A stretch of DNA of 64,000 nucleotides, taken from positions 1 to 64,000 of the forward strand of contig DWWX01000042.1 of NCBI GenBank assembly GCA_019119495.1, written 5' to 3'. Positions 1-64,000 of the stretch are shown in pieces; the first letter of the stretch is position 1; every line of letters begins with the position of its first letter. The notes under the pieces are model-generated. The model was not told the DNA's origin. It searched no databases and saw nothing but the letters and a program-made list of their open reading frames with translations. This DNA is from Candidatus Gemmiger stercorigallinarum. GTDB lineage: Bacteria; Bacillota; Clostridia; Oscillospirales; Ruminococcaceae. The position numbers and the translations under genes are program-made.

Positions 1-356
1 TCGATCATGACGCTGGTGTAGCCGCCCGCGATGCAGGCCTTGACGCTTTCCAGCGATCTGCCGTGGTCCAGGTGCAGCGCCACGGGGACGGGGCTTTCGG
101 CGCCGTATTTCCGGACGGCGTCGCCCAGGACTTTGGCGCCTTTCTGTTTGTCCGCCAGGCTGCCGTGCATAAAGTCGGCCGCGCCGCCCAGGTAGGCGTT
201 GGACGCCTCGGCCCCCTGCAGGATGGCCGCCGAGTCCAGCAGCTCGTGGATGCGGATGGCCGCCTCCACTTGGCCGACACTGTTCATATTGAAAGCCCCC
301 TGGCCGTAGCGGTGCTTGTCCGCCGCTTCCAGGATCGCGCGCATGGGTACCAGCAT
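1..356 (-). CDS. Class II fructose/tagatose-bisphosphate aldolase, 5' part (runs off left edge)
   Basis: The protein begins MLVPMRAILEAADKH and continues with an AFNMNS segment and the ALHLDHG motif, the first zinc-ligand signature of class II ketose-bisphosphate aldolases. About 118 residues are visible; the rest lies beyond the left edge. The start at 356 follows GGAAGG about ten bases upstream. The enzyme splits fructose- or tagatose-1,6-bisphosphate into glyceraldehyde-3-P and DHAP. Its place downstream of nagA and a nagB-like gene on the same strand suggests it completes amino-sugar breakdown, and a tagatose-type (GatY/AgaY-like) role is possible. The specificity cannot be decided from this fragment. 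Confidence 0.85.
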   Translation of the reverse strand, partial: MLVPMRAILEAADKHRYGQGAFNMNSVGQVEAAIRIHELLDSAAILQGAEASNAYLGGAADFMHGSLADKQKGAKVLGDAVRKYGAESPVPVALHLDHGRSLESVKACIAGGYTSVMI

Positions 357-400
357 AAAGATTTCCCTTCCTTTTTACATATCATCTCAACACGATTGTG

Positions 401-1567
401 TCATTTTCCGTTTGGTCCCGTCTGATAAACGGTCTTGCCGCCCACAACGGTACGGCGCACCTGCCAGGCTTCGTCCAGCACCACCAGGTCGGCATCCTTG
501 CCGGCTTCAATGCTGCCCTTGCGGTCAAAAATGCCCATCAGGCGGGCGGGGTTCTCGGTCAGCAGAGGGAGGACATCCTCGGCACCGCGGCCGGTGAACG
601 CCATAAGGTTGCGCAGTGCGGTGTCCTGCGACAGCGTACTGCCGGCCCGCACACCGGTGCTGGCCAGCTTGGCGTCGCCGTCCACCACGACCACATCGTT
701 GACGCCCAGCTTGTAGTTGCCGTCCGGCAGGCCGGCGGCCTGGATGCTGTCGGTGATGGCCACCACCTTGTCCCAGCCCTTGCAGGCCAGCAGCATCCGC
801 ACCGAACCGGGGTGCAGGTGGCGGCCGTCGCAGATGGCCTCGCAGTAAACGTCGTGCTCCAGCACGGCTCCCATCATGCCGGGTCGATGCTGGTGGAACA
901 GCCCCATGGCATTGAATGTATGGGTGCAGACCCTGGCTCCGTTGGCAATGGCCTGGCAGGCGGTGTCATAATCGGCGCCGGAATGGCCGATCGCCACCGT
1001 GACTTCGCCGGAAATATCGGCGATCATCTGGTTGACGCCCTCCACTTCGGGCGAAACGGTAATGTAGCGGATGGCGCCGCCGGCAGCCTGCTGATAACGG
1101 CGAAACAGGGCAGCGTCGCCCTTGCGCAGCAGGCTTTCGGGCATGGCGCCCTTGTACTCCGCCGAGAGAAAGGGTCCCTCCAGGTGGATGCCCAGCAGCT
1201 GCGCGCCGGTGACGGGGGCTGCCATGGCCTGCTTTGCCTGTTCGATGCACCACAGCGTCTGCTGCTCGGTATCGGTCAGGATGCTGCACTGCCAGCCGGT
1301 GGTGCCGTGGCGGGCGAAAAAGGCGCCGATCTTAGCCAGGTCGGCGGAAGTGGCGGCGTTGACGTCGATGCCGTCGCCGCCGTGGGTGTGCAGGTCGATA
1401 AATCCGGGGACCAGCGCCATGCCGCCCAGGTCCACCGTCTGGCAGCCTTCCGGGGCGGCCAGGTGCGGGCCGACGCCGTCAATGACGCCGCCGCAGACCA
1501 GCACGTCGGCAGTCTCAAACATATGATCGCGGTAGACGCGGGCGTTTTGGAACAGGATGTCTGCCAT
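401..1567 (-). CDS. nagA: N-acetylglucosamine-6-phosphate deacetylase
   Basis: This is a 388-residue amidohydrolase. It shows the HTH metal pair at about residues 60-62, HLEGPF with the catalytic-site Glu at about 130, GHSGAD, THTFNAM and the late ITDSI aspartate, in the order of NagA. It removes acetate from GlcNAc-6-P (or GalNAc-6-P) in the cytoplasm. A GTG three codons upstream (1576) is possible, but the GGGGAGG ribosome site sits about eight bases before the ATG at 1567, so that start was chosen. It begins 15 bases after the nagB-like stop and is very likely in the same operon as the aldolase. Confidence 0.92.
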   Translation of the reverse strand: MADILFQNARVYRDHMFETADVLVCGGVIDGVGPHLAAPEGCQTVDLGGMALVPGFIDLHTHGGDGIDVNAATSADLAKIGAFFARHGTTGWQCSILTDTEQQTLWCIEQAKQAMAAPVTGAQLLGIHLEGPFLSAEYKGAMPESLLRKGDAALFRRYQQAAGGAIRYITVSPEVEGVNQMIADISGEVTVAIGHSGADYDTACQAIANGARVCTHTFNAMGLFHQHRPGMMGAVLEHDVYCEAICDGRHLHPGSVRMLLACKGWDKVVAITDSIQAAGLPDGNYKLGVNDVVVVDGDAKLASTGVRAGSTLSQDTALRNLMAFTGRGAEDVLPLLTENPARLMGIFDRKGSIEAGKDADLVVLDEAWQVRRTVVGGKTVYQTGPNGK

Positions 1568-1582
1568 CAGGTCCACCTCCCC

Positions 1583-2404
1583 TTAGTACGGCTGCCCGGC
1601 CGCCACGTCGTTGACATAAATGCAGGCGTTGGGATGGTTCTGCGCCAGCGTGGCGGGGAATTCAGCGGTCTGCTCGCCGTAGGCAGCGCGGCGGACCACC
1701 GCGCGGTGCCAGTCGCGGAAAACGCCCAGGCAGATCTCCCGTGCGCCCAGGATCTGCCGAATGCCGATGGTAATGCAGCGCCGGGGCATGCACTCCAGCG
1801 CGCCGCCCAAATCGCCCACCGAGTTGGTGGCGCGGGTCTCGGGGCGGATATCCAACACGCGGGTGGGCAGGGCGGCGAACTGCTCGCAGCTCAGTTCCGG
1901 CTGAGGCTCGTTGAAGGCCAGGTGCCCGGTAATGCCGATGCCGCCGAAGGCGATATCCACGCCGCCCAGCTCCTCGATGAGCCTGTCGATGCGGGCAGGG
2001 TCGGCCGGGTCAGGGAAAACGCGCTGGGTTTCGGGCATGACCAGCTCCGGGTCGATTTGGGTGTAGACCACCCGGTCCATAAAGCCGCGGAAGGACAGCG
2101 GGCTGGCGCTGTCGATGTAGCTGTCGTCATCTTCCAGATACTCGTCCATGTTCAAAAACCAGACGTTTTTCAGGCTGATGCGCTCGCGGTTGACGCGCTC
2201 CACAAAGAACGGGTACTGCCCCACCGGTCCCACCGGGCAGATGAAAACCGTATGCCGGCCGGCGGCGTTGTTGCGGGCAATGCAGTCCGCCATCTTATCC
2301 GCCATGGCGCGGAACACTTCTTCCGAGTTGCTCATTTTGACAAGGGGGATCTTGGCATCCTTGCCCAATGTTTCCGGGGAAATATGATAATATGCTTTGT
2401 CCAT
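1583..2404 (-). CDS. Glucosamine-6-phosphate deaminase/isomerase-like protein (divergent NagB)
   Basis: This is a 273-residue NagB/RpiA-superfamily protein. It retains the FLNMDEY segment and GHLAFNEP of glucosamine-6-phosphate deaminase. Two usual signatures are altered. The phosphate loop LPTGxTP reads CPVGPVGQ, and the residue just before the GH of the active site is Thr (GITGH) where NagB has Asp (NDGH). The family converts glucosamine-6-P to fructose-6-P and ammonia; the substitutions make the exact substrate or activity uncertain. It starts with AAAGGAG about ten bases upstream and lies between the two-component system and nagA, all on the minus strand. Confidence 0.75.
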   Translation of the reverse strand: MDKAYYHISPETLGKDAKIPLVKMSNSEEVFRAMADKMADCIARNNAAGRHTVFICPVGPVGQYPFFVERVNRERISLKNVWFLNMDEYLEDDDSYIDSASPLSFRGFMDRVVYTQIDPELVMPETQRVFPDPADPARIDRLIEELGGVDIAFGGIGITGHLAFNEPQPELSCEQFAALPTRVLDIRPETRATNSVGDLGGALECMPRRCITIGIRQILGAREICLGVFRDWHRAVVRRAAYGEQTAEFPATLAQNHPNACIYVNDVAAGQPY

Positions 2405-2470
2405 GGGAAATGCAGCTCCTTTCCTGCAGGTCGTTTGTGTATCGCTGTGTATCGGCTTGCCGGCCGGGGG

Positions 2471-3142
2471 TCAGCGGAACAGGTGCTCCAGCCCCAGGTC
2501 GCGGATATGGGCCACGATCTCTTTGGTGCGGGTGCAGCCGAATTTTTCGCGGATGCGGTGGATCTGGCCCTTAACGGTGTCCTGCCCCACAACACGGATC
2601 TCGCTGATCTGGCGGGCGTTGAGGCCCTGCAGCAGGTAGCGGATCAGCTCCCGCTCGGTGGGGGTCAGCGATGCCAGCGTGTTGACAAAATAGAGCAGGC
2701 TGGTCTCGTTGCGGCGCAGGCGGGAATATTCCCGCAGCATGACCTCCTGGGTATGGGCGGACATGATGGGGGTGCCGGCGTAGGCCATGCGGATGTGGCG
2801 GTAGAGCAGCTCGTTATCGCTGCCCTTGACAAAGTAGTCCACCGCGCCGGTGGCCATAGCGGTCAGGATCATGTCGTCGCTGTCGTGGGCAGTCAGGTAG
2901 ATGATGCGGGCCTGGGGCTTTTGGGGGTGGATGCGGGCGGCCGCGTCGATGCCCGCCTGGATGGATTCCATCTCGATGTCCAGCAGGATCACATCAAAGT
3001 CGCCGGCAAGCGCCAGTTCCACCGCCTGCGCGCCGGTGGCAGCCTCGCCCTCCACGGTAAAGTCCGGCTGGCTGTTCAGCTGCTGGCACAGGTCCTCGCG
3101 CAGGATGTCGTTATCCTCCGCCACCAGGATGCGGATGCTCAT
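2471..3142 (-). CDS. Response regulator, NarL/LuxR-like
   Basis: This 223-residue protein has an N-terminal receiver domain (VAEDN acidic pocket near residues 8-11, phosphoacceptor Asp in ILLDIEM near 55, the LTAHD segment and the VKGSD lysine loop). A C-terminal LuxR-type helix-turn-helix covers roughly residues 160-215 (LTPTERE, then GLNARQISE). Its ATG overlaps the stop of the upstream kinase by four bases (ATGA), so the pair is translationally coupled. It lies 66 bases before the nagB-like gene on the same strand, so control of that operon is plausible, but no binding site was identified. Confidence 0.88.
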   Translation of the reverse strand: MSIRILVAEDNDILREDLCQQLNSQPDFTVEGEAATGAQAVELALAGDFDVILLDIEMESIQAGIDAAARIHPQKPQARIIYLTAHDSDDMILTAMATGAVDYFVKGSDNELLYRHIRMAYAGTPIMSAHTQEVMLREYSRLRRNETSLLYFVNTLASLTPTERELIRYLLQGLNARQISEIRVVGQDTVKGQIHRIREKFGCTRTKEIVAHIRDLGLEHLFR

Positions 3143-4656
3143 GGTTTGCTCTGCCTCCTTCTGCCCCGTTCCGGCAGCAGCTTGGGCAGCAGGATGTAAA
3201 ACGCCGTGCCCTTGCCGTAGTCGCTGTCCACCTTCAGGATGCCCATGTGCTTTTTAACGATCGTGCGCACATAGTATAACCCCATGCCCCAGTTGGAATT
3301 GGAATTTTTGCTGGAGTAGAACGGTTCAAAGATCTTTTTCATCTCATACTTGCCAATGCCCACGCCGCTGTCCTGCACGCAGATGCCGATCTGGGTGGGT
3401 TTTTCGTAACAGGTCAGCCGCAGTGGGGCGTCCCGCCCGGCCGCAAGCGTCGCCTCCCAGCCGTTGATCAGCAGGTTCGCCACCGCGGCCTGCATGTGGG
3501 ACTCGTCGGCCAGCACCATCAGGCCGGGCGGCAGCTCCGCCTCCACGCGGGCGGCGGGATACTTTTTGTGCAGCACCTGGACCGCCCCCTGCACAATGGG
3601 CTCCACCGGGCATTCCCGCATGGAGATGGCATTGGATTTCAGGCTTTTGTACAGTTCCCCCACGTGTTCCAGCAGACCTTCGTTGGTGTCGGACATCTGC
3701 TGCAGCAGGGCGCGGGCCCTGGCCAGGTCGGGCTGCTGCGCGTCCAGCTCCTGGGTCAGCCGCCGGCAGAGGACGCGGTTTGCCAGCAGCTGGTTTTTGA
3801 TGCCGTGCAAAAACACCCCGCCGCTCATGCTGGCGGTATCGTACTTCCGCTGGAGGCGGATGTCATCGGCGGTCTCGCTCCACTCGATGCGGGCCATGCC
3901 CACCATCGACAGCGTTCCCGCCAGCAGCGCGGCCATGTTGATGACCACGACCGCCAGATAGGTCCCCGGCGACAGGTAGGGATTTAAGTACCACAGCCCC
4001 AGAGAGAACATATAATCGCCCCGGTAAAACAGGTAGACCTGGGCCGGGTCCTGGGGGCAGTAGATGGCGTACAGCGCCGCGATGCTGACAAGCAGCACAC
4101 ACCGCACCGCCACCGAGTTGCGGATGTAGCGGATGCGGGTAAAGCCGGGCTCCCGCACCAGCATCCAGCAGCCGGCCAGCAGATAAAGTACGATCCACGC
4201 CAGGGAAAAGCGGACCGCCGCCCGCTGCAGGGCTTCGCTGTCGGCGATCGAAGTGAACACCGTCGGATAATACAGCGCCAGCGAGACAGCGGGCAGCACC
4301 GCGGCTGCCCAGCTGTGCCGCCGCAGCCAGTTGAGCCGCGGGTCGCTGGAGGATTCCAGCGCCGTGAGCAGGAACAGCCACGGAAAGGTGAACCTGCCGA
4401 TGGCCATACCGTAACCCAGCTGCTGCAGCGTCATGATCGCATACTGCAGCGTATGGCGAAACCCCGATGTGACAAACAGCACCGTGCTGAGCGGTTCCAC
4501 GATGCCGCCCTTTTTGGCGATGTAGGTCAGCATGAACAGCAGGTAAACGCTGAGGCTGGCCGCCAGCGCGCACAGCAGCAGATATTCCTTTTTGCGCCGC
4601 ACCACCGCAAACACGGCGGATACGGCCAACAGGCAGACGGATACAGCCAGCGGCAT
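3139..4656 (-). CDS. Membrane sensor histidine kinase
   Basis: About 505 residues. The first half is a run of hydrophobic segments, probably six to eight transmembrane helices, with no recognised extracellular sensor domain. The catalytic half has an unusual H-box (FLHGIKNQ), an N-box (LLINGWEA), the G1 motif DSGVGIG and the F/G2 stretch FEPFYSS, GMGL. The ATG at 4656 was preferred over 4707 because AAAGGGGG lies about eight bases upstream, whereas nothing resembling a ribosome site precedes 4707. It phosphorylates the overlapping regulator. The ligand is unknown; the genomic setting (ABC importer upstream, amino-sugar genes downstream) hints at a nutrient signal. Confidence 0.85.
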   Translation of the reverse strand: MPLAVSVCLLAVSAVFAVVRRKKEYLLLCALAASLSVYLLFMLTYIAKKGGIVEPLSTVLFVTSGFRHTLQYAIMTLQQLGYGMAIGRFTFPWLFLLTALESSSDPRLNWLRRHSWAAAVLPAVSLALYYPTVFTSIADSEALQRAAVRFSLAWIVLYLLAGCWMLVREPGFTRIRYIRNSVAVRCVLLVSIAALYAIYCPQDPAQVYLFYRGDYMFSLGLWYLNPYLSPGTYLAVVVINMAALLAGTLSMVGMARIEWSETADDIRLQRKYDTASMSGGVFLHGIKNQLLANRVLCRRLTQELDAQQPDLARARALLQQMSDTNEGLLEHVGELYKSLKSNAISMRECPVEPIVQGAVQVLHKKYPAARVEAELPPGLMVLADESHMQAAVANLLINGWEATLAAGRDAPLRLTCYEKPTQIGICVQDSGVGIGKYEMKKIFEPFYSSKNSNSNWGMGLYYVRTIVKKHMGILKVDSDYGKGTAFYILLPKLLPERGRRRQSKP

Positions 4657-4808
4657 GGCCGGCGCCCCCTTTCCGGCTGCGCCGGCATTGGGGACTGCCG
4701 GACGCATGTTCCATTAGATAGAATGCTTAATAAATTATATCACACCCTTCGCCGCTGCGGCAGGTGCGGGCGAAATTTTTCACCGGCCGGGCGCCGCAGC
4801 CTGTATAC

Positions 4809-4852
4809 GGACAAAACGGGGCACAACGTCCGTTTTGTGCCCCGTTTTGTCC
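4809..4852 (-). terminator. Long hairpin after the ABC operon
   Basis: An 18-bp stem (4809-4826 with 4835-4852) and an 8-base loop lie just downstream of the substrate-binding protein stop at 4881. There is no strong U-run on either strand, so this is a probable but atypical terminator separating the ABC operon from the kinase gene. Confidence 0.6.
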
Positions 4853-4880
4853 TTTGGGTATTGCTGTGCGGGGCAGCCGC

Positions 4881-5951
4881 TTACTCGGCAGCCTCCTTCA
4901 TCAAGTCAAACATGACATAGTCGCTGACGGGGACCTCGCTCTCCACATCGCCGCTGGCGATAAAGCCGTCCTGCTGAGACTTGTACAGCGCCTCGATGGT
5001 GCCGTCGTTGATCTCGGCCATCATCTCGTCAGAGGTCAGCCACTCGGCGTCGCCGCGCTGGCTGTAGACCGTGTCAAAGTCCAGGGCGCACTCCTCGGCG
5101 ATCCACTGGCTGATCTGCTCGGCGTTGGCTTCGTCGGCGCGGTAATCCTTGGCCTTGTACAGGGCGCGGGTGAAGCGGAGCAGGTTGTCGTAATTCTCGT
5201 CGGCATAGTCGGCCATGCAGATCCAGCTGGAGACCGAGGCGGAGCTGTCAGAGAAGCTCAGGTTATCGGCCAGCTCGATCACATCGTCGCCCAGTTCTTC
5301 CTGGACCGCCAAGGTGCTGGGGCTCCACAGAGCGCAGGCGTCCAGAGAGCCGGAGACCATAGCGTTGACGATGCCGGAGGGTTCCATCTCCATGGCGTTG
5401 ATGTCATCGATGGTCAGGCCGGCGGAAGCCAGGGTCTTTTGCAGGATGGCCTCGCTGGAGGTGCCGGAGGCATAGCCGACCGTCTTGCCGGCCAGGTCGG
5501 CGGCAGTCTCGATGCCGTGGCTCTTCAGGGCCATAACGCGGTCGCCGTTGCCCACATGGGCAAAGCAGAAGATCTTGGCCTGGCCGTTGATGCACAGCTT
5601 GTGGGCGCCGGAGCCGATGTAGCCCACGTCGATGGAGCCGTTCTCCATAGCGGCGATGATGGTGGGGCCGTCCTGGAACTGGACCAGGTTGACGTCAATG
5701 CCTTCCTCCTCAAAATAGCCCATACGGTCGGCGGTGACCACCTCAACCAGGCTGGAGTAGTTGGGCATATAGGCCACGTTCATGGTGATGGGTTCCGCTT
5801 CCGGGGTGGCGTCGGCCGCCTCGCTGGTGGAGCCGGAACCGCTTTCGGCGGGCGCCGAGGAGCTTTCCGACGCGGTGGAGCCGGGATTGCTGCAGGCCGC
5901 CAGGCTGAGTGCCAAAGCCGCAGCAGTCAGGGTTGCAAGCAGTTTTTTCAT
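4881..5951 (-). CDS. NitT/TauT-family ABC transporter substrate-binding lipoprotein
   Basis: This is a 356-residue protein. It begins MKKLLATLTAAALALSLAACS, a lipoprotein signal with lipobox LAAC, followed by a Ser/Glu-rich linker. The mature part has the NMT1/SsuA-like fold signature: MPNYSSLVEV, MGYFEEEGIDV and DVGYIGSG. It should bind a small organic solute (sulfonate, nitrate-like, thiamine precursor or similar) outside the membrane. The ligand cannot be named from sequence. The start follows GGAGGG; an upstream in-frame extension to 6068 lacks a signal peptide and overlaps the ATPase end. It is the last gene of the ABC operon. Confidence 0.88.
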   Translation of the reverse strand: MKKLLATLTAAALALSLAACSNPGSTASESSSAPAESGSGSTSEAADATPEAEPITMNVAYMPNYSSLVEVVTADRMGYFEEEGIDVNLVQFQDGPTIIAAMENGSIDVGYIGSGAHKLCINGQAKIFCFAHVGNGDRVMALKSHGIETAADLAGKTVGYASGTSSEAILQKTLASAGLTIDDINAMEMEPSGIVNAMVSGSLDACALWSPSTLAVQEELGDDVIELADNLSFSDSSASVSSWICMADYADENYDNLLRFTRALYKAKDYRADEANAEQISQWIAEECALDFDTVYSQRGDAEWLTSDEMMAEINDGTIEALYKSQQDGFIASGDVESEVPVSDYVMFDLMKEAAE

Positions 5952-6067
5952 GGGTCGTTTTCCCTCCAATTTGGATATTAGAGTGTGCCTGATAAATCCA
6001 AAGTGCCGGGGATTTGCCAGATACACCCTGTTTTTTGCGGGGCCCGTGCGGGCGCCCGTTCGGGCCA

Positions 6068-6859
6068 TTATTTGCGGACTTCCAGGTATTCCTTGTAGAC
6101 CTCGCCCCAGATGATATTTTTCAGCTCGTTGAAGCGGGGGCTCATTCGGGTCTCCTGGGTGCGGGGATAGGGAATGTCAATGTCGACGATCTTTTTGATG
6201 CGGCCGGGGCGTGCACTCATAATAACGCAGCGCTGGCCCAGAATGATGGCCTCCTCCACATCGTGGGTGATGAAAAAACAGGTTTTCTGCTTTTTCTCCC
6301 AGGTGTTCAGCAGGTCGGTCTGCAGCTGGGCGCGGGTCTGGGCGTCCAGCGCGCCGAAAGGCTCGTCCATCAAAAGGATCTCCGGCTCGGCGGCATAGGC
6401 ACGCGCGATGGCGACGCGCTGCTTCATACCGCCGGAAAGCTCTTTGGGGTAATGGTCGGCAAACTTTTCCAGGTCGACCATCTGCAGGTACTTCATAGCC
6501 TGCTCCTCCGCTTCCGCGCCCTTGATGCCCCGCATCTCCAGCGCAAAGCAGACGTTTTTCTTGACCGTCAGCCACGGGAACAGCGCGTACTGCTGGAACA
6601 CCACGCCGCGCTCGCGGCCGACGCCCTCCACCGTTTCGCCATTGACCAGCACCTCGCCGGACGTGGGTTTGAGCAGGCCGGCGATGATGTTGAGCAGGGT
6701 GGACTTGCCGCAGCCCGAAGGGCCGACGACGGTGACGAATTCATTTTCGCGAATGTCCAGATCGGCGCCGTTCAGGGCGACCATCTCGCCCTTGCGGGTA
6801 TTGAACACCATCCTGACGTTGTCGATCTTGACTTTTACGCTTCTCGTTTCTCCTGCCAT
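6068..6859 (-). CDS. ABC transporter ATP-binding protein (NitT/TauT, SsuB/TauB-like)
   Basis: This is a 263-residue ATPase. It has Walker A GPSGCGKST, the Q-loop FQQYALFPW, the signature LSGGMKQR, Walker B ILLMDEPF and the H-loop FITHDVEEA. The sequence FGALDAQTR is typical of nitrate/sulfonate/taurine importers. It overlaps the end of the permease gene by 25 bases and is followed after 116 bases by the binding protein, so the three form one import system. The short gap to the next gene holds a GC-rich inverted repeat that might stabilise the processed transcript. Confidence 0.92.
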   Translation of the reverse strand: MAGETRSVKVKIDNVRMVFNTRKGEMVALNGADLDIRENEFVTVVGPSGCGKSTLLNIIAGLLKPTSGEVLVNGETVEGVGRERGVVFQQYALFPWLTVKKNVCFALEMRGIKGAEAEEQAMKYLQMVDLEKFADHYPKELSGGMKQRVAIARAYAAEPEILLMDEPFGALDAQTRAQLQTDLLNTWEKKQKTCFFITHDVEEAIILGQRCVIMSARPGRIKKIVDIDIPYPRTQETRMSPRFNELKNIIWGEVYKEYLEVRK

Positions 6860-7620
6860 CCTGTCAGCTTCCTTTCTGCAAAGTCGATCAGCTTCTCAAC
6901 GATCAGGCCGAGAATGCCGATGAGGATAATGTACAGCAGCATGGGGTCGGTGTCGAAGTTGCTGTTCAAGGTACGGATCCGCATGCCCAGGCCGGCGTTG
7001 GCGCCGGTGGACTCGGCCGCGATCAGGGTGGTCAGCGCGGTGGAGGCGCCCAGGCGGACCGCCGTCATGATAAAGGGCAGGCTGGCCGGCGCGATGACCC
7101 GGATAAAGATATCTTTATCCTTGGCGCCCAGCACGCGGGCGGCGCGGATCAGCGTATCGTCAATGTTCATTACGCCCTGATAGATGGTGATGCACATGAT
7201 CAGGAACGTGGCGATGGTGATGGTGATGATCTGGGGCCGGCGGCCGACGCCTGCCGACAGAACGATCAGCGGCACATACGCCAAAGGCGGAATGTTGCGG
7301 ATGAACATGATCCATGGGCGCAGGATGTTGCGCACCGGCACATACCACGCCATCAGGATAGCCACCGGCAGTGCAATGACAAAGCCCAGCACATAGCCGG
7401 CGATCACCGAGATCAAGCTGCTGGCGATATCCGTCAGCAGCACGCCGCGCCCGAACATGACGCCGATCTGCTGAATGGTAACGATAACATTGGGGAAGCT
7501 TCTTGCAGTGAGCGGCATCACGGAGAGGATCGTCCAAACGATCAGCGCCACGAGCAACGAGATCAGCAGCCACACCTTGGACGGGATCCGCTCTGCCAGA
7601 CTGCCCGATTTTTTGTTCAC
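6835..7620 (-). CDS. ABC transporter permease (NitT/TauT family, SsuC-like)
   Basis: This 261-residue inner-membrane protein has about six transmembrane helices. Its cytoplasmic loop (ARVLGAKDKDIFIRVIAPASLP) corresponds to the EAA loop that contacts the ATPase. A GTG start at 7620 is preferred because AAGGTG lies shortly upstream and the protein then starts VNKKSGSLAER just before the first helix. Upstream ATGs (7719, 7674) add a basic, low-complexity stretch with no ribosome site. It is the first gene of the importer operon. Confidence 0.9.
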   Translation of the reverse strand: MNKKSGSLAERIPSKVWLLISLLVALIVWTILSVMPLTARSFPNVIVTIQQIGVMFGRGVLLTDIASSLISVIAGYVLGFVIALPVAILMAWYVPVRNILRPWIMFIRNIPPLAYVPLIVLSAGVGRRPQIITITIATFLIMCITIYQGVMNIDDTLIRAARVLGAKDKDIFIRVIAPASLPFIMTAVRLGASTALTTLIAAESTGANAGLGMRIRTLNSNFDTDPMLLYIILIGILGLIVEKLIDFAERKLTGWQEKREA

Positions 7621-7701
7621 AGAATCACCTTGCCTTCTTTTTGCGCCGCGCGGCCGGACCGGCCAGCGTGACATTTTTCTGCGATACCATGGTTTATGTT
7701 C

Positions 7702-7731
7702 AGTATATCGGAAAAACAAAAATGCTGACAG
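7702..7731 (-). promoter_or_regulatory. Putative promoter of the ABC operon
   Basis: On the minus strand CTGTCA (7726-7731) and TATACT (7702-7707) are separated by 18 bases, about 80 bases before the GTG of the permease. A short dyad of Gs and Cs (about 7731-7749) lies just upstream and may be regulatory. Confidence 0.5.
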
Positions 7732-7875
7732 GGGGAACTTTTATCCCCCCTTATTTTATTGAACCTGCACAAAAACCACCCGCTGTCCGCCGGCAAAATG
7801 CCTGACTGCCGTCCCCTTGCTCCGCTTTTGCACCGCACAGGGATGCTTTTTCCCGAAGCACGCTGCATCTGCAAC

Positions 7876-7910
7876 AAAAAACGCGGCGGAACCAATCGGG
7901 TTCCACCGCG
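7876..7910 (-). terminator. Rho-independent terminator of the PHP-like gene
   Basis: On the minus strand a 12-bp GC-rich stem (7899-7910 with 7882-7893) is followed by TTTTTTG. It lies about 120 bases beyond the stop of the gene at 8028-9554. Confidence 0.85.
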
Positions 7911-8027
7911 CTGTGGGGTCTGGCTTACAATACTGTTTATTTTATTTCCTTTATTAACATTTGTCAAGTGTCTATTTTGCCTTTTCTGCGGGAACGCAGC
8001 ATCCGGCCGGGCGTTTTCCGCCCTGCC

Positions 8028-9554
8028 CTACCGGCAGAAAAAGGGGCTGAGCCAGGCAGCGTCACCGTTTTTCAGCCAGACCCGCAGCCGGTACTGGCTG
8101 CCGGCTTCCAGCGTCAGGGGAAGGCGCCTGTGCAGGGTATAGGCCGCCTGCGGCGCCGCACGGCGCACCCGGAATTTGAAGGCGCAATGCCAGATAAAGT
8201 CGTCCCGGTAGTGGGGCGTGGGGCCGAACTTTTCGGTGATGCGCTGTTCGCTCTGGCGGTACTGGGCATAGATGCGGGTCCCCTGCAGGATCTGGCGCAC
8301 CGGCAGCCGGTATTCCTCGCCGTCCACCGTCAGGCGGAGCACATCGTCAATGCCGCCCTCCACCTCGAACACCAGGCTCTCGCGGCGGACCTGGCTGGGG
8401 CCCATCCATTTGCCCGTCTCGGTGCCCCGGTGCGTGGTCAGGCGGAAATCGCAGCTTTGCTCCCGCCGGTCCAGGATCTGCTGGCCAAAGCTGTTCCACA
8501 GCTTTTCAATGCTCAAAATGCGGCCGGGCACCTCCAGCCGCCCCTGCCAGACCTTCTCGGCCGCGTCGGGGAAAAGCCGGGTCTCCGGCCCCCAGCCAAA
8601 CTCTACCTCGAACTTGAAGGCAAAGCGTTCCGGCAGCGGCTGACGTTCCCAGCTGCCGGAATGGACCAGCATTGTCTCCAGGATGTTATCTTTCAGCACT
8701 TCCACCCGGTCCACCGCGTTGGCCGCCGTCAGGTCCAGCGCCAGCTCGGCGGGGCCCGGTGCGACCTCGGCCCCGATGGGCGCGCCGTTCACGGTGCAGT
8801 CGATCGTCATGCGGCTGCGGCTGACGCCGTAAACCCGCCGGGCTTTCAGGCCCGCCCAGATATCCTGCCGGCTGCGGCTCTCTGCCAGCACGCACATCAT
8901 GCCGTGGTCGCACTCGCCGGGGACGGCATGGTTGTCGCCGGAAGCGATGCATCCCACTTCGATGCCGCGGTCCAGCCCGGCCTCGTAACAGGTCACGCTG
9001 GTGCGGGGCCCCATATGCTCGTGCCGGTCCATGGGCAGCGGCCCGTCGTCGTTCTCGCTGCTGCCGTGGCTGGAGTAGATCTCGGCAAAGGGGGAAAATT
9101 CCGGGTCGTGGGTGGCCCAGTTTTTGCCGCGGCTGCCCGGCTGGTAGGCCACATGATGCGGGATGCCGATGGCGCCGGCCGGCTTTAAGGCATCCCGCAG
9201 TTCGCCATAGGTCATGGGATGGAGCATCTCGCCCTGTGTGGTGGGGAAAAACACATTGTGGTCGCCGTCGCTTCCGTTGCCCTGCCACTCGTAGCCGGGG
9301 AACAGCGGCCAGCCCTCCGCCGCGGCGCGGCGCGCCAGCGCCAGCACCGCCTGCCAATCGGCCTGCAGCTGGTCGGCGGGGATCAGGTCCTCCAGCTCGC
9401 CGCCGGACGGGGTGCGCCGGATGGCAAAGGGATAATAGGCAACGGGCCAGAAGTCCATCACCTGTTTGGCATGCTGATACCACTGCTCCAGCTGTCCGAT
9501 CTGGTGGTGGTGCGGGTTGGAATGCATATCGGCCCAAAGATGTTCATACTGCAT
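8028..9554 (-). CDS. Putative PHP/DUF3604-like metal-dependent hydrolase
   Basis: This is a 508-residue protein with no signal peptide. The N-terminal half carries scattered His/Asp motifs of a PHP-like metal site: WADMHSNPHHH at residues 7-17, then GIPHHVA, YSSHGSSE and ASGDNHA. This arrangement resembles DUF3604 proteins. The C-terminal half appears beta-rich and is not recognised. The substrate is unknown. The start at 9554 has AGGTG five bases upstream. The gene is divergent from the LTA-synthase-like gene, and the intergenic region carries strong dyads that look like operators. The family assignment is moderate. Confidence 0.6.
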   Translation of the reverse strand: MQYEHLWADMHSNPHHHQIGQLEQWYQHAKQVMDFWPVAYYPFAIRRTPSGGELEDLIPADQLQADWQAVLALARRAAAEGWPLFPGYEWQGNGSDGDHNVFFPTTQGEMLHPMTYGELRDALKPAGAIGIPHHVAYQPGSRGKNWATHDPEFSPFAEIYSSHGSSENDDGPLPMDRHEHMGPRTSVTCYEAGLDRGIEVGCIASGDNHAVPGECDHGMMCVLAESRSRQDIWAGLKARRVYGVSRSRMTIDCTVNGAPIGAEVAPGPAELALDLTAANAVDRVEVLKDNILETMLVHSGSWERQPLPERFAFKFEVEFGWGPETRLFPDAAEKVWQGRLEVPGRILSIEKLWNSFGQQILDRREQSCDFRLTTHRGTETGKWMGPSQVRRESLVFEVEGGIDDVLRLTVDGEEYRLPVRQILQGTRIYAQYRQSEQRITEKFGPTPHYRDDFIWHCAFKFRVRRAAPQAAYTLHRRLPLTLEAGSQYRLRVWLKNGDAAWLSPFFCR

Positions 9555-9611
9555 GGTGTCACCTCGTTTGCTGATCTTTTGACGGCGCAGTGCCGCGGGT
9601 GGGGATCTTGG

Positions 9612-9654
9612 GTTAAATGTATCATATTTGTTTGTATTTGTAAATACATTTAAC
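9612..9654. promoter_or_regulatory. Nested AT-rich operator-like inverted repeats
   Basis: A perfect 11-bp inverted repeat (GTTAAATGTAT at 9612-9622, ATACATTTAAC at 9644-9654) encloses a second dyad, TGTATTTGTAAATACA (9633-9648). It sits in the divergent intergenic region, 58 bases upstream of the PHP-like gene. This looks like a repressor site. AAATGTATC in it recurs in front of the GntR gene at 21810. Confidence 0.6.
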
Positions 9655-9694
9655 TCCTCTGTTCTTCCATCTTTTTCATTTGCCGTCCCCTTCC

Positions 9695-9723
9695 TTTACG
9701 AATCCCCGCCTTTGTGCTACAAT
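9695..9723 (+). promoter_or_regulatory. Promoter of the LTA-synthase-like gene
   Basis: TTTACG (9695-9700), a 17-base spacer and TACAAT (9718-9723) lie 80 bases before the start codon. Confidence 0.6.
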
Positions 9724-9803
9724 ATCCAGATATCGGGGGCTTTCCCCGGCGGGCCAAGGGCCCGGCCGAACATTTACGCAGAAAAGCTGCGAGGAGCCTT
9801 TCC

Positions 9804-11657
9804 ATGCAAAAACAGAAAAAATCGATTTTTACCCGCACGTTTGCGGTACAGGCCGTTTTGCCCTGCCTGCTGGCAGTGGCGGCGGCCTTTGTCGCGTGGT
9901 TCCAGCTGGAGCTGTCCGACGCCGTGACCGCCGGCTACCTGCTGGGGCAGCTGCCGGTGTACGCGCTGCTCAACGCGCTGACGGCTTTCTGCCTGACGCT
10001 GGCGGTCTATCTGTTTGCCGGGCGCTGGTTTGTCAGCACCGGCGTGTCCGGCGCGGTGTGGACGATCCTGGCCATCGTCAACTACTACACCCGCGACCTG
10101 CACGGCTCGGCGGTCATGCCCCAGGACGTGCTGAACCTGGGCACCGCCGCTGAGGTCATGGGCAGCTACACGCTGCATGTGGACGCCAAGGTGGCCGGCA
10201 TTGCGCTGCTGTACCTGCCGGTGCTGGCGCTGGCCTTTGTGCAGGCGCGGCTGGAGCGCGGCCGCCGGGGCGTGCGGGCCTCCTGGCCGGCCAGGCTCCG
10301 CCGGGCCGCGTGCAGCCTGGCGGGGGCGTTCGCCATCTTGTATCTGGGCTATTTCAGCCCCTGGCCGGTGATGCCCGTGGGGGACTACGGCTGGAACTGG
10401 CAGCCTACCTATTATACCTACGGATTCCTGGCCGGCACGGTGCGGGCGACCTCGCTGCTGGCGGACCCGGTCATCCGGCCGGCGGACGCCACGGAGGAAA
10501 CGGCCGCCGATGCGCTGGCCCTGGCGGCGGAGTATGAGCCTGCCGCCGCCGAGGCCGACCCGCAGGACTACCCTGACATCGTGATGATCTTGTCCGAGAG
10601 CTTTTACGATATCAGCCTTGTCACCGACCCGCAGGCCGATACCGACTACCTGGCCAACCTGCACGGGCTGGAAAACAGCATCCAGGGGCATGTGGTCTCG
10701 CCCCACATCGGCGGCGGCACCAACCACAGCGAGTACGAGATGCTGACCTCCAACTCGCTGATGCTGGCCCCCGCCGTGACGCCCTACAACTGGCTGGACC
10801 TGGACGGTGCCGAGAGCATTGTCAGCTACCTGAAGGACCTGGGCTACGCCACGCTGGCCGCCCACCCCTACACCGGCAGCAACTACAACCGGGACACCGC
10901 CTGGGTCCGGCTGGGCTTTGACGAGACCCATTTTGCCGACAGCTTCCCCACCCGGGAATCCTACGGCGACCGCCCCTACCAGACCGACTCGGCCACCTAC
11001 CGGGACCTGGAGGCGCTGTACGAGGCCATGCCGGAGGATCAGCCCCGGTTCGCCTTTCTGGTGTCCATCCAGACCCACGGCGACTACGACATGAACGCCC
11101 CGGAGCTGGACCTGGTCCACGCGGCAGCCGACTACGGCCGCTACGACGCCGAGGTGGACGAGTATCTGTCCTGCATTGCGCTGAGCGACCAGGCCATCGG
11201 CGAGCTGTGCGATTATTTCACCCAGGTCTACGAGGAGACCGGCCGCCGGGTCATCGTCTGCCTGGCGGGCGACCACGCGCCCAGCTTCATCGACCACATC
11301 GCCGACCACGACGGCATCTCGGACAATGACCTGTGGATGCTGGAGCGCAGCACGCCCTACTTTATCTGGGCCAACTACCCGCTGGAGAACGCCGGACAGG
11401 CAAGCGAGGCCGACCCCTGCAGCCGCATGGATCTGTGCGACCTGGCCCCCACCCTGGCCGAGCAGGCGGGGCTGCCGCTGTCGGACTACTACCGCTATAT
11501 CCTGAACATGAAACAGGAGATTCTGGTGCAGACCGGCGGCTGCGACTACATGGACGAGACCGGCGCCCTGCGCGCCTACGGCAGCGACCCGGCGGACGAC
11601 GCGCTGCTGCGGGGCTATTTTGCGCTGGAGTACGGGCGGATCGCCAACCTGAAATAA
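9804..11657 (+). CDS. LTA synthase family membrane sulfatase/phosphoglycerol transferase
   Basis: This is a 617-residue protein. Four or five N-terminal transmembrane helices (about residues 10-180) are followed by an extracellular alkaline-phosphatase/sulfatase-fold domain. DYPDIVMILSESFYDI marks the start of the domain, with the first metal Glu and a Ser where the nucleophile Thr/Ser is expected. IGGGTNHSEYEMLTSN and LAGDHAPSF with its C-terminal metal Asp/His follow. Such enzymes polymerise or transfer glycerol-phosphate groups on lipoteichoic acid or other surface glycans. The start at 9804 follows GAGGAG; an upstream extension to 9714 overlaps the promoter. A patatin-like gene follows after 82 bases. 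Confidence 0.85.
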   Translation: MQKQKKSIFTRTFAVQAVLPCLLAVAAAFVAWFQLELSDAVTAGYLLGQLPVYALLNALTAFCLTLAVYLFAGRWFVSTGVSGAVWTILAIVNYYTRDLHGSAVMPQDVLNLGTAAEVMGSYTLHVDAKVAGIALLYLPVLALAFVQARLERGRRGVRASWPARLRRAACSLAGAFAILYLGYFSPWPVMPVGDYGWNWQPTYYTYGFLAGTVRATSLLADPVIRPADATEETAADALALAAEYEPAAAEADPQDYPDIVMILSESFYDISLVTDPQADTDYLANLHGLENSIQGHVVSPHIGGGTNHSEYEMLTSNSLMLAPAVTPYNWLDLDGAESIVSYLKDLGYATLAAHPYTGSNYNRDTAWVRLGFDETHFADSFPTRESYGDRPYQTDSATYRDLEALYEAMPEDQPRFAFLVSIQTHGDYDMNAPELDLVHAAADYGRYDAEVDEYLSCIALSDQAIGELCDYFTQVYEETGRRVIVCLAGDHAPSFIDHIADHDGISDNDLWMLERSTPYFIWANYPLENAGQASEADPCSRMDLCDLAPTLAEQAGLPLSDYYRYILNMKQEILVQTGGCDYMDETGALRAYGSDPADDALLRGYFALEYGRIANLK

Positions 11658-11739
11658 AGAGGCAAACCGCCTGCGGCCGGCCCGCAGGCAGAACAGGCAC
11701 AAATGACCGGAGACCAAAGAGATCGGGAGGCGCAAAATT

Positions 11740-12597
11740 ATGCATCGGCCAAACCTTGGCCTTGTGTTGGAGGGCGGCGCCATGCGCGGGCTGTACACCG
11801 CGGGCGTGCTGGATGTTTTTCTTGAACAGGGCATCGCGGTGGACGGCGTCATCGGCGTGTCGGCCGGAACCGTGCACGGGGTGTCCTATGTGTCGGGGCA
11901 GCACGGGCGCAGCATCCGCTATTACGAGAAATACCGCAGCGACAAGCGGTTTATGGGGCTGTATCCCCTGCTGACCACCGGCGACATCGTGGACAAGACC
12001 TTCTGCTACGAGGACATCCCCTGGCGCCTGGACCCCTTTGACAACGACGCTTTTGTCAAGGCGGGCACCCCCTTTTATGTCACCTGCACCAACGTGGAGA
12101 CCGGCAAGGCGGAGTACATCCGCTGCACCGACTTTAAGGGCACCGACGCGATGGAGTATCTGCGTGCCGGCGCGTCGATGCCGCTGGTCTCCCGCATTGT
12201 GGAGGTGGGGGGCAAAAAGCTGCTGGACGGCGGCGTGGCCGACCCCATCCCGCTGGCCGCTTTCCGCCGGATGGGCTACGAGCGCAACATCGTGGTGCTG
12301 ACCCGCCCGGCCGGCTACCGAAAAAAGCCGGCCAGCCCGCTGCCCTTTCAGGCGGTATACCACAGCTACCCCGCTTTTGTGCAGGCCATGGCCGACCGCC
12401 ATGCGGTCTACAGCCGGGAGGTGGCCGCCGCCGAGTGCGGCGCGGCCGACGGCAGCGTGCTGCTGCTGCGCCCCAGCACGGATCTGAACATCAGCCGCAC
12501 CGAGCGCAGCGTCCAAAAGCTGCGCCAGCTGTACGAGCTGGGCCGCAGCGACACGCTGGCCCGCCTGGGCGAGCTGAAACACTTCTGCCAGAAGTGA
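11740..12597 (+). CDS. Patatin-like phospholipase family protein
   Basis: This is a 285-residue cytosolic protein of the bacterial patatin group. It has the oxyanion stretch LEGGAMRG (residues 9-16), the nucleophile elbow GVSAGT (Ser at about 41) and the catalytic Asp in DGGVADPIP. These give the Ser-Asp dyad of lipid acyl hydrolases. The ribosome site GGGAGG lies nine bases upstream. It probably acts on membrane phospholipid, but substrates of this subgroup are poorly known. It may be cotranscribed with the LTA-synthase-like gene. Confidence 0.88.
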   Translation: MHRPNLGLVLEGGAMRGLYTAGVLDVFLEQGIAVDGVIGVSAGTVHGVSYVSGQHGRSIRYYEKYRSDKRFMGLYPLLTTGDIVDKTFCYEDIPWRLDPFDNDAFVKAGTPFYVTCTNVETGKAEYIRCTDFKGTDAMEYLRAGASMPLVSRIVEVGGKKLLDGGVADPIPLAAFRRMGYERNIVVLTRPAGYRKKPASPLPFQAVYHSYPAFVQAMADRHAVYSREVAAAECGAADGSVLLLRPSTDLNISRTERSVQKLRQLYELGRSDTLARLGELKHFCQK

Positions 12598-12612
12598 CCG
12601 TCCCCCCTACCC

Positions 12613-12641
12613 TTGCGCTTTTGCCGCGCATATGGTACAAT
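12613..12641 (+). promoter_or_regulatory. Strong promoter-like sequence without an adjacent gene
   Basis: TTGCGC (12613-12618), a 17-base spacer and TACAAT (12636-12641) would start a transcript near 12648, about 400 bases before the next coding start. Confidence 0.5.
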
Positions 12642-13042
12642 ATCCCGCGGACGAACGGCCCAGCGGCCTGCCGGCTGCGGTTCGTTGCCCGCAGCGATAC
12701 CTCCCCGGCGGCCGGGTCCCCGGCGCCGGATCTGACGGGCAGGCGGGGCCTTTTGTTGGCGGCGCGGTTTTTCCGCGGCCGCTTTGCACCCGGTTTTGGG
12801 GGATATGGGCGCGGCGCAGGGGTCCTGCACCGCGCCTGTTGCGTTTTACTCGCAAAACCTGCCAAAAAAGGCGGGTGCTGTTTTATACATCCTGTCAAAA
12901 AACGCCGCCCGCCCTGCCTGCTTCTGGCGCAGGGGCGGGCGGCGTGCTATCATAGAGACAGCATACCGCAGGCGTGCGCCCCCTGTGCGCCCGCCCGCCG
13001 CGGCGGAAAATGCCGCGCATAACGAGAGGAAGAGATGCTGCC
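12642..13042 (+). other. Gene-free, structured interval; possible small RNA
   Basis: No convincing coding sequence is seen. A strong stem (12808-12820 with 12824-12836) is followed by TGTTGCGTTTT, which would end a transcript of about 190-200 bases started at the promoter-like sequence. A second hairpin (about 12902-12917 with 12930-12945) has an A-run on its left side, so it would act as a terminator only on the minus strand, where no gene precedes it. No Rfam-type consensus was recognised. Confidence 0.4.
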
Positions 13043-15055
13043 ATGGAATTTCTGCTGACCCGCCGGGTCAAGGTCAGCGCCCAGTGGTCCAGCGAACCGC
13101 TGCGCCGCGCCCTGGCCCGCTTTGACCGCGACCTGGAAATGACGCTGAACGCCGGCGACCTGGTCCCTGCCGGGCGCATCGCGCTGGTGCTGGCGCGCCA
13201 GCTGCCGCCGGAACAGTTTATCATCGACCTGCAAAGCGCCGACTCGATGGTCATCCGCGCCGCCGACGACCTGGCCGCGGTGTATGCGCTGCTGCACATC
13301 AGCCGCACCGCGCTGGGCATCCTGCCGCTGTGGTTCTGGAACGACCAGCGGTTTGAAAAGCGGGAGCTGGCCGCCATTTCCACCGAACATTACACGGCCA
13401 GGCCCGCCTCGGTGGGGCTGCGGGGCTGGAGCTTTGCGGGCGGCCAGCTGCTGGAAGGCTGGAACGCCGGCGCACAAGACCTGAACTGGGAGATGGCCCT
13501 GGAGGCGCTGCTGCGCCTGGGCGGCAACTTTGCCGCGCTGCCCGCCGGCCCCGCCGCCGATTTGGCCGGGGCCATGGGCCTGTGGCGGCTGCCCCCCGCC
13601 GGCCTGCCGCTGGAGGCCGTACCCTTTGACAGCCGCTGGCCCGGCCGGCCGCCCCTGTATGCCGACAGTGCCGACGCCTACAAAACGCTGTGGGCTGCCG
13701 CGGTGGAGCAGCACAAACACCAAAAGCTGATCTGGCGCATCGGCCTGCCGGAACAGGGCGGGGCCATCCTGCCCGACCTGGCCGCCGCGCCGCTGCCCCG
13801 CCAGGGGGAGCAGGTCAGCCGGGTGCTGCGCGCCCAGCTGGACGAGGTGCGCGCCGTGCTGCCTGCCGCCCCCGTCTGCGTCGAGATGGACAGCCGGCTG
13901 GCCCCCCTGGCCCAGGCCGGCGTGCTGGACCTGCCCGACGACGTCATCCGCCTGTGGCCGGACAACGGCTACGGCAAGTTTGCAGCACCCCGGCAGGGCC
14001 AGGCAGACCCCCGCACGCCGCGGCTGCCCCGGCCGGGCAGTGCCGGGCGGCAGGGGGTGTATTTCCATGCGGCGGTCAGCGACGGGCTGGCCGGCAACTG
14101 CCTGACCATGCGCCCCGCCCCCATGGAGCAGGCCGCGCAGGAACTGTGCGACGCCTTTGAGCAGGGCGCGCGGGCCATGTGGCTGGTGTGCGCCGGCAGC
14201 GTAAAGCCCCATGTCTACCCGCTGGACGTGCTGGCCGCCCTGTGGCGGGACGTGGACACCGACGTGGACGCCCACCGCGCCGCCTACCTGAACGCCTACT
14301 ACCGCGCGCCGGACGGCTGGGCGCTGCAGCCCCGCCAGCTGGACGACCTGGGCACCTGCCTGAAAGCCTGGTCCCAGAACACCGCGGCCTTTGGCCCCTG
14401 GCCCGACCAGCGCGCCGGTGAGCAGCTGATGGTCTGCGCCTGCCGCGCGGCGGCCACCGCCTGGCTGGCCGGGCGGACGCGGAGCTCGGTGCCGGGGCTG
14501 CGCTGGGCCGCCGGCGACCGCCCCTTTGCCGAGCAGCTGGCCTGGCTGCGGGGCGTCTGCGCCGACGCGCTGCCGGGGTTCGAGACGCTGCAGGCCGGCT
14601 GCGAGTACGCCGCCCGCCCCACCACCCGCCTGTGGAAGGACACGCTGCTGGCCCAGACGCGGCTGTACCGCCTGTGCCTGCAGGGCACCGTGGAGCTGTG
14701 CGACGCCTGGCCGGACTGGACGGCCGGGGAATACCGCCGCTGCTTTGTGCGGCTGGGCCGGGCCGCCGCCGCCTTTGAGGACGCCCGCCGGGTGCTGGGC
14801 GGCTGCGCCCACGGCCGCTGGGCAAACTTTTACCGCCAGGAGGAGACTGCCACCGACCTGGGCCGCACCGTCTGGGTGCTGCGCGCGCTGATGGCCCTGC
14901 CCCGCGCCGCCGGCGACGGCCCCGACTACACCGGCTGGCAGCGGCAGGCCCTGGGCGGCAGGGCCCCCGCCGCCGCCCTGCTGGACGAGCCGCTGTGGGC
15001 CGTTTTGGAGCAGGCGGCCAAACAGCCGGACAGGACCGGCGGCCAAACTTCCTGA
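13043..15055 (+). CDS. GH115-like glycoside hydrolase family protein (compact)
   Basis: This is a 670-residue protein. Three parts match the order of GH115 alpha-glucuronidases: an early ILPLWFWND segment (residues about 92-100) next to VGLRGWSF, a central GVYFHAAVSDG, and GARAMWLVCAGSVKP, which resembles the GH115 stretch preceding the catalytic-site region. GH115 enzymes remove 4-O-methyl-glucuronic acid from xylan and are usually nearer 900-1000 residues, so this copy is short and divergent. No signal peptide is seen, which implies a cytosolic oligosaccharide substrate or a changed function. The start at 13043 follows GAGAGGAAGAG; the longer ORF start at 12974 was rejected. Confidence 0.6.
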   Translation: MEFLLTRRVKVSAQWSSEPLRRALARFDRDLEMTLNAGDLVPAGRIALVLARQLPPEQFIIDLQSADSMVIRAADDLAAVYALLHISRTALGILPLWFWNDQRFEKRELAAISTEHYTARPASVGLRGWSFAGGQLLEGWNAGAQDLNWEMALEALLRLGGNFAALPAGPAADLAGAMGLWRLPPAGLPLEAVPFDSRWPGRPPLYADSADAYKTLWAAAVEQHKHQKLIWRIGLPEQGGAILPDLAAAPLPRQGEQVSRVLRAQLDEVRAVLPAAPVCVEMDSRLAPLAQAGVLDLPDDVIRLWPDNGYGKFAAPRQGQADPRTPRLPRPGSAGRQGVYFHAAVSDGLAGNCLTMRPAPMEQAAQELCDAFEQGARAMWLVCAGSVKPHVYPLDVLAALWRDVDTDVDAHRAAYLNAYYRAPDGWALQPRQLDDLGTCLKAWSQNTAAFGPWPDQRAGEQLMVCACRAAATAWLAGRTRSSVPGLRWAAGDRPFAEQLAWLRGVCADALPGFETLQAGCEYAARPTTRLWKDTLLAQTRLYRLCLQGTVELCDAWPDWTAGEYRRCFVRLGRAAAAFEDARRVLGGCAHGRWANFYRQEETATDLGRTVWVLRALMALPRAAGDGPDYTGWQRQALGGRAPAAALLDEPLWAVLEQAAKQPDRTGGQTS

Positions 15056-15062
15056 AGGATTC

Positions 15063-15116
15063 AGCGGGCATTGGCCCTGCGGCGGATCGGCCGCGGGGCC
15101 AATGCCCGCTGTTTTT
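15063..15116 (+). terminator. Terminator of the GH115-like gene
   Basis: A 15-bp stem (15063-15077 with 15096-15110) around a GC-rich loop is followed by GTTTTTG, eight bases after the stop codon. Confidence 0.85.
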
Positions 15117-15141
15117 GCGGCTGCGGCGATGCCGCCCTGAT

Positions 15142-15170
15142 ACAAAAATGACAACCCCCTGCGCTATACT
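15142..15170 (+). promoter_or_regulatory. Module A promoter 1 with a 16-base activator-like element
   Basis: ACAAAAATGACAACCC (15142-15157) is followed after seven bases by a -10 box TATACT (15165-15170). There is no -35 consensus, as in activator-dependent promoters. The same 16-mer at the same distance from a -10-like box recurs at 19387, before the second lipoprotein gene. This suggests binding by the module's own OmpR-type regulator. Confidence 0.55.
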
Positions 15171-15216
15171 GGACACGGTTTCGATCCCATCCTGACGCAG
15201 AAAGGAAGTCCCTGCC

Positions 15217-16476
15217 ATGAAAACTCCCCGGACCATCGCCGCGGCCCTGCTGGCCGCTTTGACCCTGGCCGCCTGCGCGCCCGCCTCCGGCACGCAGACC
15301 TCCGCCCCCGCCGCCGCCCCTGCCGCCGGGCAGGACCCAGCCCCGGACACTGCCGCCGGGGCCGGCCTGCGCATTTTGACCGCGGGCAATGCCGACGGTA
15401 TGTACGCTGCCGTGACCGTGTCGGAGCCGGGCAGCCGCATCTTCCCGACGCTGCTCAGCTGGATCGACTATGCCAGCGCCCGGCAGGTCATCCTGTGCAG
15501 CCGCCCCAACTGTGATCACTCCGACGACAGCTGCCCGGCCCGGCTGCCGGCGGGCGCCGGCGAGGCAGGCTGCTACGCGCTGGACGACGGTCTGCTTTTG
15601 AAGTATTCGGTCACGGACCCGGATACCTACGAGCTGACCGGGCAGTACCTGTATCTCTGCGCGGCGGACGGCAGCGACCCCCGCCTGCTGGCGCAGACCG
15701 CCGCCAACTGGGATTTCCTGACCGACGGCGACGCCGTATATTACAGCTGCCAGCAGGTCGAAGGCCAGGACGCGGACGCCCTGGCACAGAGCGTCTGGTA
15801 CCGGCAGCCGCTTTCCGGCGGGCAGGCGGAGGAGCTTTTCCGCTGCGACATCGGCGACATGCTGGTGTGCTGCGCCGGGCGGGAGCTGGTGCAGGTCAAC
15901 TGGTTTGACAATGCGCTGTATGCCGTCAACGCGGATACCGGCGTGCGGCGCACCCTGCCCATGACCCCCGCCGGCGAGGACGGGCAGTCCTCCGCGTTCG
16001 CGGCGCTGGACGGCCGCCTGTACCAGCTTTTGCCCGGCGATACGGATACCCTCCGCTGGCTGGACATCGCCTCCGGCCAGGCCGGGACGCTGGCGCTGCA
16101 ATGGCCGGACGGCGCGGCGGCCGGGGAGCCGGGCCCCTTCTCGGCGGCGGGGGGAAAGCTGCTGCTGGAACTGGGCGACGGCGCCGGCAATTACCGCCGC
16201 GTGGCGGTGGACCCCGCCGACGGCAGCGTGACGGAGGTGCCGCTGCAGTTTATGGACGGCAGCTATCTCCAGCCTGTGCGCATCCTGGCCGAGGGCGGCA
16301 GCCAGCTGTACGTCCAGTATGAGACCCGGTTCGAGAGCGTCACGCTGCCCGGCAAAAGCGGCGAGCCGGTCCCCGGCGAGACCGCCGTGCCCCGCACCGC
16401 CCTGATCTCGTACACGGATTTCTTTGCCGGCGTGCCCAACTACCGCGACGTGGAAACCCTGCCCGCGGTGCAGTGA
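15217..16476 (+). CDS. Secreted lipoprotein with C-X4-C-X-H-X4-C motif, module A copy 1
   Basis: This is a 419-residue protein. A signal peptide ends in the lipobox LAAC (Cys20), followed by an Ala/Pro-rich linker. At residues 94-106 it has CSRPNCDHSDDSC, a C-X4-C-X-H-X4-C set well suited to bind a metal. The remainder is beta-rich, with repeated YLYLCAADGSD and DGRLYQLL elements that suggest a propeller. It is related to the protein at 19476-20822 and to the C-terminal half of the one at 37758-39830. It is the first gene of an operon with a response regulator 18 bases downstream. I know no family name; a sensory or ligand-binding role for the adjacent kinase is an inference. Confidence 0.8.
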   Translation: MKTPRTIAAALLAALTLAACAPASGTQTSAPAAAPAAGQDPAPDTAAGAGLRILTAGNADGMYAAVTVSEPGSRIFPTLLSWIDYASARQVILCSRPNCDHSDDSCPARLPAGAGEAGCYALDDGLLLKYSVTDPDTYELTGQYLYLCAADGSDPRLLAQTAANWDFLTDGDAVYYSCQQVEGQDADALAQSVWYRQPLSGGQAEELFRCDIGDMLVCCAGRELVQVNWFDNALYAVNADTGVRRTLPMTPAGEDGQSSAFAALDGRLYQLLPGDTDTLRWLDIASGQAGTLALQWPDGAAAGEPGPFSAAGGKLLLELGDGAGNYRRVAVDPADGSVTEVPLQFMDGSYLQPVRILAEGGSQLYVQYETRFESVTLPGKSGEPVPGETAVPRTALISYTDFFAGVPNYRDVETLPAVQ

Positions 16477-16494
16477 CCAGGAGGTGTCCCTGCC

Positions 16495-17154
16495 ATGTAC
16501 CCTGTGCTGATCGTGGAGGATGAAAAGCCCATTGCCGACCTGATCGACCTGACGCTGCGGCGGATGCAATACCAGTGCGTCAAGGTCTACAGCGGCGAGG
16601 ACGCCGCCGGGCTGATCGTCAACCGGCGGTTTGACCTGATCCTGCTGGACGTGATGCTGCCCGGCATCGACGGCTTTGCGCTGATGGATTACATCGCCCC
16701 CACCGGAACGCCGGTGATCTTTCTCACCGCGCGGGACAGCGTGGCCGACCGGGTGCGGGGGCTGCGCATGGGCGCCTGCGACTATATCGTCAAGCCCTTT
16801 GCGCCGGAGGAGCTGCTGGCGCGGGTGGACGGCCTGATGCGCCGCACCGGCCGCCGCAGCGCGCGGCTGCGGCTGTGGCAGGTGGAGATCGACCCGGACG
16901 CCCGCCAGGTGCTGCGGGACGGCCGCCCGGTGGAGCTGACCCCGCGGGAGTTTGACCTGCTGATGGTGCTGATGCAGAGCCGGGGCGTGGCCCTTTACCG
17001 CAATGTGCTGATGGAGCGGGTCTGGGGCCTGGACAGCGACGCCGGCCCCCGCACGCTGGACCTGTACATCTCCCGCCTGCGCAAAAAGCTGGGCTGGGCC
17101 GACAAGATCCGCACCGTGTCCGGCGTGGGCTACCGGCTGGAAGCCCGGCCCTGA
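16495..17154 (+). CDS. OmpR-family response regulator, module A
   Basis: This is a 219-residue protein. The receiver domain has VEDE, the phosphoacceptor Asp52 in LILLDVML, FLTARD and the VKPF lysine. A winged-helix DNA-binding domain spans about residues 125-215 (ELTPREFDLL; TLDLYISRLRKKLG; SGVGYRL). It lies between the lipoprotein and the kinase and is preceded by GGAGGTG. The closest protein in this window is the module B regulator at 41266-41931. Confidence 0.92.
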   Translation: MYPVLIVEDEKPIADLIDLTLRRMQYQCVKVYSGEDAAGLIVNRRFDLILLDVMLPGIDGFALMDYIAPTGTPVIFLTARDSVADRVRGLRMGACDYIVKPFAPEELLARVDGLMRRTGRRSARLRLWQVEIDPDARQVLRDGRPVELTPREFDLLMVLMQSRGVALYRNVLMERVWGLDSDAGPRTLDLYISRLRKKLGWADKIRTVSGVGYRLEARP

Positions 17155-17189
17155 CCTGCCGTTTCCCTGCTTTTTTTGGGAGGTGCCCC

Positions 17190-18641
17190 ATGACCTTTGC
17201 GCGCAAGCTGACGCTGGCAATGGCGCTGCTGCTCAGCCTGACTTTGTCGGCCGGCGGGGCGTGGACCATCGGGCGGAACTTTTCCGCCGCGCTGGACACC
17301 GCCGCCGCGGATGCCGCCGCCCGCCACCTGCGGGAGCGGTATGCCGTCGAGGAGCTGCTGGCCGGCACCGGCGGGCAGCCAGGCGACATTGCCCGCGCGG
17401 TGTTCGGCTATGCCCGCAGCCTGCGGGCGGCCGGCGGCAGCGGCTACTGTTTTGCGGTGCTGGACGGCAGCGGCACCGTGCTTTGGTCCGACCTGCCCCG
17501 CGCCGTGTCCTTTGCCAGCCAGTGGCAGGCGGTGCAGGCCGGGGCCGGGGCCATGCTTTACTGCGGCAGCGCCGACGACGCCTGGCTGGTGCTGGCCTCG
17601 CCCTTGCAGGGGCAGAACACGGCGCTGTACCTGGTGGGCGGCTATGACGTCACCGCCCAGTTTGCCGAGCATGGCCGCCAGCTGCGGCAGTACCTGGCGG
17701 TGGAGTGCGCGGCGCTGGCATTGGCGGTGGGGGCGGCGGCGCTGCTGGCCTGGGGGCTGACCCGGCCGCTGCGCCGGCTGGAGGCCGCCAGCCGGGACCT
17801 GGCCGCCGGGGACTACGCCCGCCGGGTCCCGCCCGGCGGCGGGACCGAGTTTGCCCGCCTGGCCGACGGCTTCAACACCATGGCCGGCGCGGTGCAGGCC
17901 AACATGGACGCCCTGCGCCGCCAGGACGAAAGCCGCGCCCGCTTTGTGGCGGCCTTTACCCACGAGCTGAAAACCCCCATGACGGCCATCCTGGGCTATG
18001 CCGACCTGCTGCGCAGCGGCGAACAGCCCGCCGATGTGCGCCAGCTGGCCGCCGACTACATCTACCACGAATCCGCCCGGCTGGAGACCCTCAGCCGGGA
18101 GCTGCTGACCCTGCTGGGGCTGGAACAGGGCCCGCCCCCGGCCCAAAAGCCGGAGCCGGTGTCCGGCATTTTTGCCGACGCGCTGCGCAGCCTGCCCGCC
18201 CCCGCGCCGGTGCAGGTGGTGCAAAGCTGCCCGCCCGGCGCGGCGGTGTGCGCCAACCGGGCGCTTTTGGCCGACCTGGTGCGCAACCTGCTGCTGAACG
18301 CCGCCGCTGCAAACCCGGCGGACGGCTGCGTCCGGCTGACCTGCGCCGCCCGGGGGGACCTGTGGCGCATCACGGTGGCCGACAGGGGGCGGGGCATCCC
18401 GCCCGGGGACCTGCCCCATGTGACCGAGCCCTTTTATATGGCCGACAAAAGCCGCACCCGCGCCCGCGGCGGCAGCGGCATGGGCTTGAGCCTGTGCGCC
18501 GCCATCGCCGCGGCCCACGGCACGGCGCTGCACATTGAAAGCGAGCCGGGCCGGGGCACCGCCGTCTGGCTGGAGCTGCCCGCCGCCGGGCTGCCGGCCG
18601 CCCTGCCGGCCGAAAAGGAGGACCCGCCATGCCGCAGCTGA
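17190..18641 (+). CDS. Sensor histidine kinase, module A
   Basis: This is a 483-residue protein. Transmembrane helix 1 (about 5-25) and helix 2 (about 168-190) bracket an extracellular sensor of about 140 residues that contains WSDLP. A HAMP domain follows, then the H-box FTHELKTPM with His258, the N-box NLLLNAAA, DRGRGIP and GSGMGLSL. It phosphorylates the upstream regulator. Both helix 1 and the sensor motif match the module B kinase (39827-41269), so the two are paralogues. Its 3' end overlaps the next gene by 13 bases. Confidence 0.92.
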   Translation: MTFARKLTLAMALLLSLTLSAGGAWTIGRNFSAALDTAAADAAARHLRERYAVEELLAGTGGQPGDIARAVFGYARSLRAAGGSGYCFAVLDGSGTVLWSDLPRAVSFASQWQAVQAGAGAMLYCGSADDAWLVLASPLQGQNTALYLVGGYDVTAQFAEHGRQLRQYLAVECAALALAVGAAALLAWGLTRPLRRLEAASRDLAAGDYARRVPPGGGTEFARLADGFNTMAGAVQANMDALRRQDESRARFVAAFTHELKTPMTAILGYADLLRSGEQPADVRQLAADYIYHESARLETLSRELLTLLGLEQGPPPAQKPEPVSGIFADALRSLPAPAPVQVVQSCPPGAAVCANRALLADLVRNLLLNAAAANPADGCVRLTCAARGDLWRITVADRGRGIPPGDLPHVTEPFYMADKSRTRARGGSGMGLSLCAAIAAAHGTALHIESEPGRGTAVWLELPAAGLPAALPAEKEDPPCRS

Positions 18642-19396
18642 CCCGCCTGGCCGCCTTTGCCAAAAAGAATGCCGGCCGCCTGGCCACCGGGGCGGTCGTA
18701 TGCCTGTGCGCCGCCGCGCTGCTTTTGCCCGGTGTTTTGGGGGCCGCCCGCCAGGCGCAGCTGCTGGGGCAGGTGCAGCCCCGCCCCGCCGTGGCGGGGG
18801 TGCCCTCGGAGCAGGCGCGCAGCATCCCGCTGCTGTATGACCTGTACCGCCGGCAGGCCGGGGACCCGCTGCCGCAGGCGGACACCGCCGCCGAAGCCGG
18901 CGAGGCAGCCGCGGTGGCGGCGGACCTGGCCGGCCGGCTGCGCGCCCTGGCCGGCGCCGGCCTGCTGACCGACGCCCAGCGGGACGCCGTTCTGCGCCTG
19001 CTGGCGGAGCTGCCCGGCCGGCCGGATGCGAACATCCTGTACGGCGGGGACGGCAGCTTTGCCGCTGCCGCCTGCTTTGGCCCGGACGGCGGCGTCAGCA
19101 TGACCTGGCACCGGGACACCGGCGGCGTGGTGGAGCTCTCCTTTTGGGGCGGCGCCCTGCCGCAGCAGGCCGACCCCGCCGCAATGCTGGCCGCCTGGCG
19201 CGCCGCCCTGGGCCTGGACGTGCTGGCGGACTGGGCCGAGCCGGCGCTGAACGACGGCGCGGCCTGCCGGTCGGACAGCGCCCAGCTGTATCTTTACTGC
19301 GTGGAGTCCGTCGATTCGCTGCGGATGGAGATGGTGGTGCTGACCGCTGACGCCGTGCTGCCCGGCAGCGCCGATACCGCCCCGACACAAAAATGA
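18629..19396 (+). CDS. Membrane-anchored protein of module A, homologous to the N-half of the 690-aa module B protein
   Basis: This is a 255-residue protein. A transmembrane helix at about residues 18-38 is followed by an extracellular domain. The segment AMLAAWRAALGLDVLADW (185-202) aligns with VLRAWVAMNDLDILGDW (225-241) of the protein at 37758-39830. The surrounding order also agrees: a LxxLxxAGxLTxxQ helix, an xDTGGVVELSFW strand and a final beta segment. No known domain was recognised. It is translationally coupled to the kinase (13-base overlap), which suggests they work together. A shared promoter element lies over its stop codon. Confidence 0.75.
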   Translation: MPQLTRLAAFAKKNAGRLATGAVVCLCAAALLLPGVLGAARQAQLLGQVQPRPAVAGVPSEQARSIPLLYDLYRRQAGDPLPQADTAAEAGEAAAVAADLAGRLRALAGAGLLTDAQRDAVLRLLAELPGRPDANILYGGDGSFAAAACFGPDGGVSMTWHRDTGGVVELSFWGGALPQQADPAAMLAAWRAALGLDVLADWAEPALNDGAACRSDSAQLYLYCVESVDSLRMEMVVLTADAVLPGSADTAPTQK

Positions 19397-19415
19397 CAAC
19401 CCGGCGTGGTATGGT
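19387..19415 (+). promoter_or_regulatory. Module A promoter 2 with the same 16-base element
   Basis: ACAAAAATGACAACCC (19387-19402) is identical to 15142-15157 and is again followed after seven bases by a -10-like box (TATGGT, 19410-19415). It overlaps the end of the preceding gene and precedes the second lipoprotein gene by 60 bases. Confidence 0.55.
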
Positions 19416-19475
19416 AAGGGCATCCAAAGAGCCGCCTGCGCCCTGCCGGCGGCCCCAAAAAAAGAGGTGTGCCTG

Positions 19476-20822
19476 ATGAAACGACCCGAATACGCCCGCC
19501 CCATCCCCCGCCGGGCGGCCGCCCTGGCAGCGGCGCTGGCGCTGGCTTTGTGCGCCTGCGCGCCGGGGCAAACGTCGGCGCCGGGCAGCAGCCCCGCTGC
19601 CGGCGCCGAAAGCCCCGCCGCGGCAGACCCTGCGGCGGGAGAGCTGCAGCTGCTTTCCCCGGGGAATGAACAGGGCCGCTACGCGATCGGCTATGCCGGC
19701 AGCGGCCCCCAGCCTCACAGCCTGCTGTGCTGGGTGGACTATGCCGCCGCGGCCGCCGCGATTTTGTGCAGCCAGCCCAACTGCACCCATGACAGCGACG
19801 CCTGCACCGCATGGCTGGGGCAAAGCGCCGCCGCACTGGCCTATTCGCTGCCCGACGGCCGGCTGCTGCTCCACCGCCCGGAACCGGGAAGCACGGTTTC
19901 CGCCCTGCTGCTTGCCAATGCCGACGGCAGCGACCCGGCCGAGCTGTTTTGCACGGCGGACGTCATCCGGGCGGATATGGCCGACAGCCAGTGGCTGTAC
20001 ATCGAGCGGTATGCGGCGGAGGACGACGCCGCGCAGAATGCCCTTTACCGCCTGCCGCTGGACGGCGGCGAGCCGGAATGGCTGATGGACCTGGAGATGG
20101 GCCAGAACACCAGCGCCGGCGTCATCGGCTGCCTGGGGCGGGAATTGATCTACTATTCGTTTGACTGGGGCGACGACACCGCGCCCCCGGAGGCAATGAA
20201 CTGGACCGCGGAAGAGTGGGAAGCCTGGGACGCAAGCCAGACCGGCACCCACAAGGTGGAAGCCATCAACGTGGACACCGGCGCCCGGCGGCAGCTTGCG
20301 GCCTGGACTTCCCACGGGGGCAGCGCCGGTTATGCCTGCGCCGTATTTGACGGTATGCTGTACCGCACGCCGGACAACGCCCAGGGCGACCTGCTTGTTA
20401 CCGACATTGCCTCCGGCAGCGAGCGGACGGTAAAGATCCAGTGGCCGTTTGCCCTGGAACAAGCCCGTTGGACCGAACTCCCGGCCATGGCGGGCGGGAA
20501 GCTGCTGGTGGATGTGTGGGGCCCGGACAGCAACGAGTACCGCATCGCCGTGGACCCCGCCACCGGCGATGCGGCCGAGCTGACGCTGAAAATGCTGTCC
20601 AACGGACACCTGATCGGGATCCAGGTCCTGGGAGACAGCGGCGCCGACCTGCTGGTATGCTTTGAGATCCGCATGATGGATATTACCGACTACAGCCCGG
20701 ACGGCACCCTGACCCCCGCCACCAGGGGTGTTTCGCAGTATGCGCTGATCTCCACGGAGGATTTTCTGGCCAGCCGCCCCGGCTACCGCACCTTGCAGAC
20801 CGACCATCCGCTTACAATGTGA
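19476..20822 (+). CDS. Secreted lipoprotein with C-X4-C-X-H-X4-C motif, module A copy 2
   Basis: This is a 448-residue protein. The signal peptide ends in LCAC (Cys28 or Cys26), followed by an Ala/Ser/Pro linker. CSQPNCTHDSDAC at residues 98-110 gives the same C-X4-C-X-H-X4-C spacing as the first lipoprotein. A WVDYA segment just before it matches SWIDYA there. The rest is beta-rich and propeller-like. The ATG at 19476 follows AGAGG by eight bases; a GTG at 19467 overlaps that ribosome site and was rejected. It probably has its own promoter (19387-19415) and functions with the module A kinase. Confidence 0.8.
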   Translation: MKRPEYARPIPRRAAALAAALALALCACAPGQTSAPGSSPAAGAESPAAADPAAGELQLLSPGNEQGRYAIGYAGSGPQPHSLLCWVDYAAAAAAILCSQPNCTHDSDACTAWLGQSAAALAYSLPDGRLLLHRPEPGSTVSALLLANADGSDPAELFCTADVIRADMADSQWLYIERYAAEDDAAQNALYRLPLDGGEPEWLMDLEMGQNTSAGVIGCLGRELIYYSFDWGDDTAPPEAMNWTAEEWEAWDASQTGTHKVEAINVDTGARRQLAAWTSHGGSAGYACAVFDGMLYRTPDNAQGDLLVTDIASGSERTVKIQWPFALEQARWTELPAMAGGKLLVDVWGPDSNEYRIAVDPATGDAAELTLKMLSNGHLIGIQVLGDSGADLLVCFEIRMMDITDYSPDGTLTPATRGVSQYALISTEDFLASRPGYRTLQTDHPLTM

Positions 20823-20836
20823 AAGAAGGCCCTGCC

Positions 20837-20956
20837 ATGGCACCGGCCACGGCAAAACGGCCGCCCCGCCGGGCGGCGGAGTATGCCATCCTGTCCGGGC
20901 AGCCTGCCTGTCAGGACATCGCCCTGGCCGAGGATATCCTTCTGGACCTGCCGTGA
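20837..20956 (+). CDS. Possible small protein after the module A lipoprotein
   Basis: This is a 39-codon reading frame (MAPATAKRPPRRAAEYAILS...LLDLP) starting 14 bases after the lipoprotein stop, with AGAAGG seven bases before its ATG. It has a basic N-terminus and an acidic C-terminus. No family was recognised. It could be a genuine coupled small protein or a chance frame. Confidence 0.3.
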   Translation: MAPATAKRPPRRAAEYAILSGQPACQDIALAEDILLDLP

Positions 20957-21013
20957 CAAAAATGCGGCCGGCGCCCGCGGAGGGGGCTTTCTCCCTTTCC
21001 GCGGGCGCCGGCC
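20957..21013 (-). terminator. Terminator of the GntR gene
   Basis: On the minus strand a perfect 16-bp stem (20998-21013 with 20966-20981) is followed by GCATTTTTG, about 60 bases beyond the GntR stop. Confidence 0.85.
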
Positions 21014-21075
21014 TGCCGTACTGCAAGCTGCCCTTGTTCTTTTTCTCGCAAATCGGATGCCGGCGCGCCGGCCGG

Positions 21076-21786
21076 TCACCGCCGCACGTACTCCAGCCGG
21101 TAATGGGGCGAGTTGTACACCTGCACGGTAAAGTCCAGGATGCGGCCGTCGTCCAGATAGGTGGTATTCTCGTCCCGCAAAAGCGGCGTGCCGGCCGGGA
21201 TGCCAAAGGCTTTGGCGGTGGCCTCGTCGGCCAGGATGGGCGTGACGGTGTGCCGGCTGTACGCCACCTGGCGGCCCAGCTCCTGCTGAAAATAGCGGTA
21301 CTTGCCGCTTTGCAGGGCCTGGAGCGAAATGCCGGGGTACTCCTGCGCGGACATGCGGCTGGTCTCCAGCATAAACAGCACCTCGTCGGCGTACTGGCTG
21401 CGGCGGAAAAAGTAAACGGGCGCCCCCGGTTCGACGCCCAGGCGGCGGGCGGTGTCCCCGTCGGCAGGTTCCAGGCGGAACTCGGTCACCTCGGTGCGCG
21501 GGGTCAGCCCCTGGGCGCGCATCTCGTCGGCAAAGCTGACCACCCCCGGCAGCTTGCCCGCCTGGGGCAGCCGCGACACAAAGGTGCCCGCCCCCGGCGT
21601 GCGCACCAGAAGCCCCTGGGCCACCAGCCCTTCCAGCGCCTTGCGCATCGTCACGCGGGAGACGCCGTACTGTTTTGCCAGCTCCTGTTCCGGCGGGATG
21701 CAGCTGCCCTTTTTGTAGCGGCCGTCCGCGATCTGCGCCAGCAGGTCAGCCTCGATCTGTTTGTAGCGTGGGAGCGGTCTGGACAT
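21076..21786 (-). CDS. GntR/HutC-family transcriptional regulator
   Basis: This is a 236-residue protein. An N-terminal winged helix (PRYKQIEADLLAQI, IPPEQELAKQYGVSRVTMRKAL, then TFVSRL) is followed by a UTRA effector domain from about residue 85. HutC-type regulators bind a small sugar phosphate or acid and repress catabolic genes. The start at 21786 has AAAGGAGG upstream. Overlapping dyads across its own -10 box imply autoregulation. It shares the string AAATGTATC with the operator before the PHP-like gene. Confidence 0.9.
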   Translation of the reverse strand: MSRPLPRYKQIEADLLAQIADGRYKKGSCIPPEQELAKQYGVSRVTMRKALEGLVAQGLLVRTPGAGTFVSRLPQAGKLPGVVSFADEMRAQGLTPRTEVTEFRLEPADGDTARRLGVEPGAPVYFFRRSQYADEVLFMLETSRMSAQEYPGISLQALQSGKYRYFQQELGRQVAYSRHTVTPILADEATAKAFGIPAGTPLLRDENTTYLDDGRILDFTVQVYNSPHYRLEYVRR

Positions 21787-21809
21787 GGCTGCGCCTCCTT
21801 TGGGCGGGA

Positions 21810-21836
21810 AATGTATCTACATTTGTAGTATACTAC
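21810..21836 (-). promoter_or_regulatory. Operator and promoter of the GntR gene
   Basis: The dyads CTACATTTGTAG (21818-21829) and the palindrome GTAGTATACTAC (21825-21836) overlap each other and contain the minus-strand -10 box TATACT. This is the arrangement of an autorepressed GntR-family gene. Confidence 0.6.
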
Positions 21837-21874
21837 CGCGCCCCCGCCAAGGCAAGGGCCCGCCGGGGTGCCGA

Positions 21875-21903
21875 TTGCCAAAACGCCCCGCATGCGGTAC
21901 AAT
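21875..21903 (+). promoter_or_regulatory. Promoter of the DJ-1 family gene
   Basis: TTGCCA (21875-21880), 17 bases and TACAAT (21898-21903) lie 100 bases before the start codon. Confidence 0.65.
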
Positions 21904-22002
21904 AAAGGCACACCGCAGCGGCCGGCGGGACCGCCGGGCCTGCGCTGCGGCCGGGGCAGGTTTGCCTGCCAAAACCATGTTCTTGACAGGGAGGGTTTAC
22001 CT

Positions 22003-22554
22003 ATGTCCAAAGCTGTTGTGTTTTTTGCGCCGGGCCTGGAGGAGTGCGAGGGCCTGCTGGTGGTGGATATCCTGCGCCGCGCCGGCGTTGAGGTGACCAT
22101 CGCGGCGGTGGGCGGCAGCAAAACGGTGGTGTCGTCCCACAAGGTGCAGATCGTGGCCGACGCCATGGCCGGCGAGATCGACCCCGCCGGTTACGACGCC
22201 TGCATCCTGCCCGGCGGCATTCCGGGCGTGAACAACCTGGCCGCCGACGCCGATGTGCGCCGGGTGACCGTCGCCTGCGCCGAGGCCGGCAAGATCGTGG
22301 CGGCCATCTGCGCCGGGCCCACGGTGCTGGCGGGCTTTGGCCTGCTGGGCGGCAGGCAGGCCACCGTCTACCCCGGCATGGACGACAAGATGGACGGCGC
22401 GGTGTGCACCGGCAGCGAGGTGACGGTGGACGGCAAGATCACCACCGGCCGCGCGCTGGGCGCCGCCATCCCCTTTGCGCTGGAGCTGGCCGCCCAGCTG
22501 GCCGGCCGGGAAGCCAGCGACCGGGTGCGCCAGGCCATTGTTTACCCCTACTGA
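22003..22554 (+). CDS. DJ-1/PfpI family protein
   Basis: This is a 183-residue protein. It begins SKAVVFFAPGLEECE, as DJ-1/ThiJ proteins do, with the conserved Glu of the active site. The nucleophile elbow is AAICAGP (Cys near 105), preceded by ILPGGIPG. Members act as deglycase/glyoxalase-like or stress proteins. The neighbouring methylglyoxal synthase makes a role in methylglyoxal or protein-glycation handling attractive, though unproved. The start follows GGGAGG; the longer frame from 21868 runs into the promoter. Confidence 0.9.
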   Translation: MSKAVVFFAPGLEECEGLLVVDILRRAGVEVTIAAVGGSKTVVSSHKVQIVADAMAGEIDPAGYDACILPGGIPGVNNLAADADVRRVTVACAEAGKIVAAICAGPTVLAGFGLLGGRQATVYPGMDDKMDGAVCTGSEVTVDGKITTGRALGAAIPFALELAAQLAGREASDRVRQAIVYPY

Positions 22555-22623
22555 CCGTTCGCGGCGGACAGAAAAATCCCGCCGCCGCTTTTGACCGGCC
22601 GGATACGCCGCCAAAACCGCAAA

Positions 22624-22677
22624 GCCCCCGCCCTGCGGTCCTGCACCTTTTGCAGGGCCGCGGAGCGGGGGCTGTTT
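22624..22677. terminator. Bidirectional terminator between convergent genes
   Basis: A long stem (outer arms 22624-22631 and 22665-22672, with further pairing inside) is flanked by GTTTTG on the right and an A-rich left side. It serves the DJ-1 gene and possibly mgsA. Confidence 0.75.
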
Positions 22678-22685
22678 TGCTTCCG

Positions 22686-23093
22686 TCATGGTTTCCGGGG
22701 ATGTTTCAGCTCCAGCCAGGCCAGGTCGCCGCGCTCCAGGCCGTGGATCAGCACCTCGGCGGTGGCGATGTTGGTGGCAACGGGGATGGTGTGCACGTCG
22801 CACACGCGCAGAAGCGATACGTCGTTGGGCTCGCCGGGCTTGGCGTTGACGGGATCGCGGAAAAACAGCAGCATATCCACCTCGCCGTAGGCGATCATGG
22901 AAGCCAGCTGCTCGGCGCCGCCGCGGCTGCCGGGGTACAGGCAGCGCACATCCAGGCCGCAGGCGTCGTGCACCACCTTGCCGGTGACGCCGGTGGCGAC
23001 CAGCTCGTTTTGCGACAGGATGCGGACGTAGGCGGTGCAGAACTGCGCCATCAGCTCCTTGCGGGAATCATGTGCGATCAGGGCGATCCTCAT
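22686..23093 (-). CDS. mgsA: Methylglyoxal synthase
   Basis: This is a 135-residue protein, close to the usual length. It begins RIALIAHDSRKELM and has PGSRGG (phosphate binding) and FFRDP with the catalytic Asp. The run HTIPVATNIATAE is typical of MgsA. It converts dihydroxyacetone phosphate to methylglyoxal and phosphate. The ATG at 23093 gives the canonical N-terminus. A clear ribosome site is lacking, although a GGGGGAAAGTGAG stretch lies upstream. It converges on the DJ-1 gene. Confidence 0.93.
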   Translation of the reverse strand: MRIALIAHDSRKELMAQFCTAYVRILSQNELVATGVTGKVVHDACGLDVRCLYPGSRGGAEQLASMIAYGEVDMLLFFRDPVNAKPGEPNDVSLLRVCDVHTIPVATNIATAEVLIHGLERGDLAWLELKHPRKP

Positions 23094-23251
23094 TGCCGGT
23101 ATGCTCACTTTCCCCCGGCGCAGGTCGGCCGGGTCCTGATTCGTACAGGGCGCCATGCGGTCCCTGTGCGGTAAAGATACCACTATAATAAAACAACGGA
23201 CGCCAAAATGCAAGCCGCGGGGGCCGGGCGCGGCGGCGGGCTGGCCGGGGG

Positions 23252-23299
23252 CAAAAAGGCGGGGGAGTTTTCCACAAACTTGTGGAAAACTCCCCCGCC
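23252..23299 (-). terminator. Terminator of the HAD gene, built on DnaA-box-like arms
   Basis: On the minus strand a 20-bp stem (23280-23299 with 23258-23277) is followed by TTTTTG. Its inner part reads TTTTCCACAAACTTGTGGAAAA in two halves (TTTTCCACA and TGTGGAAAA). The same core recurs in the hairpin at 50136-50177. Confidence 0.8.
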
Positions 23300-23326
23300 C
23301 TGTTTTATGGGCTGCGGGCAGCCGGG

Positions 23327-23899
23327 TCAGAACCGGTCGACGGCAAACACCGCCGCACCGGCGGCGCGGGCGGCGGCCAGGCCGGGGGCCGAGTCCTCAA
23401 AGATCATGGTATGGGCGGCGTCGATGCCGAAATGGGCCATGGCGGCCAGGTAGCCTTCCGGGTCAGGCTTGTTGTTGGTCACGTCCTCGGAGGTCAGGAT
23501 CAGCTCGAACCAGTCCCGGCAGTGGAAATGGTCCAGGATCTCGGTGGCGTTGCGGCGGCTGCCGGTGGTCACCAGCGCCAGGTGCGCGGTGGGGCGCATG
23601 GCTGCAAGCAGCGCAAACAGCGCGGTGTTCGGCCGCGCCGCGCCCAGGCAGGCGGCGTACAGCGCCTTTTTGCGGTCGTGGACCTGCTCCACCAGTTCCG
23701 GCGGCGGGTCGCCGCCCAGCAGCGGGCGCAAAAACGATTTGTAATATCCGCCGTTGCAATACTGTGCGTAATATTCGTCGGTGACGGTGGCGCCGACTTC
23801 CTCCAGCGCCGCGCGGTAGCTGGCCGCGTTGACCGCCACCGTGTCGAACAGCGTGCCGTCCAGGTCGACGAGGATCAGGGTGTGTTTTTCGTTGGGCAT
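23327..23899 (-). CDS. HAD-superfamily hydrolase (subfamily IA phosphatase)
   Basis: This is a 190-residue protein. HAD motif I is LVDLDGTLFDT with the nucleophile Asp, motif II is LVTTGS, motif III is the Lys in NNKPDPEGY, and motif IV is IFEDSAPG. A small helical cap follows motif I. These proteins dephosphorylate sugar phosphates or nucleotides; the substrate is unknown. The start follows AAAGGA. It is on the same strand as the surface-glycan set but separated from it by about 420 bases of repeat sequence. Confidence 0.9.
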   Translation of the reverse strand: MPNEKHTLILVDLDGTLFDTVAVNAASYRAALEEVGATVTDEYYAQYCNGGYYKSFLRPLLGGDPPPELVEQVHDRKKALYAACLGAARPNTALFALLAAMRPTAHLALVTTGSRRNATEILDHFHCRDWFELILTSEDVTNNKPDPEGYLAAMAHFGIDAAHTMIFEDSAPGLAAARAAGAAVFAVDRF

Positions 23900-23924
23900 G
23901 GCAGGGTCCTTTCGGGGGAAATCA

Positions 23925-23985
23925 GGGAAAACTTGGAATTTTGGTGCGGCCTTTGGCCGCGGACCGGATTTTTTGGGGCAGCGTT
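23925..23985. repeat. Second dispersed repeat family, copy 1
   Basis: AATTTTGGTGCGGCC is followed by GGCCGCGGACCGG, a GC palindrome flanked by T/A runs. Similar pieces occur near 29868, 44918, 54421, 59328 and 59695, always between genes. Confidence 0.5.
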
Positions 23986-24029
23986 GGCGGCGCGGCGGTG
24001 ACCCGCGGGGGTATTGGCAGGGTCTATGC

Positions 24030-24164
24030 GGCAATGCACCCCTCAGTCACCTTCGGTGCCAGCTCCCCTTACAGGGGAGCCTTTTGTGCGGCAGGTGGTT
24101 GCAATGCCTCCCCTGCAAGGGGAGGTGGCATTGCGCAAGCGATGACGGAAGGGTGCATTGCCGC
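24030..24164. repeat. MITE-like dispersed repeat, copy 1
   Basis: The unit begins GGCAATGCACCCCTCAGTC and ends with the imperfect inverse GACGGAAGGGTGCATTGCC. Inside are two hairpins, CTCCCCTTACAGGGGAG and CTCCCCTGCAAGGGGAG. It fills most of the gap between the HAD gene and the methyltransferase. The family has full copies at 28005, 28263, 54510, 56485 and 57075 and half copies at 30037, 30247, 59417 and 59619. Confidence 0.85.
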
Positions 24165-24319
24165 CCTGGCCTGCAAATATCCCGCCGGGCTGCCGCGCCC
24201 TTGCGCAGCGGCCGGGGATTTGATCGGCCCGGAGGCGGCAGCGGGTCCCGCAGGCGGGGTGCCGAACAACGCGCCCCGCAGCCAGGGGGACCCGGCGGGA
24301 CCGCCAAAGAGCGGCGCAT

Positions 24320-25117
24320 TCACTTCCTGCCCACAAACAGCAGATGGTTGCTGTGGCCAAAAAGTTCCGGTTTCTCGCAGGTGTAAAAGTGGTAGCGCAG
24401 ATACTGGCGGTAGCTTTCCTCGTCCAGCGCGTCGATGGTGGGGGCCAGCAGCTCGGCCATGCCGTCGGCGGCCACCTGGTGCAGCAGCTGCACGCCGCCG
24501 CTTTCCAGCAGGGCGCGGGCCTTGTCCGGGGTGGTGAACACAAAGGGGAAGTCCTCCAGCCGGAAACTCTCGTGGTCGTAATCGCCCGAACGCAGGTAAG
24601 CCGGGTCGCGGACCAGTTCGGTCAGGATCACCATGTCATTGCCCAAAAAGGCAAACAGCAGCATGCCGCCCGGCTTGCAGACGCGCAGCGCCTCGGCCAC
24701 ACAGCGCGCCCGGTCGGCGGGCTGCCGCAGATGGTAAAGCGGCCCCAGGACCAGCACCAGGTCAAAGCTGCCGTCCGCAAAGGCGGACAGGTCCAGCGCG
24801 TTACCCTGGTGCAGCGCAATGTCCAGCCCCGGCCGTAGCTTGCGGCGGAACACCTCCAGATTGGCTTCCGCCAGCTCCACCGCCGTGACGGCGTACCCCT
24901 GCCCGGCCAGCGCCAGGCTGTATGCGCCGGTGCCCGCGCCGACGTCCAAAATGCGGCAGCCGGGCGTCAAATATTTTTCGATATAGCGCATGGTCGTCAA
25001 AAACTCGACGCGGGCCGAGGGGGAGCAGCTCAGGCGGCTGTCCTCGTCAAACATTTGGTAAAGCCGTTCCACCCGCTCGGTGTCGGTGCGGGCGGCCAGC
25101 AGGGCCTCGATGTCCAT
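24320..25117 (-). CDS. SAM-dependent methyltransferase (class I)
   Basis: This is a 265-residue protein. Motif I is ILDVGAGTGAYSLALA (about residues 55-70), followed by an acidic VELAE at the end of strand 2, a GNALDLSAF segment and the LGPLYHL motif. The acceptor is unknown; the layout is that of UbiE/COQ5-like small-molecule methyltransferases. The start has AAAGGAG upstream. It begins 48 bases after the fusion gene and may belong to the glycan operon. Confidence 0.85.
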   Translation of the reverse strand: MDIEALLAARTDTERVERLYQMFDEDSRLSCSPSARVEFLTTMRYIEKYLTPGCRILDVGAGTGAYSLALAGQGYAVTAVELAEANLEVFRRKLRPGLDIALHQGNALDLSAFADGSFDLVLVLGPLYHLRQPADRARCVAEALRVCKPGGMLLFAFLGNDMVILTELVRDPAYLRSGDYDHESFRLEDFPFVFTTPDKARALLESGGVQLLHQVAADGMAELLAPTIDALDEESYRQYLRYHFYTCEKPELFGHSNHLLFVGRK

Positions 25118-25165
25118 GGTTGCTCCTTTCGTGCGGCATTGCACAGGCGGCGGCAAACGGAGACC

Positions 25166-27106
25166 TCACCCCTCCGGGTACCAGCGGTCAATGTCGTTGG
25201 CCACCATCAACAGGCCGGCAAAGAACATCGGCGCGCGCTTGCGGTCGCGGTTGATCTTGTAGGGCATCAGCCGCAGCCAGTGGATCAGCTCGTGCAAAAA
25301 GATGCTTTCCACCTGCCGGGGGCTGAACCTCTCGTTCAGGTAGTCCCGCACCTCGGCAAACAGCGCGTCGTAGGCCGCCGACCGGGTGAAGGTGAACTCG
25401 ATGCGGTTTTCGTGCACCGAGACGCGGGGCGTCATCATCATGAACTCATAGCCGCCGTGCAGGCTTTGCAGCAGTTTGCCATAATCCAGGAAGGGGCTTT
25501 CGTGCAGATTGCCGGTGTTGGGGTCGATCAGATACCAGGTATCCTCGCCGGTGCGGCAGATGATGTTCTCCAGCGTCAGGTCGCCGTGGATGGCGGCCAC
25601 CGGGTCGCCGGCAAACAGCGCCTGCAGCCGGGCATGGTCAAACAGCCGCCCCAGCGCCGGCAGGCCCTTGTAAGACCGGCCGTTGATCCACACCCGGTCG
25701 TAGGCCGCCAGCTCTTTCAGGCCGCGGGCTTCCCGGATCCTGGCGAGATTGGCGTCCATCTTTTGGTCCAGATACCCGGCGATCTTGGCCGGGTCGGCGG
25801 GACGGGCGGGGGTGTACAGGGTTTGGTCCAGCGTGGTCAGCACGTCCCGCAAAATGGCCGCGCTTTTTTCCACCGGGTTGGAGTGCAGGTAGCGGAACAT
25901 GCTGACCGCCGTGGCGGAGTAGGCCATGTCGTACCAGCAGCAGCCGGGCTTGGCCTCGCTGCGCAAGATCTCGCAGATGGGCAGCCGGCCCTCGGCAATG
26001 CGGGCCTGCAGCCAGGCAAGCTGCACCGCCAGCTTGTCGCCGTCGGCGCCGAAGGCGTACTTGCGCCAGAAGGTGCCGGAATGGTCCATGCACAGCATGG
26101 TGGTGGCGTTGGACCCGGCACTGTGGTCCTCCAGGATGGTCACGCCCCGGTTGATGCGCAGGAACTGCTCCACATACGGTTTGTTCTGCAGGCCGAAATA
26201 CTGGCTCAAAAAGGCGCTGCGGTCCCGCGGGTCCACCTGGGGCAGCAGGTTGAGGTAGTCGCCGTCGGCGGCGGGGGCGGGCGAAGCCGCGCTTGCCGCC
26301 CGGTTGATGCCGCCCCGCAGGCCGGCCGGCAGCAGCGTGGCCGCCCACATGGCCAGAATGGGCAGCACGAACCAGGCCAGCATCAAAAGCTGCGCCAGGG
26401 GCGAGATGGCGTGCAGCTGGCCGGTGAGCGAAAAGCTGGTCAGGTCCACCGCGTCGGTGCCGAACAGCATGGTGAACACATCCACCGTGCCAAGGCCGGC
26501 GCCGTACCCGGACAGCGCCGCCGCCAGCACCCGGTAGCTGGCCAGATAGGACGCCCACATCAGCCCGGTGTTCAGCAGCAGCCGCCCCGGTTTTACCCGG
26601 CGCAGGTCCTTGAAGGTGTTGATCAGGCTCCAGCAGAACACCAGGCCGTCCAGCTTGATGGTGTCGTTGAAGATGCCGCACACCGCCAGGCACAGCCGCT
26701 TGATGGGCGCGCGCAGCAGGATGACCACCGTCAGCAGCAGGGCCAGCACCAGGGCGAACACCAGATAGTAGAGGGTGTCGTCCTGGATGCCCGGCGCGCC
26801 GGCCAGCCGGAACACACCGAACAGCACCGCCACCACCCACACGTCCAAAAAGCGGTCCATGATGACGGTGGCCAGCGCAAAGCCGACGCCGTTTTTCATC
26901 TTGCGGCCGGTGAACCAGGCGCGGAACAGGTCCCCGATGTGGAAGGGCAGCAGGAAATTGACCGCGTAGCCGCCGGCCATGCCCCGCAGCATCACGCCGC
27001 GCAGCGGCCGCTCGTAAATGCGGATGAACTGCTCCCACCGCAAAAGGCGGAACAGATGCCCCACCAGCAAAAGCGCCACCGACGCCAGCAGAAGGGCGGC
27101 GGTCAT
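25166..27106 (-). CDS. LPG-synthase-TM (flippase-like) domain fused to an APH-like kinase domain
   Basis: This is a 646-residue protein. The first 270 residues or so form a polytopic membrane domain of the UPF0104/LPG_synthase_TM type (RLLRWEQF; GGYAVNFLLPFHIGDLFRAW; MDRFLDVW). The remainder is soluble and ends with a phosphotransferase-type catalytic loop, IHGDLTLENI, followed by LIDPNTG, the HxDxxxxN and metal-Asp motifs of aminoglycoside/choline-kinase folds. It may phosphorylate and move a lipid- or sugar-linked substrate at the membrane. It overlaps the nucleotidyltransferase by four bases (ATGA), implying a shared pathway. The domain pairing is unusual. Confidence 0.75.
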   Translation of the reverse strand: MTAALLLASVALLLVGHLFRLLRWEQFIRIYERPLRGVMLRGMAGGYAVNFLLPFHIGDLFRAWFTGRKMKNGVGFALATVIMDRFLDVWVVAVLFGVFRLAGAPGIQDDTLYYLVFALVLALLLTVVILLRAPIKRLCLAVCGIFNDTIKLDGLVFCWSLINTFKDLRRVKPGRLLLNTGLMWASYLASYRVLAAALSGYGAGLGTVDVFTMLFGTDAVDLTSFSLTGQLHAISPLAQLLMLAWFVLPILAMWAATLLPAGLRGGINRAASAASPAPAADGDYLNLLPQVDPRDRSAFLSQYFGLQNKPYVEQFLRINRGVTILEDHSAGSNATTMLCMDHSGTFWRKYAFGADGDKLAVQLAWLQARIAEGRLPICEILRSEAKPGCCWYDMAYSATAVSMFRYLHSNPVEKSAAILRDVLTTLDQTLYTPARPADPAKIAGYLDQKMDANLARIREARGLKELAAYDRVWINGRSYKGLPALGRLFDHARLQALFAGDPVAAIHGDLTLENIICRTGEDTWYLIDPNTGNLHESPFLDYGKLLQSLHGGYEFMMMTPRVSVHENRIEFTFTRSAAYDALFAEVRDYLNERFSPRQVESIFLHELIHWLRLMPYKINRDRKRAPMFFAGLLMVANDIDRWYPEG

Positions 27107-27858
27107 GCTTTCAGCGCCTCAAAGCCGGCGGCGTTTTCGGGGCGCTCGGCCAGGGCGTACTCGGCCGGGGTGCCGAAGGGCAGGTGCAGGTCGGTGGCAA
27201 AGCCGCGCACCGCCTGGCCCCGCCCTGCCATGACGTTGTAGACGCCGGAGACAAAGAATTCTTTATACTGGCAGGTGTGCAGGTACTCGGCGCAGGCGGA
27301 AAGATAGGTAGCCTTGTCCTTGAAATAGTAGGCGCCGCAGATGGCGTCATGGCTGACCACCTGTTTTTCCACCGTGCGGCAGACCAGGCCGTTTTCGCCG
27401 TATTGCAGGTAGCTGTAGGCCGGAGAGTCGGAGGGGAAGGTCAAAAGCGCCCCGTCAGGGCCGGACGCGAAATCGCCCGCCCGGCAGAACTCGTCAAAGG
27501 CGCGGCACAAAAACAGGTGGTCGCAGTCGTTGAACAAGACCGGCACGCCGTTGGGCAGGCCCTCGCAGCCCTTCTGGCAGGTGACGGCGGCGCCGGGGGT
27601 CACGTCGTCCAGCGCCACGATGCGGGCGTCGGGCCAATAGGCGCGGATGCGGGCGTCCAGGGCAAAGTCCCGGATATGCTCTTTGAGCACCACAAAGGTG
27701 ATGCCGTCCAGCGGGATGTTTTTCTCGATGCTGCGGGCCGCCCAGTAGAAAAACGGCGCGCCGTGGATCTCGATCAGCGGCTTGGGCTGCACAAAGCCGT
27801 TTTCAAAAAAGCGGCTGCCCCGCCCGGCCATGGGCATGACAAGATGCAGTTTGGGCAT
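27103..27858 (-). CDS. Sugar nucleotidyltransferase (NTP_transferase family)
   Basis: This is a 251-residue protein. The N-terminal signature is VMPMAGRGSRF, then QPKPLIEIHGAPFF. The metal-binding segment NDCDHLF stands where related enzymes have a NGD-type motif. It should attach a nucleotide to a sugar-1-phosphate or similar phosphate. The start at 27858 follows GGGGGAA; longer frames extend into repeat DNA. It is coupled to the kinase-containing fusion, so the kinase could supply its phosphorylated substrate. Confidence 0.85.
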   Translation of the reverse strand: MPKLHLVMPMAGRGSRFFENGFVQPKPLIEIHGAPFFYWAARSIEKNIPLDGITFVVLKEHIRDFALDARIRAYWPDARIVALDDVTPGAAVTCQKGCEGLPNGVPVLFNDCDHLFLCRAFDEFCRAGDFASGPDGALLTFPSDSPAYSYLQYGENGLVCRTVEKQVVSHDAICGAYYFKDKATYLSACAEYLHTCQYKEFFVSGVYNVMAGRGQAVRGFATDLHLPFGTPAEYALAERPENAAGFEALKA

Positions 27859-27953
27859 ACGGATTCCCCCTTGATGTTTGATTTTTCTTGTCCGGACAAT
27901 GCTCCGGCCCCGCCTGCGGGCAGCCCTGCGCAAAATGCCCTGTGCCGAAAGGC

Positions 27954-28469
27954 CGGCACTGCACGCCGGCGCGACGGCCCGGACAGATATTTGCACCGCA
28001 GGGCGCGGCACCCCTCAGTCTGCGCCTTGCGGCGCAGCCAGCTCCCCTTGCAGGGGAGCCTTTGCAGGCGCCGGACGTTTGATGGCTCCCCTGTAAGGGG
28101 AGCTGTCACCGCAGGTGACTGAGGGGTGCGGCACTTCGCCCGGCCTTTATCCCTGCGGGAGGCAGGGCTTTTCCGCCGCATCCGCAAAGGGACGATCTCC
28201 GGCTTTTACACCGGCGCTGCGCGCCGGCGCAATGGCCCGGACGGATATTTGCACCGCAGGGCGCGGCACCCCTCAGTCTGCGCCTTACGGCGCAGCCAGC
28301 TCCCCTTGCAGGGGAGCCGTTGCAGGCGCCGACCGTTTGATGACTCCCCTGTAAGGGGAGCTGTCACCGCAGGTGACTGAGGGGTGCGGCACTTTGCCCG
28401 GCCTTTATCCCTGCGGGCGGCAGGACTTTTCCGCCGCATCCGCAAAGAGACGATCTCCGGCTCTTACGC
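27954..28469. repeat. Two tandem copies of a 258-bp unit, each containing a MITE-like element
   Basis: The sequence from about 27954 repeats with a period of 258 bases (GATATTTGCACC at 27986 and 28244; GGCGCTGCGC at 28213 and 28471, with the start of a third copy). Each unit contains a full MITE-like element (28005-28134 and 28263-28392) plus a spacer rich in short palindromes. The 955-base gap between the nucleotidyltransferase and epimerase genes contains no credible coding sequence. Confidence 0.85.
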
Positions 28470-28813
28470 CGGCGCTGCGCGCCGGGAAGTCTCCGGAACG
28501 CCGCCTGCGGGGCGGCAGTGCTCGCATCGTCCTGCCAGCCTTCCGGCTGCCGTCATGTTCACCGGCGGGCGTGAACGCCCGCCCTACGATCCGCCACAAA
28601 GGGGCGCCAGGAAAACAAACGTGTCGGCCGCCGCAAGGTTTGCGGGCCGATGAAAATCATCGGCCCCTACGCAGTGCGCCCCGGCAGGCGCAAATGGGCT
28701 TTTCCGCCGTCCAAAGGCTCCCCTTTTGAAAAAAGGCAGCCCGCGGCAGCACAGCGCAATAACGGTTCCCGCTTCCCGGCAGCGGGCGCTGCCCTGCCCC
28801 AGAGCCGTCCACT
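28470..28813. other. Gene-free interval with short hairpin repeats
   Basis: Downstream of the epimerase gene this stretch holds palindromic pieces, such as GGCGGGCGTGAACGCCCGCC (about 28565) and GGGCCGATGAAAATCATCGG (about 28646), and no supported gene. The first of these recurs at about 30097 and 30307. Confidence 0.6.
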
Positions 28814-29848
28814 TTACGCCTGCGCCCCGGCCGCGTCGCGGGCGGCCAGCATGGCGCACTCGGCCTCGATGACGCGGGCCAGGCCCTCCTCGATGGAGAC
28901 CTGCGGCGTCCAGCCGTACAGCTGTTTGGCGTGGGTGTTGTCGCACAGCGAGAACTTGTTCACCTCGTGGTCCAGGATCTCCGGCCGGATGCCGTAGGCG
29001 CCGCCGTACAGCTCCGGGTACTTGGCCCAGTAGTGGCTGGTCTCGCAGTATTTGGCCGGGATGTCCTTGCCCATCAGGCGGCTGGCGGTGGCGTACAGCT
29101 CCCGCACCGAGTAGCTCTGGTTGCTGGAGACGTTCACCGCGTCAAAGCCGGGCCGGCCGGTGACCCGCAGCGCCAGGTCGATCAGGTCGTCCACATAAAT
29201 GTAGTCCCGCCGCTGGTTGCCGTCGGAGTGGAACTCCGGCACGCGGCCGTAGTACAGCTCCCGGATCATGTAGCCCACAAAGGGCGGCTGCTTGCGCAGG
29301 CAGTCGATGTGGGGGCCGTAGACGTTGGCAAACCGCAGGCAGGTGACGTTCATGTTGTAGGTCTCGGCAAAGCTGCGGCAGAACTGCTCGGCGCAGTATT
29401 TGGTGCTGGGGTAGATCAGCGTGGGGGCGTTGAACTTGTCCTCCACGGTGGGGAATTCGGTCTCGTTCTCGTACATGGCGTTGGTGGACGCCTGCACCAG
29501 ATGTTTGACGCCGTGGCGGCGGCACAGCTCCAGAAGGTTGACAAGCCCCAGCGTGTTGACGCTGACCGCCTCCACCGGGTCGGACTGGCAGTCTGGCAGC
29601 GGCGCGATGCCGGCGATGTTGTACACCACGTCGAACCGCTCCTTCTCGAACAGTTCGGGCAGTTTTTCCCGGTCGCGGATGTCCATGCGCAGCACGTCGG
29701 GGCCGAAGTCGTGGTCCTCAAAGCGCAGATTGTCCAGATTGCCGTAGGAAAAATTGTCGATGCCGACGACGGTGTCGCCGCGCTTCCACAGCGCGTGGCA
29801 GAGCTGGCCGCCGATGAAACCGGCCGCGCCGGTGACGAGTACTTTCAT
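28814..29848 (-). CDS. NAD-dependent sugar epimerase/dehydratase (SDR family)
   Basis: This is a 344-residue extended SDR. The Rossmann motif is VTGAAGFIGGQL (residues 4-15). The catalytic Tyr/Lys occurs in IYPSTKYCAEQF, with a preceding QASTNAMY Ser/Thr. RRDYIYVDDLIDL is typical of UDP-glucose 4-epimerase relatives. It converts a nucleotide sugar, probably for surface glycan synthesis. The start follows GGAGG. The gene lies between two repeat-filled gaps, with GT2 upstream and the nucleotidyltransferase downstream. Confidence 0.9.
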   Translation of the reverse strand: MKVLVTGAAGFIGGQLCHALWKRGDTVVGIDNFSYGNLDNLRFEDHDFGPDVLRMDIRDREKLPELFEKERFDVVYNIAGIAPLPDCQSDPVEAVSVNTLGLVNLLELCRRHGVKHLVQASTNAMYENETEFPTVEDKFNAPTLIYPSTKYCAEQFCRSFAETYNMNVTCLRFANVYGPHIDCLRKQPPFVGYMIRELYYGRVPEFHSDGNQRRDYIYVDDLIDLALRVTGRPGFDAVNVSSNQSYSVRELYATASRLMGKDIPAKYCETSHYWAKYPELYGGAYGIRPEILDHEVNKFSLCDNTHAKQLYGWTPQVSIEEGLARVIEAECAMLAARDAAGAQA

Positions 29849-29867
29849 GGGGATACCTCCAGTTACA

Positions 29868-29935
29868 AATGAGGAATTAGGGGGGGCGTGTGCGTCCGCG
29901 CACTCAAATTTTTTGGGGGCAGCGGGCGGCCGGCC
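29868..29935. repeat. Second dispersed repeat family, copy 2
   Basis: ATGAGGAATTAGG is followed by CGTCCGCGCACTCAAATTTT and a GC-rich palindrome. The same pieces are seen at 44918 and 59328. Confidence 0.5.
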
Positions 29936-29984
29936 AAAGGGATCGGCAGGCGGATGGTTGACGGGACGATGCCGGCATCGTCCC

Positions 29985-30331
29985 CTGTGGATGCGGCGGC
30001 AAACGCCCGCCAAACCGCAGGGGTAAGGGCGCGGCCAGGTGCCGCACCCCTCCGCCCGCACTGCGGGCACCTCCCCTTGCAGGGGAGGCTTTGCGGCGGG
30101 CGTGAACGCCCGCCCTACGGTCTGCCGGGAACGGGTGCCGCAAAACCGGCCTTGTGTCTGCGGCAAAGTTTCCGGGCCGACGCTGGCATCGCCCCTGTGG
30201 ATGCGGCGGCAAACGCCCGCCAAACCGCAGGGGTAAGGGCGCGGCCAGGTGCCGCACCCCTCCGCCCGCGCTGCGGGCACCTCCCCTTGCAGAGGAGGCT
30301 TTGCGGCGGGCGTGAACGCCCGCCCTGCCGC
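29985..30331. repeat. Tandem duplication (period 210) containing half MITE-like elements
   Basis: CCCTGTGGATGCGGCGG begins at about 29983 and again 210 bases later. Each copy contains CACCCCTCCGCCCGC followed by CACCTCCCCTTGCAG and the small hairpin repeat GGCGGGCGTGAACGCC. The 500-base gap holds no credible gene. Confidence 0.85.
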
Positions 30332-30351
30332 CGGCATCGCAGGGCCGCCCT

Positions 30352-31149
30352 TTACACGTTGGACGCCACCACCTGGTAGCCGTACTTTTCCACGGGCTTG
30401 GCGCGCATCTCGCGCGCGACAAACTTTTTGGGGCCGGTGACATACTGCCCGCACATGCGCAGCAGGCTGAGGGCAAAGCTGGTCAGTTTGGTGTTGGAGA
30501 CCTGGTCCTCCTCCCGCCAGCTGATGGGGAAAAACAGCATCTTCTGCTTGTAGTGGCACTGGGCCAGGATCATGCAGTCGTTGAAATACTGGGTGTCGGG
30601 GAACTTGAGGTAGTAGCCGTTTTTCAGGCCGGCCACCTTGTACAGGTTCAGCCCGCTGCCCAGGTCGGTGATCTTGTGCAGCGTCACCAGGCTGAACAGC
30701 CAGTTAAAGCCGTAATTGCCAAAAATGCGCAGCGCGCTGTAGCCTTTGATCTGGCTGCCCTTCATAAAGCGGCTGCCCAGGCAGCAGTCGTAGCTTTTGT
30801 ATTCGCCGGAGGCGATCAGCGGGTACAGGTCGCGGGCGTCGCCCTGGTCGTCGCCGTGCAGCACCACCAGGTAGTCGTACCCGTGGCGGACGGCGTACTG
30901 GAACGCCACCTTGTGGCTGCCGCCCAGGCCGTAGTTTTCGTTGTTGCGCAACAGCCGCACCGGCGTGTTGGGGTGGGCGGCCATCCAGGCCAGCACCGCG
31001 GCCTCGGTGCCGTCGGTGGAACGGTTGTTCACCACGATGGTCTCGGACACAAAGCCGGAGACCTTGGGGTCCAGCAGCTGGTCCAGCACCCGCGGCACCT
31101 GCTTTTCGCAGTTATAGGCAGGGATAAACAGTAAAAAGCGGTCCGGCAT
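30352..31149 (-). CDS. Glycosyltransferase family 2
   Basis: This is a 265-residue protein. The GT-A start is FIPAYNCEKQVPRVL, then IVVNNRSTDGTE, and the donor/metal segment is LHGDDQGDARDL. The sequence resembles dolichol-phosphate-mannose-synthase-like GT2 enzymes, but no C-terminal membrane anchor is evident. It transfers a sugar from a nucleotide or lipid donor. The start at 31149 follows AAAGGGAG, and a good promoter lies 80 bases upstream. It is likely the first gene of the surface-glycan set. Confidence 0.88.
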   Translation of the reverse strand: MPDRFLLFIPAYNCEKQVPRVLDQLLDPKVSGFVSETIVVNNRSTDGTEAAVLAWMAAHPNTPVRLLRNNENYGLGGSHKVAFQYAVRHGYDYLVVLHGDDQGDARDLYPLIASGEYKSYDCCLGSRFMKGSQIKGYSALRIFGNYGFNWLFSLVTLHKITDLGSGLNLYKVAGLKNGYYLKFPDTQYFNDCMILAQCHYKQKMLFFPISWREEDQVSNTKLTSFALSLLRMCGQYVTGPKKFVAREMRAKPVEKYGYQVVASNV

Positions 31150-31227
31150 ACGGCAAAACTCCCTTTGGGCGGCGCCCGATTTTTCACAGCTTTTTGTACC
31201 GTTGTTTTGTGCTTGTTTCGCGGTGCT

Positions 31228-31256
31228 ATTATACCACATTTTACCGCGGCGGACAA
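31228..31256 (-). promoter_or_regulatory. Promoter of the GT2 gene
   Basis: On the minus strand TTGTCC (31251-31256), 17 bases, then a perfect TATAAT (31228-31233). Confidence 0.75.
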
Positions 31257-31307
31257 TCGTTCCCGCGTTTTACAGCGGCCGTTTCCCGCACTGTGTCCGC
31301 CTGCCGC

Positions 31308-31342
31308 AAAAAAGACCGGGCACCGCCCGGCGGTGCTCGGTC
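31308..31342 (-). terminator. Terminator of the DEAD-box gene
   Basis: On the minus strand a 12-bp stem (31331-31342 with 31314-31325) is followed by TTTTTTG, 20 bases after the stop codon. Confidence 0.9.
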
Positions 31343-31361
31343 TGGAACGGCAAGATCCTGC

Positions 31362-32546
31362 TTAGAAATAGCTCTTGATCTGGAACTTGTCGCTCTGCTG
31401 TTTTTCCTCCACGATCAGTTTTTCGTGGTTGAAGTCAAACCTGACGGCGCGGCAGTCGTCGGTGTTGCGGGTCAGGCGCAGAAGCGTCTCCACCCGCTTT
31501 TCCTCCTCTTTGGTATAGAACAGGTAGCTGGCGCCCTCCCGCTTGGCGCGGCCGGTGCGGCCGATGCGGTGGGTGTAATGCTCGTTGTCCTCCGGCACGT
31601 CGTAGTTGATGACCGCGTCCACATCGGACACGTCGATGCCGCGGGCCGCCACGTCGGTGGCCACCAGCACCGCGATCTCGCCGGCCTTGAACCGCCCCAT
31701 GATGCGGTTGCGCTCGGCCTGGGACAGGTCGCCGTGCAGGCAGTCCACGTTAAAGTTCAGCCGGGCCAGCTGGTTGGCCAGCATGGCGGTGTTGTACTTG
31801 GTGTTGCAGAACACCATCACCCGCTGGTAGCCCTTGCTGATGATGATCTGCGCCAGGTCGGCCAGCTTGTCCCGGCCGGTGGTCAGCAGCTTGAACTGGT
31901 CGATCTTGGGCATGCTTTCCATCATGGGCTGCACGTCCACCTCGGCGGCGTTTTTCTGGTACAGCCAGCCGATGTCCAGCACCTCGCGGCTGATGGTGGC
32001 CGAGAACATCGACAGCGACCTGCGGTTTTTCATCAGGTCGATGATGTGGCGCACGTCCTTGTAAAAGCCCATGTTCAGCATCTCGTCGGCCTCGTCCAGC
32101 ACGACGGTCTCGACGCCGGACAGGTCGATGGCGTGGTGGCGGTAGTGGTCCATCAGGCGGCCGGGGGTGGCCACCACGATCTGGCAGCCGGCTTTCAGCT
32201 GCTTCTGCTGTTTTTCCAGCCCGGCACCGCCGTAGACGCAGACGATGCGCACGCCCTGCATATACTGGGCCAGCGCCTCCAGGTCGGCGGCGATCTGCTG
32301 GGCCAGCTCCCGCGTGGGGCTGAGGATGACGGCCTGGGGTTTTTGGCGGGTCACATCGACGGCGGACAGGATGGGGATGCCGAAGGCCACCGTCTTTCCG
32401 GTGCCGGTGGGGGCCTTGGCGATCATGTCGTGGCCGTCCAGCATCAGGGGGATGGCCTTCTGCTGGATCTCGGTCATCTCGGTAAAGCCCATGGCCTGGG
32501 TGGCGCGGATCAGTTCCGGCCGGATGGAAAGTTCTGAAAACTGCAT
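31362..32546 (-). CDS. DEAD-box RNA helicase
   Basis: This is a 394-residue protein with the complete helicase core: Q-motif (GFTEMTEIQQKAIP), APTGTGKT, PTRELAQQ, TPGRLMD, DEAD, SAT, FCNTK, ATDVAARGID and HRIGRTGR. It is essentially core only, without the long basic tail of CsdA/DeaD, and resembles the shorter CshA/RhlE-like proteins. It unwinds RNA during ribosome assembly or mRNA decay. The start ATG at 32546 gives MQFSELSI; the ribosome site AAAGG is somewhat distant (14 bases). Confidence 0.93.
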   Translation of the reverse strand: MQFSELSIRPELIRATQAMGFTEMTEIQQKAIPLMLDGHDMIAKAPTGTGKTVAFGIPILSAVDVTRQKPQAVILSPTRELAQQIAADLEALAQYMQGVRIVCVYGGAGLEKQQKQLKAGCQIVVATPGRLMDHYRHHAIDLSGVETVVLDEADEMLNMGFYKDVRHIIDLMKNRRSLSMFSATISREVLDIGWLYQKNAAEVDVQPMMESMPKIDQFKLLTTGRDKLADLAQIIISKGYQRVMVFCNTKYNTAMLANQLARLNFNVDCLHGDLSQAERNRIMGRFKAGEIAVLVATDVAARGIDVSDVDAVINYDVPEDNEHYTHRIGRTGRAKREGASYLFYTKEEEKRVETLLRLTRNTDDCRAVRFDFNHEKLIVEEKQQSDKFQIKSYF

Positions 32547-32642
32547 AGGGGATCGATCTGCCTTTCTGTTTCGGGCGGCAGGGATGCGCCGGGGCCGCCG
32601 CTTCGATTTCCTGTTTCTGCGTAGATTTGTCGATCTGGCAAT

Positions 32643-32671
32643 AGTATACCAGTATTTGCGCGGCGGGGCAA
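32643..32671 (-). promoter_or_regulatory. Promoter of the DEAD-box gene
   Basis: On the minus strand TTGCCC (32666-32671), 17 bases, TATACT (32643-32648). Confidence 0.65.
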
Positions 32672-32799
32672 GGTTTGGCGGAGTACGCGCAGGGGAGCGT
32701 TGCCGCACGGGTATGCCAAAGCGCCGGTTTTGCGGGGCGGCACTGGCATCCTTCACAATGCGGTCCGCCAAATTTTGGCAAAACTGCGAGATTTGTTCA

Positions 32800-32808
32800 T
32801 GTTATAAT
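32800..32808 (+). promoter_or_regulatory. Extended -10 promoter of the ricin-lectin gene
   Basis: TGTTATAAT (32800-32808) is an extended -10 element (TG-N-TATAAT) about 110 bases before the start. No -35 is evident at the right distance. Confidence 0.5.
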
Positions 32809-32917
32809 AATAGGTATCAAGCAGCGCCGCCCGCCTGTACGCTGCGGGCCGCGGCGCCGGCGCAAAATAGACACGCCGCCCCGGCTGCAGCCGCAGGGCG
32901 GCAAGGAGGAAGATACT

Positions 32918-33505
32918 ATGCCGAAAGCCGCCCAGACCGTGATCCGCGAGGGAGCCTATTACACCATCGCCGCCGCCAACGGCCGCGTGCTGGAGGTAGC
33001 GGATTTCAACACCGAAAACGGCGCCCAGGTGCGCCTGTGGAGCTACGAGGGCCAGCCCTGGCAGCAGTGGACCTTTGAGGAAGCCGCCGACGGCCAGTAC
33101 CGCATCCGCAACCGCTTTACCGGCAAGGTGATGGACCTGGCCATGGGCGGCGTGTCCAACGGCACCTGGGTCCACCAGTGGCAGGCCACCACCGGCGCCA
33201 GCCAGCGGTGGCAGCTGGTGCCGGCGTCCGGCGGCAAGGTCAAGCTGAAAAACGCGCTGGCCGACAAGGTCATCGACCTGGCGGGCATGCGCATGGACAA
33301 CGGCGCCCAGGCCCAGATCTGGCAGGACGTGCTGGGCGAAAATCAGCTGTGGCGGCTGGACCCGGTGCCCGACAAGCTGCTGAACAAGGACACGCCCGCC
33401 CCCGCGCCCAGGGCCGCCGCCCCCAAGCGCACCCGCACCCAGACGGGCAGCAAGGGCGCCGCCAAAAAGAGCGGCGGCAAGGGCGGACGCCGCAGCAGCC
33501 GCTGA
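32918..33505 (+). CDS. Ricin-type beta-trefoil lectin protein with a basic tail
   Basis: This is a 195-residue protein. Three QxW repeats of a ricin B-type trefoil are visible (QPWQQWTF, SQRWQLV, NQLWRLD) with the intervening GKVMDLA and KVIDLAG blocks. There is no signal peptide or membrane segment. The last 45 residues are Ala/Pro/Lys/Arg-rich and strongly basic (ending GGKGGRRSSR), which suggests binding to nucleic acid or another polyanion. The start follows AAGGAGG. A cytosolic carbohydrate-binding protein with such a tail is unusual and its role is unknown. Confidence 0.85.
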   Translation: MPKAAQTVIREGAYYTIAAANGRVLEVADFNTENGAQVRLWSYEGQPWQQWTFEEAADGQYRIRNRFTGKVMDLAMGGVSNGTWVHQWQATTGASQRWQLVPASGGKVKLKNALADKVIDLAGMRMDNGAQAQIWQDVLGENQLWRLDPVPDKLLNKDTPAPAPRAAAPKRTRTQTGSKGAAKKSGGKGGRRSSR

Positions 33506-33548
33506 CGTCCCAGGGGTTCTTCCCCTGCCCGCCGTCCTATCGCTTTCC

Positions 33549-33584
33549 GCCGCCGGCCCGGATTTTTGGGCCGGCGGCTTTTTT
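33549..33584 (+). terminator. Terminator of the ricin-lectin gene
   Basis: An 11-bp stem (33549-33559 with 33568-33578) is followed by TTTTTT. Confidence 0.92.
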
Positions 33585-33753
33585 GCCGCGGCGCAGCGGG
33601 CTGCGGAAAAAGGAGCGGGTTTCCGTGAATCCCCACAAAATCGATAGGAAAGAAAGGCCACAAAATGGCGGAACATACAGGCAAAATTTGGAAAGTTCAG
33701 CATTTTGTACATTTGTCAATCAAAAAATTGTGCAACATTCTATGCAATTGGAC

Positions 33754-33783
33754 TTTACGAAAAACCTTCATTTTTGGTAAAAT
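33754..33783 (+). promoter_or_regulatory. nifJ: Promoter of nifJ
   Basis: TTTACG (33754-33759), 18 bases, TAAAAT (33778-33783). The 100 bases upstream are AT-rich and contain TTGTGCAAC and TATGCAATT, a loose dyad that could bind a regulator. Confidence 0.6.
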
Positions 33784-33999
33784 GGGGATAAGCAAAAGTG
33801 CCTGCATGGGGCAGATTTTGCCTGCACCAGATATTCAAGGTACTGTTCCCGTTTTGCGGGGCTGTCCCGGCATACGGCGTGGATGTTCTCTTTCGGTAAT
33901 GGGTGGAAAGGGGATATCTGCCCGCGCGCCGGGCTTTCGGCGGGTCTGCCGCCGGTCCACACACGGCGGGTGCTGAATATTGTAAACGGAGGAAGAAAA
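33784..33999 (+). other. Long untranslated leader of nifJ
   Basis: About 210 bases separate the promoter from the start codon. Short GC-rich inverted repeats are present (around 33855-33875 and 33920-33960), but no known riboswitch consensus was recognised and no terminator precedes the start. Confidence 0.45.
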
Positions 34000-36900
34000 A
34001 TGCCCAGAGCAAAACAGTCTATGGACGGCAATACCGCTGCGGCACACGTAGCGTATGCCTTCACCGACGTGGCGGCGATTTACCCGATCACGCCCTCCAG
34101 CCCGATGGCTGATACGGTCGACCAGTGGTCTGCCGCCGGCCTGAAAAACATCTTCGGCAACCAGGTCAAGGTGGTCGAGATGGAGTCCGAAGCCGGCGCG
34201 GCCGGTGCGGTTCACGGTGCGCTTGGCACCGGCGCCATCACCACCACCTTCACCGCATCCCAGGGCCTGCTGCTGATGATCCCCAACATGTACAAGATCG
34301 CAGCCGAGCAGCTGCCCTGCGTCTTTGATGTTTCGGCCCGTACCGTCGCCACCCAGGCGCTGAACATCTTTGGCGATCACAGCGACGTCTACGCCACCCG
34401 CCAGACCGGCTTCGCCATGCTGGCCGAGTCCAACCCCCAGGAGGTCATGGACCTGTCCCCTGTGGCGCACCTGTCTGCCATTGAGGGCCGTGTGCCGTTC
34501 GTCAACTTCTTTGACGGTTTCCGCACCTCCCACGAGATCCAGAAGATCGAGAAGTGGGACTACGAGGACCTGAAGGAAATGTGCAACATGGACGCCGTTG
34601 CCGAGTTCCGCGCCCGCGCGCTGAACCCCGAGCATCCCAAGACCCGCGGCAGCCATGAGAACGGCGACATCTTCTTCCAGCACCGCGAGGCCTGCAACGA
34701 GGCCTACAACGCCCTGCCCGCCGTTGTCAAGAAGTACATGGACAAGATCAACGCCAAGATCGGCACCAACTACGATCTGTTCAACTACTACGGCGCCGAG
34801 GACGCTGACCGCGTCATCATCGCCATGGGCTCCATCTGCGACGTGGCCGAGGAGGTCATCGACTACCTGAACGCCCGCGGTGAGAAGGTCGGCCTGGTGC
34901 TTGTCCGCCTGTACCGTCCCTGGGTCTCTGAGGCCCTGCTGAAGGTGCTGCCCAAGACCGTCAAGAAGATCGCCGTCCTGGATCGCACCAAGGAGCCCGG
35001 CGCTCTGGGCGAGCCCCTCTACCTGGACGTTGCCGCCACCCTGCGTGAGGCCGGCATGAACGACATCGTGCTGACCGGCGGCCGCTACGGCCTGGGCAGC
35101 AAGGATACCCCGCCGTCCAGCGTGTTCGCTGTTTACAAGGAGCTGGAGAAGGACGCCCCCAAGGCCCGCTTCACCATTGGCATCGTCGACGACGTGACCA
35201 ACCTGAGCCTGCCTGAGGTCAAGCCCGCCCCCATCACCGCCGCCCCCGGCACCAAGGAGTGCAAGTTCTGGGGCCTGGGCGGCGACGGCACCGTCGGCGC
35301 CAACAAGAACTCCACCAAGATCATCGGCGACCATACCGACAAGTACATCCAGGCGTACTTCCAGTATGACTCCAAAAAGACCGGCGGCGTCACCATCAGC
35401 CACCTGCGCTTCGGCGACAAGCCCATCCGCAGCCCCTACTACATCAACCAGGCTGACTTTGTGGCCTGCCACAACCCCGCTTACATCCACATGGGCATGA
35501 AGATGGTCCAGGATGTCAAGCCTGGCGGCGTCTTTATGATCAACTGCCAGTGGACCGACGAGGAGCTGGACCAGCACCTGAACGCCGCTGACAAGAAGTA
35601 CATCGCGGACAACAACATCCAGCTGTACACCATCAACGCCATCGACAAGGCCATTGAGATCGGCATGGGCAAGCGCACCAACACCATCCTGCAGTCCGCC
35701 TTCTTCAAGCTGGCCGACATCATGCCCATCGACGAGGCCGTCGATTACATGAAGCAGGCCGCCAAGAAGAGCTACGGCAAGAAGGGCGACGCTGTTGTCG
35801 AGATGAACTACAAGGCCATCGACGCCGGCGTGGACGCCGTCCACAAGGTCGAGGTGCCTGAGAGCTGGCACAACCCGGCCCCCGACGCCCCCGCCAAGGA
35901 GCTGGCCGGCCGTCCGGAACTGGTCAAGATGGTCCGCGACGTTATGGAGCCTGTTGCCCGTATGGACGGCGACAGCCTGCCGGTCTCCGCTTTTGCCAAG
36001 AACCCCAACGGCGAGTGGGAGCTGGGCGCCTCTGCTTACGAGAAGCGCGGCACCGCCGTCATGGTCCCCGAATGGAACGCCGAGAAGTGCATCCAGTGCA
36101 ACCAGTGTGCGTTCGTCTGCTCTCACGCCACCATCCGTCCCTTCTGCCTGACCGCCGACGAGATCGCTGCCGCCCCCGCTTCCCTCAAGTCTGCTGACCT
36201 GAAGCCGAAGCCCGGCGAGTACAAGTTCACCATGGCTGTCAGCCCGCTGGACTGCATGGGCTGCGGCGAGTGCGTCACCGTCTGCCCCACCAAGGCCATC
36301 GAGATGAAGCCGCAGGAGAGCCAGGCCGACCAGCAGGCCGCCTTCGACTACTGCGTCGAGAACATCCGCAAGAAGCCCGGCATGATGGCCGAGACCACCG
36401 TCAAGGGGTCCCAGTTCAACCAGCCGCTGCTTGAGTTCTCCGGCTCCTGCGCCGGCTGCGCCGAGACCAGCTACGCCCGCCTGATCACCCAGCTGTTTGG
36501 CGAGAAGATGTTCATCTCCAACGCCACCGGCTGCTCCTCCATCTGGGGCGGCACCGCTTCCATCAGCCCCTACACCGTCAACAAGGAGTCCGGCCACGGC
36601 CCCGCCTGGATCAACTCCCTGTTCGAGGACAACGCCGAGCACGGTCTGGGCATGCAGATCGGCTACGAGACCGTCCGCGAGAACCTGATCAAGAAGGTCG
36701 AGGCTCTGAAGGGCAAGAGCGCCGAGCTGGATGCTGCCATTGAGAAGTTCATCGAGACCAAGGCCAACACCAAGGCCAACGACCAGCCCGCCAAGGACCT
36801 GATCGCTGCCCTGGAGGCCGACGGCTCTGCCGAGGCCAAGGAGATCCTGGCCGACAAGCAGTTCCTGGCCAAGAAGAGCTTCTGGATCTTCGGCGGCGAC

Positions 36901-37530
36901 GGCTGGGCTTACGACATCGGCTACGGCGGCCTGGATCACGTCCTGGCTTCCGGCCACGATGTCAACGTCATGGTCTTTGACACCGAGATGTACTCCAACA
37001 CCGGCGGACAGGCTTCCAAGGCCTCCAACATCGGCGAGGTCTGCCAGTTTGCAGCCGCCGGCAAGGAGATCAGCAAGAAGAGCCTGGCCGAGATCTGCAT
37101 GACCTACGGCTACATCTACGTGGCTCAGATCGCCCTGGGCGCCAACATGGCCCAGGCTGTCAAGGCCATTGCCGAGGCTGAGGCTTACCCCGGCCCGTCC
37201 ATCATCATCGGCTACGCCCCCTGCGAGCTGCACGGCGTCAAGGGCGGCATGACCAACTGCCAGAACGAGATGAAGAAGGCAGTCGAGTCCGGCTACTGGA
37301 ACCTGTTCACCTTCAACCCGGCGCTCAAGGCCCAGGGCAAGAACCCCTTCACCCTGACCTCCAAGGCCGGCGACATGAGCAAGTACCAGGACTTCCTGTC
37401 CAACGAGACCCGTTACAGCCGCCTGAGCCGCGCCTTCCCGGAGCGTGCCAAGGAGCTGTTCGCCAAGAACCAGGAGGCCGCCGAGGCCCGCTACGAGCAT
37501 CTGACCCGTCTGGTGGAGCTGTACAAGTAA
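34000..37530 (+). CDS. nifJ: Pyruvate:ferredoxin (flavodoxin) oxidoreductase
   Basis: This is a 1176-residue single-chain PFOR of the usual length. The N-terminal pyruvate domain begins AAAHVAYAFTDVAAIYPITPSS. Two [4Fe-4S] ferredoxin motifs (CIQCNQCAFVC and CMGCGECVTVCP) lie near residues 695-760. CAGCAETS, near residue 820, provides proximal-cluster ligands. The thiamine diphosphate site is GDGWAYDIGYGG and NTGGQ. It oxidises pyruvate with CoA to acetyl-CoA and CO2, reducing ferredoxin; this is the main pyruvate route of anaerobes. Codon choice is visibly more biased than in neighbours, as expected for a highly expressed gene. The start follows GGAGGA. Confidence 0.98.
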   Translation: MPRAKQSMDGNTAAAHVAYAFTDVAAIYPITPSSPMADTVDQWSAAGLKNIFGNQVKVVEMESEAGAAGAVHGALGTGAITTTFTASQGLLLMIPNMYKIAAEQLPCVFDVSARTVATQALNIFGDHSDVYATRQTGFAMLAESNPQEVMDLSPVAHLSAIEGRVPFVNFFDGFRTSHEIQKIEKWDYEDLKEMCNMDAVAEFRARALNPEHPKTRGSHENGDIFFQHREACNEAYNALPAVVKKYMDKINAKIGTNYDLFNYYGAEDADRVIIAMGSICDVAEEVIDYLNARGEKVGLVLVRLYRPWVSEALLKVLPKTVKKIAVLDRTKEPGALGEPLYLDVAATLREAGMNDIVLTGGRYGLGSKDTPPSSVFAVYKELEKDAPKARFTIGIVDDVTNLSLPEVKPAPITAAPGTKECKFWGLGGDGTVGANKNSTKIIGDHTDKYIQAYFQYDSKKTGGVTISHLRFGDKPIRSPYYINQADFVACHNPAYIHMGMKMVQDVKPGGVFMINCQWTDEELDQHLNAADKKYIADNNIQLYTINAIDKAIEIGMGKRTNTILQSAFFKLADIMPIDEAVDYMKQAAKKSYGKKGDAVVEMNYKAIDAGVDAVHKVEVPESWHNPAPDAPAKELAGRPELVKMVRDVMEPVARMDGDSLPVSAFAKNPNGEWELGASAYEKRGTAVMVPEWNAEKCIQCNQCAFVCSHATIRPFCLTADEIAAAPASLKSADLKPKPGEYKFTMAVSPLDCMGCGECVTVCPTKAIEMKPQESQADQQAAFDYCVENIRKKPGMMAETTVKGSQFNQPLLEFSGSCAGCAETSYARLITQLFGEKMFISNATGCSSIWGGTASISPYTVNKESGHGPAWINSLFEDNAEHGLGMQIGYETVRENLIKKVEALKGKSAELDAAIEKFIETKANTKANDQPAKDLIAALEADGSAEAKEILADKQFLAKKSFWIFGGDGWAYDIGYGGLDHVLASGHDVNVMVFDTEMYSNTGGQASKASNIGEVCQFAAAGKEISKKSLAEICMTYGYIYVAQIALGANMAQAVKAIAEAEAYPGPSIIIGYAPCELHGVKGGMTNCQNEMKKAVESGYWNLFTFNPALKAQGKNPFTLTSKAGDMSKYQDFLSNETRYSRLSRAFPERAKELFAKNQEAAEARYEHLTRLVELYK

Positions 37531-37587
37531 TTTGTCCGGCTTTGCCTGCCGCGGCCTGAACGCTGTGCGGTAATACGCTAAATCAAA

Positions 37588-37625
37588 ATCGCCCCCGTAC
37601 CGGAAACGGTACGGGGGCGATTTTT
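37588..37625. terminator. Terminator of nifJ
   Basis: A 15-bp stem with a GAAA loop (37588-37602 with 37607-37621) is followed by TTTTT. An A-run on the left side makes it usable from the minus strand too. Confidence 0.93.
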
Positions 37626-37757
37626 GCTGTTTTTGTTTTGCCTGTGCTTTTGCAGCGGGCGGTGCGGCCGGGGGTATATCAGGGGAAAACCAACACGGTT
37701 TGATGATACAGGGCAACCCGGCGCGCGTCCCGGCGCTTTTGATCTGTCGGCCCGCCC

Positions 37758-39830
37758 CTAGAAAACCGGCCGGATCGCATCGGCGCCTGTGTAAAGCAGC
37801 GCATCCGGGTCAGCGATCCCCAGTATCTCGCCTACGGTCCCCTCTCTTTGTACCAGCAGCCCGCAGCTGGTCAGCGCCGCAGGGAACCACCCCTGGACGA
37901 CCACATCCCGCGGGAGCTGCCGCACCTCACCGGTGGCGGGGTCATACAGGCCGCCGCTGTCCGGGGCCCGGTAGACCACCAGGTTCCGCTGCTCAACGCC
38001 GGGGGCGGACAGCGAAGCGTATGTGGTCAGGCTGTACACATCCTCCTCCGGCAGATCAAACTGCCAGTTGCTGCCGCTGCGCAGGTTGACCACAGTGGCC
38101 GGGAGTCTTTCCGCCTGAGCGACCCCATCGGTGGAAACATGGCCCGCCTCGGTGACAAACAGGAACTCGTTGGCGCTGTACGGCTGGGAAAAAAGGATGT
38201 CGTTGCCGGGCAGCCAGGCTACATGGCGGTGGCTGCCGGCGGCCGGGTCGATCAGCTCCACCTCCAGCCGGGTAGCCTGGCTGCGGAGCCAACTGCTTAT
38301 CACCGTGAAGGTTTCCGGCAGCCAGGCGCGGCTGTACACCCGCCGCACCGCCACCAGGCAGCCGTTGTAGCAGCCGGTGATCTGCTCGTCGGGGCCGATC
38401 AGCGCGGGGGTCAGGGTGCGCTGGCCGGTGGCCAGGTCCACGGCCACCAGCCGCCGGGGCTGGGTGCCGCCGGCCGAGCCGCTGGTGTTCAGCAGGCCGT
38501 ACACGGTGGACACGCTGCCGGCCAGGTACTCGATGTTGTCTCCGGTCAGGGCGGCGACCGTCCGCTTGCCGGTGCGGTCGGTCGAGAGTTCGACAATGCG
38601 GGGCGGCCGCTGCGTTCCCTCGCCGTCCGTGCAGGCGGGCAGCAGCACATACAGCTTGCCGTTGGCAGCGTGCAGATATGCGCCCGCCCCGTTGTCGTAT
38701 GCGTCGCCCACAACGGCGGGGCAGGACTCGTCGCTGTGGGTGCAGTCCGGTTTCCGGCAGGCGATCTGGACGGTCCCCGCCGACGCGTCCATGCAGAGGA
38801 CCTGCAGGGCCGCCAGGTCATCATAGCCGCCGTCCAGGAAGTAGACCTCCCTGTAGGTGTTGCAGAAATCGCTGCGCACATCCACCAGCCCGCCGCCGGT
38901 GTACAGCTGGTTGTTGGTGATGCCGGAAGCATCCCCCTCGCCCGCCAGCGCGGCGGCCTGCATCTGCTGGGGGGTGCAGGGGACCAGGTCCAGTGCGACG
39001 CCGCCAAGGGCGTTCCCGTCGTCCATAACCGTCACGCAGGTGGCCAGCAGGCCGCCGCGGGCGCTGTACAGGCCGGTGTCCTGCCAGATCGTGTTCTCCG
39101 GCACCGTCCAGTCGCCCAGGATGTCCAGGTCGTTCATGGCGACCCAGGCGCGCAGGACCGCCTCGGTGTCCACCTCGCTGCCGATGCTTTCCAGGCCGTT
39201 GTAGCCATCCGGCCACCCGTTCCACAGCTGGAAGGACACCACCTTGCCGGTGCGGCTTTCCAGCACCATGCGCATCACCGGCTCGGCGGTGTTGTTCGCG
39301 GGACTGCAGACAATGGTCAAAAAGCCCAGCGTGTCGCTGCCGCCAAAAAAGCGGTCCGGGTAACCGTCGATCAATATCTGCCCGGCAGCGGCCTGGTCCA
39401 CCGTCAGGATGCCGGCCTCCAGCATGCTGTTGAGCAGTTCCTCGCAGCGGGGGACCAGCTGCGGGCTGCGCTGCAGGCTGTCCTCGCCGCCGAAATAGAT
39501 GGGCTGCGAGGAATTTCCGTCCGAGGCCTCGGCCTGGTAGGCGGCAATCTCGGCCTCGGCGCGCTCGTTGAGCATCCGCACCAGGTACAGGTCGTCCCCC
39601 TCCACCGTGCGGGACTGGTAGGGGGTGTCCATCCGGGCGGCGTTGGAAAAGCGGGCCGCGTCCCCCAGCGTGAACATGGCCGAGGGCGCCAGCATGGTCA
39701 GCAGCACCGCCAGCACACAGCCGGCCGCCGCCAGCGCCGTTATCCGGCCGGGGCTCAGCCCGGGGGCGCGGGGCGCGGCGTCCTGCGCGGGCCGCCGGGG
39801 CCGGCGGCCAAAGGGCCTGGGCTGCATCAT
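37758..39830 (-). CDS. Module B membrane-anchored fusion protein (sensor-like N-half plus C-X4-C-X-H-X4-C half)
   Basis: This is a 690-residue protein. A basic, Pro/Arg-rich N-terminus and one transmembrane helix (about residues 30-50) precede an extracellular region. Residues about 75-290 are homologous to the 255-residue module A protein (VLRAWVAMNDLDILGDW versus AMLAAWRAALGLDVLADW). Residues about 325-690 match the module A lipoproteins and include CRKPDCTHSDESC at 358-370 (C-X4-C-X-H-X4-C). Two genes that are separate in module A are therefore one here. It overlaps the kinase stop by four bases (ATGA), with GGAGG seven bases upstream. Function unknown. Confidence 0.8.
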   Translation of the reverse strand: MMQPRPFGRRPRRPAQDAAPRAPGLSPGRITALAAAGCVLAVLLTMLAPSAMFTLGDAARFSNAARMDTPYQSRTVEGDDLYLVRMLNERAEAEIAAYQAEASDGNSSQPIYFGGEDSLQRSPQLVPRCEELLNSMLEAGILTVDQAAAGQILIDGYPDRFFGGSDTLGFLTIVCSPANNTAEPVMRMVLESRTGKVVSFQLWNGWPDGYNGLESIGSEVDTEAVLRAWVAMNDLDILGDWTVPENTIWQDTGLYSARGGLLATCVTVMDDGNALGGVALDLVPCTPQQMQAAALAGEGDASGITNNQLYTGGGLVDVRSDFCNTYREVYFLDGGYDDLAALQVLCMDASAGTVQIACRKPDCTHSDESCPAVVGDAYDNGAGAYLHAANGKLYVLLPACTDGEGTQRPPRIVELSTDRTGKRTVAALTGDNIEYLAGSVSTVYGLLNTSGSAGGTQPRRLVAVDLATGQRTLTPALIGPDEQITGCYNGCLVAVRRVYSRAWLPETFTVISSWLRSQATRLEVELIDPAAGSHRHVAWLPGNDILFSQPYSANEFLFVTEAGHVSTDGVAQAERLPATVVNLRSGSNWQFDLPEEDVYSLTTYASLSAPGVEQRNLVVYRAPDSGGLYDPATGEVRQLPRDVVVQGWFPAALTSCGLLVQREGTVGEILGIADPDALLYTGADAIRPVF

Positions 39831-41269
39831 GGCTGTACCTCCTTCTGCGCATCCTCTGTGTCAGTGGGGCCGGCTGTGTCCGGCAGGCGGGCGGGTCGGA
39901 GCGTCAGCGTCACGCAGGTGCCCTTGCCCAGCGTGCTGCGGATGTGCAGCTGGCTGCCGTGGGCCTGGGCAATGCGCTGGCACAGCGCCAGGCCGATGCC
40001 GCTGCCGCCGCTTTTGCGGGCGCGGGATTTGTCCACCATGTAAAAGGGTTCCACCACGCGGGCCACCGCCTCCGGCGGGATGCCCGCGCCGGAATCGATG
40101 ACGCCGGCCACCACGCTGCCGTCCGGTGCTCCGCCGCTTAACACCCGCACCGTCTGGCCGGGCCGGCTGGCCTTGACCGCGTTGGTGACCAGGTTGCACA
40201 AAAGGTCGCACAGCAGGTCGGCGTCGGCCATCACCACCCGCCGGGTGGTGGGCAGGCGCAGCCGCACGCCGGCTTTGCGGCAGGCGGGCAGCGTACTGCG
40301 GGCGACCTCGGCAAAGACCGGGGCCAGGGCGGTGGGGGCCAGGGCGACCGGCTCCTCGCTCAGGCGCATCAGCTGCAGCAGTTTCTGGCTCAAGGATTCC
40401 AGCCGTTTTGCCTCGTGGAAGATGGCCCCGGCGGCCTCCTTCTGCTCGGCGGGGTCCACCTGCATGCTGCGCAGCATGTCGGCATAGCCGATGATGCTGG
40501 TCATGGGGGTTTTCAGCTCATGGGTGAACGCCCCCATAAAATCGTCCCGCTGCTGCACCGACAGTTCCAGCTGCTCCACCTTATCCTGCACGGCGGCAGC
40601 CATGTGGTCAAAGCTGCGGCTGAGCTGGGCGACCTCGTCGCCGCCGGGCAGGGCGGTGCGGCGGTCAAAGGCGCCGGCGGCGATCTCGCCGCTGGCACGG
40701 GTCAGCAGCGCCAGCGGCCGGGTGATCCTGCGGGACAACACCACCGTGACCAGCGCCGCGCCCAGCAGCACCACAAACTCCATGACCAAAAAGCGCCCCA
40801 CGCTGCGGCTGCGGGCCAGGTACAGCTCGGTGACGTCAAAGGCCGTCAGCAGGCGCGCGTCGCCCAGCAGGTCGGTGCAGTAGACGGCGTAGACGGTGCC
40901 GCCGTCCCGGTAGTACAGCAGCTGGCCGCTCTGCATGGCGTCGGCGGAAAAGTTCTGGGGCAGGTCGCTGTACACCGCGCCGCCGCCGATCTGCCACACG
41001 CCGATGGCGCAGTTGTCCGGCGCAGCGGCGGCCACCTGCTCGCCGGCGGCCAGCAGCGCCGCGTCGGTGACGGCGTCGCCCTGGCTGTACAGGGTCAGCA
41101 GCTCGCCCTCCAGTGTATAGCAAAGCAGGCCGTGCTGGACCTGGTTTTGGGACGAGGTCTCGGCCAGCCTGTCGGAAAAGTCGCCGTACAGCAGCATGCA
41201 GCCGCCGGCCGACAGCGAAACTGCCAGCACCAGCATCATAACGCAGCTGAGCTTGGCGGCAAACTTCAC
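39827..41269 (-). CDS. Sensor histidine kinase, module B
   Basis: This is a 480-residue paralogue of the module A kinase. The first helix matches (KLSCVMMLVLAVSLSAGG versus KLTLAMALLLSLTLSAGG). The extracellular sensor contains YSDLP, and a second helix at about 157-178 leads into HAMP. The H-box is FTHELKTPM with His250, the N-box is NLVTNAVKA, then DSGAGIP and GSGIGLAL. It begins with GTG, overlapping the regulator stop (GTGA), and is followed by the fusion gene with another four-base overlap. All three are tightly coupled. Confidence 0.92.
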   Translation of the reverse strand: MKFAAKLSCVMMLVLAVSLSAGGCMLLYGDFSDRLAETSSQNQVQHGLLCYTLEGELLTLYSQGDAVTDAALLAAGEQVAAAAPDNCAIGVWQIGGGAVYSDLPQNFSADAMQSGQLLYYRDGGTVYAVYCTDLLGDARLLTAFDVTELYLARSRSVGRFLVMEFVVLLGAALVTVVLSRRITRPLALLTRASGEIAAGAFDRRTALPGGDEVAQLSRSFDHMAAAVQDKVEQLELSVQQRDDFMGAFTHELKTPMTSIIGYADMLRSMQVDPAEQKEAAGAIFHEAKRLESLSQKLLQLMRLSEEPVALAPTALAPVFAEVARSTLPACRKAGVRLRLPTTRRVVMADADLLCDLLCNLVTNAVKASRPGQTVRVLSGGAPDGSVVAGVIDSGAGIPPEAVARVVEPFYMVDKSRARKSGGSGIGLALCQRIAQAHGSQLHIRSTLGKGTCVTLTLRPARLPDTAGPTDTEDAQKEVQP

Positions 41270-41931
41270 GGTGTTTCCTCCTCCCGCTTCAGCCGGTAGC
41301 CGACCTTGTAGACCGTCTCGATATGGTCCTGCCAGCCCAGCTTTTTGCGCAGCCGCTGGATGTGCAGGTCCAGGGTGCGGGTGTCGGCCATCTCGCCGCC
41401 CCAGACCCGCTCATACAGGGTGTCGCGGTAAAGGGCCGCGCCGCGGTTGCGCATCAGCTGTTCCAGCAGGCCGAACTCCAGCGGGGTCAGTTCCAGCTCA
41501 TGGCCGCGCTGGGTCACGGTGTGGCTGACGGTGTCCAGCTCAACGTCAAAGGCTTTCAGCACCCGGCCGCCCTTGCCGGTGCGGCGCAGCACCGTCTCTA
41601 CCCGCGCCAGCAGCTCCTCGATCTCAAAGGGCTTGACCAGGTAATCGTCGGCGCCCAGCCGCAGCCCCTGCACCCGGTCTTTCAGGCTGCTTTTGGCGGT
41701 GATAAAGATCACCGGCGTGCCCATGGGGCGCAGGTAATCCAGCAGGGCATAGCCGTCCAGCCCCGGCAGCATAATGTCCAAAAGCGCCAGGTCAAAGCCG
41801 CTGTTCTCGATGCAGTTGGCGGCGGTCAGGCCGTCGTTGGCCACCGTGCAGTCGTACCCTGCGCGGGACAGGCTCATCTCGATCAGGCGCGAGATCGCTG
41901 TCTCGTCCTCCACGATCAGGATGCGGTTCAT
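41266..41931 (-). CDS. OmpR-family response regulator, module B
   Basis: This is a 221-residue protein. The receiver has VEDE, the phosphoacceptor Asp in LALLDIML and VKPF. The winged-helix part has ELTPLEFGLL, TLDLHIQRLRKKLG and YKVGYRL. The ATG at 41931 has GGAGGTG nine bases upstream; a GTG at 41943 overlaps that site and was rejected. It is the first gene of module B and lies about 150 bases downstream of a cluster of TGTATC half-sites that may be its own binding region. Confidence 0.92.
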   Translation of the reverse strand: MNRILIVEDETAISRLIEMSLSRAGYDCTVANDGLTAANCIENSGFDLALLDIMLPGLDGYALLDYLRPMGTPVIFITAKSSLKDRVQGLRLGADDYLVKPFEIEELLARVETVLRRTGKGGRVLKAFDVELDTVSHTVTQRGHELELTPLEFGLLEQLMRNRGAALYRDTLYERVWGGEMADTRTLDLHIQRLRKKLGWQDHIETVYKVGYRLKREEETP

Positions 41932-42082
41932 AGCAAAACACACCTCCGTCCGGGCGCACAGCCAAGGCCGCCGGGTCCGGCGGCCGCTGCGGCCTCCCCT
42001 TCCGCGGCGCGGGGATCAGGGCCGCGCCGCGGGGTTCCTTCTTTTTTGACATAGCCCGCCGGGCGGGCCGGCGGCAGGGAAT

Positions 42083-42131
42083 TTTACATCTGTATCATCA
42101 GGATACACGGTGTTTGTATCCAACTTGTAAA
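42083..42131 (-). promoter_or_regulatory. Cluster of inverted TGTATC half-sites upstream of module B
   Basis: GGATACA (42101-42107) and TGTATCC (42115-42121) form a dyad. A third TGTATC lies at 42091-42096, and TTTACA/TGTAAA (42083-42088, 42126-42131) flank the set. Multiple half-sites in a short AT-rich patch are typical of a response-regulator-controlled promoter region. Confidence 0.55.
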
Positions 42132-42244
42132 CCGGGGACGGCAGAGGGACCGGCGGCTGCGGCCCCTCCTATCCTACCCTATTATACACCGGTTGTACAC
42201 CCTTGCGCACTGCCCGGTGTTTTCCCGCCCGCGCCGGGCGGGCA

Positions 42245-42273
42245 TTGTAATTTGGGCGCGGATGCGGTAATAT
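42245..42273 (+). promoter_or_regulatory. Promoter of the DUF4234 gene
   Basis: TTGTAA (42245-42250), 17 bases, TAATAT (42268-42273), 85 bases before the start codon. Confidence 0.55.
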
Positions 42274-42358
42274 GGAGGCAGGATCTTTTCCGCGCCGCGC
42301 CTGTGCCACCCGTTGCCGGCGGCGCCCCCTGCACCCCGCCAAAAAAGGAGGAACCCCC

Positions 42359-42910
42359 ATGAAAAACTGCCCCGCCTGCGGCGAGCCCAACCGGGACGAC
42401 GCCCTTTTCTGCAGCGCCTGCGGCGCGCGTTTTCCGCAGCAGGACCAGGGCGCCGCGGACCCCGGCGCTGCCCCCGGCCCGGAACCCCGGAGCCCCAACT
42501 ACCAGGCCCCCGACCCCCAGCCCGGCTACGACGGCCAGCCCAATTACGGCGGCCCCTATCACGGCGCCGGCACCTACCCGCCGCCGGTGGAGCCCCGCAG
42601 CGTGGCCATCTGCCTGATTTTGTCGCTGGTGACCTGCGGCATTTACATGCTGTACTGGATGTACAAGGTCAACGACGAGCTGAACCTGCTGGCCGGCAAC
42701 CCCAACGGCACCAGCGGCGGCATGGTGCTGGTGTTTGACATCCTGACCTGCGGCATCTACGGCATTTACTGGAACTACAAGATGGGCCAGAACGTCAGCC
42801 GCCTGACCGGCGACAATTTCTCGCCCATCGTCATGCTGCTGCTGGCGCTGTTCCAGTGCAGCTTTATCAGCCTGGCCCTGATGCAGGACACCATCAACAA
42901 GTACGCCTGA
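42359..42910 (+). CDS. Zinc-ribbon and DUF4234 membrane protein
   Basis: This is a 183-residue protein. The N-terminal zinc ribbon is CPACGEPN...CSACGARF (residues 4-25). A Pro/Gly/Tyr-rich linker follows to about residue 80, then a DUF4234 region with hydrophobic segments (VAICLILSLVTCGIYMLYW; VFDILTCGIYGIYW; a last helix near 160). Function is unknown. It has AAGGAGG upstream and is followed after only three bases by a DUF2752 gene, a combination seen in other Firmicutes. Confidence 0.85.
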   Translation: MKNCPACGEPNRDDALFCSACGARFPQQDQGAADPGAAPGPEPRSPNYQAPDPQPGYDGQPNYGGPYHGAGTYPPPVEPRSVAICLILSLVTCGIYMLYWMYKVNDELNLLAGNPNGTSGGMVLVFDILTCGIYGIYWNYKMGQNVSRLTGDNFSPIVMLLLALFQCSFISLALMQDTINKYA

Positions 42911-42913
42911 GCC

Positions 42914-43306
42914 ATGCGTCCGGGCCGTTCTCTGCAAAAACCCTGGCAGCGGGCCGCCGTACGCGGCGGCCTGGTGCTGGCGGTCGGCATCGCCTACGGG
43001 CTGTTTGCCGCCCGGTTCGGCGGGCTGCCCTGCCCGTTCCGGCTGGTGACCGGGCTGGCCTGCCCCGGCTGCGGCATCACCACCATGCTGCTGGCGCTGG
43101 GACGGGGGGACATTGCCGCTGCCTTTGCGGCCAACCCGTTTTTGTTTGCCACCGCGCCGGCGCCACTGGCTTTGTGGCTGCGGCAGGGCTGGCTGGCCGC
43201 CCGGGGGCGGCGGCTTGGCCCCAAGGCCGAGGCCGCCGCGCTGTGCTATGCGGCGGCGCTGGTGGTCTGGGGCGTGGTGCGCAACCTGGTCCCGGGGCTG
43301 GCGTAA
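42914..43306 (+). CDS. DUF2752 family membrane protein
   Basis: This is a 130-residue protein with three predicted helices. It carries the family signature LACPGCGITTMLLALGRGD followed by AFAANP. It starts three bases after the DUF4234 stop without a clear ribosome site, so translation is probably coupled. Function is unknown. Confidence 0.85.
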   Translation: MRPGRSLQKPWQRAAVRGGLVLAVGIAYGLFAARFGGLPCPFRLVTGLACPGCGITTMLLALGRGDIAAAFAANPFLFATAPAPLALWLRQGWLAARGRRLGPKAEAAALCYAAALVVWGVVRNLVPGLA

Positions 43307-43332
43307 TTTTGCGTCAAAATAGATGCGTTTGT

Positions 43333-43378
43333 GCGGCGGCTGTTTCCGGTTTTTCCGGGAATGCCGCCGCGCATTTTT
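43333..43378 (+). terminator. Terminator of the DUF4234-DUF2752 pair
   Basis: GCGGCGGC (43333-43340) pairs with GCCGCCGC (43363-43370) around an internal hairpin, followed by GCATTTTTGCC and more Ts. Confidence 0.8.
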
Positions 43379-43483
43379 GCCTTTTTTACGGTATTTCCAT
43401 GCAAATTTTGTCCTTGGAAAATTTTATCTGGATTTTACCGCGCTTATTTTGCTGTCAGGGCTAGCATTTTTTCAATTCTGTGA

Positions 43484-43520
43484 TATGATGGGTGCGTATA
43501 GCCGCGCCTGCAGGCGCGGC
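43484..43520 (+). promoter_or_regulatory. -10 element and leader palindrome before trkH
   Basis: TATGAT (43484-43489) lies about 110 bases before trkH, with no good -35. The leader starts with a perfect 20-base palindrome (43501-43520). It is too short for the c-di-AMP riboswitch common before Ktr genes, and no such consensus was seen. Confidence 0.4.
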
Positions 43521-43600
43521 ACGGCAAAAAAGCCGCATTTTCTGCTTGCAGGCCCGGCCTTGCGCAGGGCGGGGCGTCCCGCTGCCGGGCAGGAGGAGTT

Positions 43601-44908
43601 ATGAACAAAATCATTGGTTTTCTCAGGCGGCAGCCGCCGGGGCGATTGATCGCGCTGGGCTTTGCCTCCGTCATTCTGCTGGGGTCGGTGCTGCTGATCA
43701 TGCCCTTCAGCGTACAGGAGGGCGTGGAGGTGCGGTACATTGACACGCTGTACACCTCCACCAGCGCCGTCTGCGTCACCGGTTTGATCGCCATCGACGC
43801 GGGCGACACCTTCACCCCCCTGGGCCAGGCCATCCTGGCCGGGCTGATCCAGGTGGGCGGCCTGGGCGTCACCTCGGTGGGCGCAGGCATCATCATTGCC
43901 ATGGGCAAGCGCATCGACCTGAAGGGCCGCACCCTGATCCGCGAGGCCTCCAACGTCGATTCCAGCAGCGGCCTGGTCCGGCTGGTCAAGGCCATCCTTT
44001 TGACCACCCTGATCTTTGAGCTGGCCGGCGCGGCGCTCAGCTTTCTCGTCTTTGTGCAGGACTACCCGCCCGTCCGGGCGCTGGGCATCAGCCTGTTCCA
44101 CTCCATCGCCGCCTTCAACAACTCCGGCTTTGACATCCTGGGCAACTTCCAGAACCTGATCCCCTACCGGGACGATTTGCTGCTCAACCTGGTCACCTGC
44201 GGGCTGATCTTTTTTGGCGGCATCGGTTTTCTGGTCATCCGGGAAGTATGGCAGAAACGCTTTTGCTGGCGCAAGCTGTCGATGCATTCCCGCGTGGTCA
44301 TCTCGGTCAGCGTTGTGCTGATCGTGGTGGGCGCGCTGCTGATCAAGCTGACCGAGGATGTGACCTGGCTGGGCGCTTTCTTCCACAGCGTGTCGGCCCG
44401 TACCGCCGGTTTCTCGACCTATCCGCTGGGAGAGTTCAACGACACCGGCCTGCTGGTGCTGGCGGTGCTGATGTTCATCGGCGCTTCGCCGGGATCGACC
44501 GGCGGCGGCATCAAGACCAGCACCTTCTTTGCGCTGATCCAGGGCATCAAGTCCGCCGCCACCAACAAGAGCGAGAAGGCGTTCCGCTTTGCGGTGCCCA
44601 GGGATGCGTTCCGCAAAGCGTCGGTCATCACGCTGCTGGCGCTGTGCGTCGTCATTGTGGGCACCTACCTGATGCTGATCTTTGACCCGCAGGTCACCTC
44701 GATGCAGGCGCTGTTCGAGGTCGTCAGCGCCTTTGGCACCGTCGGTCTGTCCACCGGCATCACCGCCGGTTTGTCCGACGCCAGCAAGCTGCTTTCCATC
44801 CTGATCATGTATATCGGCCGCCTGGGTCCCCTGACCATCGCCTCGATGTGGTATTTCAGCCATGGCGAGCGCACCCGTTTCCCCGACGGCAACCTGGCCA
44901 TCGGCTGA
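43601..44908 (+). CDS. Potassium uptake protein, TrkH/KtrB family
   Basis: This is a 435-residue membrane protein built of four pore-like repeats. The selectivity-filter segments are SAVCVTGL, FNNSGFDI, SARTAGFST and FGTVGLSTG. Its length matches KtrB-type channels more than TrkH. With the RCK protein at 45107 it forms a K+ uptake system in the cytoplasmic membrane. The start follows AGGAGGAG. Confidence 0.93.
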   Translation: MNKIIGFLRRQPPGRLIALGFASVILLGSVLLIMPFSVQEGVEVRYIDTLYTSTSAVCVTGLIAIDAGDTFTPLGQAILAGLIQVGGLGVTSVGAGIIIAMGKRIDLKGRTLIREASNVDSSSGLVRLVKAILLTTLIFELAGAALSFLVFVQDYPPVRALGISLFHSIAAFNNSGFDILGNFQNLIPYRDDLLLNLVTCGLIFFGGIGFLVIREVWQKRFCWRKLSMHSRVVISVSVVLIVVGALLIKLTEDVTWLGAFFHSVSARTAGFSTYPLGEFNDTGLLVLAVLMFIGASPGSTGGGIKTSTFFALIQGIKSAATNKSEKAFRFAVPRDAFRKASVITLLALCVVIVGTYLMLIFDPQVTSMQALFEVVSAFGTVGLSTGITAGLSDASKLLSILIMYIGRLGPLTIASMWYFSHGERTRFPDGNLAIG

Positions 44909-44917
44909 TTTCCATAA

Positions 44918-45060
44918 GGAATTCGGAGTTGGGAATTTTGGCGGTCCGCGCACTGCGTGCGCTCAAAATGGCGTAAACTTCAGCAGTTGCCCCTTTTTTC
45001 AGGCGGCCGCAGGCCGCCGGGTCACCTGAATTTCTCATTTTTCATTCCTAATTTTCAAAA
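44918..45060. repeat. Second dispersed repeat family, two facing copies
   Basis: GGAATTCGGAGTTGGGAATT, then GTCCGCGCACTGCGTGCGCT, on one side, and GGCGGCCGCAGGCCGCC followed by TCATTCCTAATTTTC on the other, fill the gap between trkH and trkA. They resemble the units near 29868, 54421 and 59328. No gene is seen here. Confidence 0.5.
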
Positions 45061-45106
45061 ACGCTTCGCCCCATTCGCCTGTATTTTGGACTGGAGGTCC
45101 CCTGTT

Positions 45107-45787
45107 ATGTTCCACAAACGCAAGAAAGAAAAACTCTCCTACGGTATCGTCGGCCTGGGCCGGTTCGGCTATGCGCTGGCGGTGGATCTGGCCCAGTCGG
45201 GGGCCGACATCATGGTCATTGACCGGGACGAGGAAAAGGTCCGCGAGCTGCGCGAGTATACCGAGAACGCCCTGGTGGTGAACACCCTGGACAAAAAAAG
45301 CCTGATGGAGACCGGCATCCAGAACTGCGACGTCGGCATCGTCTGCATCGGCGAGCATATGGAAAGCTCCATCCTGACCACGCTGAACCTGGTCAGCCTG
45401 GGCGTGCCCCAGGTGATCGCCAAGGCCACCAGCGCCGAGCATGGCGAGATCCTGGCCAAGCTGGGCGCCGAGGTGGTCTATCCGGAGCGCGACATGGCGC
45501 TGCGCCTGGCCAACCGGCTGGAGACCGCCCGCGTGCTGGATTTCATCCAGCTGAGCGAGAGCATCAACATCTCCAAGCGGATGGTGCCGGAAAAGTTTAT
45601 CGGCAAGACGGTGCTGGAGCTGAACATCCGCGCCCGCTTCGGGCTGAACATCATCGCGGTGGAAAACTCCGGCGAGGTGGTGGACGTGGTCGGTCCCGAC
45701 TACACCTTCCGCGCCGGCGACGTGATGATCATCTCCGGCAGCCGCGACGATCTGCTGCGCCTGAACGACTGGGAAGAAAACGACTGA
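45107..45787 (+). CDS. TrkA/KtrA-type RCK regulatory subunit of potassium uptake
   Basis: This is a 226-residue protein. The RCK_N nucleotide-binding domain has YGIVGLGRFGYALA (GxGxxG) and the acidic VIDRDEEK. An RCK_C domain spans about residues 140-220. It gates the TrkH/KtrB channel in response to ATP/ADP or c-di-AMP. The start at 45107 follows GGAGG by nine bases; the longer frame begins inside the repeat. Confidence 0.93.
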   Translation: MFHKRKKEKLSYGIVGLGRFGYALAVDLAQSGADIMVIDRDEEKVRELREYTENALVVNTLDKKSLMETGIQNCDVGIVCIGEHMESSILTTLNLVSLGVPQVIAKATSAEHGEILAKLGAEVVYPERDMALRLANRLETARVLDFIQLSESINISKRMVPEKFIGKTVLELNIRARFGLNIIAVENSGEVVDVVGPDYTFRAGDVMIISGSRDDLLRLNDWEEND

Positions 45788-45847
45788 CGCCGTTTTTCGC
45801 CCACCGCCCGGCCTGCGGCGCAGGCATCCCCTTTTGTTTTGCACCGG

Positions 45848-45902
45848 CAGGGCCCGAACCCCCGCCCGGCAGCCGCCGGACGGGCGCGGGCCCTGTTTTT
45901 TT
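45848..45902 (+). terminator. Terminator of trkA
   Basis: An outer stem (45849-45856 with 45887-45894) with inner GC pairing is followed by TGTTTTTTT. Confidence 0.85.
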
Positions 45903-45928
45903 CTCTGTACTCCGCCGGAGATTCGTGC

Positions 45929-45934
45929 TATAAT
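45929..45934 (+). promoter_or_regulatory. -10 box of the MYG1-family operon
   Basis: A perfect TATAAT lies 61 bases before the start; the -35 is weak (TGTACT, about 17 bases upstream). Confidence 0.5.
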
Positions 45935-45994
45935 ACCATGTTATCTCCCCGCCTGACGGGGCCGCATGCTTCCACCAGAAAAGAGGTTTTCCCC

Positions 45995-46828
45995 ATGAAG
46001 ATCCCTGCCCGCGCCTTTACCCACGGCGGCAAGTTCCATGCCGACGATGTGTTTTCCACCGCATTGTTGAAAATCCTGCGCCCGGACATCAAGGTCACCC
46101 GCGGCTTTGTGGTGCCGGACAATTTTGACGGCATCGTCTACGACGTGGGCGGCGGTATGTTCGACCACCACACCGAACCGCGGGAGACCCGCCCCAACGG
46201 CGTGCCCTACGCGGCCTTCGGCCTGCTGTGGCGGGTGCTGGGCGCCGGCCTGGTGGGCGAGCACCAGGCCCGCCTGCTGGACGAAAACTTTATCCAGCCG
46301 CTGGACCTGAACGACAATACCGGCGAGCCCAACTCTCTGGCCGACGCCATCGGCAGCTTCAACCCGGTGTGGGACTCGAAGGACGACCCGGACGAGTGTT
46401 TCTGGCGGGCGGTGCCCTTTGCCCAGACGGTGCTGGAAAACGAGATCGCCGCGGCCAACGCCGTCAACCGGGCGGACGCGGCGGTGCAGCGGGCCTACAA
46501 AAACGCCAGGGACGGCATTGTGGTGCTGCCCGGCTATATGCCCTGGAAAAACGGCCTGTACAAGACCGACGCGCTGTTTGTGGTATACCCCAGCCAGCGG
46601 GGCGGGTACAGCGCCCAGTGCGTTACCGACTACCGCACCCGCCGCAGCAAGGTGCCCTTCCCCGCGGCGTGGGCCGGCAAGCCGGAGGAGGAGCTGCGCC
46701 GGGTGTCCGGGCTGGGGCTGCGGTTCTGCCATCCCAGCCGGTTTTTGATCACCGCCGACGACCGGGACCAGGCGGTGGAAGCCTGCCGCCGGGCCCTGCG
46801 CGCCGCCGGAAAGCCGGTGAGCGAATGA
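45995..46828 (+). CDS. MYG1 family protein
   Basis: This is a 277-residue protein. It has the family's N-terminal HGGKFHADDVFSTALL with metal-type His/Asp residues, then VYDVGGGMFDHH and an FGLLW segment. The family has DHH-like phosphoesterase character, and the eukaryotic member is a 3'-5' RNA exonuclease. The bacterial role is unclear. The start follows AGAGG. Its stop overlaps the start of the GIY-YIG/GNAT gene (ATGA). Confidence 0.9.
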   Translation: MKIPARAFTHGGKFHADDVFSTALLKILRPDIKVTRGFVVPDNFDGIVYDVGGGMFDHHTEPRETRPNGVPYAAFGLLWRVLGAGLVGEHQARLLDENFIQPLDLNDNTGEPNSLADAIGSFNPVWDSKDDPDECFWRAVPFAQTVLENEIAAANAVNRADAAVQRAYKNARDGIVVLPGYMPWKNGLYKTDALFVVYPSQRGGYSAQCVTDYRTRRSKVPFPAAWAGKPEEELRRVSGLGLRFCHPSRFLITADDRDQAVEACRRALRAAGKPVSE

Positions 46829-47727
46829 CCCCCGAAACGCCTGCCCTTGGCATCGCCCCCAGCGCCGCCGGGGACCGCCTGCCCGCCCCGGCCTGGGCCT
46901 ATATGCTGCGCTGCGCCGACGGCAGCCTGTATTCCGGCTGGACCAACGATCTGGCCCGCCGGCTGAAAGCCCACAACGGCGGCGCCCACGGTGCCCGCTA
47001 CACCCGCGCCCACGGCGGCGGCACGCTGGCCTATGCCCAGCGGTTTGATACAAAAGGCGAGGCCATGCGCCGGGAAGCCGGGCTGAAACGCCTGCCCAAG
47101 GCGGACAAGGAGGCCCTGGCCGCCCGCTGGCTGGCCGACAACACCGCGACGCTGCGCGCCGCCGGGCCGCAGGACGCCGCCGCCGTCAACGAGCTGTACT
47201 GCTGGTATGTGCGGCACTCCACCGCCACCTTCCAGTACGGCTGCCCCACCGTGGCCGAGACCCGCGCCGAGATCGAGACGGTCTGGCAGCGCGCGCCGTT
47301 TCTGGCGGCAGTGGGCGGCGACGGCCACCTGATGGGCTACGCCTGCGCCCACCCCTGGCACACCCGCGAGGCTTATGCCTGGGATGTGGAGCTGACCGTC
47401 TACTGCGCCCCCGACGCGGTGGGCCGCGGGGTGGGCCGGCGGCTGTACACCGCGCTTTTGGATATCCTGAAAGCCCAGGGCTACTGCAACGCGCTGGCGC
47501 TGGTGGCCCGGCCCAACCCGGCGTCGGCGGCTTTCCACAAGGCCATGGGCTTTGCGCGCATCGGCCGCGAGCCACGCACCGGCTACAAGTTCGGCCGCTG
47601 GCTGGACCTGGACACCTGGCTGCTGCCGCTGCGTCCCGGCGATGCGCCGCCGGCGCCCGTCACGCTGACGCCGCCGGCGGAGGCGGTGGCCCGGGCGCTG
47701 GCCGCGGCCAACCGGCCAAAAGAATGA
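46825..47727 (+). CDS. GIY-YIG nuclease domain fused to a GNAT acetyltransferase
   Basis: This is a 300-residue protein. Residues about 22-105 form a UPF0213-like GIY-YIG domain (AYMLRCADGSLYSGWTNDLARRL; GARYTRAH; EAMRREAGLKRL). The second motif reads YSGWT where YTGYT is common. Residues about 110-270 are a GNAT domain resembling phosphinothricin-type acetyltransferases (YVRHSTATFQYGCPT, GRGVGRRLYTALL, NPASAAFHKAMGF). In most genomes these are separate proteins. The fusion is coupled to the MYG1 gene. Partner substrates are unknown. Confidence 0.85.
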   Translation: MTPETPALGIAPSAAGDRLPAPAWAYMLRCADGSLYSGWTNDLARRLKAHNGGAHGARYTRAHGGGTLAYAQRFDTKGEAMRREAGLKRLPKADKEALAARWLADNTATLRAAGPQDAAAVNELYCWYVRHSTATFQYGCPTVAETRAEIETVWQRAPFLAAVGGDGHLMGYACAHPWHTREAYAWDVELTVYCAPDAVGRGVGRRLYTALLDILKAQGYCNALALVARPNPASAAFHKAMGFARIGREPRTGYKFGRWLDLDTWLLPLRPGDAPPAPVTLTPPAEAVARALAAANRPKE

Positions 47728-47748
47728 CCGCACCCCGCCGCCCGCCGG

Positions 47749-47777
47749 TTGACATCCCGGCGGGCGGCCTTTATTAT
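47749..47777 (+). promoter_or_regulatory. Promoter of the Nudix-fucosyltransferase operon
   Basis: Consensus TTGACA (47749-47754), 17 bases, TATTAT (47772-47777). Confidence 0.75.
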
Positions 47778-47852
47778 GATAGTATCGTGTTTTTCTCCTG
47801 CCTGCGCTGTCCGGGCGCGGGCAGAATCTGCAAACAAAAAGGAGCCTTTGCC

Positions 47853-48395
47853 ATGGCACATTCTGAACAGACCCTGGACAGCCGCCTGATCTTTGACGGC
47901 AAGGTCATCCGCGTCACCCTGGACACCGTCCGGCTGGAAAACGGCGACACCTCCATGCGGGAGGTGGTGCACCACCACGGCGGCGCCTGCATCATGCCCG
48001 TTACCGACCAGGGCGAGGTCTACCTGGTGCGCCAGTTCCGCTATGCCCTGGGCGAGGAAATGTGGGAGCTGCCCGCCGGCAAGCTGGAAGCCGGCGAGGA
48101 CCCCTTTGAGGCCGCCAAGCGGGAGCTGGAGGAGGAGTGCGGCGTTACCGCCGACGAGTACATCCCCCTGGGCTGCATCTACCCCACCGTGGGCTACGAC
48201 AGCGAGAAGATCCATATCTGGATCGCCCGCGGCCTGCATGCCACCCGCCAGCACCTGGACGAGGACGAATTTCTGGACGTGCACAAGCTCCCCTTTGACC
48301 AGGTGCTGCAGATGGTTTTGGACAACACCATCCGGGACTCCAAGACGGTGGCGGCGGTGCTGCGCTATGCGCTGATGCGCGGCCAGGGGCAGTGA
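47853..48395 (+). CDS. Nudix hydrolase, ADP-ribose pyrophosphatase-like
   Basis: This is a 180-residue protein. The Nudix box is GKLEAGEDPFEAAKRELEEECG (about 88-109), preceded by QFRYALGEEMWELPA as in ADP-ribose pyrophosphatases (NudF group). It hydrolyses nucleoside diphosphate-linked compounds such as ADP-ribose. The start follows AAGGAG. The next gene begins within three bases of the stop. Confidence 0.92.
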   Translation: MAHSEQTLDSRLIFDGKVIRVTLDTVRLENGDTSMREVVHHHGGACIMPVTDQGEVYLVRQFRYALGEEMWELPAGKLEAGEDPFEAAKRELEEECGVTADEYIPLGCIYPTVGYDSEKIHIWIARGLHATRQHLDEDEFLDVHKLPFDQVLQMVLDNTIRDSKTVAAVLRYALMRGQGQ

Positions 48396-48397
48396 CC

Positions 48398-49378
48398 ATG
48401 GCCCAAAAGCAGGTACGCCTGGGGTTCTGCGACCTGGCGCCCGACTGGGACCCCAACGACAACTACTTTACCCGCGTGCTGCGGGACGGCGGCTGGCAGG
48501 TGGAGGTGGTCACCACCCCCGCGGCGCAGCCGGAATATGTGATCTGCTGCGGCTTTGGCAAAAGCTACCTGGACTATTCCTGCGCCCGCATCCAGTATTC
48601 GGGCGAGGACAGCTGGCCCGATCTGAACGTGTTCGACTACGCCATCGGCTTTCCGCTGCTGGAATACGGCGACCGCTATCTGCGGCTGCCGCTGTACGCC
48701 ATGCGGAACAGCTGGGCCCCTGCCCTTGCCAAGCATACCCTGCCGGACAGCGAATTTTTAGGCCGCAAAAAGTTCTGCAACTTTGTGGTCAGCAACGACT
48801 ACAGCGCCGAGCGCAACGCCTTTTTTGAGGCGTTTTCCGCCCGGCGGCAGATCGACAGCGGCGGCGGCTACCGCAACAACATCGGCGGCCCGGTCAAGGA
48901 CAAGCTGGCCTTTCAGCGGCAGTATAAATTTTCCATCGCTTTCGAGAACAGCCGCGACCCCGGCTATGTGACCGAAAAGATCGTGGACGCCTTTGCCGCC
49001 GGCACGGTGCCCATCTACTGGGGCGACCCGCTGGTCAAGCAGGAGTTCAACCCCAAAAGCTTCCTGTGCGCCGACGATTACCCCAGCCATGCCGCGCTGA
49101 TCGACGCGGTGGAGGCGCTGGACAAGGACGACGCAGCCTACCTGGAACTGTGCCGCGCGCCCATCCTGGCCCCCGGCTGCCGGGCGGAGCAGTACCAGGA
49201 CGGGTCGCTCTGCCTGCATTTCCTGGAAAATATTTTCAACAAGGGTGTGGAAAACGCCGTCTGCCGCAACCGCAGCTGCTGGGGCGGCATTTACGAAAAC
49301 GACCTGCGCTATTACCGCACCCTGGCCGAGCAGGCCAGCCGCCCCAAAGGGCTGCTGGCCCGGCTGGGGCTGCGGTAA
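48398..49378 (+). CDS. Alpha-1,3-fucosyltransferase family (GT10)
   Basis: This is a 326-residue protein. The family signature YKFSIAFENS, then GYVTEKIVDAFAAGTVPIYWG, occupies about residues 175-210 and binds GDP-fucose. No membrane anchor is seen. It would add fucose to a GlcNAc-containing surface glycan, as Helicobacter and Bacteroides enzymes do. A GTG six bases upstream overlaps the Nudix stop; the ATG at 48398 was chosen. Cotranscription with the Nudix gene is likely. No GDP-fucose synthesis genes lie in the window. Confidence 0.9.
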   Translation: MAQKQVRLGFCDLAPDWDPNDNYFTRVLRDGGWQVEVVTTPAAQPEYVICCGFGKSYLDYSCARIQYSGEDSWPDLNVFDYAIGFPLLEYGDRYLRLPLYAMRNSWAPALAKHTLPDSEFLGRKKFCNFVVSNDYSAERNAFFEAFSARRQIDSGGGYRNNIGGPVKDKLAFQRQYKFSIAFENSRDPGYVTEKIVDAFAAGTVPIYWGDPLVKQEFNPKSFLCADDYPSHAALIDAVEALDKDDAAYLELCRAPILAPGCRAEQYQDGSLCLHFLENIFNKGVENAVCRNRSCWGGIYENDLRYYRTLAEQASRPKGLLARLGLR

Positions 49379-49424
49379 GGCGCCGCGCGTTTGCCGCCCC
49401 GCAAAATTCAGTGAGCAGACCATC

Positions 49425-50126
49425 ATGCCAAACAACGAAACCTACACCATCCATCCCATCGCCCATATCCACACCGATTTTGCCGACAAGTTCGGCATCC
49501 CGCGGCAGGCAGGGCTGGTGGATGCGCTGACCGCCCGCATCGTCTTTGCCCCGGAATACCGGGTGGCCGAGGCGGTGCGCGGCCTGGAGCAGTACAGCCA
49601 CCTGTGGCTGATCTGGCAGTTTTCCCAGGCGGCCGGCCGGCCCTGGCGGCCCACCGTGCGGCCGCCCCGGCTGGGCGGCAACACCCGCGTGGGCGTGTTT
49701 GCCACCCGCAGCCCCTGCCGCCCCAACGCGCTGGGGCTTTCCTGCGTGCGGCTTTTGCAGGTGGAGACCGCCGCCCCCGACGGCCCTGCGCTGCGGGTGG
49801 CCGGCGCCGACCTGCTGGACGGCACCCCCATCTATGACATCAAGCCCTACCTGCCCTATGTGGACAGCCACCCGGAAGCCGCAGGCGGGTTTTCCGCCGC
49901 GACGGCGGACCGGCAGCTGGCGGTGGAGTTCCCCCCTGCCCTGCTGGCCCTGGTCCCGCCGGACAAGCGGGAGGCCCTGCTGGGGGTGCTGGCCCAGGAC
50001 CCGCGGCCGGGCTATCAGCACGACCCCGGCCGGGTCTATGCCATGGGCTTTGCCGGCCTGACGGTGCGGTTTACCGTGGACGATGCCGCCAGCCCCATGC
50101 GCCTGACCGTGACCGGGGTGGAATAA
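49425..50126 (+). CDS. trmO: tRNA (adenine(37)-N6)-methyltransferase TrmO
   Basis: This is a 233-residue protein of the TrmO/TsaA (UPF0066) family. It begins with YTIHPIAHIHTDFADKFG and has the SAM-site motifs TRSPCRPNALGLS and DLLDGTPIYDIKPYLPY. It methylates N6 of t6A37 in tRNA. The predicted ribosome site is weak (GTGAG). It lies 46 bases after the fucosyltransferase. Confidence 0.93.
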   Translation: MPNNETYTIHPIAHIHTDFADKFGIPRQAGLVDALTARIVFAPEYRVAEAVRGLEQYSHLWLIWQFSQAAGRPWRPTVRPPRLGGNTRVGVFATRSPCRPNALGLSCVRLLQVETAAPDGPALRVAGADLLDGTPIYDIKPYLPYVDSHPEAAGGFSAATADRQLAVEFPPALLALVPPDKREALLGVLAQDPRPGYQHDPGRVYAMGFAGLTVRFTVDDAASPMRLTVTGVE

Positions 50127-50135
50127 GCGCCGTAC

Positions 50136-50177
50136 CGGGCGGAAGTTTTCCACAAACTTGTGGAAAACTTCCGCCCG
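50136..50177. repeat. Perfect 20-bp hairpin with DnaA-box-like arms
   Basis: Arms 50136-50155 and 50158-50177 are fully complementary and carry TTTTCCACA and TGTGGAAAA. There is no U-run on either strand, so it is not an ordinary terminator. The same core forms the terminator at 23252-23299. Confidence 0.7.
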
Positions 50178-50215
50178 CCCTCCATACCCAAAAAACACAA
50201 AAAGGAGAATGCCCC

Positions 50216-50518
50216 ATGACCCATCATATCGTAATGTGGAAGTTCAGACCCGAAGTTGCCGACGCCGACAAGCCCCGCCTGCTGGCGGACATGGCCAGCC
50301 ATCTGGAAGGGCTGGTGGGCCAGGTGCCCGGCCTGGTCAGCCTGAAGTTTGTGGCGGCGCCGCTTGCCTCCAGCACCCACGACATGGCGCTGGTCTCGGT
50401 GCTGGAAAAGCCGGAGGATGTGGCGGGCTATTCCACCCATCCGGCCCATGTGGCGGTGGCGGACACCTATGTGCGCCCCTACACCTGCCAGCGCGCCGCT
50501 TTGGATTACGAGGACTGA
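50216..50518 (+). CDS. Dabb (stress-responsive alpha/beta barrel) domain protein
   Basis: This is a 100-residue protein. It begins THHIVMWKFRPE and has ELxHLxGLVGQVPGL-like and STHPAHVAVADTYVRP segments typical of Dabb ferredoxin-like barrels. Function is unknown. The start follows AAAGGAG. A YjbR-family gene follows after three bases. Confidence 0.88.
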   Translation: MTHHIVMWKFRPEVADADKPRLLADMASHLEGLVGQVPGLVSLKFVAAPLASSTHDMALVSVLEKPEDVAGYSTHPAHVAVADTYVRPYTCQRAALDYED

Positions 50519-50521
50519 CCC

Positions 50522-50926
50522 TTGCTGTACGAACAATACCCGGAACTGGACGCCTTTCTGCTCTCGATGCCGGGGGCGGTGCGGGATTTCCAGCCGGTGT
50601 GGCAGTGGGACCGCTACCTGGTGGGCGGACGGCAGTTTGCCGGCCTGTGCCGGCCCGGCGCCGAACATGCCGCCGGATATGCCGGCCGCCCGCTGCTGAA
50701 CCTGAAAGCGGACCCGGCGGAGGGCGATTTTTACCGCCGCCAGTACCCGGACATCCTGCCCGGCTTTTACTCGGACAAGCGCAGCTGGATCAGCATCCGG
50801 CTGGACGGCGCGGTCCCGCAGGAGGAAGTGCTGCACCTGGCCCGCCGTTCCTGGCAGCTGGTGTTTGCCAAACTGACCAAAAAGGCGCAGCGGGCCATCC
50901 TGGAAGGCGGCGGATCTCCGGGCTGA
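50522..50926 (+). CDS. MmcQ/YjbR family protein
   Basis: This is a 134-residue protein. It has LLSMPGAVRDFQPVWQWDRYLVGG, LNLKADP and a late YSDKRSWISIRLDG, as in YjbR proteins (a DNA-binding-like fold of unknown role). The start appears to be TTG at 50522, three bases after the Dabb stop, with GAGG eight bases upstream inside the Dabb gene, so translation is coupled. Confidence 0.85.
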   Translation: MLYEQYPELDAFLLSMPGAVRDFQPVWQWDRYLVGGRQFAGLCRPGAEHAAGYAGRPLLNLKADPAEGDFYRRQYPDILPGFYSDKRSWISIRLDGAVPQEEVLHLARRSWQLVFAKLTKKAQRAILEGGGSPG

Positions 50927-50950
50927 GCCGGGGCGCCGCCGCCCGGCCGG

Positions 50951-51122
50951 TTTTCCACAAAACCGGCTATTTTGTGTCTGCCAAAAACGCAGCCGCGGAA
51001 GTTTTCAACCATTTCGTTGAAAAACTCCGCGGCTTTTTCATTTTTCGTGTGGAAAACATTTGTCGAAATATGGTCGTTTTTTCTCTTTCGGCTGGTTTTC
51101 TTTTCTACCGGGCTGTGGAAAA
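50951..51122. other. DnaA-box-like sites upstream of dnaA (origin, upstream part)
   Basis: TTTTCCACA at 50951-50959 (plus) and TGTGGAAAA at 51048-51056 and 51114-51122 (minus-strand boxes) lie in the 490-base gene-free gap before dnaA. They suggest a bipartite origin and DnaA control of its own promoter. Confidence 0.6.
50992..51038 (+). terminator. Terminator of the YjbR gene
   Basis: A near-perfect 18-bp stem (50992-51009 with 51016-51033) is followed by TTTTT. Confidence 0.88.
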
Positions 51123-51340
51123 CCCGGCAAAACTGTTCAAAACTGCGCCGCCGGCCCCCTTTTCTTTCGACCACAAGGCCTTGGCGGCGGGGTTTTGGCG
51201 GCGGGCCGGGCGGGACGCCGGCGCCCGGCGGGCGCCGGGCCAAACCTGCATTTTTGTTTCCTGCCGGCGGGGCGGCGGCAGGGGGGCCGGACGTCAAATC
51301 TTCCGCGCTGCAAGGCCCCTTTATTATTACATCTATATAA

Positions 51341-51369
51341 TTGTATTCTGTGGCGTTTTGTGCTATACT
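51341..51369 (+). promoter_or_regulatory. dnaA: Promoter of dnaA
   Basis: TTGTAT (51341-51346), 17 bases, TATACT (51364-51369), 49 bases before the start codon. Confidence 0.7.
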
Positions 51370-51417
51370 ATACTTGTATTGTTATGTAAAAAATTCCGTA
51401 TAGAATTGGGGAAAACC

Positions 51418-52740
51418 ATGGACTCACTCGACTCTTTCAACGGTGTATTGGACGCAGCCAAGGAGTACTGCCGCCAGCACATGGCGGACGCAGCCTACGA
51501 GTATTACATCAGCGGGCTGAAGGCCGTCAGCTTTGAAAACTCCAACTGCGTCACTCTGGCCGTGCGCAACGACTTTATCCGCCAGATCGTATCCGACCGG
51601 TATACCGCCCTGCTGAAGGAAGCCTTCAAGTCGGTGCTGGGCTTCGACGTGGAGGTCAAGCTGGCCGTGCCCCAGGCGGAGGAGGACGCCCCCCCTGTCT
51701 CCCATGACCCGGAGGACGACCTGCCCTCCGGCCGGTACGACTTCACGTTTGAGAACTTCATCAAGGGGCCGTCCAACCAGTTTGCCTACGCGGCGGCCCA
51801 GGCGGTGGCGGCCAACCCCTCCGGCGCCTACAACCCGCTGTTCATCTACGGGCCGTCCGGCCTGGGCAAGACCCACCTGCTCAACGCCATTGAGATTGAG
51901 ATCAAGAAAAACCATCCCGATTTCAACATCGTCTACGTGGATTGTGAAAAGTTCACCAACGAGATCATCACCGCGGTGCGCAACAACACCACCGAGCAGT
52001 TCCGCCAGAAATACCGGGAAGCCGACGTGCTGCTGATCGACGACATCCAGTTCATCGCCGGCAAGGAAGCGACGCAGGAGGAGTTTTTCCACACCTTCAA
52101 CACGCTGCACAACGCCGGCAAGCAGATCGTTCTGGCCTGCGACCGCCCAGCCAAGGAGATCAAAAGCCTGGAGGAACGTCTGCGCACCCGGTTCGAGTGG
52201 GGCCTGACCGCCGACATCCAGCCGCCGGACTTTGAAACGCGGGTGGCCATCGTCAAGCGCAAGGCAGAGCTTTTGAACCTGGACCTGCCCGACGATGTGG
52301 CCGAATACATCGCCAACCACCTGAAGCAGAACATCCGCCAGCTGGAGGGCGCAGTCAAAAAACTCAACGCCTACTATATGCTGGAGGGCATCGCCCCCTG
52401 CATCGGCGTGACCATGACCGCCATCAAGGATACGCTCAACGACACCCAGCCCATCCCCGTGACCATCGAGAAGATCATCAACGAGGTGGCCCGCACCTAC
52501 AACGTGCTGCCCTCCGACATCCGCGGCAAAAAGCGCAACGCCAACGTCAGCACCGCGCGCCAAATGGCCATGTACATCATCCGGGAGATCACCGGCATGA
52601 GCATGGAGGCCATCGGCTCCGAGTTCCAGCGCGACCACTCCACCGTGGTGTACAGCCTGAAAACGATGGAGGAGAACATCAACCGCGACCGCCACATCAA
52701 AGAGACGGTGGACGACATCATCAAGAATGTCCGCACCTGA
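51418..52740 (+). CDS. dnaA: Chromosomal replication initiator protein DnaA
   Basis: This is a 440-residue protein, the usual length. Domain I covers about residues 1-80 and a short linker follows. The AAA+ domain III has Walker A GPSGLGKTHLL, Walker B LLIDDIQF and the sensor RLRTRFEWGL. Domain IV ends with STARQMAMYIIRE and RDHSTVVYS, the DNA-recognition helix-turn-helix. It binds DnaA boxes and opens the origin. The start is the ATG at 51418 after GGGG. Confidence 0.98.
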   Translation: MDSLDSFNGVLDAAKEYCRQHMADAAYEYYISGLKAVSFENSNCVTLAVRNDFIRQIVSDRYTALLKEAFKSVLGFDVEVKLAVPQAEEDAPPVSHDPEDDLPSGRYDFTFENFIKGPSNQFAYAAAQAVAANPSGAYNPLFIYGPSGLGKTHLLNAIEIEIKKNHPDFNIVYVDCEKFTNEIITAVRNNTTEQFRQKYREADVLLIDDIQFIAGKEATQEEFFHTFNTLHNAGKQIVLACDRPAKEIKSLEERLRTRFEWGLTADIQPPDFETRVAIVKRKAELLNLDLPDDVAEYIANHLKQNIRQLEGAVKKLNAYYMLEGIAPCIGVTMTAIKDTLNDTQPIPVTIEKIINEVARTYNVLPSDIRGKKRNANVSTARQMAMYIIREITGMSMEAIGSEFQRDHSTVVYSLKTMEENINRDRHIKETVDDIIKNVRT

Positions 52741-52874
52741 CCCGCACCGTTTGTTTGCCAGTGGCGTACAGTTTTTGTGCAGATCGGGCGGTGTTTTCCT
52801 TCCGGCGGCCCCGCGGCAGGGCAAAATCTGCCGGGCAGGGGCGTCCCGAAGGGGGAAACAGCCGGCCCGGCAGG

Positions 52875-53068
52875 TTCTCAACACTTTCAACCGTTTTTTC
52901 AACAATTAACACCAGTTTTCCACCGAAGGGTGTGTAAAACAAAGTTTTTTCCCCTTTTCAACATCTTTCACACAACGCGGGGAACTTTTTCAACACGGCG
53001 CAAACCCGCCGCAGAACTGCCCGCACAGGACTTTTCCACAGATTTCACGGCCCCTACTACTACTACTA
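52875..53068 (+). other. Replication origin (oriC) with DnaA boxes and a DnaA-trio tract
   Basis: Between dnaA and dnaN lie DnaA-box-like 9-mers at 52875 (TTCTCAACA), 52896, 52955 and 52987 (TTTTCAACA), 52916 (TTTTCCACC) and 53032 (TTTTCCACA). The last is followed by a GC-rich 13-base spacer and five perfect CTA triplets (53054-53068), the order found in the basal unwinding element of Bacillus-type origins. The rest of the 546-base gap shows no gene. Confidence 0.85.
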
Positions 53069-53286
53069 TCCAAGATTTCTGTTTCTGCGTCCAAAAAGCA
53101 AATGCATAAAAATACAGTCCTGCCGGCAGACGCAACGCACAGCGCCAATAAGGGAACCAAAAGACCGTTTCTCCCCCCGCAAAAAGCCGCTGCCAGAAAC
53201 CATCCTCTGTGCGGGGTGTCTGTGTGCAGACGCCGCAGACACAAAACAGCCCGCACAAACATTTTTTTGAGAAAAGAGGCTTCCGC

Positions 53287-54393
53287 ATGAAATTCGAATG
53301 TGAAAAGACACTTCTCGCCTCGGCCATCGACGGCGTTTCCCGCGCCATCACCAACCGCGCGGCCATCCCCATCCTGCAGGGCATCCTGCTGAAAGCCGAG
53401 GGCTTTTCGCTGACGCTGACCGGCTACGATATGGAGATGGGCATCACCACCACCATCGAGTGCAATGTGCTGGTGCCCGGCGAGATGGTGCTGGACGCAA
53501 AGCTGTTCGGCAGCATGGTGGCCCGCATGCCCGCAGGCACCGTCCATGTGGAGCTGGAGGACAACGGCACCGCCATGGTCCGCGGCGGCGTGGCCGAGTT
53601 TGAGATCCCCGCCATGCTGGCCGGCGAATACCCGATGCTGCCCAACCCCGGCGCCGAGAATACCATGACCGTCAAGTGCGGCATGCTGAAAGAAATGATC
53701 GAAAAGACCATCTATGCGGTCAGCCAGGACGACAAAAAGCCCGCGCACACCGGCGAGTTGTTTGTCATTGAGCCGGGCAGCCTGACGGTGGTGGCGCTGG
53801 ACGGCTACCGGCTGGCCATCATCCAGCGGGATGTGGAGTGCAGCCGCGATATCCGCATCATCATCCCCGCAAAGACGCTGCAGGAACTTTTGAAGATCAT
53901 GGGCGGGCCGGACGACGACATCAAGATCGACGCCAACCGCCGGTATGTGGTGTTCACCACCAACGGCTACACCATCATGAGCCGCCTGATCGAGGGCGAA
54001 TTTTTGAATTACAAGCAGGTCATCCCGGAGGGCAGCCGCAGCCGGGTGGTGGTGGACTGCAAGCAGTTCATCGACACCATCGAGCGCGCCTCGCTGATCA
54101 TCACCGAGCGGCTGAAAAACCCGTTGCGCATCACCTTTGCGCCGGACAAGATCACCGTGCGCTGCCAGACCACGCTGGGCCGGGTGATGGACGAGTTCCC
54201 GCCCGAAAAGATGGAGGGCGACACCGTCGAGATCGGCTTTAACAACCGCTATATGCTGGAAGCCCTGCGCAACGCCCGCAGCGAGCGGGTGCTTTTGGAG
54301 ATCAACGGCCCCTTGAGCCCGGTCAAGGTCCTGCCGGAAGAGGGCAAGGACTTTATCTACCTGGTGCTGCCGGTGCGGTTCAAAAACGAGTGA
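53287..54393 (+). CDS. dnaN: DNA polymerase III beta subunit (sliding clamp)
   Basis: This is a 368-residue protein with the three-domain clamp pattern. It begins MKFECEKTLLASAI, has a central LDGYRLAI segment and ends with YLVLPVRF. It forms the ring that tethers polymerase to DNA. The start is the ATG at 53287 after AGAAAAGAGG. It follows the origin and leads the yaaA-recF-gyr group. Confidence 0.97.
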   Translation: MKFECEKTLLASAIDGVSRAITNRAAIPILQGILLKAEGFSLTLTGYDMEMGITTTIECNVLVPGEMVLDAKLFGSMVARMPAGTVHVELEDNGTAMVRGGVAEFEIPAMLAGEYPMLPNPGAENTMTVKCGMLKEMIEKTIYAVSQDDKKPAHTGELFVIEPGSLTVVALDGYRLAIIQRDVECSRDIRIIIPAKTLQELLKIMGGPDDDIKIDANRRYVVFTTNGYTIMSRLIEGEFLNYKQVIPEGSRSRVVVDCKQFIDTIERASLIITERLKNPLRITFAPDKITVRCQTTLGRVMDEFPPEKMEGDTVEIGFNNRYMLEALRNARSERVLLEINGPLSPVKVLPEEGKDFIYLVLPVRFKNE

Positions 54394-54420
54394 CGCCGCG
54401 GGACACAGCGGACGAGACAC

Positions 54421-54480
54421 GGAAAAATGAGGAATTGAGGTGCGGCCTGCGGCCGCGGGATCTGAAAATATGCGTGGTGT
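54421..54480. repeat. Second dispersed repeat family, copy after dnaN
   Basis: AAAAATGAGGAATTGAGGTG is followed by GCGGCCTGCGGCCGCGGG, matching the units near 23925 and 29868. Confidence 0.5.
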
Positions 54481-54509
54481 AGCCGCCAAGGATAGTGGCA
54501 GGATATAGG

Positions 54510-54647
54510 CGGCAATGCACCCTTCCGTCTGCGGCATACGCCGCATCCACCTCCCCTTGCAGGGGAGGCTTTGCAGGCGGCTGTCACTCGGAAGGCTCCC
54601 CTGCAAGGGGAGCTGTCACCGCAGGTGACTGAGGGGTGCATTGCCGC
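54510..54647. repeat. MITE-like dispersed repeat between dnaN and the S4 gene
   Basis: This full unit is in the opposite orientation to copy 1: it begins GGCAATGCACCCTTCCGTC and ends GACTGAGGGGTGCATTGCC, with the two internal CTCCCC/GGGGAG hairpins. It makes up most of the 385-base gap. Confidence 0.85.
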
Positions 54648-54778
54648 GCAGAATTGGCCGGTATCCTTTTGGAGCTGACACAGACACAAGCCGCTGAGCC
54701 TGCCCTGTTTTTGATGTGTGCCCTGCAGGCCGCACCAAAGTCCCTCATTCCCAATTGCAAGAAAAAGGTCGTACAAAC

Positions 54779-55006
54779 ATGGAAAATTCAGTTGAGACCA
54801 TACGCATCCACACCGATTTCATCAAGCTGGAGGCGCTTTTGAAGTTTGCCGGCTGGTGCGAGACCGGCGGCGAAGCCAAGGAGCGCATCCAGGGCGGCGA
54901 GGTGCTGGTCAACGGCGCGCCCTGCACCATGCGGGGCAAAAAGTGCGTGGCCGGCGACGAGGTCACGATGGACGGCCGCACCCTGCGGGTGGCGGAGGGC
55001 CGCTGA
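54779..55006 (+). CDS. S4-domain RNA-binding protein (YaaA/RlbA family)
   Basis: This is a 75-residue protein. The S4 fold is seen in [30 protein letters not shown] and GDEVTM. This small gene usually sits between dnaN and recF in Firmicutes. Its stop overlaps the recF start (TGATG). Confidence 0.92.
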
Positions 55007-56109
55007 TGCGCCTGGAACATCTGCGGGTAGAGAATTTCCGCAATCTGGCGGAGGCCGAACTTGTGCCGTCGCCGGTTTTGACGGTGATCTGCGGGCCGAA
55101 CGGCCAGGGCAAGACCAACCTGTTGGAGGCGGTCTGGCTGCTGACTGGCGGCAAGAGCTTCCGCGGCGCCAAGGACGCCGAGCTGATCCGCCGCAGCGCG
55201 CCCTTTGCGGTGTTGGAGGCGGCGTTCAATGCCGGCGGCCGGGACCAGGCCCTGCGGCTGACGGTGGGGGGCAAGGGCACCCAGCGCCCCGGCCGCACCG
55301 CCCGCTTGAACGGCGCCGACCGGGGCCGGGCGGCGTCCATCGTGGGCACCTTTACCGCGGTGGTGTTCGACCCCAACCACCTGAGCCTGGTCAAGGGCGG
55401 GCCGGAGGGCCGGCGGCGGTTTCTGGACGCGGCGCTGTGCCAGCTGTATCCGGGGTATCTGACCGCACTGCGGCGGTATTCCCGCACGGTGTCCCAGAAA
55501 AACGCACTTTTGAAGGCTTACGACATCACCCCCGGTGCCGGAACGCTGCTGGAGACCTTCAACGAGGGGCTGGCCAAAACCGGCGCCGAGGTGATGGCCC
55601 GGCGCGCGGCGTACCTGGACAAACTGGCCCCGGCCGCGGCGCAGAACTACCGGGATATCTCCCGCGGGGCCGAAACGCTGCAGGTGACCTACCGGCCCTG
55701 CTGCGACCCCACGCCGGAGGCGCTGGCCGCCCGGCTGCGGGAGGTGCTGCCCACCGAACTGCGGACGGGGTTCTGCCTGGCGGGCCCCCACCGGGAGGAC
55801 CTGGACATTGACATCGACGGCCAGCCGGGCAGGATCTACGGCAGCCAGGGCCAGCAGCGCAGTGCGGTGCTGAGCCTGAAACTGGCCGAGGCCAGCGTGG
55901 CCGGCGAGATTTTGGGCGAGCACCCGGTGATGCTTTTGGACGACGTGCTCAGCGAGCTGGACGACGCCCGGCAGGCCTATCTTTTGACCCGCATTGAGGA
56001 CAAACAGACCTTTGTGACCACCTGCGACTCCGCCGCCTTTGCCCGCACCAACGGCAAGCTGGTGTTTGTGCAGGGCGGCCAGACGTCCGAAACGCCGTTT
56101 GAAACGTGA
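55006..56109 (+). CDS. recF: DNA replication and repair protein RecF
   Basis: This is a 367-residue SMC-like ATPase. It begins [14 protein letters not shown]. Walker A is GPNGQGKTNLLEA, the signature is YGSQGQQRSAVLSLKLAEA, and Walker B is LLDDVLSELD. It loads RecA at gaps. It is coupled to the S4 gene by overlap. Confidence 0.96.
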   Translation: MRLEHLRVENFRNLAEAELVPSPVLTVICGPNGQGKTNLLEAVWLLTGGKSFRGAKDAELIRRSAPFAVLEAAFNAGGRDQALRLTVGGKGTQRPGRTARLNGADRGRAASIVGTFTAVVFDPNHLSLVKGGPEGRRRFLDAALCQLYPGYLTALRRYSRTVSQKNALLKAYDITPGAGTLLETFNEGLAKTGAEVMARRAAYLDKLAPAAAQNYRDISRGAETLQVTYRPCCDPTPEALAARLREVLPTELRTGFCLAGPHREDLDIDIDGQPGRIYGSQGQQRSAVLSLKLAEASVAGEILGEHPVMLLDDVLSELDDARQAYLLTRIEDKQTFVTTCDSAAFARTNGKLVFVQGGQTSETPFET

Positions 56110-56121
56110 GGGGGGCTTGCC

Positions 56122-56376
56122 ATGCTGATGCACGCAGGGCGGGATTTTGTTTTGAATACCCGCGATGTTGTGGGATTTTTTGATTTGGACAGCACCTCGC
56201 CGGGGCGCATCACCCACGAGTTTCTCGCCAATGCTGAGAAGGAGGGCGCCGTGGTGGACCTGTCCGCGGATATCCCCAAGAGCTTTATCCTGACCGATTT
56301 CCCCACCGAGACCATCTACGTCACCGAGCTGTCCACCGCCGCGCTGAAAGGCAGGGCGGAGAAGCTGGTGCTATGA
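56122..56376 (+). CDS. RemB/DUF370-like regulator
   Basis: This is an 84-residue protein beginning MLMHAGRDFVLNTRDVVGFFDLD, the pattern of the extracellular-matrix regulator RemB (YaaB) that lies next to recF in many Firmicutes. It probably binds DNA or nucleoid-associated targets. The start follows GAGGGGGG. Confidence 0.85.
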   Translation: MLMHAGRDFVLNTRDVVGFFDLDSTSPGRITHEFLANAEKEGAVVDLSADIPKSFILTDFPTETIYVTELSTAALKGRAEKLVL

Positions 56377-56484
56377 AAAAATCCCCCTGCCGGGGGGGAC
56401 AGAATTTCACGCCGCAGGCGGAAGCAATTTTCCAAAAAACAGGCGAAGCAGATCGTCAGACCGGTTTGTTACAGCCAGGGCCAG

Positions 56485-56622
56485 GCGGCAATGCACCCCT
56501 CAGTCTGCTACCGCAGACAGCTCCCCTTGCAGGGGAGCCTTCCAAAGCGGCAGCCGCCCAAAAGCCTCCCCTGCAAGGGGAGGTGGATGCTCCGCCAGGC
56601 GCAGACGGAAGGGTGCGGCGCC
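56485..56622. repeat. MITE-like dispersed repeat, left of the DUF559 gene
   Basis: A full unit in the same orientation as the one at 57075 and nearly identical to it (shared CACCCCTCAGTC start, AGCCTTCCAAAGC and CCGCCCAAAAGCCTCC middle, GACGGAAGGGTGC end). The two form direct repeats around the DUF559 gene. Confidence 0.88.
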
Positions 56623-56669
56623 CTGCCAGGCAGGTATTTTTTCGGGATGGCACACAGAGAGGCAAAAAG

Positions 56670-57038
56670 ATGGGGTATCCGCGCAATGAAAAATTGCTGG
56701 AGAATGCCAGGGCGCTGCGTAAGACCATGACACCCCAGGAGCGCCATCTCTGGTACGATTATTTGAGGACCTGCCCCTTTCGCTTTGTAAGGCAGAAAAT
56801 TGTGGGGCCTTACATTTTGGATTTTTATTGTCATAGCGCAAGGCTGGCAATTGAAATTGATGGGTCACAACATTATGAAAAAGAGGGCAGGGCCGCGGAT
56901 GCAAAGCGGACAGATTTCCTAAATTCCATCCATATTGATGTGCTGCGGTTTTCCAATGCAGAAGTCAACACACAGTTTGCAGCGGTATGCAGTAAAATTT
57001 TGACGGAAGCGCAAAAGCGCAAAGCCGTGATCCCGTAG
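56670..57038 (+). CDS. DUF559 (Vsr-like) endonuclease-domain protein
   Basis: This is a 122-residue protein. It has TPQERHLWYDYLR, FRFVRQKIVGPYILDFYC and LAIEIDGSQHYE, the D...ExD/E core of DUF559 (PD-(D/E)XK, related to very-short-patch endonucleases). Base composition is visibly richer in A/T than the neighbours (about half GC by eye), which suggests transfer. It sits between two direct copies of the MITE-like repeat in the remB-gyrB interval. The start at 56670 follows AGAGG; the longer frame from 56373 reads through the repeat and was rejected. Confidence 0.85.
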   Translation: MGYPRNEKLLENARALRKTMTPQERHLWYDYLRTCPFRFVRQKIVGPYILDFYCHSARLAIEIDGSQHYEKEGRAADAKRTDFLNSIHIDVLRFSNAEVNTQFAAVCSKILTEAQKRKAVIP

Positions 57039-57074
57039 CGTTGCCGATGCGTTTATAGGACATCGGCCCCACAC

Positions 57075-57212
57075 GGCGGCAATGCACCCCTCAGTCACCT
57101 GCGGTGACAGCTCCCCTTGCAGGGGAGCCTTCCAAAGCAGCAGACCGCCCAAAAGCCTCCCCTGCAAGGGGAGGTGGATGCGCCGCAAGGCGCAGACGGA
57201 AGGGTGCGGTGC
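57075..57212. repeat. MITE-like dispersed repeat, right of the DUF559 gene
   Basis: Direct-repeat partner of 56485-56622. The remainder of the 324-base gap up to gyrB is AT-rich and holds no gene. Confidence 0.88.
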
Positions 57213-57239
57213 TTTGCGGCGCAAATATCCTGACGGTAA

Positions 57240-59324
<2,085 letters not shown>

Positions 59325-59327
59325 AAT

Positions 59328-59395
59328 CAAAAAATTAGAAATTAAGGAATGTCCGTGCGCGTCTGTGCACTCAAAAATTGGAATTGAGGATGGGT
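59328..59395. repeat. Second dispersed repeat family, copy after gyrB
   Basis: TTAAGGAATGTCCGTGCGCG, then GCACTCAAAAATTGGAATTG, resembles the units near 29868 and 44918. Confidence 0.5.
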
Positions 59396-59416
59396 TTCCG
59401 GGTGGTTTCTGTTGGA

Positions 59417-59472
59417 AAAGCCTCCCCTGCAAGGGGAGGTGCCCGCGAAGCGGGCGGAGGGGTGCATTGCCG
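59417..59472. repeat. Half MITE-like element before gyrA
   Basis: GCCTCCCCTGCAAGGGGAGG is followed by a GCCCGCGAAGCGGGC hairpin and AGGGGTGCATTGCC, corresponding to the right half of the family. Confidence 0.75.
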
Positions 59473-59618
59473 CTCTGCCGTATCTTTACCCTCAATTTAT
59501 GGCGGTTTGTGAAAAAATCTTTCACGAGGTAACACGGCATAGTGGCAGGCTCCCCACCAGGGATGCATCATAGGATGGATTGTTGACCAAATAGATTTAT
59601 GATACTGCCTTGGCAAGG

Positions 59619-59682
59619 CGGCAATGCACCCCTCAGTCGGCTTACGCCGACAGCTCCCCTTACAGGGGCGCCTTCCAATGGC
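59619..59682. repeat. Half MITE-like element before gyrA, left-half type
   Basis: GGCAATGCACCCCTCAGTC, a GGCTTACGCC hairpin and AGCTCCCCTTACAGGGG make up the left half of the family. With 59417-59472 and second-family pieces it fills the 471-base gyrB-gyrA gap; no gene is seen there. Confidence 0.75.
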
Positions 59683-59795
59683 AGGCTGCTCCATAAAATT
59701 TTTAGAGGAGGCCAAAGGCCGCCGGACAACCAAAATTCCTGATTTTAAAATCGCTGCATCGTATCCCCAAAGCCCAAACAAAAGGTGGTACACAA

Positions 59796-62378
59796 ATGGA
59801 AGAAAATATCGTGATGGTGCCGGGGTCCGGTACCAAGGTCATTGTGCGCGACGTCAAGAAGGAGATCGAGACCGCGTTTCTGGATTACTCCATGTCGGTC
59901 ATCGTCTCCCGCGCGCTGCCCGACGTGCGCGACGGCCTGAAACCCGTGCACCGGCGCATCCTGTACACCATGTACGAGCGCAACAACGACCCCCAGCACC
60001 CCTACAAAAAGTCTGCCGACACCGTCGGCGCCGTGCTGGGCAGTTATCACCCCCACGGCGACGCCAGCGTTTACGACGCCATGGTGCGTCTGGCCCAGGA
60101 TTTCAGCATGCGGTACCCGCTGGTGGACGGCCAGGGCAACTTTGGCTCGGTGGACGGCGACCCCCCGGCCGCTTACCGTTACACCGAGGCCCGCATGAGC
60201 AAGATCGCCTGCGACATGCTGACCGACATCGACAAGGAGACCATCGACTGGGCGCTGAACTTTGACGAGACCAAAAAGGAACCCAGCGTGCTGCCCAGCC
60301 GCTTTCCCAATCTGCTGGTCAACGGCAGCCAGGGCATCGCGGTGGGCATGGCAACCAATATCCCGCCCCACAACCTGCGGGAAGTCATCGACGGCATCAT
60401 CGCGCTGATCGACGACCCGGACATCGACCTGCCCGGCCTGATGGAGTATGTCAAGGGCCCCGATTTCCCCACCGGCGGCATCATCATGGGCCGCTCCGGC
60501 ATCCGCGCCGCCTACGCCACCGGCCGCGGCAAGATCACGCTGCGCGGCCGCGCCGAGATCGTCGAGAAGAAAAACGGCCGGTTTGAGATCATCGTCACCG
60601 AGATCCCCTACATGGTCAACAAGGCCCGCCTGATCGAGTCCATCGCCGACTATGTCAAGGACAAAAAGATCGAGGGCATCAGCGACCTTAACGACGAGTC
60701 CAGCCGCAAGGGCATGCGCATCGTCATTGAGGTAAAAAAGGACGCCAACCCCCAGGTGGTCCTGAACCAGCTTTACCGCTATACCCAGCTGCAGGACACG
60801 GTGGGCGTCATTATGCTGGCGCTGGACCACAAGACCCCCAAGATCATGTCCCTCAAGGGCATGATGCAGCGGTATGTGGACTTCCAGGACGAGGTCATCC
60901 GCCGCCGCACCCAGTTTGAGCTGAAAAAGGCCGAGGACCGCTGCCATATCCTGGAAGGCCTGAAGCGGGCCGTGGACATTGTGGACGAGGTCATTTACGC
61001 CATCCGCCACTGCGGCGGCGGCCAGGCCGAGGCAAAAGCCGCCATCATGGAGCAGTTCGGCTTTGACGATGTGCAGGCCGAGGCCATCTGCCGCTTCCCG
61101 CTGGGACGCCTGGCCGGACTGGAGATCAAAAAGATCGAGAACGAACTGGACGAGCTGCACACAAGCATCGCGGATTACCGCGAGGTCCTGGCCGACGACA
61201 GCCGGGTCAAGGCCATTTTGAAGGACGAGCTGCTGGCCATGAAGGAAAAGTACGGCGACGAGCGCCGCACCGCCATCGAGGCTGTCTCCGGCGAGGTGGA
61301 CATCGAGGACCTGATCCCGGAAGAGCAGTGCGTCTACACCCTGACCCATGCGGGCTATATCAAGCGCACCGCCGCCGATACCTACACCGCCCAGAACCGC
61401 GGCGGCCGCGGCATCGCCGGCCTGAGCCACAAGGACGAGGACTTTACCGAGGAGCTGTTTGTCGGTTCCAGCCATGACTATATGCTGTTCATGACCGACA
61501 AGGGCCGCGTCTACCGGCTGAAGGGCTACCAGGTGCCGGAGGGGGCCCGGACCTCCAAGGGCACCAACATCGTCAACCTGCTGCAGCTGCAGAATGACGA
61601 GAAGGTCACCATTATGATGCGCCAGCCCGCCGACATCGACCAGGAAAACAGCTATATCACCATGGTCACCCGGCAGGGCCTGATCAAGCGCACGCCGCTT
61701 AGCCAGTTCAAGAACATCCGCAAGGCGGGCCTGATCGCCATCAGCCTGAACGAGGGCGACGCGCTGACCTGGTGCCACCTGACCGGCGGCAATGACGAGC
61801 TGATCGTGGCCACCCACGACGGCATGGCCATCCACTTTACCGAGGCCGGCGCCCGGTCCATGGGCCGCGCCAGCCGCGGCGTTCGGGCCATCCGCCTGGC
61901 GGAGGGCGATTACGTGGTGGGCGTCTGCGTCTGCCGGCCCGGCGCCACCATGCTGACCGTTACCGAGAACGGCAAGGGCCGCCGCAGCCGCATCGACGAT
62001 TACCGCATGACCCATCGCGGCGGCAAGGGCATCCGCAACTATGCCAAGGGCGGCGTGGCGGCGGTCAAGATCGTGGACGACACCGACGACCTGATTCTGA
62101 TCAGCCAGGAAGGCATTTTGATCCGCATGCACGCCGACGATATCAACGTGCAGAGCCGCTACGGCAGCGGCGTGCGGGTGATGCGCCTGGCCGAGGACGA
62201 CAAGCTGGCCATGATGGCCCGCGTGGAGCGGGACAACACCGCCGAGACCGCCAAGCCGGAGGAAGCACCGGAGGGCGAGGAGGAACTTTCCGCCGAGGAG
62301 ATCGCCCGCCTGGAGGCCGAGGATGCCACCGCCGACGAGGGCGCGAACGACCCGGAGGACGGCGACAGCGAGGAGTAA
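59796..62378 (+). CDS. gyrA: DNA gyrase subunit A
   Basis: This is an 860-residue protein. The breakage-reunion domain has [33 protein letters not shown] and the catalytic Tyr in [24 protein letters not shown] follows. The C-terminal wrapping domain has six-blade repeats and the GyrA box (RGGKGI), and the tail is strongly acidic. The position of Ser83 in E. coli numbering is Ala here (GDASVYD), as in mycobacteria. The start follows AAAGGTGG. Confidence 0.97.
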
Positions 62379-62497
62379 GGCGGCGCAGCTTTGCCCACAC
62401 GCACATTTGCAGCCCGGCAGGGGGGGCCTGGCCGCGGGGCGGGATAATCTCGCCCGCCGGCCGCGTTGCCCCTGTGCCGCACTAATACAAAAAACAA

Positions 62498-62535
62498 ACC
62501 GTGCAGACCCGTTTTTCGGGCCTGCACGGTTTTTT
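62498..62535 (+). terminator. Terminator of gyrA
   Basis: A 13-bp stem with one mismatch (62498-62510 with 62518-62530) is followed by TTTTTT. Confidence 0.9.
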
Positions 62536-62554
62536 GGTATTTGAATATGAAAAA

Positions 62555-62875
62555 TCAGCCCTTTGGCCGGGACAGTTCCTGGTCGACGACCAGCTCCACC
62601 AGGCGGCGGCTGTGCTCGTCCAGGCGGCGGTATTTCTGGATCAGCGCATATTCCGGCTGGGTCAGCGTGCGGGGACGGGGACTGTCGTCAAAGTCCTCCA
62701 GCGTACAGTCCAGCGCGCGGGCCAGCGCCTTGACGGTCTCCAGCTGCGGGTTCCGCGTGACGCCGTTGATGATCTTGTTCAGCGTTCCCTTGGGAACGCC
62801 GGATCTTTCGCTCAGCTCGTCGATGGTAAGCCCCGCCTGCCGGCGTTTTTGTTGGATCAGCATGCCCAGTTCCAT
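62555..62875 (-). CDS. Cro/CI-type HTH regulator
   Basis: This is a 106-residue protein. An HTH_3 domain lies at about residues 8-60 (LIQQKRRQAGLTIDELSERSGVPKGTLNKIINGV). An acidic linker and a C-terminal helical region (QPEYALIQKYRRLDEHSRRLVE) follow, probably for dimerisation. The start at 62875 has GGGAGGGG upstream. It is divergent from a second small HTH gene, both with consensus promoters. Confidence 0.88.
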   Translation of the reverse strand: MELGMLIQQKRRQAGLTIDELSERSGVPKGTLNKIINGVTRNPQLETVKALARALDCTLEDFDDSPRPRTLTQPEYALIQKYRRLDEHSRRLVELVVDQELSRPKG

Positions 62876-62902
62876 AATACCCCTCCCGGTGACGTTGTTT
62901 TC

Positions 62903-62931
62903 AGTATACCGATTTTGCACCGCTGCGTCAA
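62903..62931 (-). promoter_or_regulatory. Promoter of the Cro/CI-type gene
   Basis: On the minus strand TTGACG (62926-62931), 17 bases, TATACT (62903-62908). Confidence 0.75.
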
Positions 62932-62973
62932 TAAAAGATGCCGAAAACGGGAGAACGGCAGGCGACAAAACAG

Positions 62974-63002
62974 TTGACAAGTTCCGAACTAGGCATTAAA
63001 AT
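62974..63002 (+). promoter_or_regulatory. Promoter of the small HTH gene with an internal dyad
   Basis: TTGACA (62974-62979), 17 bases, TAAAAT (62997-63002). The spacer contains AGTTCCGAACT (62980-62990), a compact inverted repeat that could be an operator. Confidence 0.75.
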
Positions 63003-63052
63003 TGTTCTAAAGAAAACCAAAAACGGAACTTTTTGAGAGGATGTCAAACCCT

Positions 63053-63262
63053 ATGGGATACAGCACGCTGGAACAGAAGATCGCCGAGCGGGGCATCAAA
63101 AAATCCGTGATCGCAGCAGCCGCCGGTATCACAACGCAGGCGCTGAACAACAAGCTCTGCGGGAAAAGCCCGTTCACCTGGCCGGAGGTTTTGACCATCC
63201 AGCGATGCTTTTTCCCGGATATGACGAAAGATGAACTGTTCCGGCTGGAATCCGCCGGCTGA
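63053..63262 (+). CDS. Small phage-type HTH protein
   Basis: About 69 residues (MGYSTLEQKIAERGIKKS...FRLESAG) with an HTH_3-like region (KKSVIAAAAGITTQALNNKLCG). The ATG at 63041 is abutted by GAGAGG and leaves no spacing, so the ATG at 63053 is preferred. It resembles small repressors or antirepressors of prophages, but no other phage genes are present. Confidence 0.7.
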   Translation: MGYSTLEQKIAERGIKKSVIAAAAGITTQALNNKLCGKSPFTWPEVLTIQRCFFPDMTKDELFRLESAG

Positions 63263-63332
63263 ACCGGGCCGCTGCCAAAGCGGGCCGCCCGCCCCAAGGC
63301 CGGCCGGCGGCGAAAAGACAAGGGTCCCGTTT

Positions 63333-64000
63333 TTGGATGTTTTGAAAGGAGTCTGCCTGTTTGGCGTGATATTGGGTCACCTGTGCACCTGGCAGATCGG
63401 GGAGATCCTGCCCGGCACGGCGCAGTGGAATGTTTCCAACCTGTACAACAACATCTGCCGGGTATGCGTGCCGGTGTTTCTGATGGTGACCGGCTGGCTT
63501 GTGCTGGGCCGCAGGGATTGCCGGCAGGCCGAGGGAAAAAGCTGGCGGAAGGCCGGGCATTTCCTGCTTTGCTACCTGGTCTGGTCGGCGGGCTACGCCC
63601 TGATCGGCCGGCAGGGCGGGGGGCTGGACCTGCCGAGCTTTGCGCGCGGGGTCCTGCAGGGGGAGTTCCACCTGTGGTATCTTTTGCTGCTCAGCGGCGT
63701 CTATGCCATGCTGCCGCTGCTGGTGCGCATCACCCGCCGCAGGCGGGATACCGACCGCGCTTTGCTGGTCGCGTTTGCCAGCACCATCCTGCTGCCCTCG
63801 CTGGCCGGGGTCCCGGGCTTTGGGTGGATGGAGGGCTTTCTGGACAAATTTTATCTGGATACCGGCTACCTGTTCTATCTGCTGCTGGGGTGCCGGATGC
63901 GCCGCTGGCCGCTGCAAGCGCCGGCAAGGCGGTGCGTTTTTCTGGCCGGGGGGATCGGCACGCTGTGGAGCATGGCGGCGACGTGGCGGCTTTCCTGCCA
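63333..64000 (+). CDS. Acyltransferase 3 family membrane protein, 5' part (runs off right edge)
   Basis: The reading frame LFGVILGHLCTWQIGE, CVPVFLMVTGW and GEFHLWYLLLLSG is open to the window end and matches OafA/WecH-type membrane O-acyltransferases, with the conserved His in ILGHL. No ATG is available at the N-terminus. The frame already reads TRVPFLDVLKG just upstream, as family members do, so the start is uncertain. TTG at 63333 with AAGGG eight bases upstream is the best candidate. It would acylate a surface glycan. Confidence 0.7.
   Translation, partial: MDVLKGVCLFGVILGHLCTWQIGEILPGTAQWNVSNLYNNICRVCVPVFLMVTGWLVLGRRDCRQAEGKSWRKAGHFLLCYLVWSAGYALIGRQGGGLDLPSFARGVLQGEFHLWYLLLLSGVYAMLPLLVRITRRRRDTDRALLVAFASTILLPSLAGVPGFGWMEGFLDKFYLDTGYLFYLLLGCRMRRWPLQAPARRCVFLAGGIGTLWSMAATWRLSC

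Follow-up and report, generated by a model that had tools for sequence, protein, structure and literature searches.

A conserved two-component gene module with a single-pass membrane protein and predicted Cys/His beta-propeller lipoproteins

In the MtrAB-LpqB system of Actinobacteria, a lipoprotein is encoded directly 3' of the kinase and is likely a periplasmic modulator, an arrangement called a 'three-component system' in the available part of the source (PMC12338722). In C. difficile, walA, which encodes a lipoprotein predicted to be a beta-propeller, is placed before walR-walK, and the wal operon was reported to be essential and not autoregulated, as far as the available text extends (PMC9210968). 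In the YycFGHI (WalRKHI) systems of Bacillus and Staphylococcus, membrane proteins encoded after the kinase modulate it, according to the portion of the source at hand (PMC3262814).

The locus compared here, Module A, lies within a window of 64,000 nt (the whole stretch of DNA that was analyzed) from a Gemmiger-related gut bacterium. The ORF list gave five plus-strand genes in the order lipoprotein 1, OmpR/PhoB-type regulator, kinase, membrane protein (mem) and lipoprotein 2. The ORF coordinates agreed with the initial annotation both in this order of five consecutive genes and in their tight coupling (18-nt gap between lipoprotein 1 and the regulator; 13-nt overlap of kinase and mem). Lipoprotein 2 was started at the ATG at 19476; the ORF list begins it at the upstream GTG at 19467. 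Features were as follows.

15064..15109, plus strand: terminator-like hairpin at the boundary of the upstream gene and the module (20-pair stem, then TGTTTTTG)
15139..15155, plus strand: proposed regulator site 1, GATACA-N5-GACAAC direct repeat with 11-bp spacing, 5' of lipoprotein 1
15165..15170, plus strand: -10-like box TATACT, 9 nt past site 1 (direct reading)
15217-16476, plus strand: lipoprotein 1 (419 aa; ORF), Cys/His-motif, beta-propeller-type, the fold assigned through its likeness to lipoprotein 2
16495-17154, plus strand: response regulator, OmpR/PhoB type (219 aa; PF00072 4e-27, PF00486 4e-22)
17190-18641, plus strand: sensor histidine kinase (483 aa; HAMP, HisKA, HATPase_c; hydropathy, H-box)
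18629-19396, plus strand: mem, single-pass membrane protein with a predicted outer alpha/beta domain (255 aa; AlphaFold2 pLDDT 86.4)
19384..19400, plus strand: proposed regulator site 2, GACACA-N5-GACAAC, overlapping the mem stop codon, 5' of lipoprotein 2
19410..19415, plus strand: -10-like box TATGGT, preceded by TGG, 9 nt past site 2 (direct reading)
19476-20822, plus strand: lipoprotein 2, predicted Cys/His-motif beta-propeller lipoprotein (448 aa; ORF; model pLDDT 82.5)
20966..21013, strand unassigned: strong hairpin 3' of the module (-51.7 kcal/mol, z -6.7)
37758..41931, minus strand: Module B, with a regulator of 221 aa, a kinase of 480 aa and a fused mem-propeller of 690 aa (gene calls, profile scores)

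The 5' boundary (15060-15122) folded at -53.2 kcal/mol (z -7.8), and 12 terminator-like sites were found in the region against 3.2 in shuffles; the hairpin at 20966..21013 is absent from the list of such sites. A 39-codon plus-strand ORF (20837-20956) falls inside the end coordinate of the initial annotation; its conservation was looked for, with no useful match except itself.

The regulator consists of Response_reg and Trans_reg_C domains, a receiver plus winged-helix output of OmpR/PhoB type, and the kinase is a HAMP-HisKA-HATPase protein with an H-box, which places the pair among two-component systems. Asp52 of the regulator and the phospho-acceptor His258 of the kinase were read from the sequence, and hydropathy indicated two hydrophobic segments flanking an outer domain of ~140 residues. 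MtrA and MtrB were the third-best NCBIfam models for regulator and kinase, below their curated cut-offs (172.6 of 300 bits for MtrA, 139.2 of 450 for MtrB).

Lipoproteins 1 and 2 were paralogous, as annotated (35% identity, E 6e-50). Lipoprotein 2 was predicted to be almost entirely beta, in line with the beta-rich character first ascribed to the pair, and its model formed a beta-propeller; together with its lipobox this makes it a predicted beta-propeller lipoprotein. The lipoboxes were read as LAAC (lipoprotein 1) and the less canonical LCAC (lipoprotein 2). The lipoprotein 2 model gave 244 PDB matches with E <= 0.001 and matched 3s25, a 7-bladed beta-propeller-like protein of Eubacterium rectale (E 4.3e-6, TM-score on target 0.58), which we take to be a member of DUF5050 (PF16472). 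By sequence, 2 of 16 lipoproteins touched DUF5050 (best E 0.038, not significant). None of the 16 reached the cut-off of a named Pfam or NCBIfam family; they had no match to Germane, one touched PF10647 (E 0.066), and single members touched PG1828_fam_lipo (E 0.0007) and PA2928_fam (E 0.0016) in NCBIfam.

The shared cysteine/histidine motif was present in both lipoproteins as C-x4-C-x-H-x4-C, with columns invariant in all 16 aligned lipoproteins; the three cysteines and one histidine of the propeller may bind metal or form a thiol/disulphide switch. As a marker of the kinase module the motif was rejected: C-x4-C-x-H-x(2-7)-C occurred in 95 of 112 non-redundant lipoproteins, with or without a kinase, in loci that are not a random sample. 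In these loci, 18 of the 112 adjoined an ABC-2-type transporter only and 13 neither transporter nor module. The lipoproteins and their motif could not be upheld as parts specific to a kinase system, since the family also adjoins an ABC-2-type transporter without a kinase. Homologues scattered without kinases, named in the initial annotation as evidence against a system, were thus found in part for the lipoproteins and not for mem. A single origin of the kinase-linked lipoproteins was unsupported in a quick tree (rough because of long branches), where they fell into several groups and well-supported branches forced at least 5 label changes. Sampling of 197 genomes from the host's taxonomic family showed the propeller family in 44.

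The AlphaFold2 model of mem shows a single long helix at the N terminus (residues 3-47), consistent with the one-helix membrane protein annotated. Pfam gave no match to the window mem or to a set of 24 mem proteins, and the only NCBIfam match of the window mem was isochor_syn (E 0.0047, 16 of 225 bits, sub-threshold). The mem model matched no PDB fold at E <= 0.001; the best match was the YidC periplasmic domain (0.098), and the YpeB C-terminal domain and two Bacteroides proteins were still weaker and unusable. The PDB searched by sequence yielded nothing convincing. For mem, with its modeled outer alpha/beta domain, there was neither a family nor a PDB fold that matched significantly, and the profile searches suggested at the outset placed neither mem nor the lipoproteins in a named Pfam or NCBIfam family above its cut-off. 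No paper in the open PMC literature had a title or abstract describing the Module A gene set.

By comparison of loci, the gene set is a conserved module found in several genera. Among 67 non-redundant mem genes, a kinase stood directly before 65 (the window mem counted among them), a regulator accompanied 64 and an adjacent or fused propeller lipoprotein 52, with all three together in 52, counts that carry a mild circularity because mem profile A1 was built from 24 rows, all kinase-linked genes. The gene set recurs across many genomes, so the observation goes beyond chance; the tabulation of gene neighborhoods thereby bore out co-occurrence, and fusions tie mem to the propeller. The two mem genes lacking a kinase were L161, probably a chance match, and L153, close to a contig end. 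The gene calls lacked mem in 7 of 85 sequences read: L073 and L074 were included through weak lipoprotein matches, L066, L080, L159 and L160 through weak search matches, and L151 has a mem profile match missed by the gene caller.

Mem and propeller are one polypeptide in 5 of the 67, including Module B (profile scores: mem 94, lip 59, hk 629, rr 372 bits), and the host's own 2-Mb genome holds four mem modules. The lipoprotein gene was found to precede the regulator, to stand between it and the kinase, to follow mem or to be fused with it; gene order therefore shifts and module membership stays. In L057, L060, L064, L076 and L077 it overlaps mem by 4 nt. Regulator-kinase-mem runs with no recognizable lipoprotein nearby were seen in L058, L059, L061, L144, L156, L157, L158 and L162, so the core does not need the propeller. 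The order regulator-kinase-mem-lipoprotein-ATPase-permease was read in L087 and L089, and also in L084, where the ATPase is split by gene calls; the L087 ATPase was Pfam-supported and the permeases of L087 and L089 were only sub-threshold.

Upstream, GAHACAAAAMTGACAA precedes lipoproteins 1 and 2, and in three relatives it precedes the regulator and the first lipoprotein. Zero-mismatch matches numbered exactly two per genome in all 4 genomes searched (two of them about 86% complete), with one additional 1-mismatch site in G024; in G000 the reversed control pattern matched once. GAAACA-like repeats with a spacing of 11 bp are found in most module promoters across genera, and in the usual case a -10-like box comes right after them. 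At a threshold of at least 9 of 12 letters, a GAAACA-N5-GAAACA-like repeat was present in 49/62 operon promoters and 14/19 lipoprotein promoters, compared with 50/301 control regions, which precede unrelated genes of the same loci; the consensus was derived from the very promoters counted, and some matches were off-register relative to the shared element (e.g., in L042 and the window, at the lipoprotein promoters). Counted together with a -10-like box at 8 – 10 nt, the counts were 39/62 and 7/19 against 8/301, and the lipoprotein 1 promoter itself does not score among the 39. A spacing of 9 likewise exceeded the shuffled level (29/62). The window's two sites match the family consensus at only 8 of 12 letters (second half GACAAC) and lie outside the registered matches. 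Half-sites 11 bp apart upstream of a -10 box, of the kind that an OmpR/PhoB-type regulator would recognize, were enriched as predicted sites; before the Module B regulator the shared repeat was looked for and none was seen. Neither the two repeats nor fused Module B had figured in the initial annotation. The GAHACAAAAMTGACAA repeats at the Module A promoters and the 11-bp-spaced repeats across genera would be new here, and its own genes appear, from the predicted sites, to be the main ones that the module activates.

The reading we lean towards is a self-contained, self-activating two-component module whose kinase would be set by an outer mem-propeller complex; the kinase may, as first annotated, listen to an extracytoplasmic complex. 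Mem would hold the outer domain of the kinase on or off and dock the propeller, which would be the place where the outside signal is read. Upon signal the kinase would phosphorylate the regulator, which would bind the repeats and raise its own operon and the lipoproteins, providing feedback. Because the gene run of some relatives extends into an ABC-2-type transporter, the likely purpose is to tune a function at the surface or in export to a cue from the envelope or the environment. Only tentatively would we go further, to a new three-layer sensor class in which a metal- or thiol-liganded propeller lipoprotein docks on a single-pass adaptor of its own, whose alpha/beta domain would be undescribed and which gates the kinase, the regulator controls only its own module, and the four copies in this one gut-commensal genome, with paralogue-specific DNA sites, form insulated circuits for different extracellular cues. 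Gut Clostridia carry many kinases with unknown input. Here the sequence already shows the components, what they are fused to and the candidate DNA sites, so that input, adaptor and output could be tested with few constructs.

The propeller family occurs without a kinase elsewhere, and kinase-linked lipoproteins fall in several tree groups, so the lipoproteins may belong to the output and not to the sensor: kinase and mem would form the sensor, and the circuit would induce surface propeller lipoproteins acting as binding proteins or transporter partners. Site-bearing promoters at both window lipoproteins and at the first lipoprotein of three relatives fit this account, as do 18 loci in which the lipoprotein has a promoter region of its own besides the operon promoter, the company of ABC-2-type transporters and the lipoprotein-free cores (L144, L156-L158, L162 and others). 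The five non-redundant mem-propeller fusions are hard to square with mere output, however, and the 4-nt overlaps of lipoprotein and mem genes also argue against it; we judge it rather unlikely.

It is much less probable that we are looking at a local version of the WalRK or MtrAB envelope systems, which are essential, equipped with a WalA- or LpqB-like lipoprotein. An essential system is expected in one copy per genome, whereas the host holds four mem modules. The resemblance of walA-walR-walK, in the available text (PMC9210968), to the order lipoprotein 1-regulator-kinase speaks for it, as do the MtrA and MtrB ranks and the single contact with the LpqB propeller model PF10647; against it, that wal operon is reportedly not autoregulated, whereas a proposed site stands at both Module A promoters. 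WalRK identity was rejected, the regulator ranking seventh in its own genome on the YycF model (about 160 of 340 bits), behind six other regulators and with none reaching the cut-off. LpqB/Germane and YycH/YycI identities were likewise rejected, with no significant match among the 16 lipoproteins and no match of the 24 mem proteins to YycH, YycI (E <= 1) or Germane models. Two-component pairs often adjoin surface-protein genes, and Module A might be such an ordinary pair, its membrane and lipoprotein genes being unrelated neighbors; the 65/67 and 52/67 linkage, the fusions and the shared promoter element already contradict this reading, which we hold to be very improbable.

The initial statement that no named system has this gene set stands insofar as mem and the lipoproteins matched no named Pfam or NCBIfam family above its cut-off; it does not extend to the pairing itself, since a kinase likewise goes with a (predicted) beta-propeller lipoprotein in MtrAB-LpqB and in C. 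difficile WalA-WalRK, in the available parts of their sources. In the family libraries searched, neither mem nor the Cys/His propeller reached a curated cut-off, yet there are four modules in a 2-Mb genome. With 3s25 the likeness is a structural match to the lipoprotein 2 model, whereas the sequence matches to DUF5050 were not significant. In YycFGHI/WalRKHI, as here, the kinase is followed by membrane protein genes, but none of the 24 mem proteins matched YycH or YycI models at E <= 1, and to our knowledge that operon has no propeller lipoprotein. In C. difficile the lipoprotein gene likewise lies directly before regulator and kinase, a likeness of gene order and description, whereas walA-walR-walK-truA2 has no mem gene. 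MtrAB-LpqB shares an OmpR-type regulator, a kinase and a lipoprotein, which in LpqB carries a beta-propeller domain by Pfam name (PF10647). Module A differs in having a separate single-pass protein between kinase and propeller, a propeller that carries C-x4-C-x-H-x4-C, four paralogous modules in the host genome, and sequence links to LpqB that are below significance. On the best reading of the sequences, Module A resembles MtrAB-LpqB without belonging to it.

The genes of module A lay between two hairpins, and the spacing between genes and the gene overlap, which the initial annotation had described as tight, were recovered at the same values. The features were as follows:

15064-15109: very stable terminator-like hairpin on the 5' side of module A (folding, terminator search)
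15217-20822, plus strand: lipoprotein 1, regulator, kinase, mem (a single-pass membrane protein with an outer alpha/beta domain) and lipoprotein 2 (ORF calls)
20966-21013: second hairpin, on the 3' side of module A (folding)
37758-39830, minus strand: fusion protein of Module B (690 aa; mem plus Cys/His propeller, motif CRKPDCTHSDESC), directly after the kinase

The kinase and regulator of module A were ordinary OmpR/PhoB-type parts by Pfam domains. Pfam and NCBIfam were both run on the lipoproteins and mem of the window and on 16 lipoproteins, and none passed a cut-off, NCBIfam contacts staying below threshold; no Pfam cut-off was passed across 24 mem proteins. A 39-codon ORF with a plausible ribosome site was present 3' of lipoprotein 2 (20837-20956, plus strand); a conserved match to it was searched for and none was found. 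Another regulator/kinase pair, adjoined by a 356-aa lipoprotein and one more gene (2471-6811, minus strand), matched the module profiles weakly and looks like a different system.

Linkage was assessed in 84 fetched loci and the window, which gave 83 mem genes (7 of the 85 sequences yielded none) and, after removal of near-copies (90% identity), 67 non-redundant genes. With loci picked almost all by mem and not by kinase sequence, yet with a mem profile whose rows were kinase-linked genes, the kinase was immediately upstream of mem in 65 of the 67, and the two genes overlapped or were at most 14 nt apart in 63 of those 65. The regulator was within the same gene run in 64/67 and a propeller lipoprotein accompanied mem in 52/67. 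Twelve mem loci had a regulator and a kinase without a counted lipoprotein; two of these were truncated by the sequence end (L042, at its edge, and L088), a lipoprotein was present further off in L140 and L142, and L058, L059, L061, L144, L156, L157, L158 and L162 look like a regulator-kinase-mem core. Mem and lipoprotein were fused as a single protein in 5/67 (Module B, L043, L075, L078 and L154). Because of these fusions and the constant adjacency of kinase and mem, the most economical reading is that kinase, mem and propeller would form one complex.

The lipoprotein was placed 3' of mem in most loci, 5' of the regulator in the window, L149 and L152, and between regulator and kinase on contig C1 of the source genome (L131). 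This paralogue (C1:5000-18500) runs regulator, lipoprotein, kinase, mem, lipoprotein. Module A of the three closest relatives was arranged regulator-kinase-mem-lipoprotein-lipoprotein, with the Module B pair directly after it in two (L042, L043). The window genes adjoining Module B (435 and 226 aa) were 95% and 88% identical to the G. gallinarum genes adjoining module A (L042), and for this reason module A was probably relocated in the window's lineage; there it now opens with a lipoprotein gene.

Residues C98, P101, C103, H105 and C110 (lipoprotein 2 numbering) were invariant in 16 aligned lipoproteins. With its three cysteines and one histidine, the motif points to a metal site, or possibly to a disulphide. 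The predicted model of lipoprotein 2 (pLDDT 82.5) matched S9-type peptidases, TolB and the 7-bladed protein 3s25 in a PDB structure search, with query TM-scores of at most 0.48 among the matches listed; S9-type peptidases and TolB contain beta-propellers. The wider lipoprotein family was present in 44/197 genomes of the taxonomic family. Among 112 non-redundant lipoproteins from the loci examined, in which kinase modules are over-represented by sampling, 75 neighboured kinase and mem; another 5 had these two plus an ABC-2-type transporter, 18 had the transporter alone, 1 had the transporter together with a different kinase, and 13 had neither kinase module nor transporter. The transporter consisted of an ABC ATPase and a ~790-aa protein, the latter at best a sub-threshold ABC2_membrane_4 match (2/3 tested). 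The run regulator-kinase-mem-lipoprotein-ABC ATPase-~790-aa ABC-2-type protein was seen in L084 (ATPase split in the gene calls), L087 and L089 (with a 62-aa ORF inserted). Lipoproteins probably changed genomic setting more than once, since a quick tree forced at least 5 switches between kinase-linked and other lipoproteins. At L206:4647-16933, four gene pairs lay in tandem, each coding for a distant propeller-type protein and a lipobox-bearing protein of 450-493 aa; no kinase accompanied them.

The exact 16-mer ACAAAAATGACAACCC occurred at window positions 15142 and 19387. At up to 3 mismatches it gave 2 matches in the window vs 0.39 expected (5/100 shuffles reached 2), and at up to 1 mismatch its first 15 bases recurred nowhere else in the 2.06-Mb source genome. 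The pattern GAHACAAAAMTGACAA had two zero-mismatch sites, and no more, in each of four genomes (G000 and G015 being ~86% complete): 5' of lipoprotein 1 and of lipoprotein 2 in the window, and, in each remaining genome, 5' of the regulator and of the first lipoprotein. One additional site at 1 mismatch was present in G024, and the reversed control pattern gave one match, in G000. The second proposed regulator site (19384-19400) overlaps the mem stop codon.

Other modules carried related but different repeats at the same promoter places (e.g., GAAACA-N5-GAAACA). Where a locus had both promoters (18 loci), the best 20-mer they had in common matched at 15.2 positions on average, compared with 13.5 for promoters of different loci and 12.7 for shuffled sequence; in a few loci (L044, L049, L131) this stretch was not the promoter element. 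An 11-bp spaced repeat (at least 9/12 letters) was found in 49 of 62 operon promoters, which include close-relative loci and are not all independent; spacings of 9, 10, 12 and 13 gave 29, 17, 20 and 23, shuffled promoters 10-12%, and upstream regions of unrelated genes at the same loci 50/301. A -10-like box lay 8-10 nt 3' of the repeat in 39/62 operon and 7/19 lipoprotein promoters vs 8/301 unrelated. A repeat of this kind fills the -35 position, as expected of a PhoB-type activator. The window's two sites depart from the family consensus in the second half (GACAAC; 8/12 letters), and the case for these candidate sites is conservation in four genomes, not family score. As far as can be read from sequence, the output would be the module itself.

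Among 10 loci from named genomes, the closest mem relatives (n=3) were in Gemmiger gallinarum and two Gemmiger MAGs, by which the source genome would itself be a Gemmiger; the other named loci were labelled Subdoligranulum, Faecalibacterium, Ruthenibacterium, Anaeromassilibacillus or uncultured Clostridia. With the source genome counted throughout, a single mem query matched 27/150 genomes, 25 of them in the source genus (35 genomes); in G108 (L066), one of the two outside it, neither module kinase nor regulator was seen. A 24-row mem profile matched 28/297 genomes of the taxonomic family (15/126 genera), 7/295 at order level and 2/291 at class level. The six other order-level matches were weak (E 1.3e-5 to 5.8e-4): three sat in a regulator-kinase-mem run (L156, L157, L158), L159 and L160 had no mem gene in the gene calls, and L161 was without a kinase. 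The sole other class-level match, L162, sat in a regulator-kinase-mem run. The source genome held four mem genes, in module A, Module B (37758-41931, minus strand) and one module each on contigs C40 and C1.

All sequence tests run for membership of MtrAB-LpqB or of WalRK were negative for module A. An outer or membrane protein encoded beside the kinase likely tunes it in MtrAB-LpqB (PMC12338722), such proteins encoded next to the kinase gene do so in WalRKHI (PMC3262814), and the same is proposed for a neighbour-encoded protein in C. difficile WalA-WalRK (PMC9210968). Module A, with a kinase and adjacently encoded outer or membrane proteins, would resemble MtrAB-LpqB and WalRKHI in its working and, at the level of description, WalA-WalRK as proposed there.
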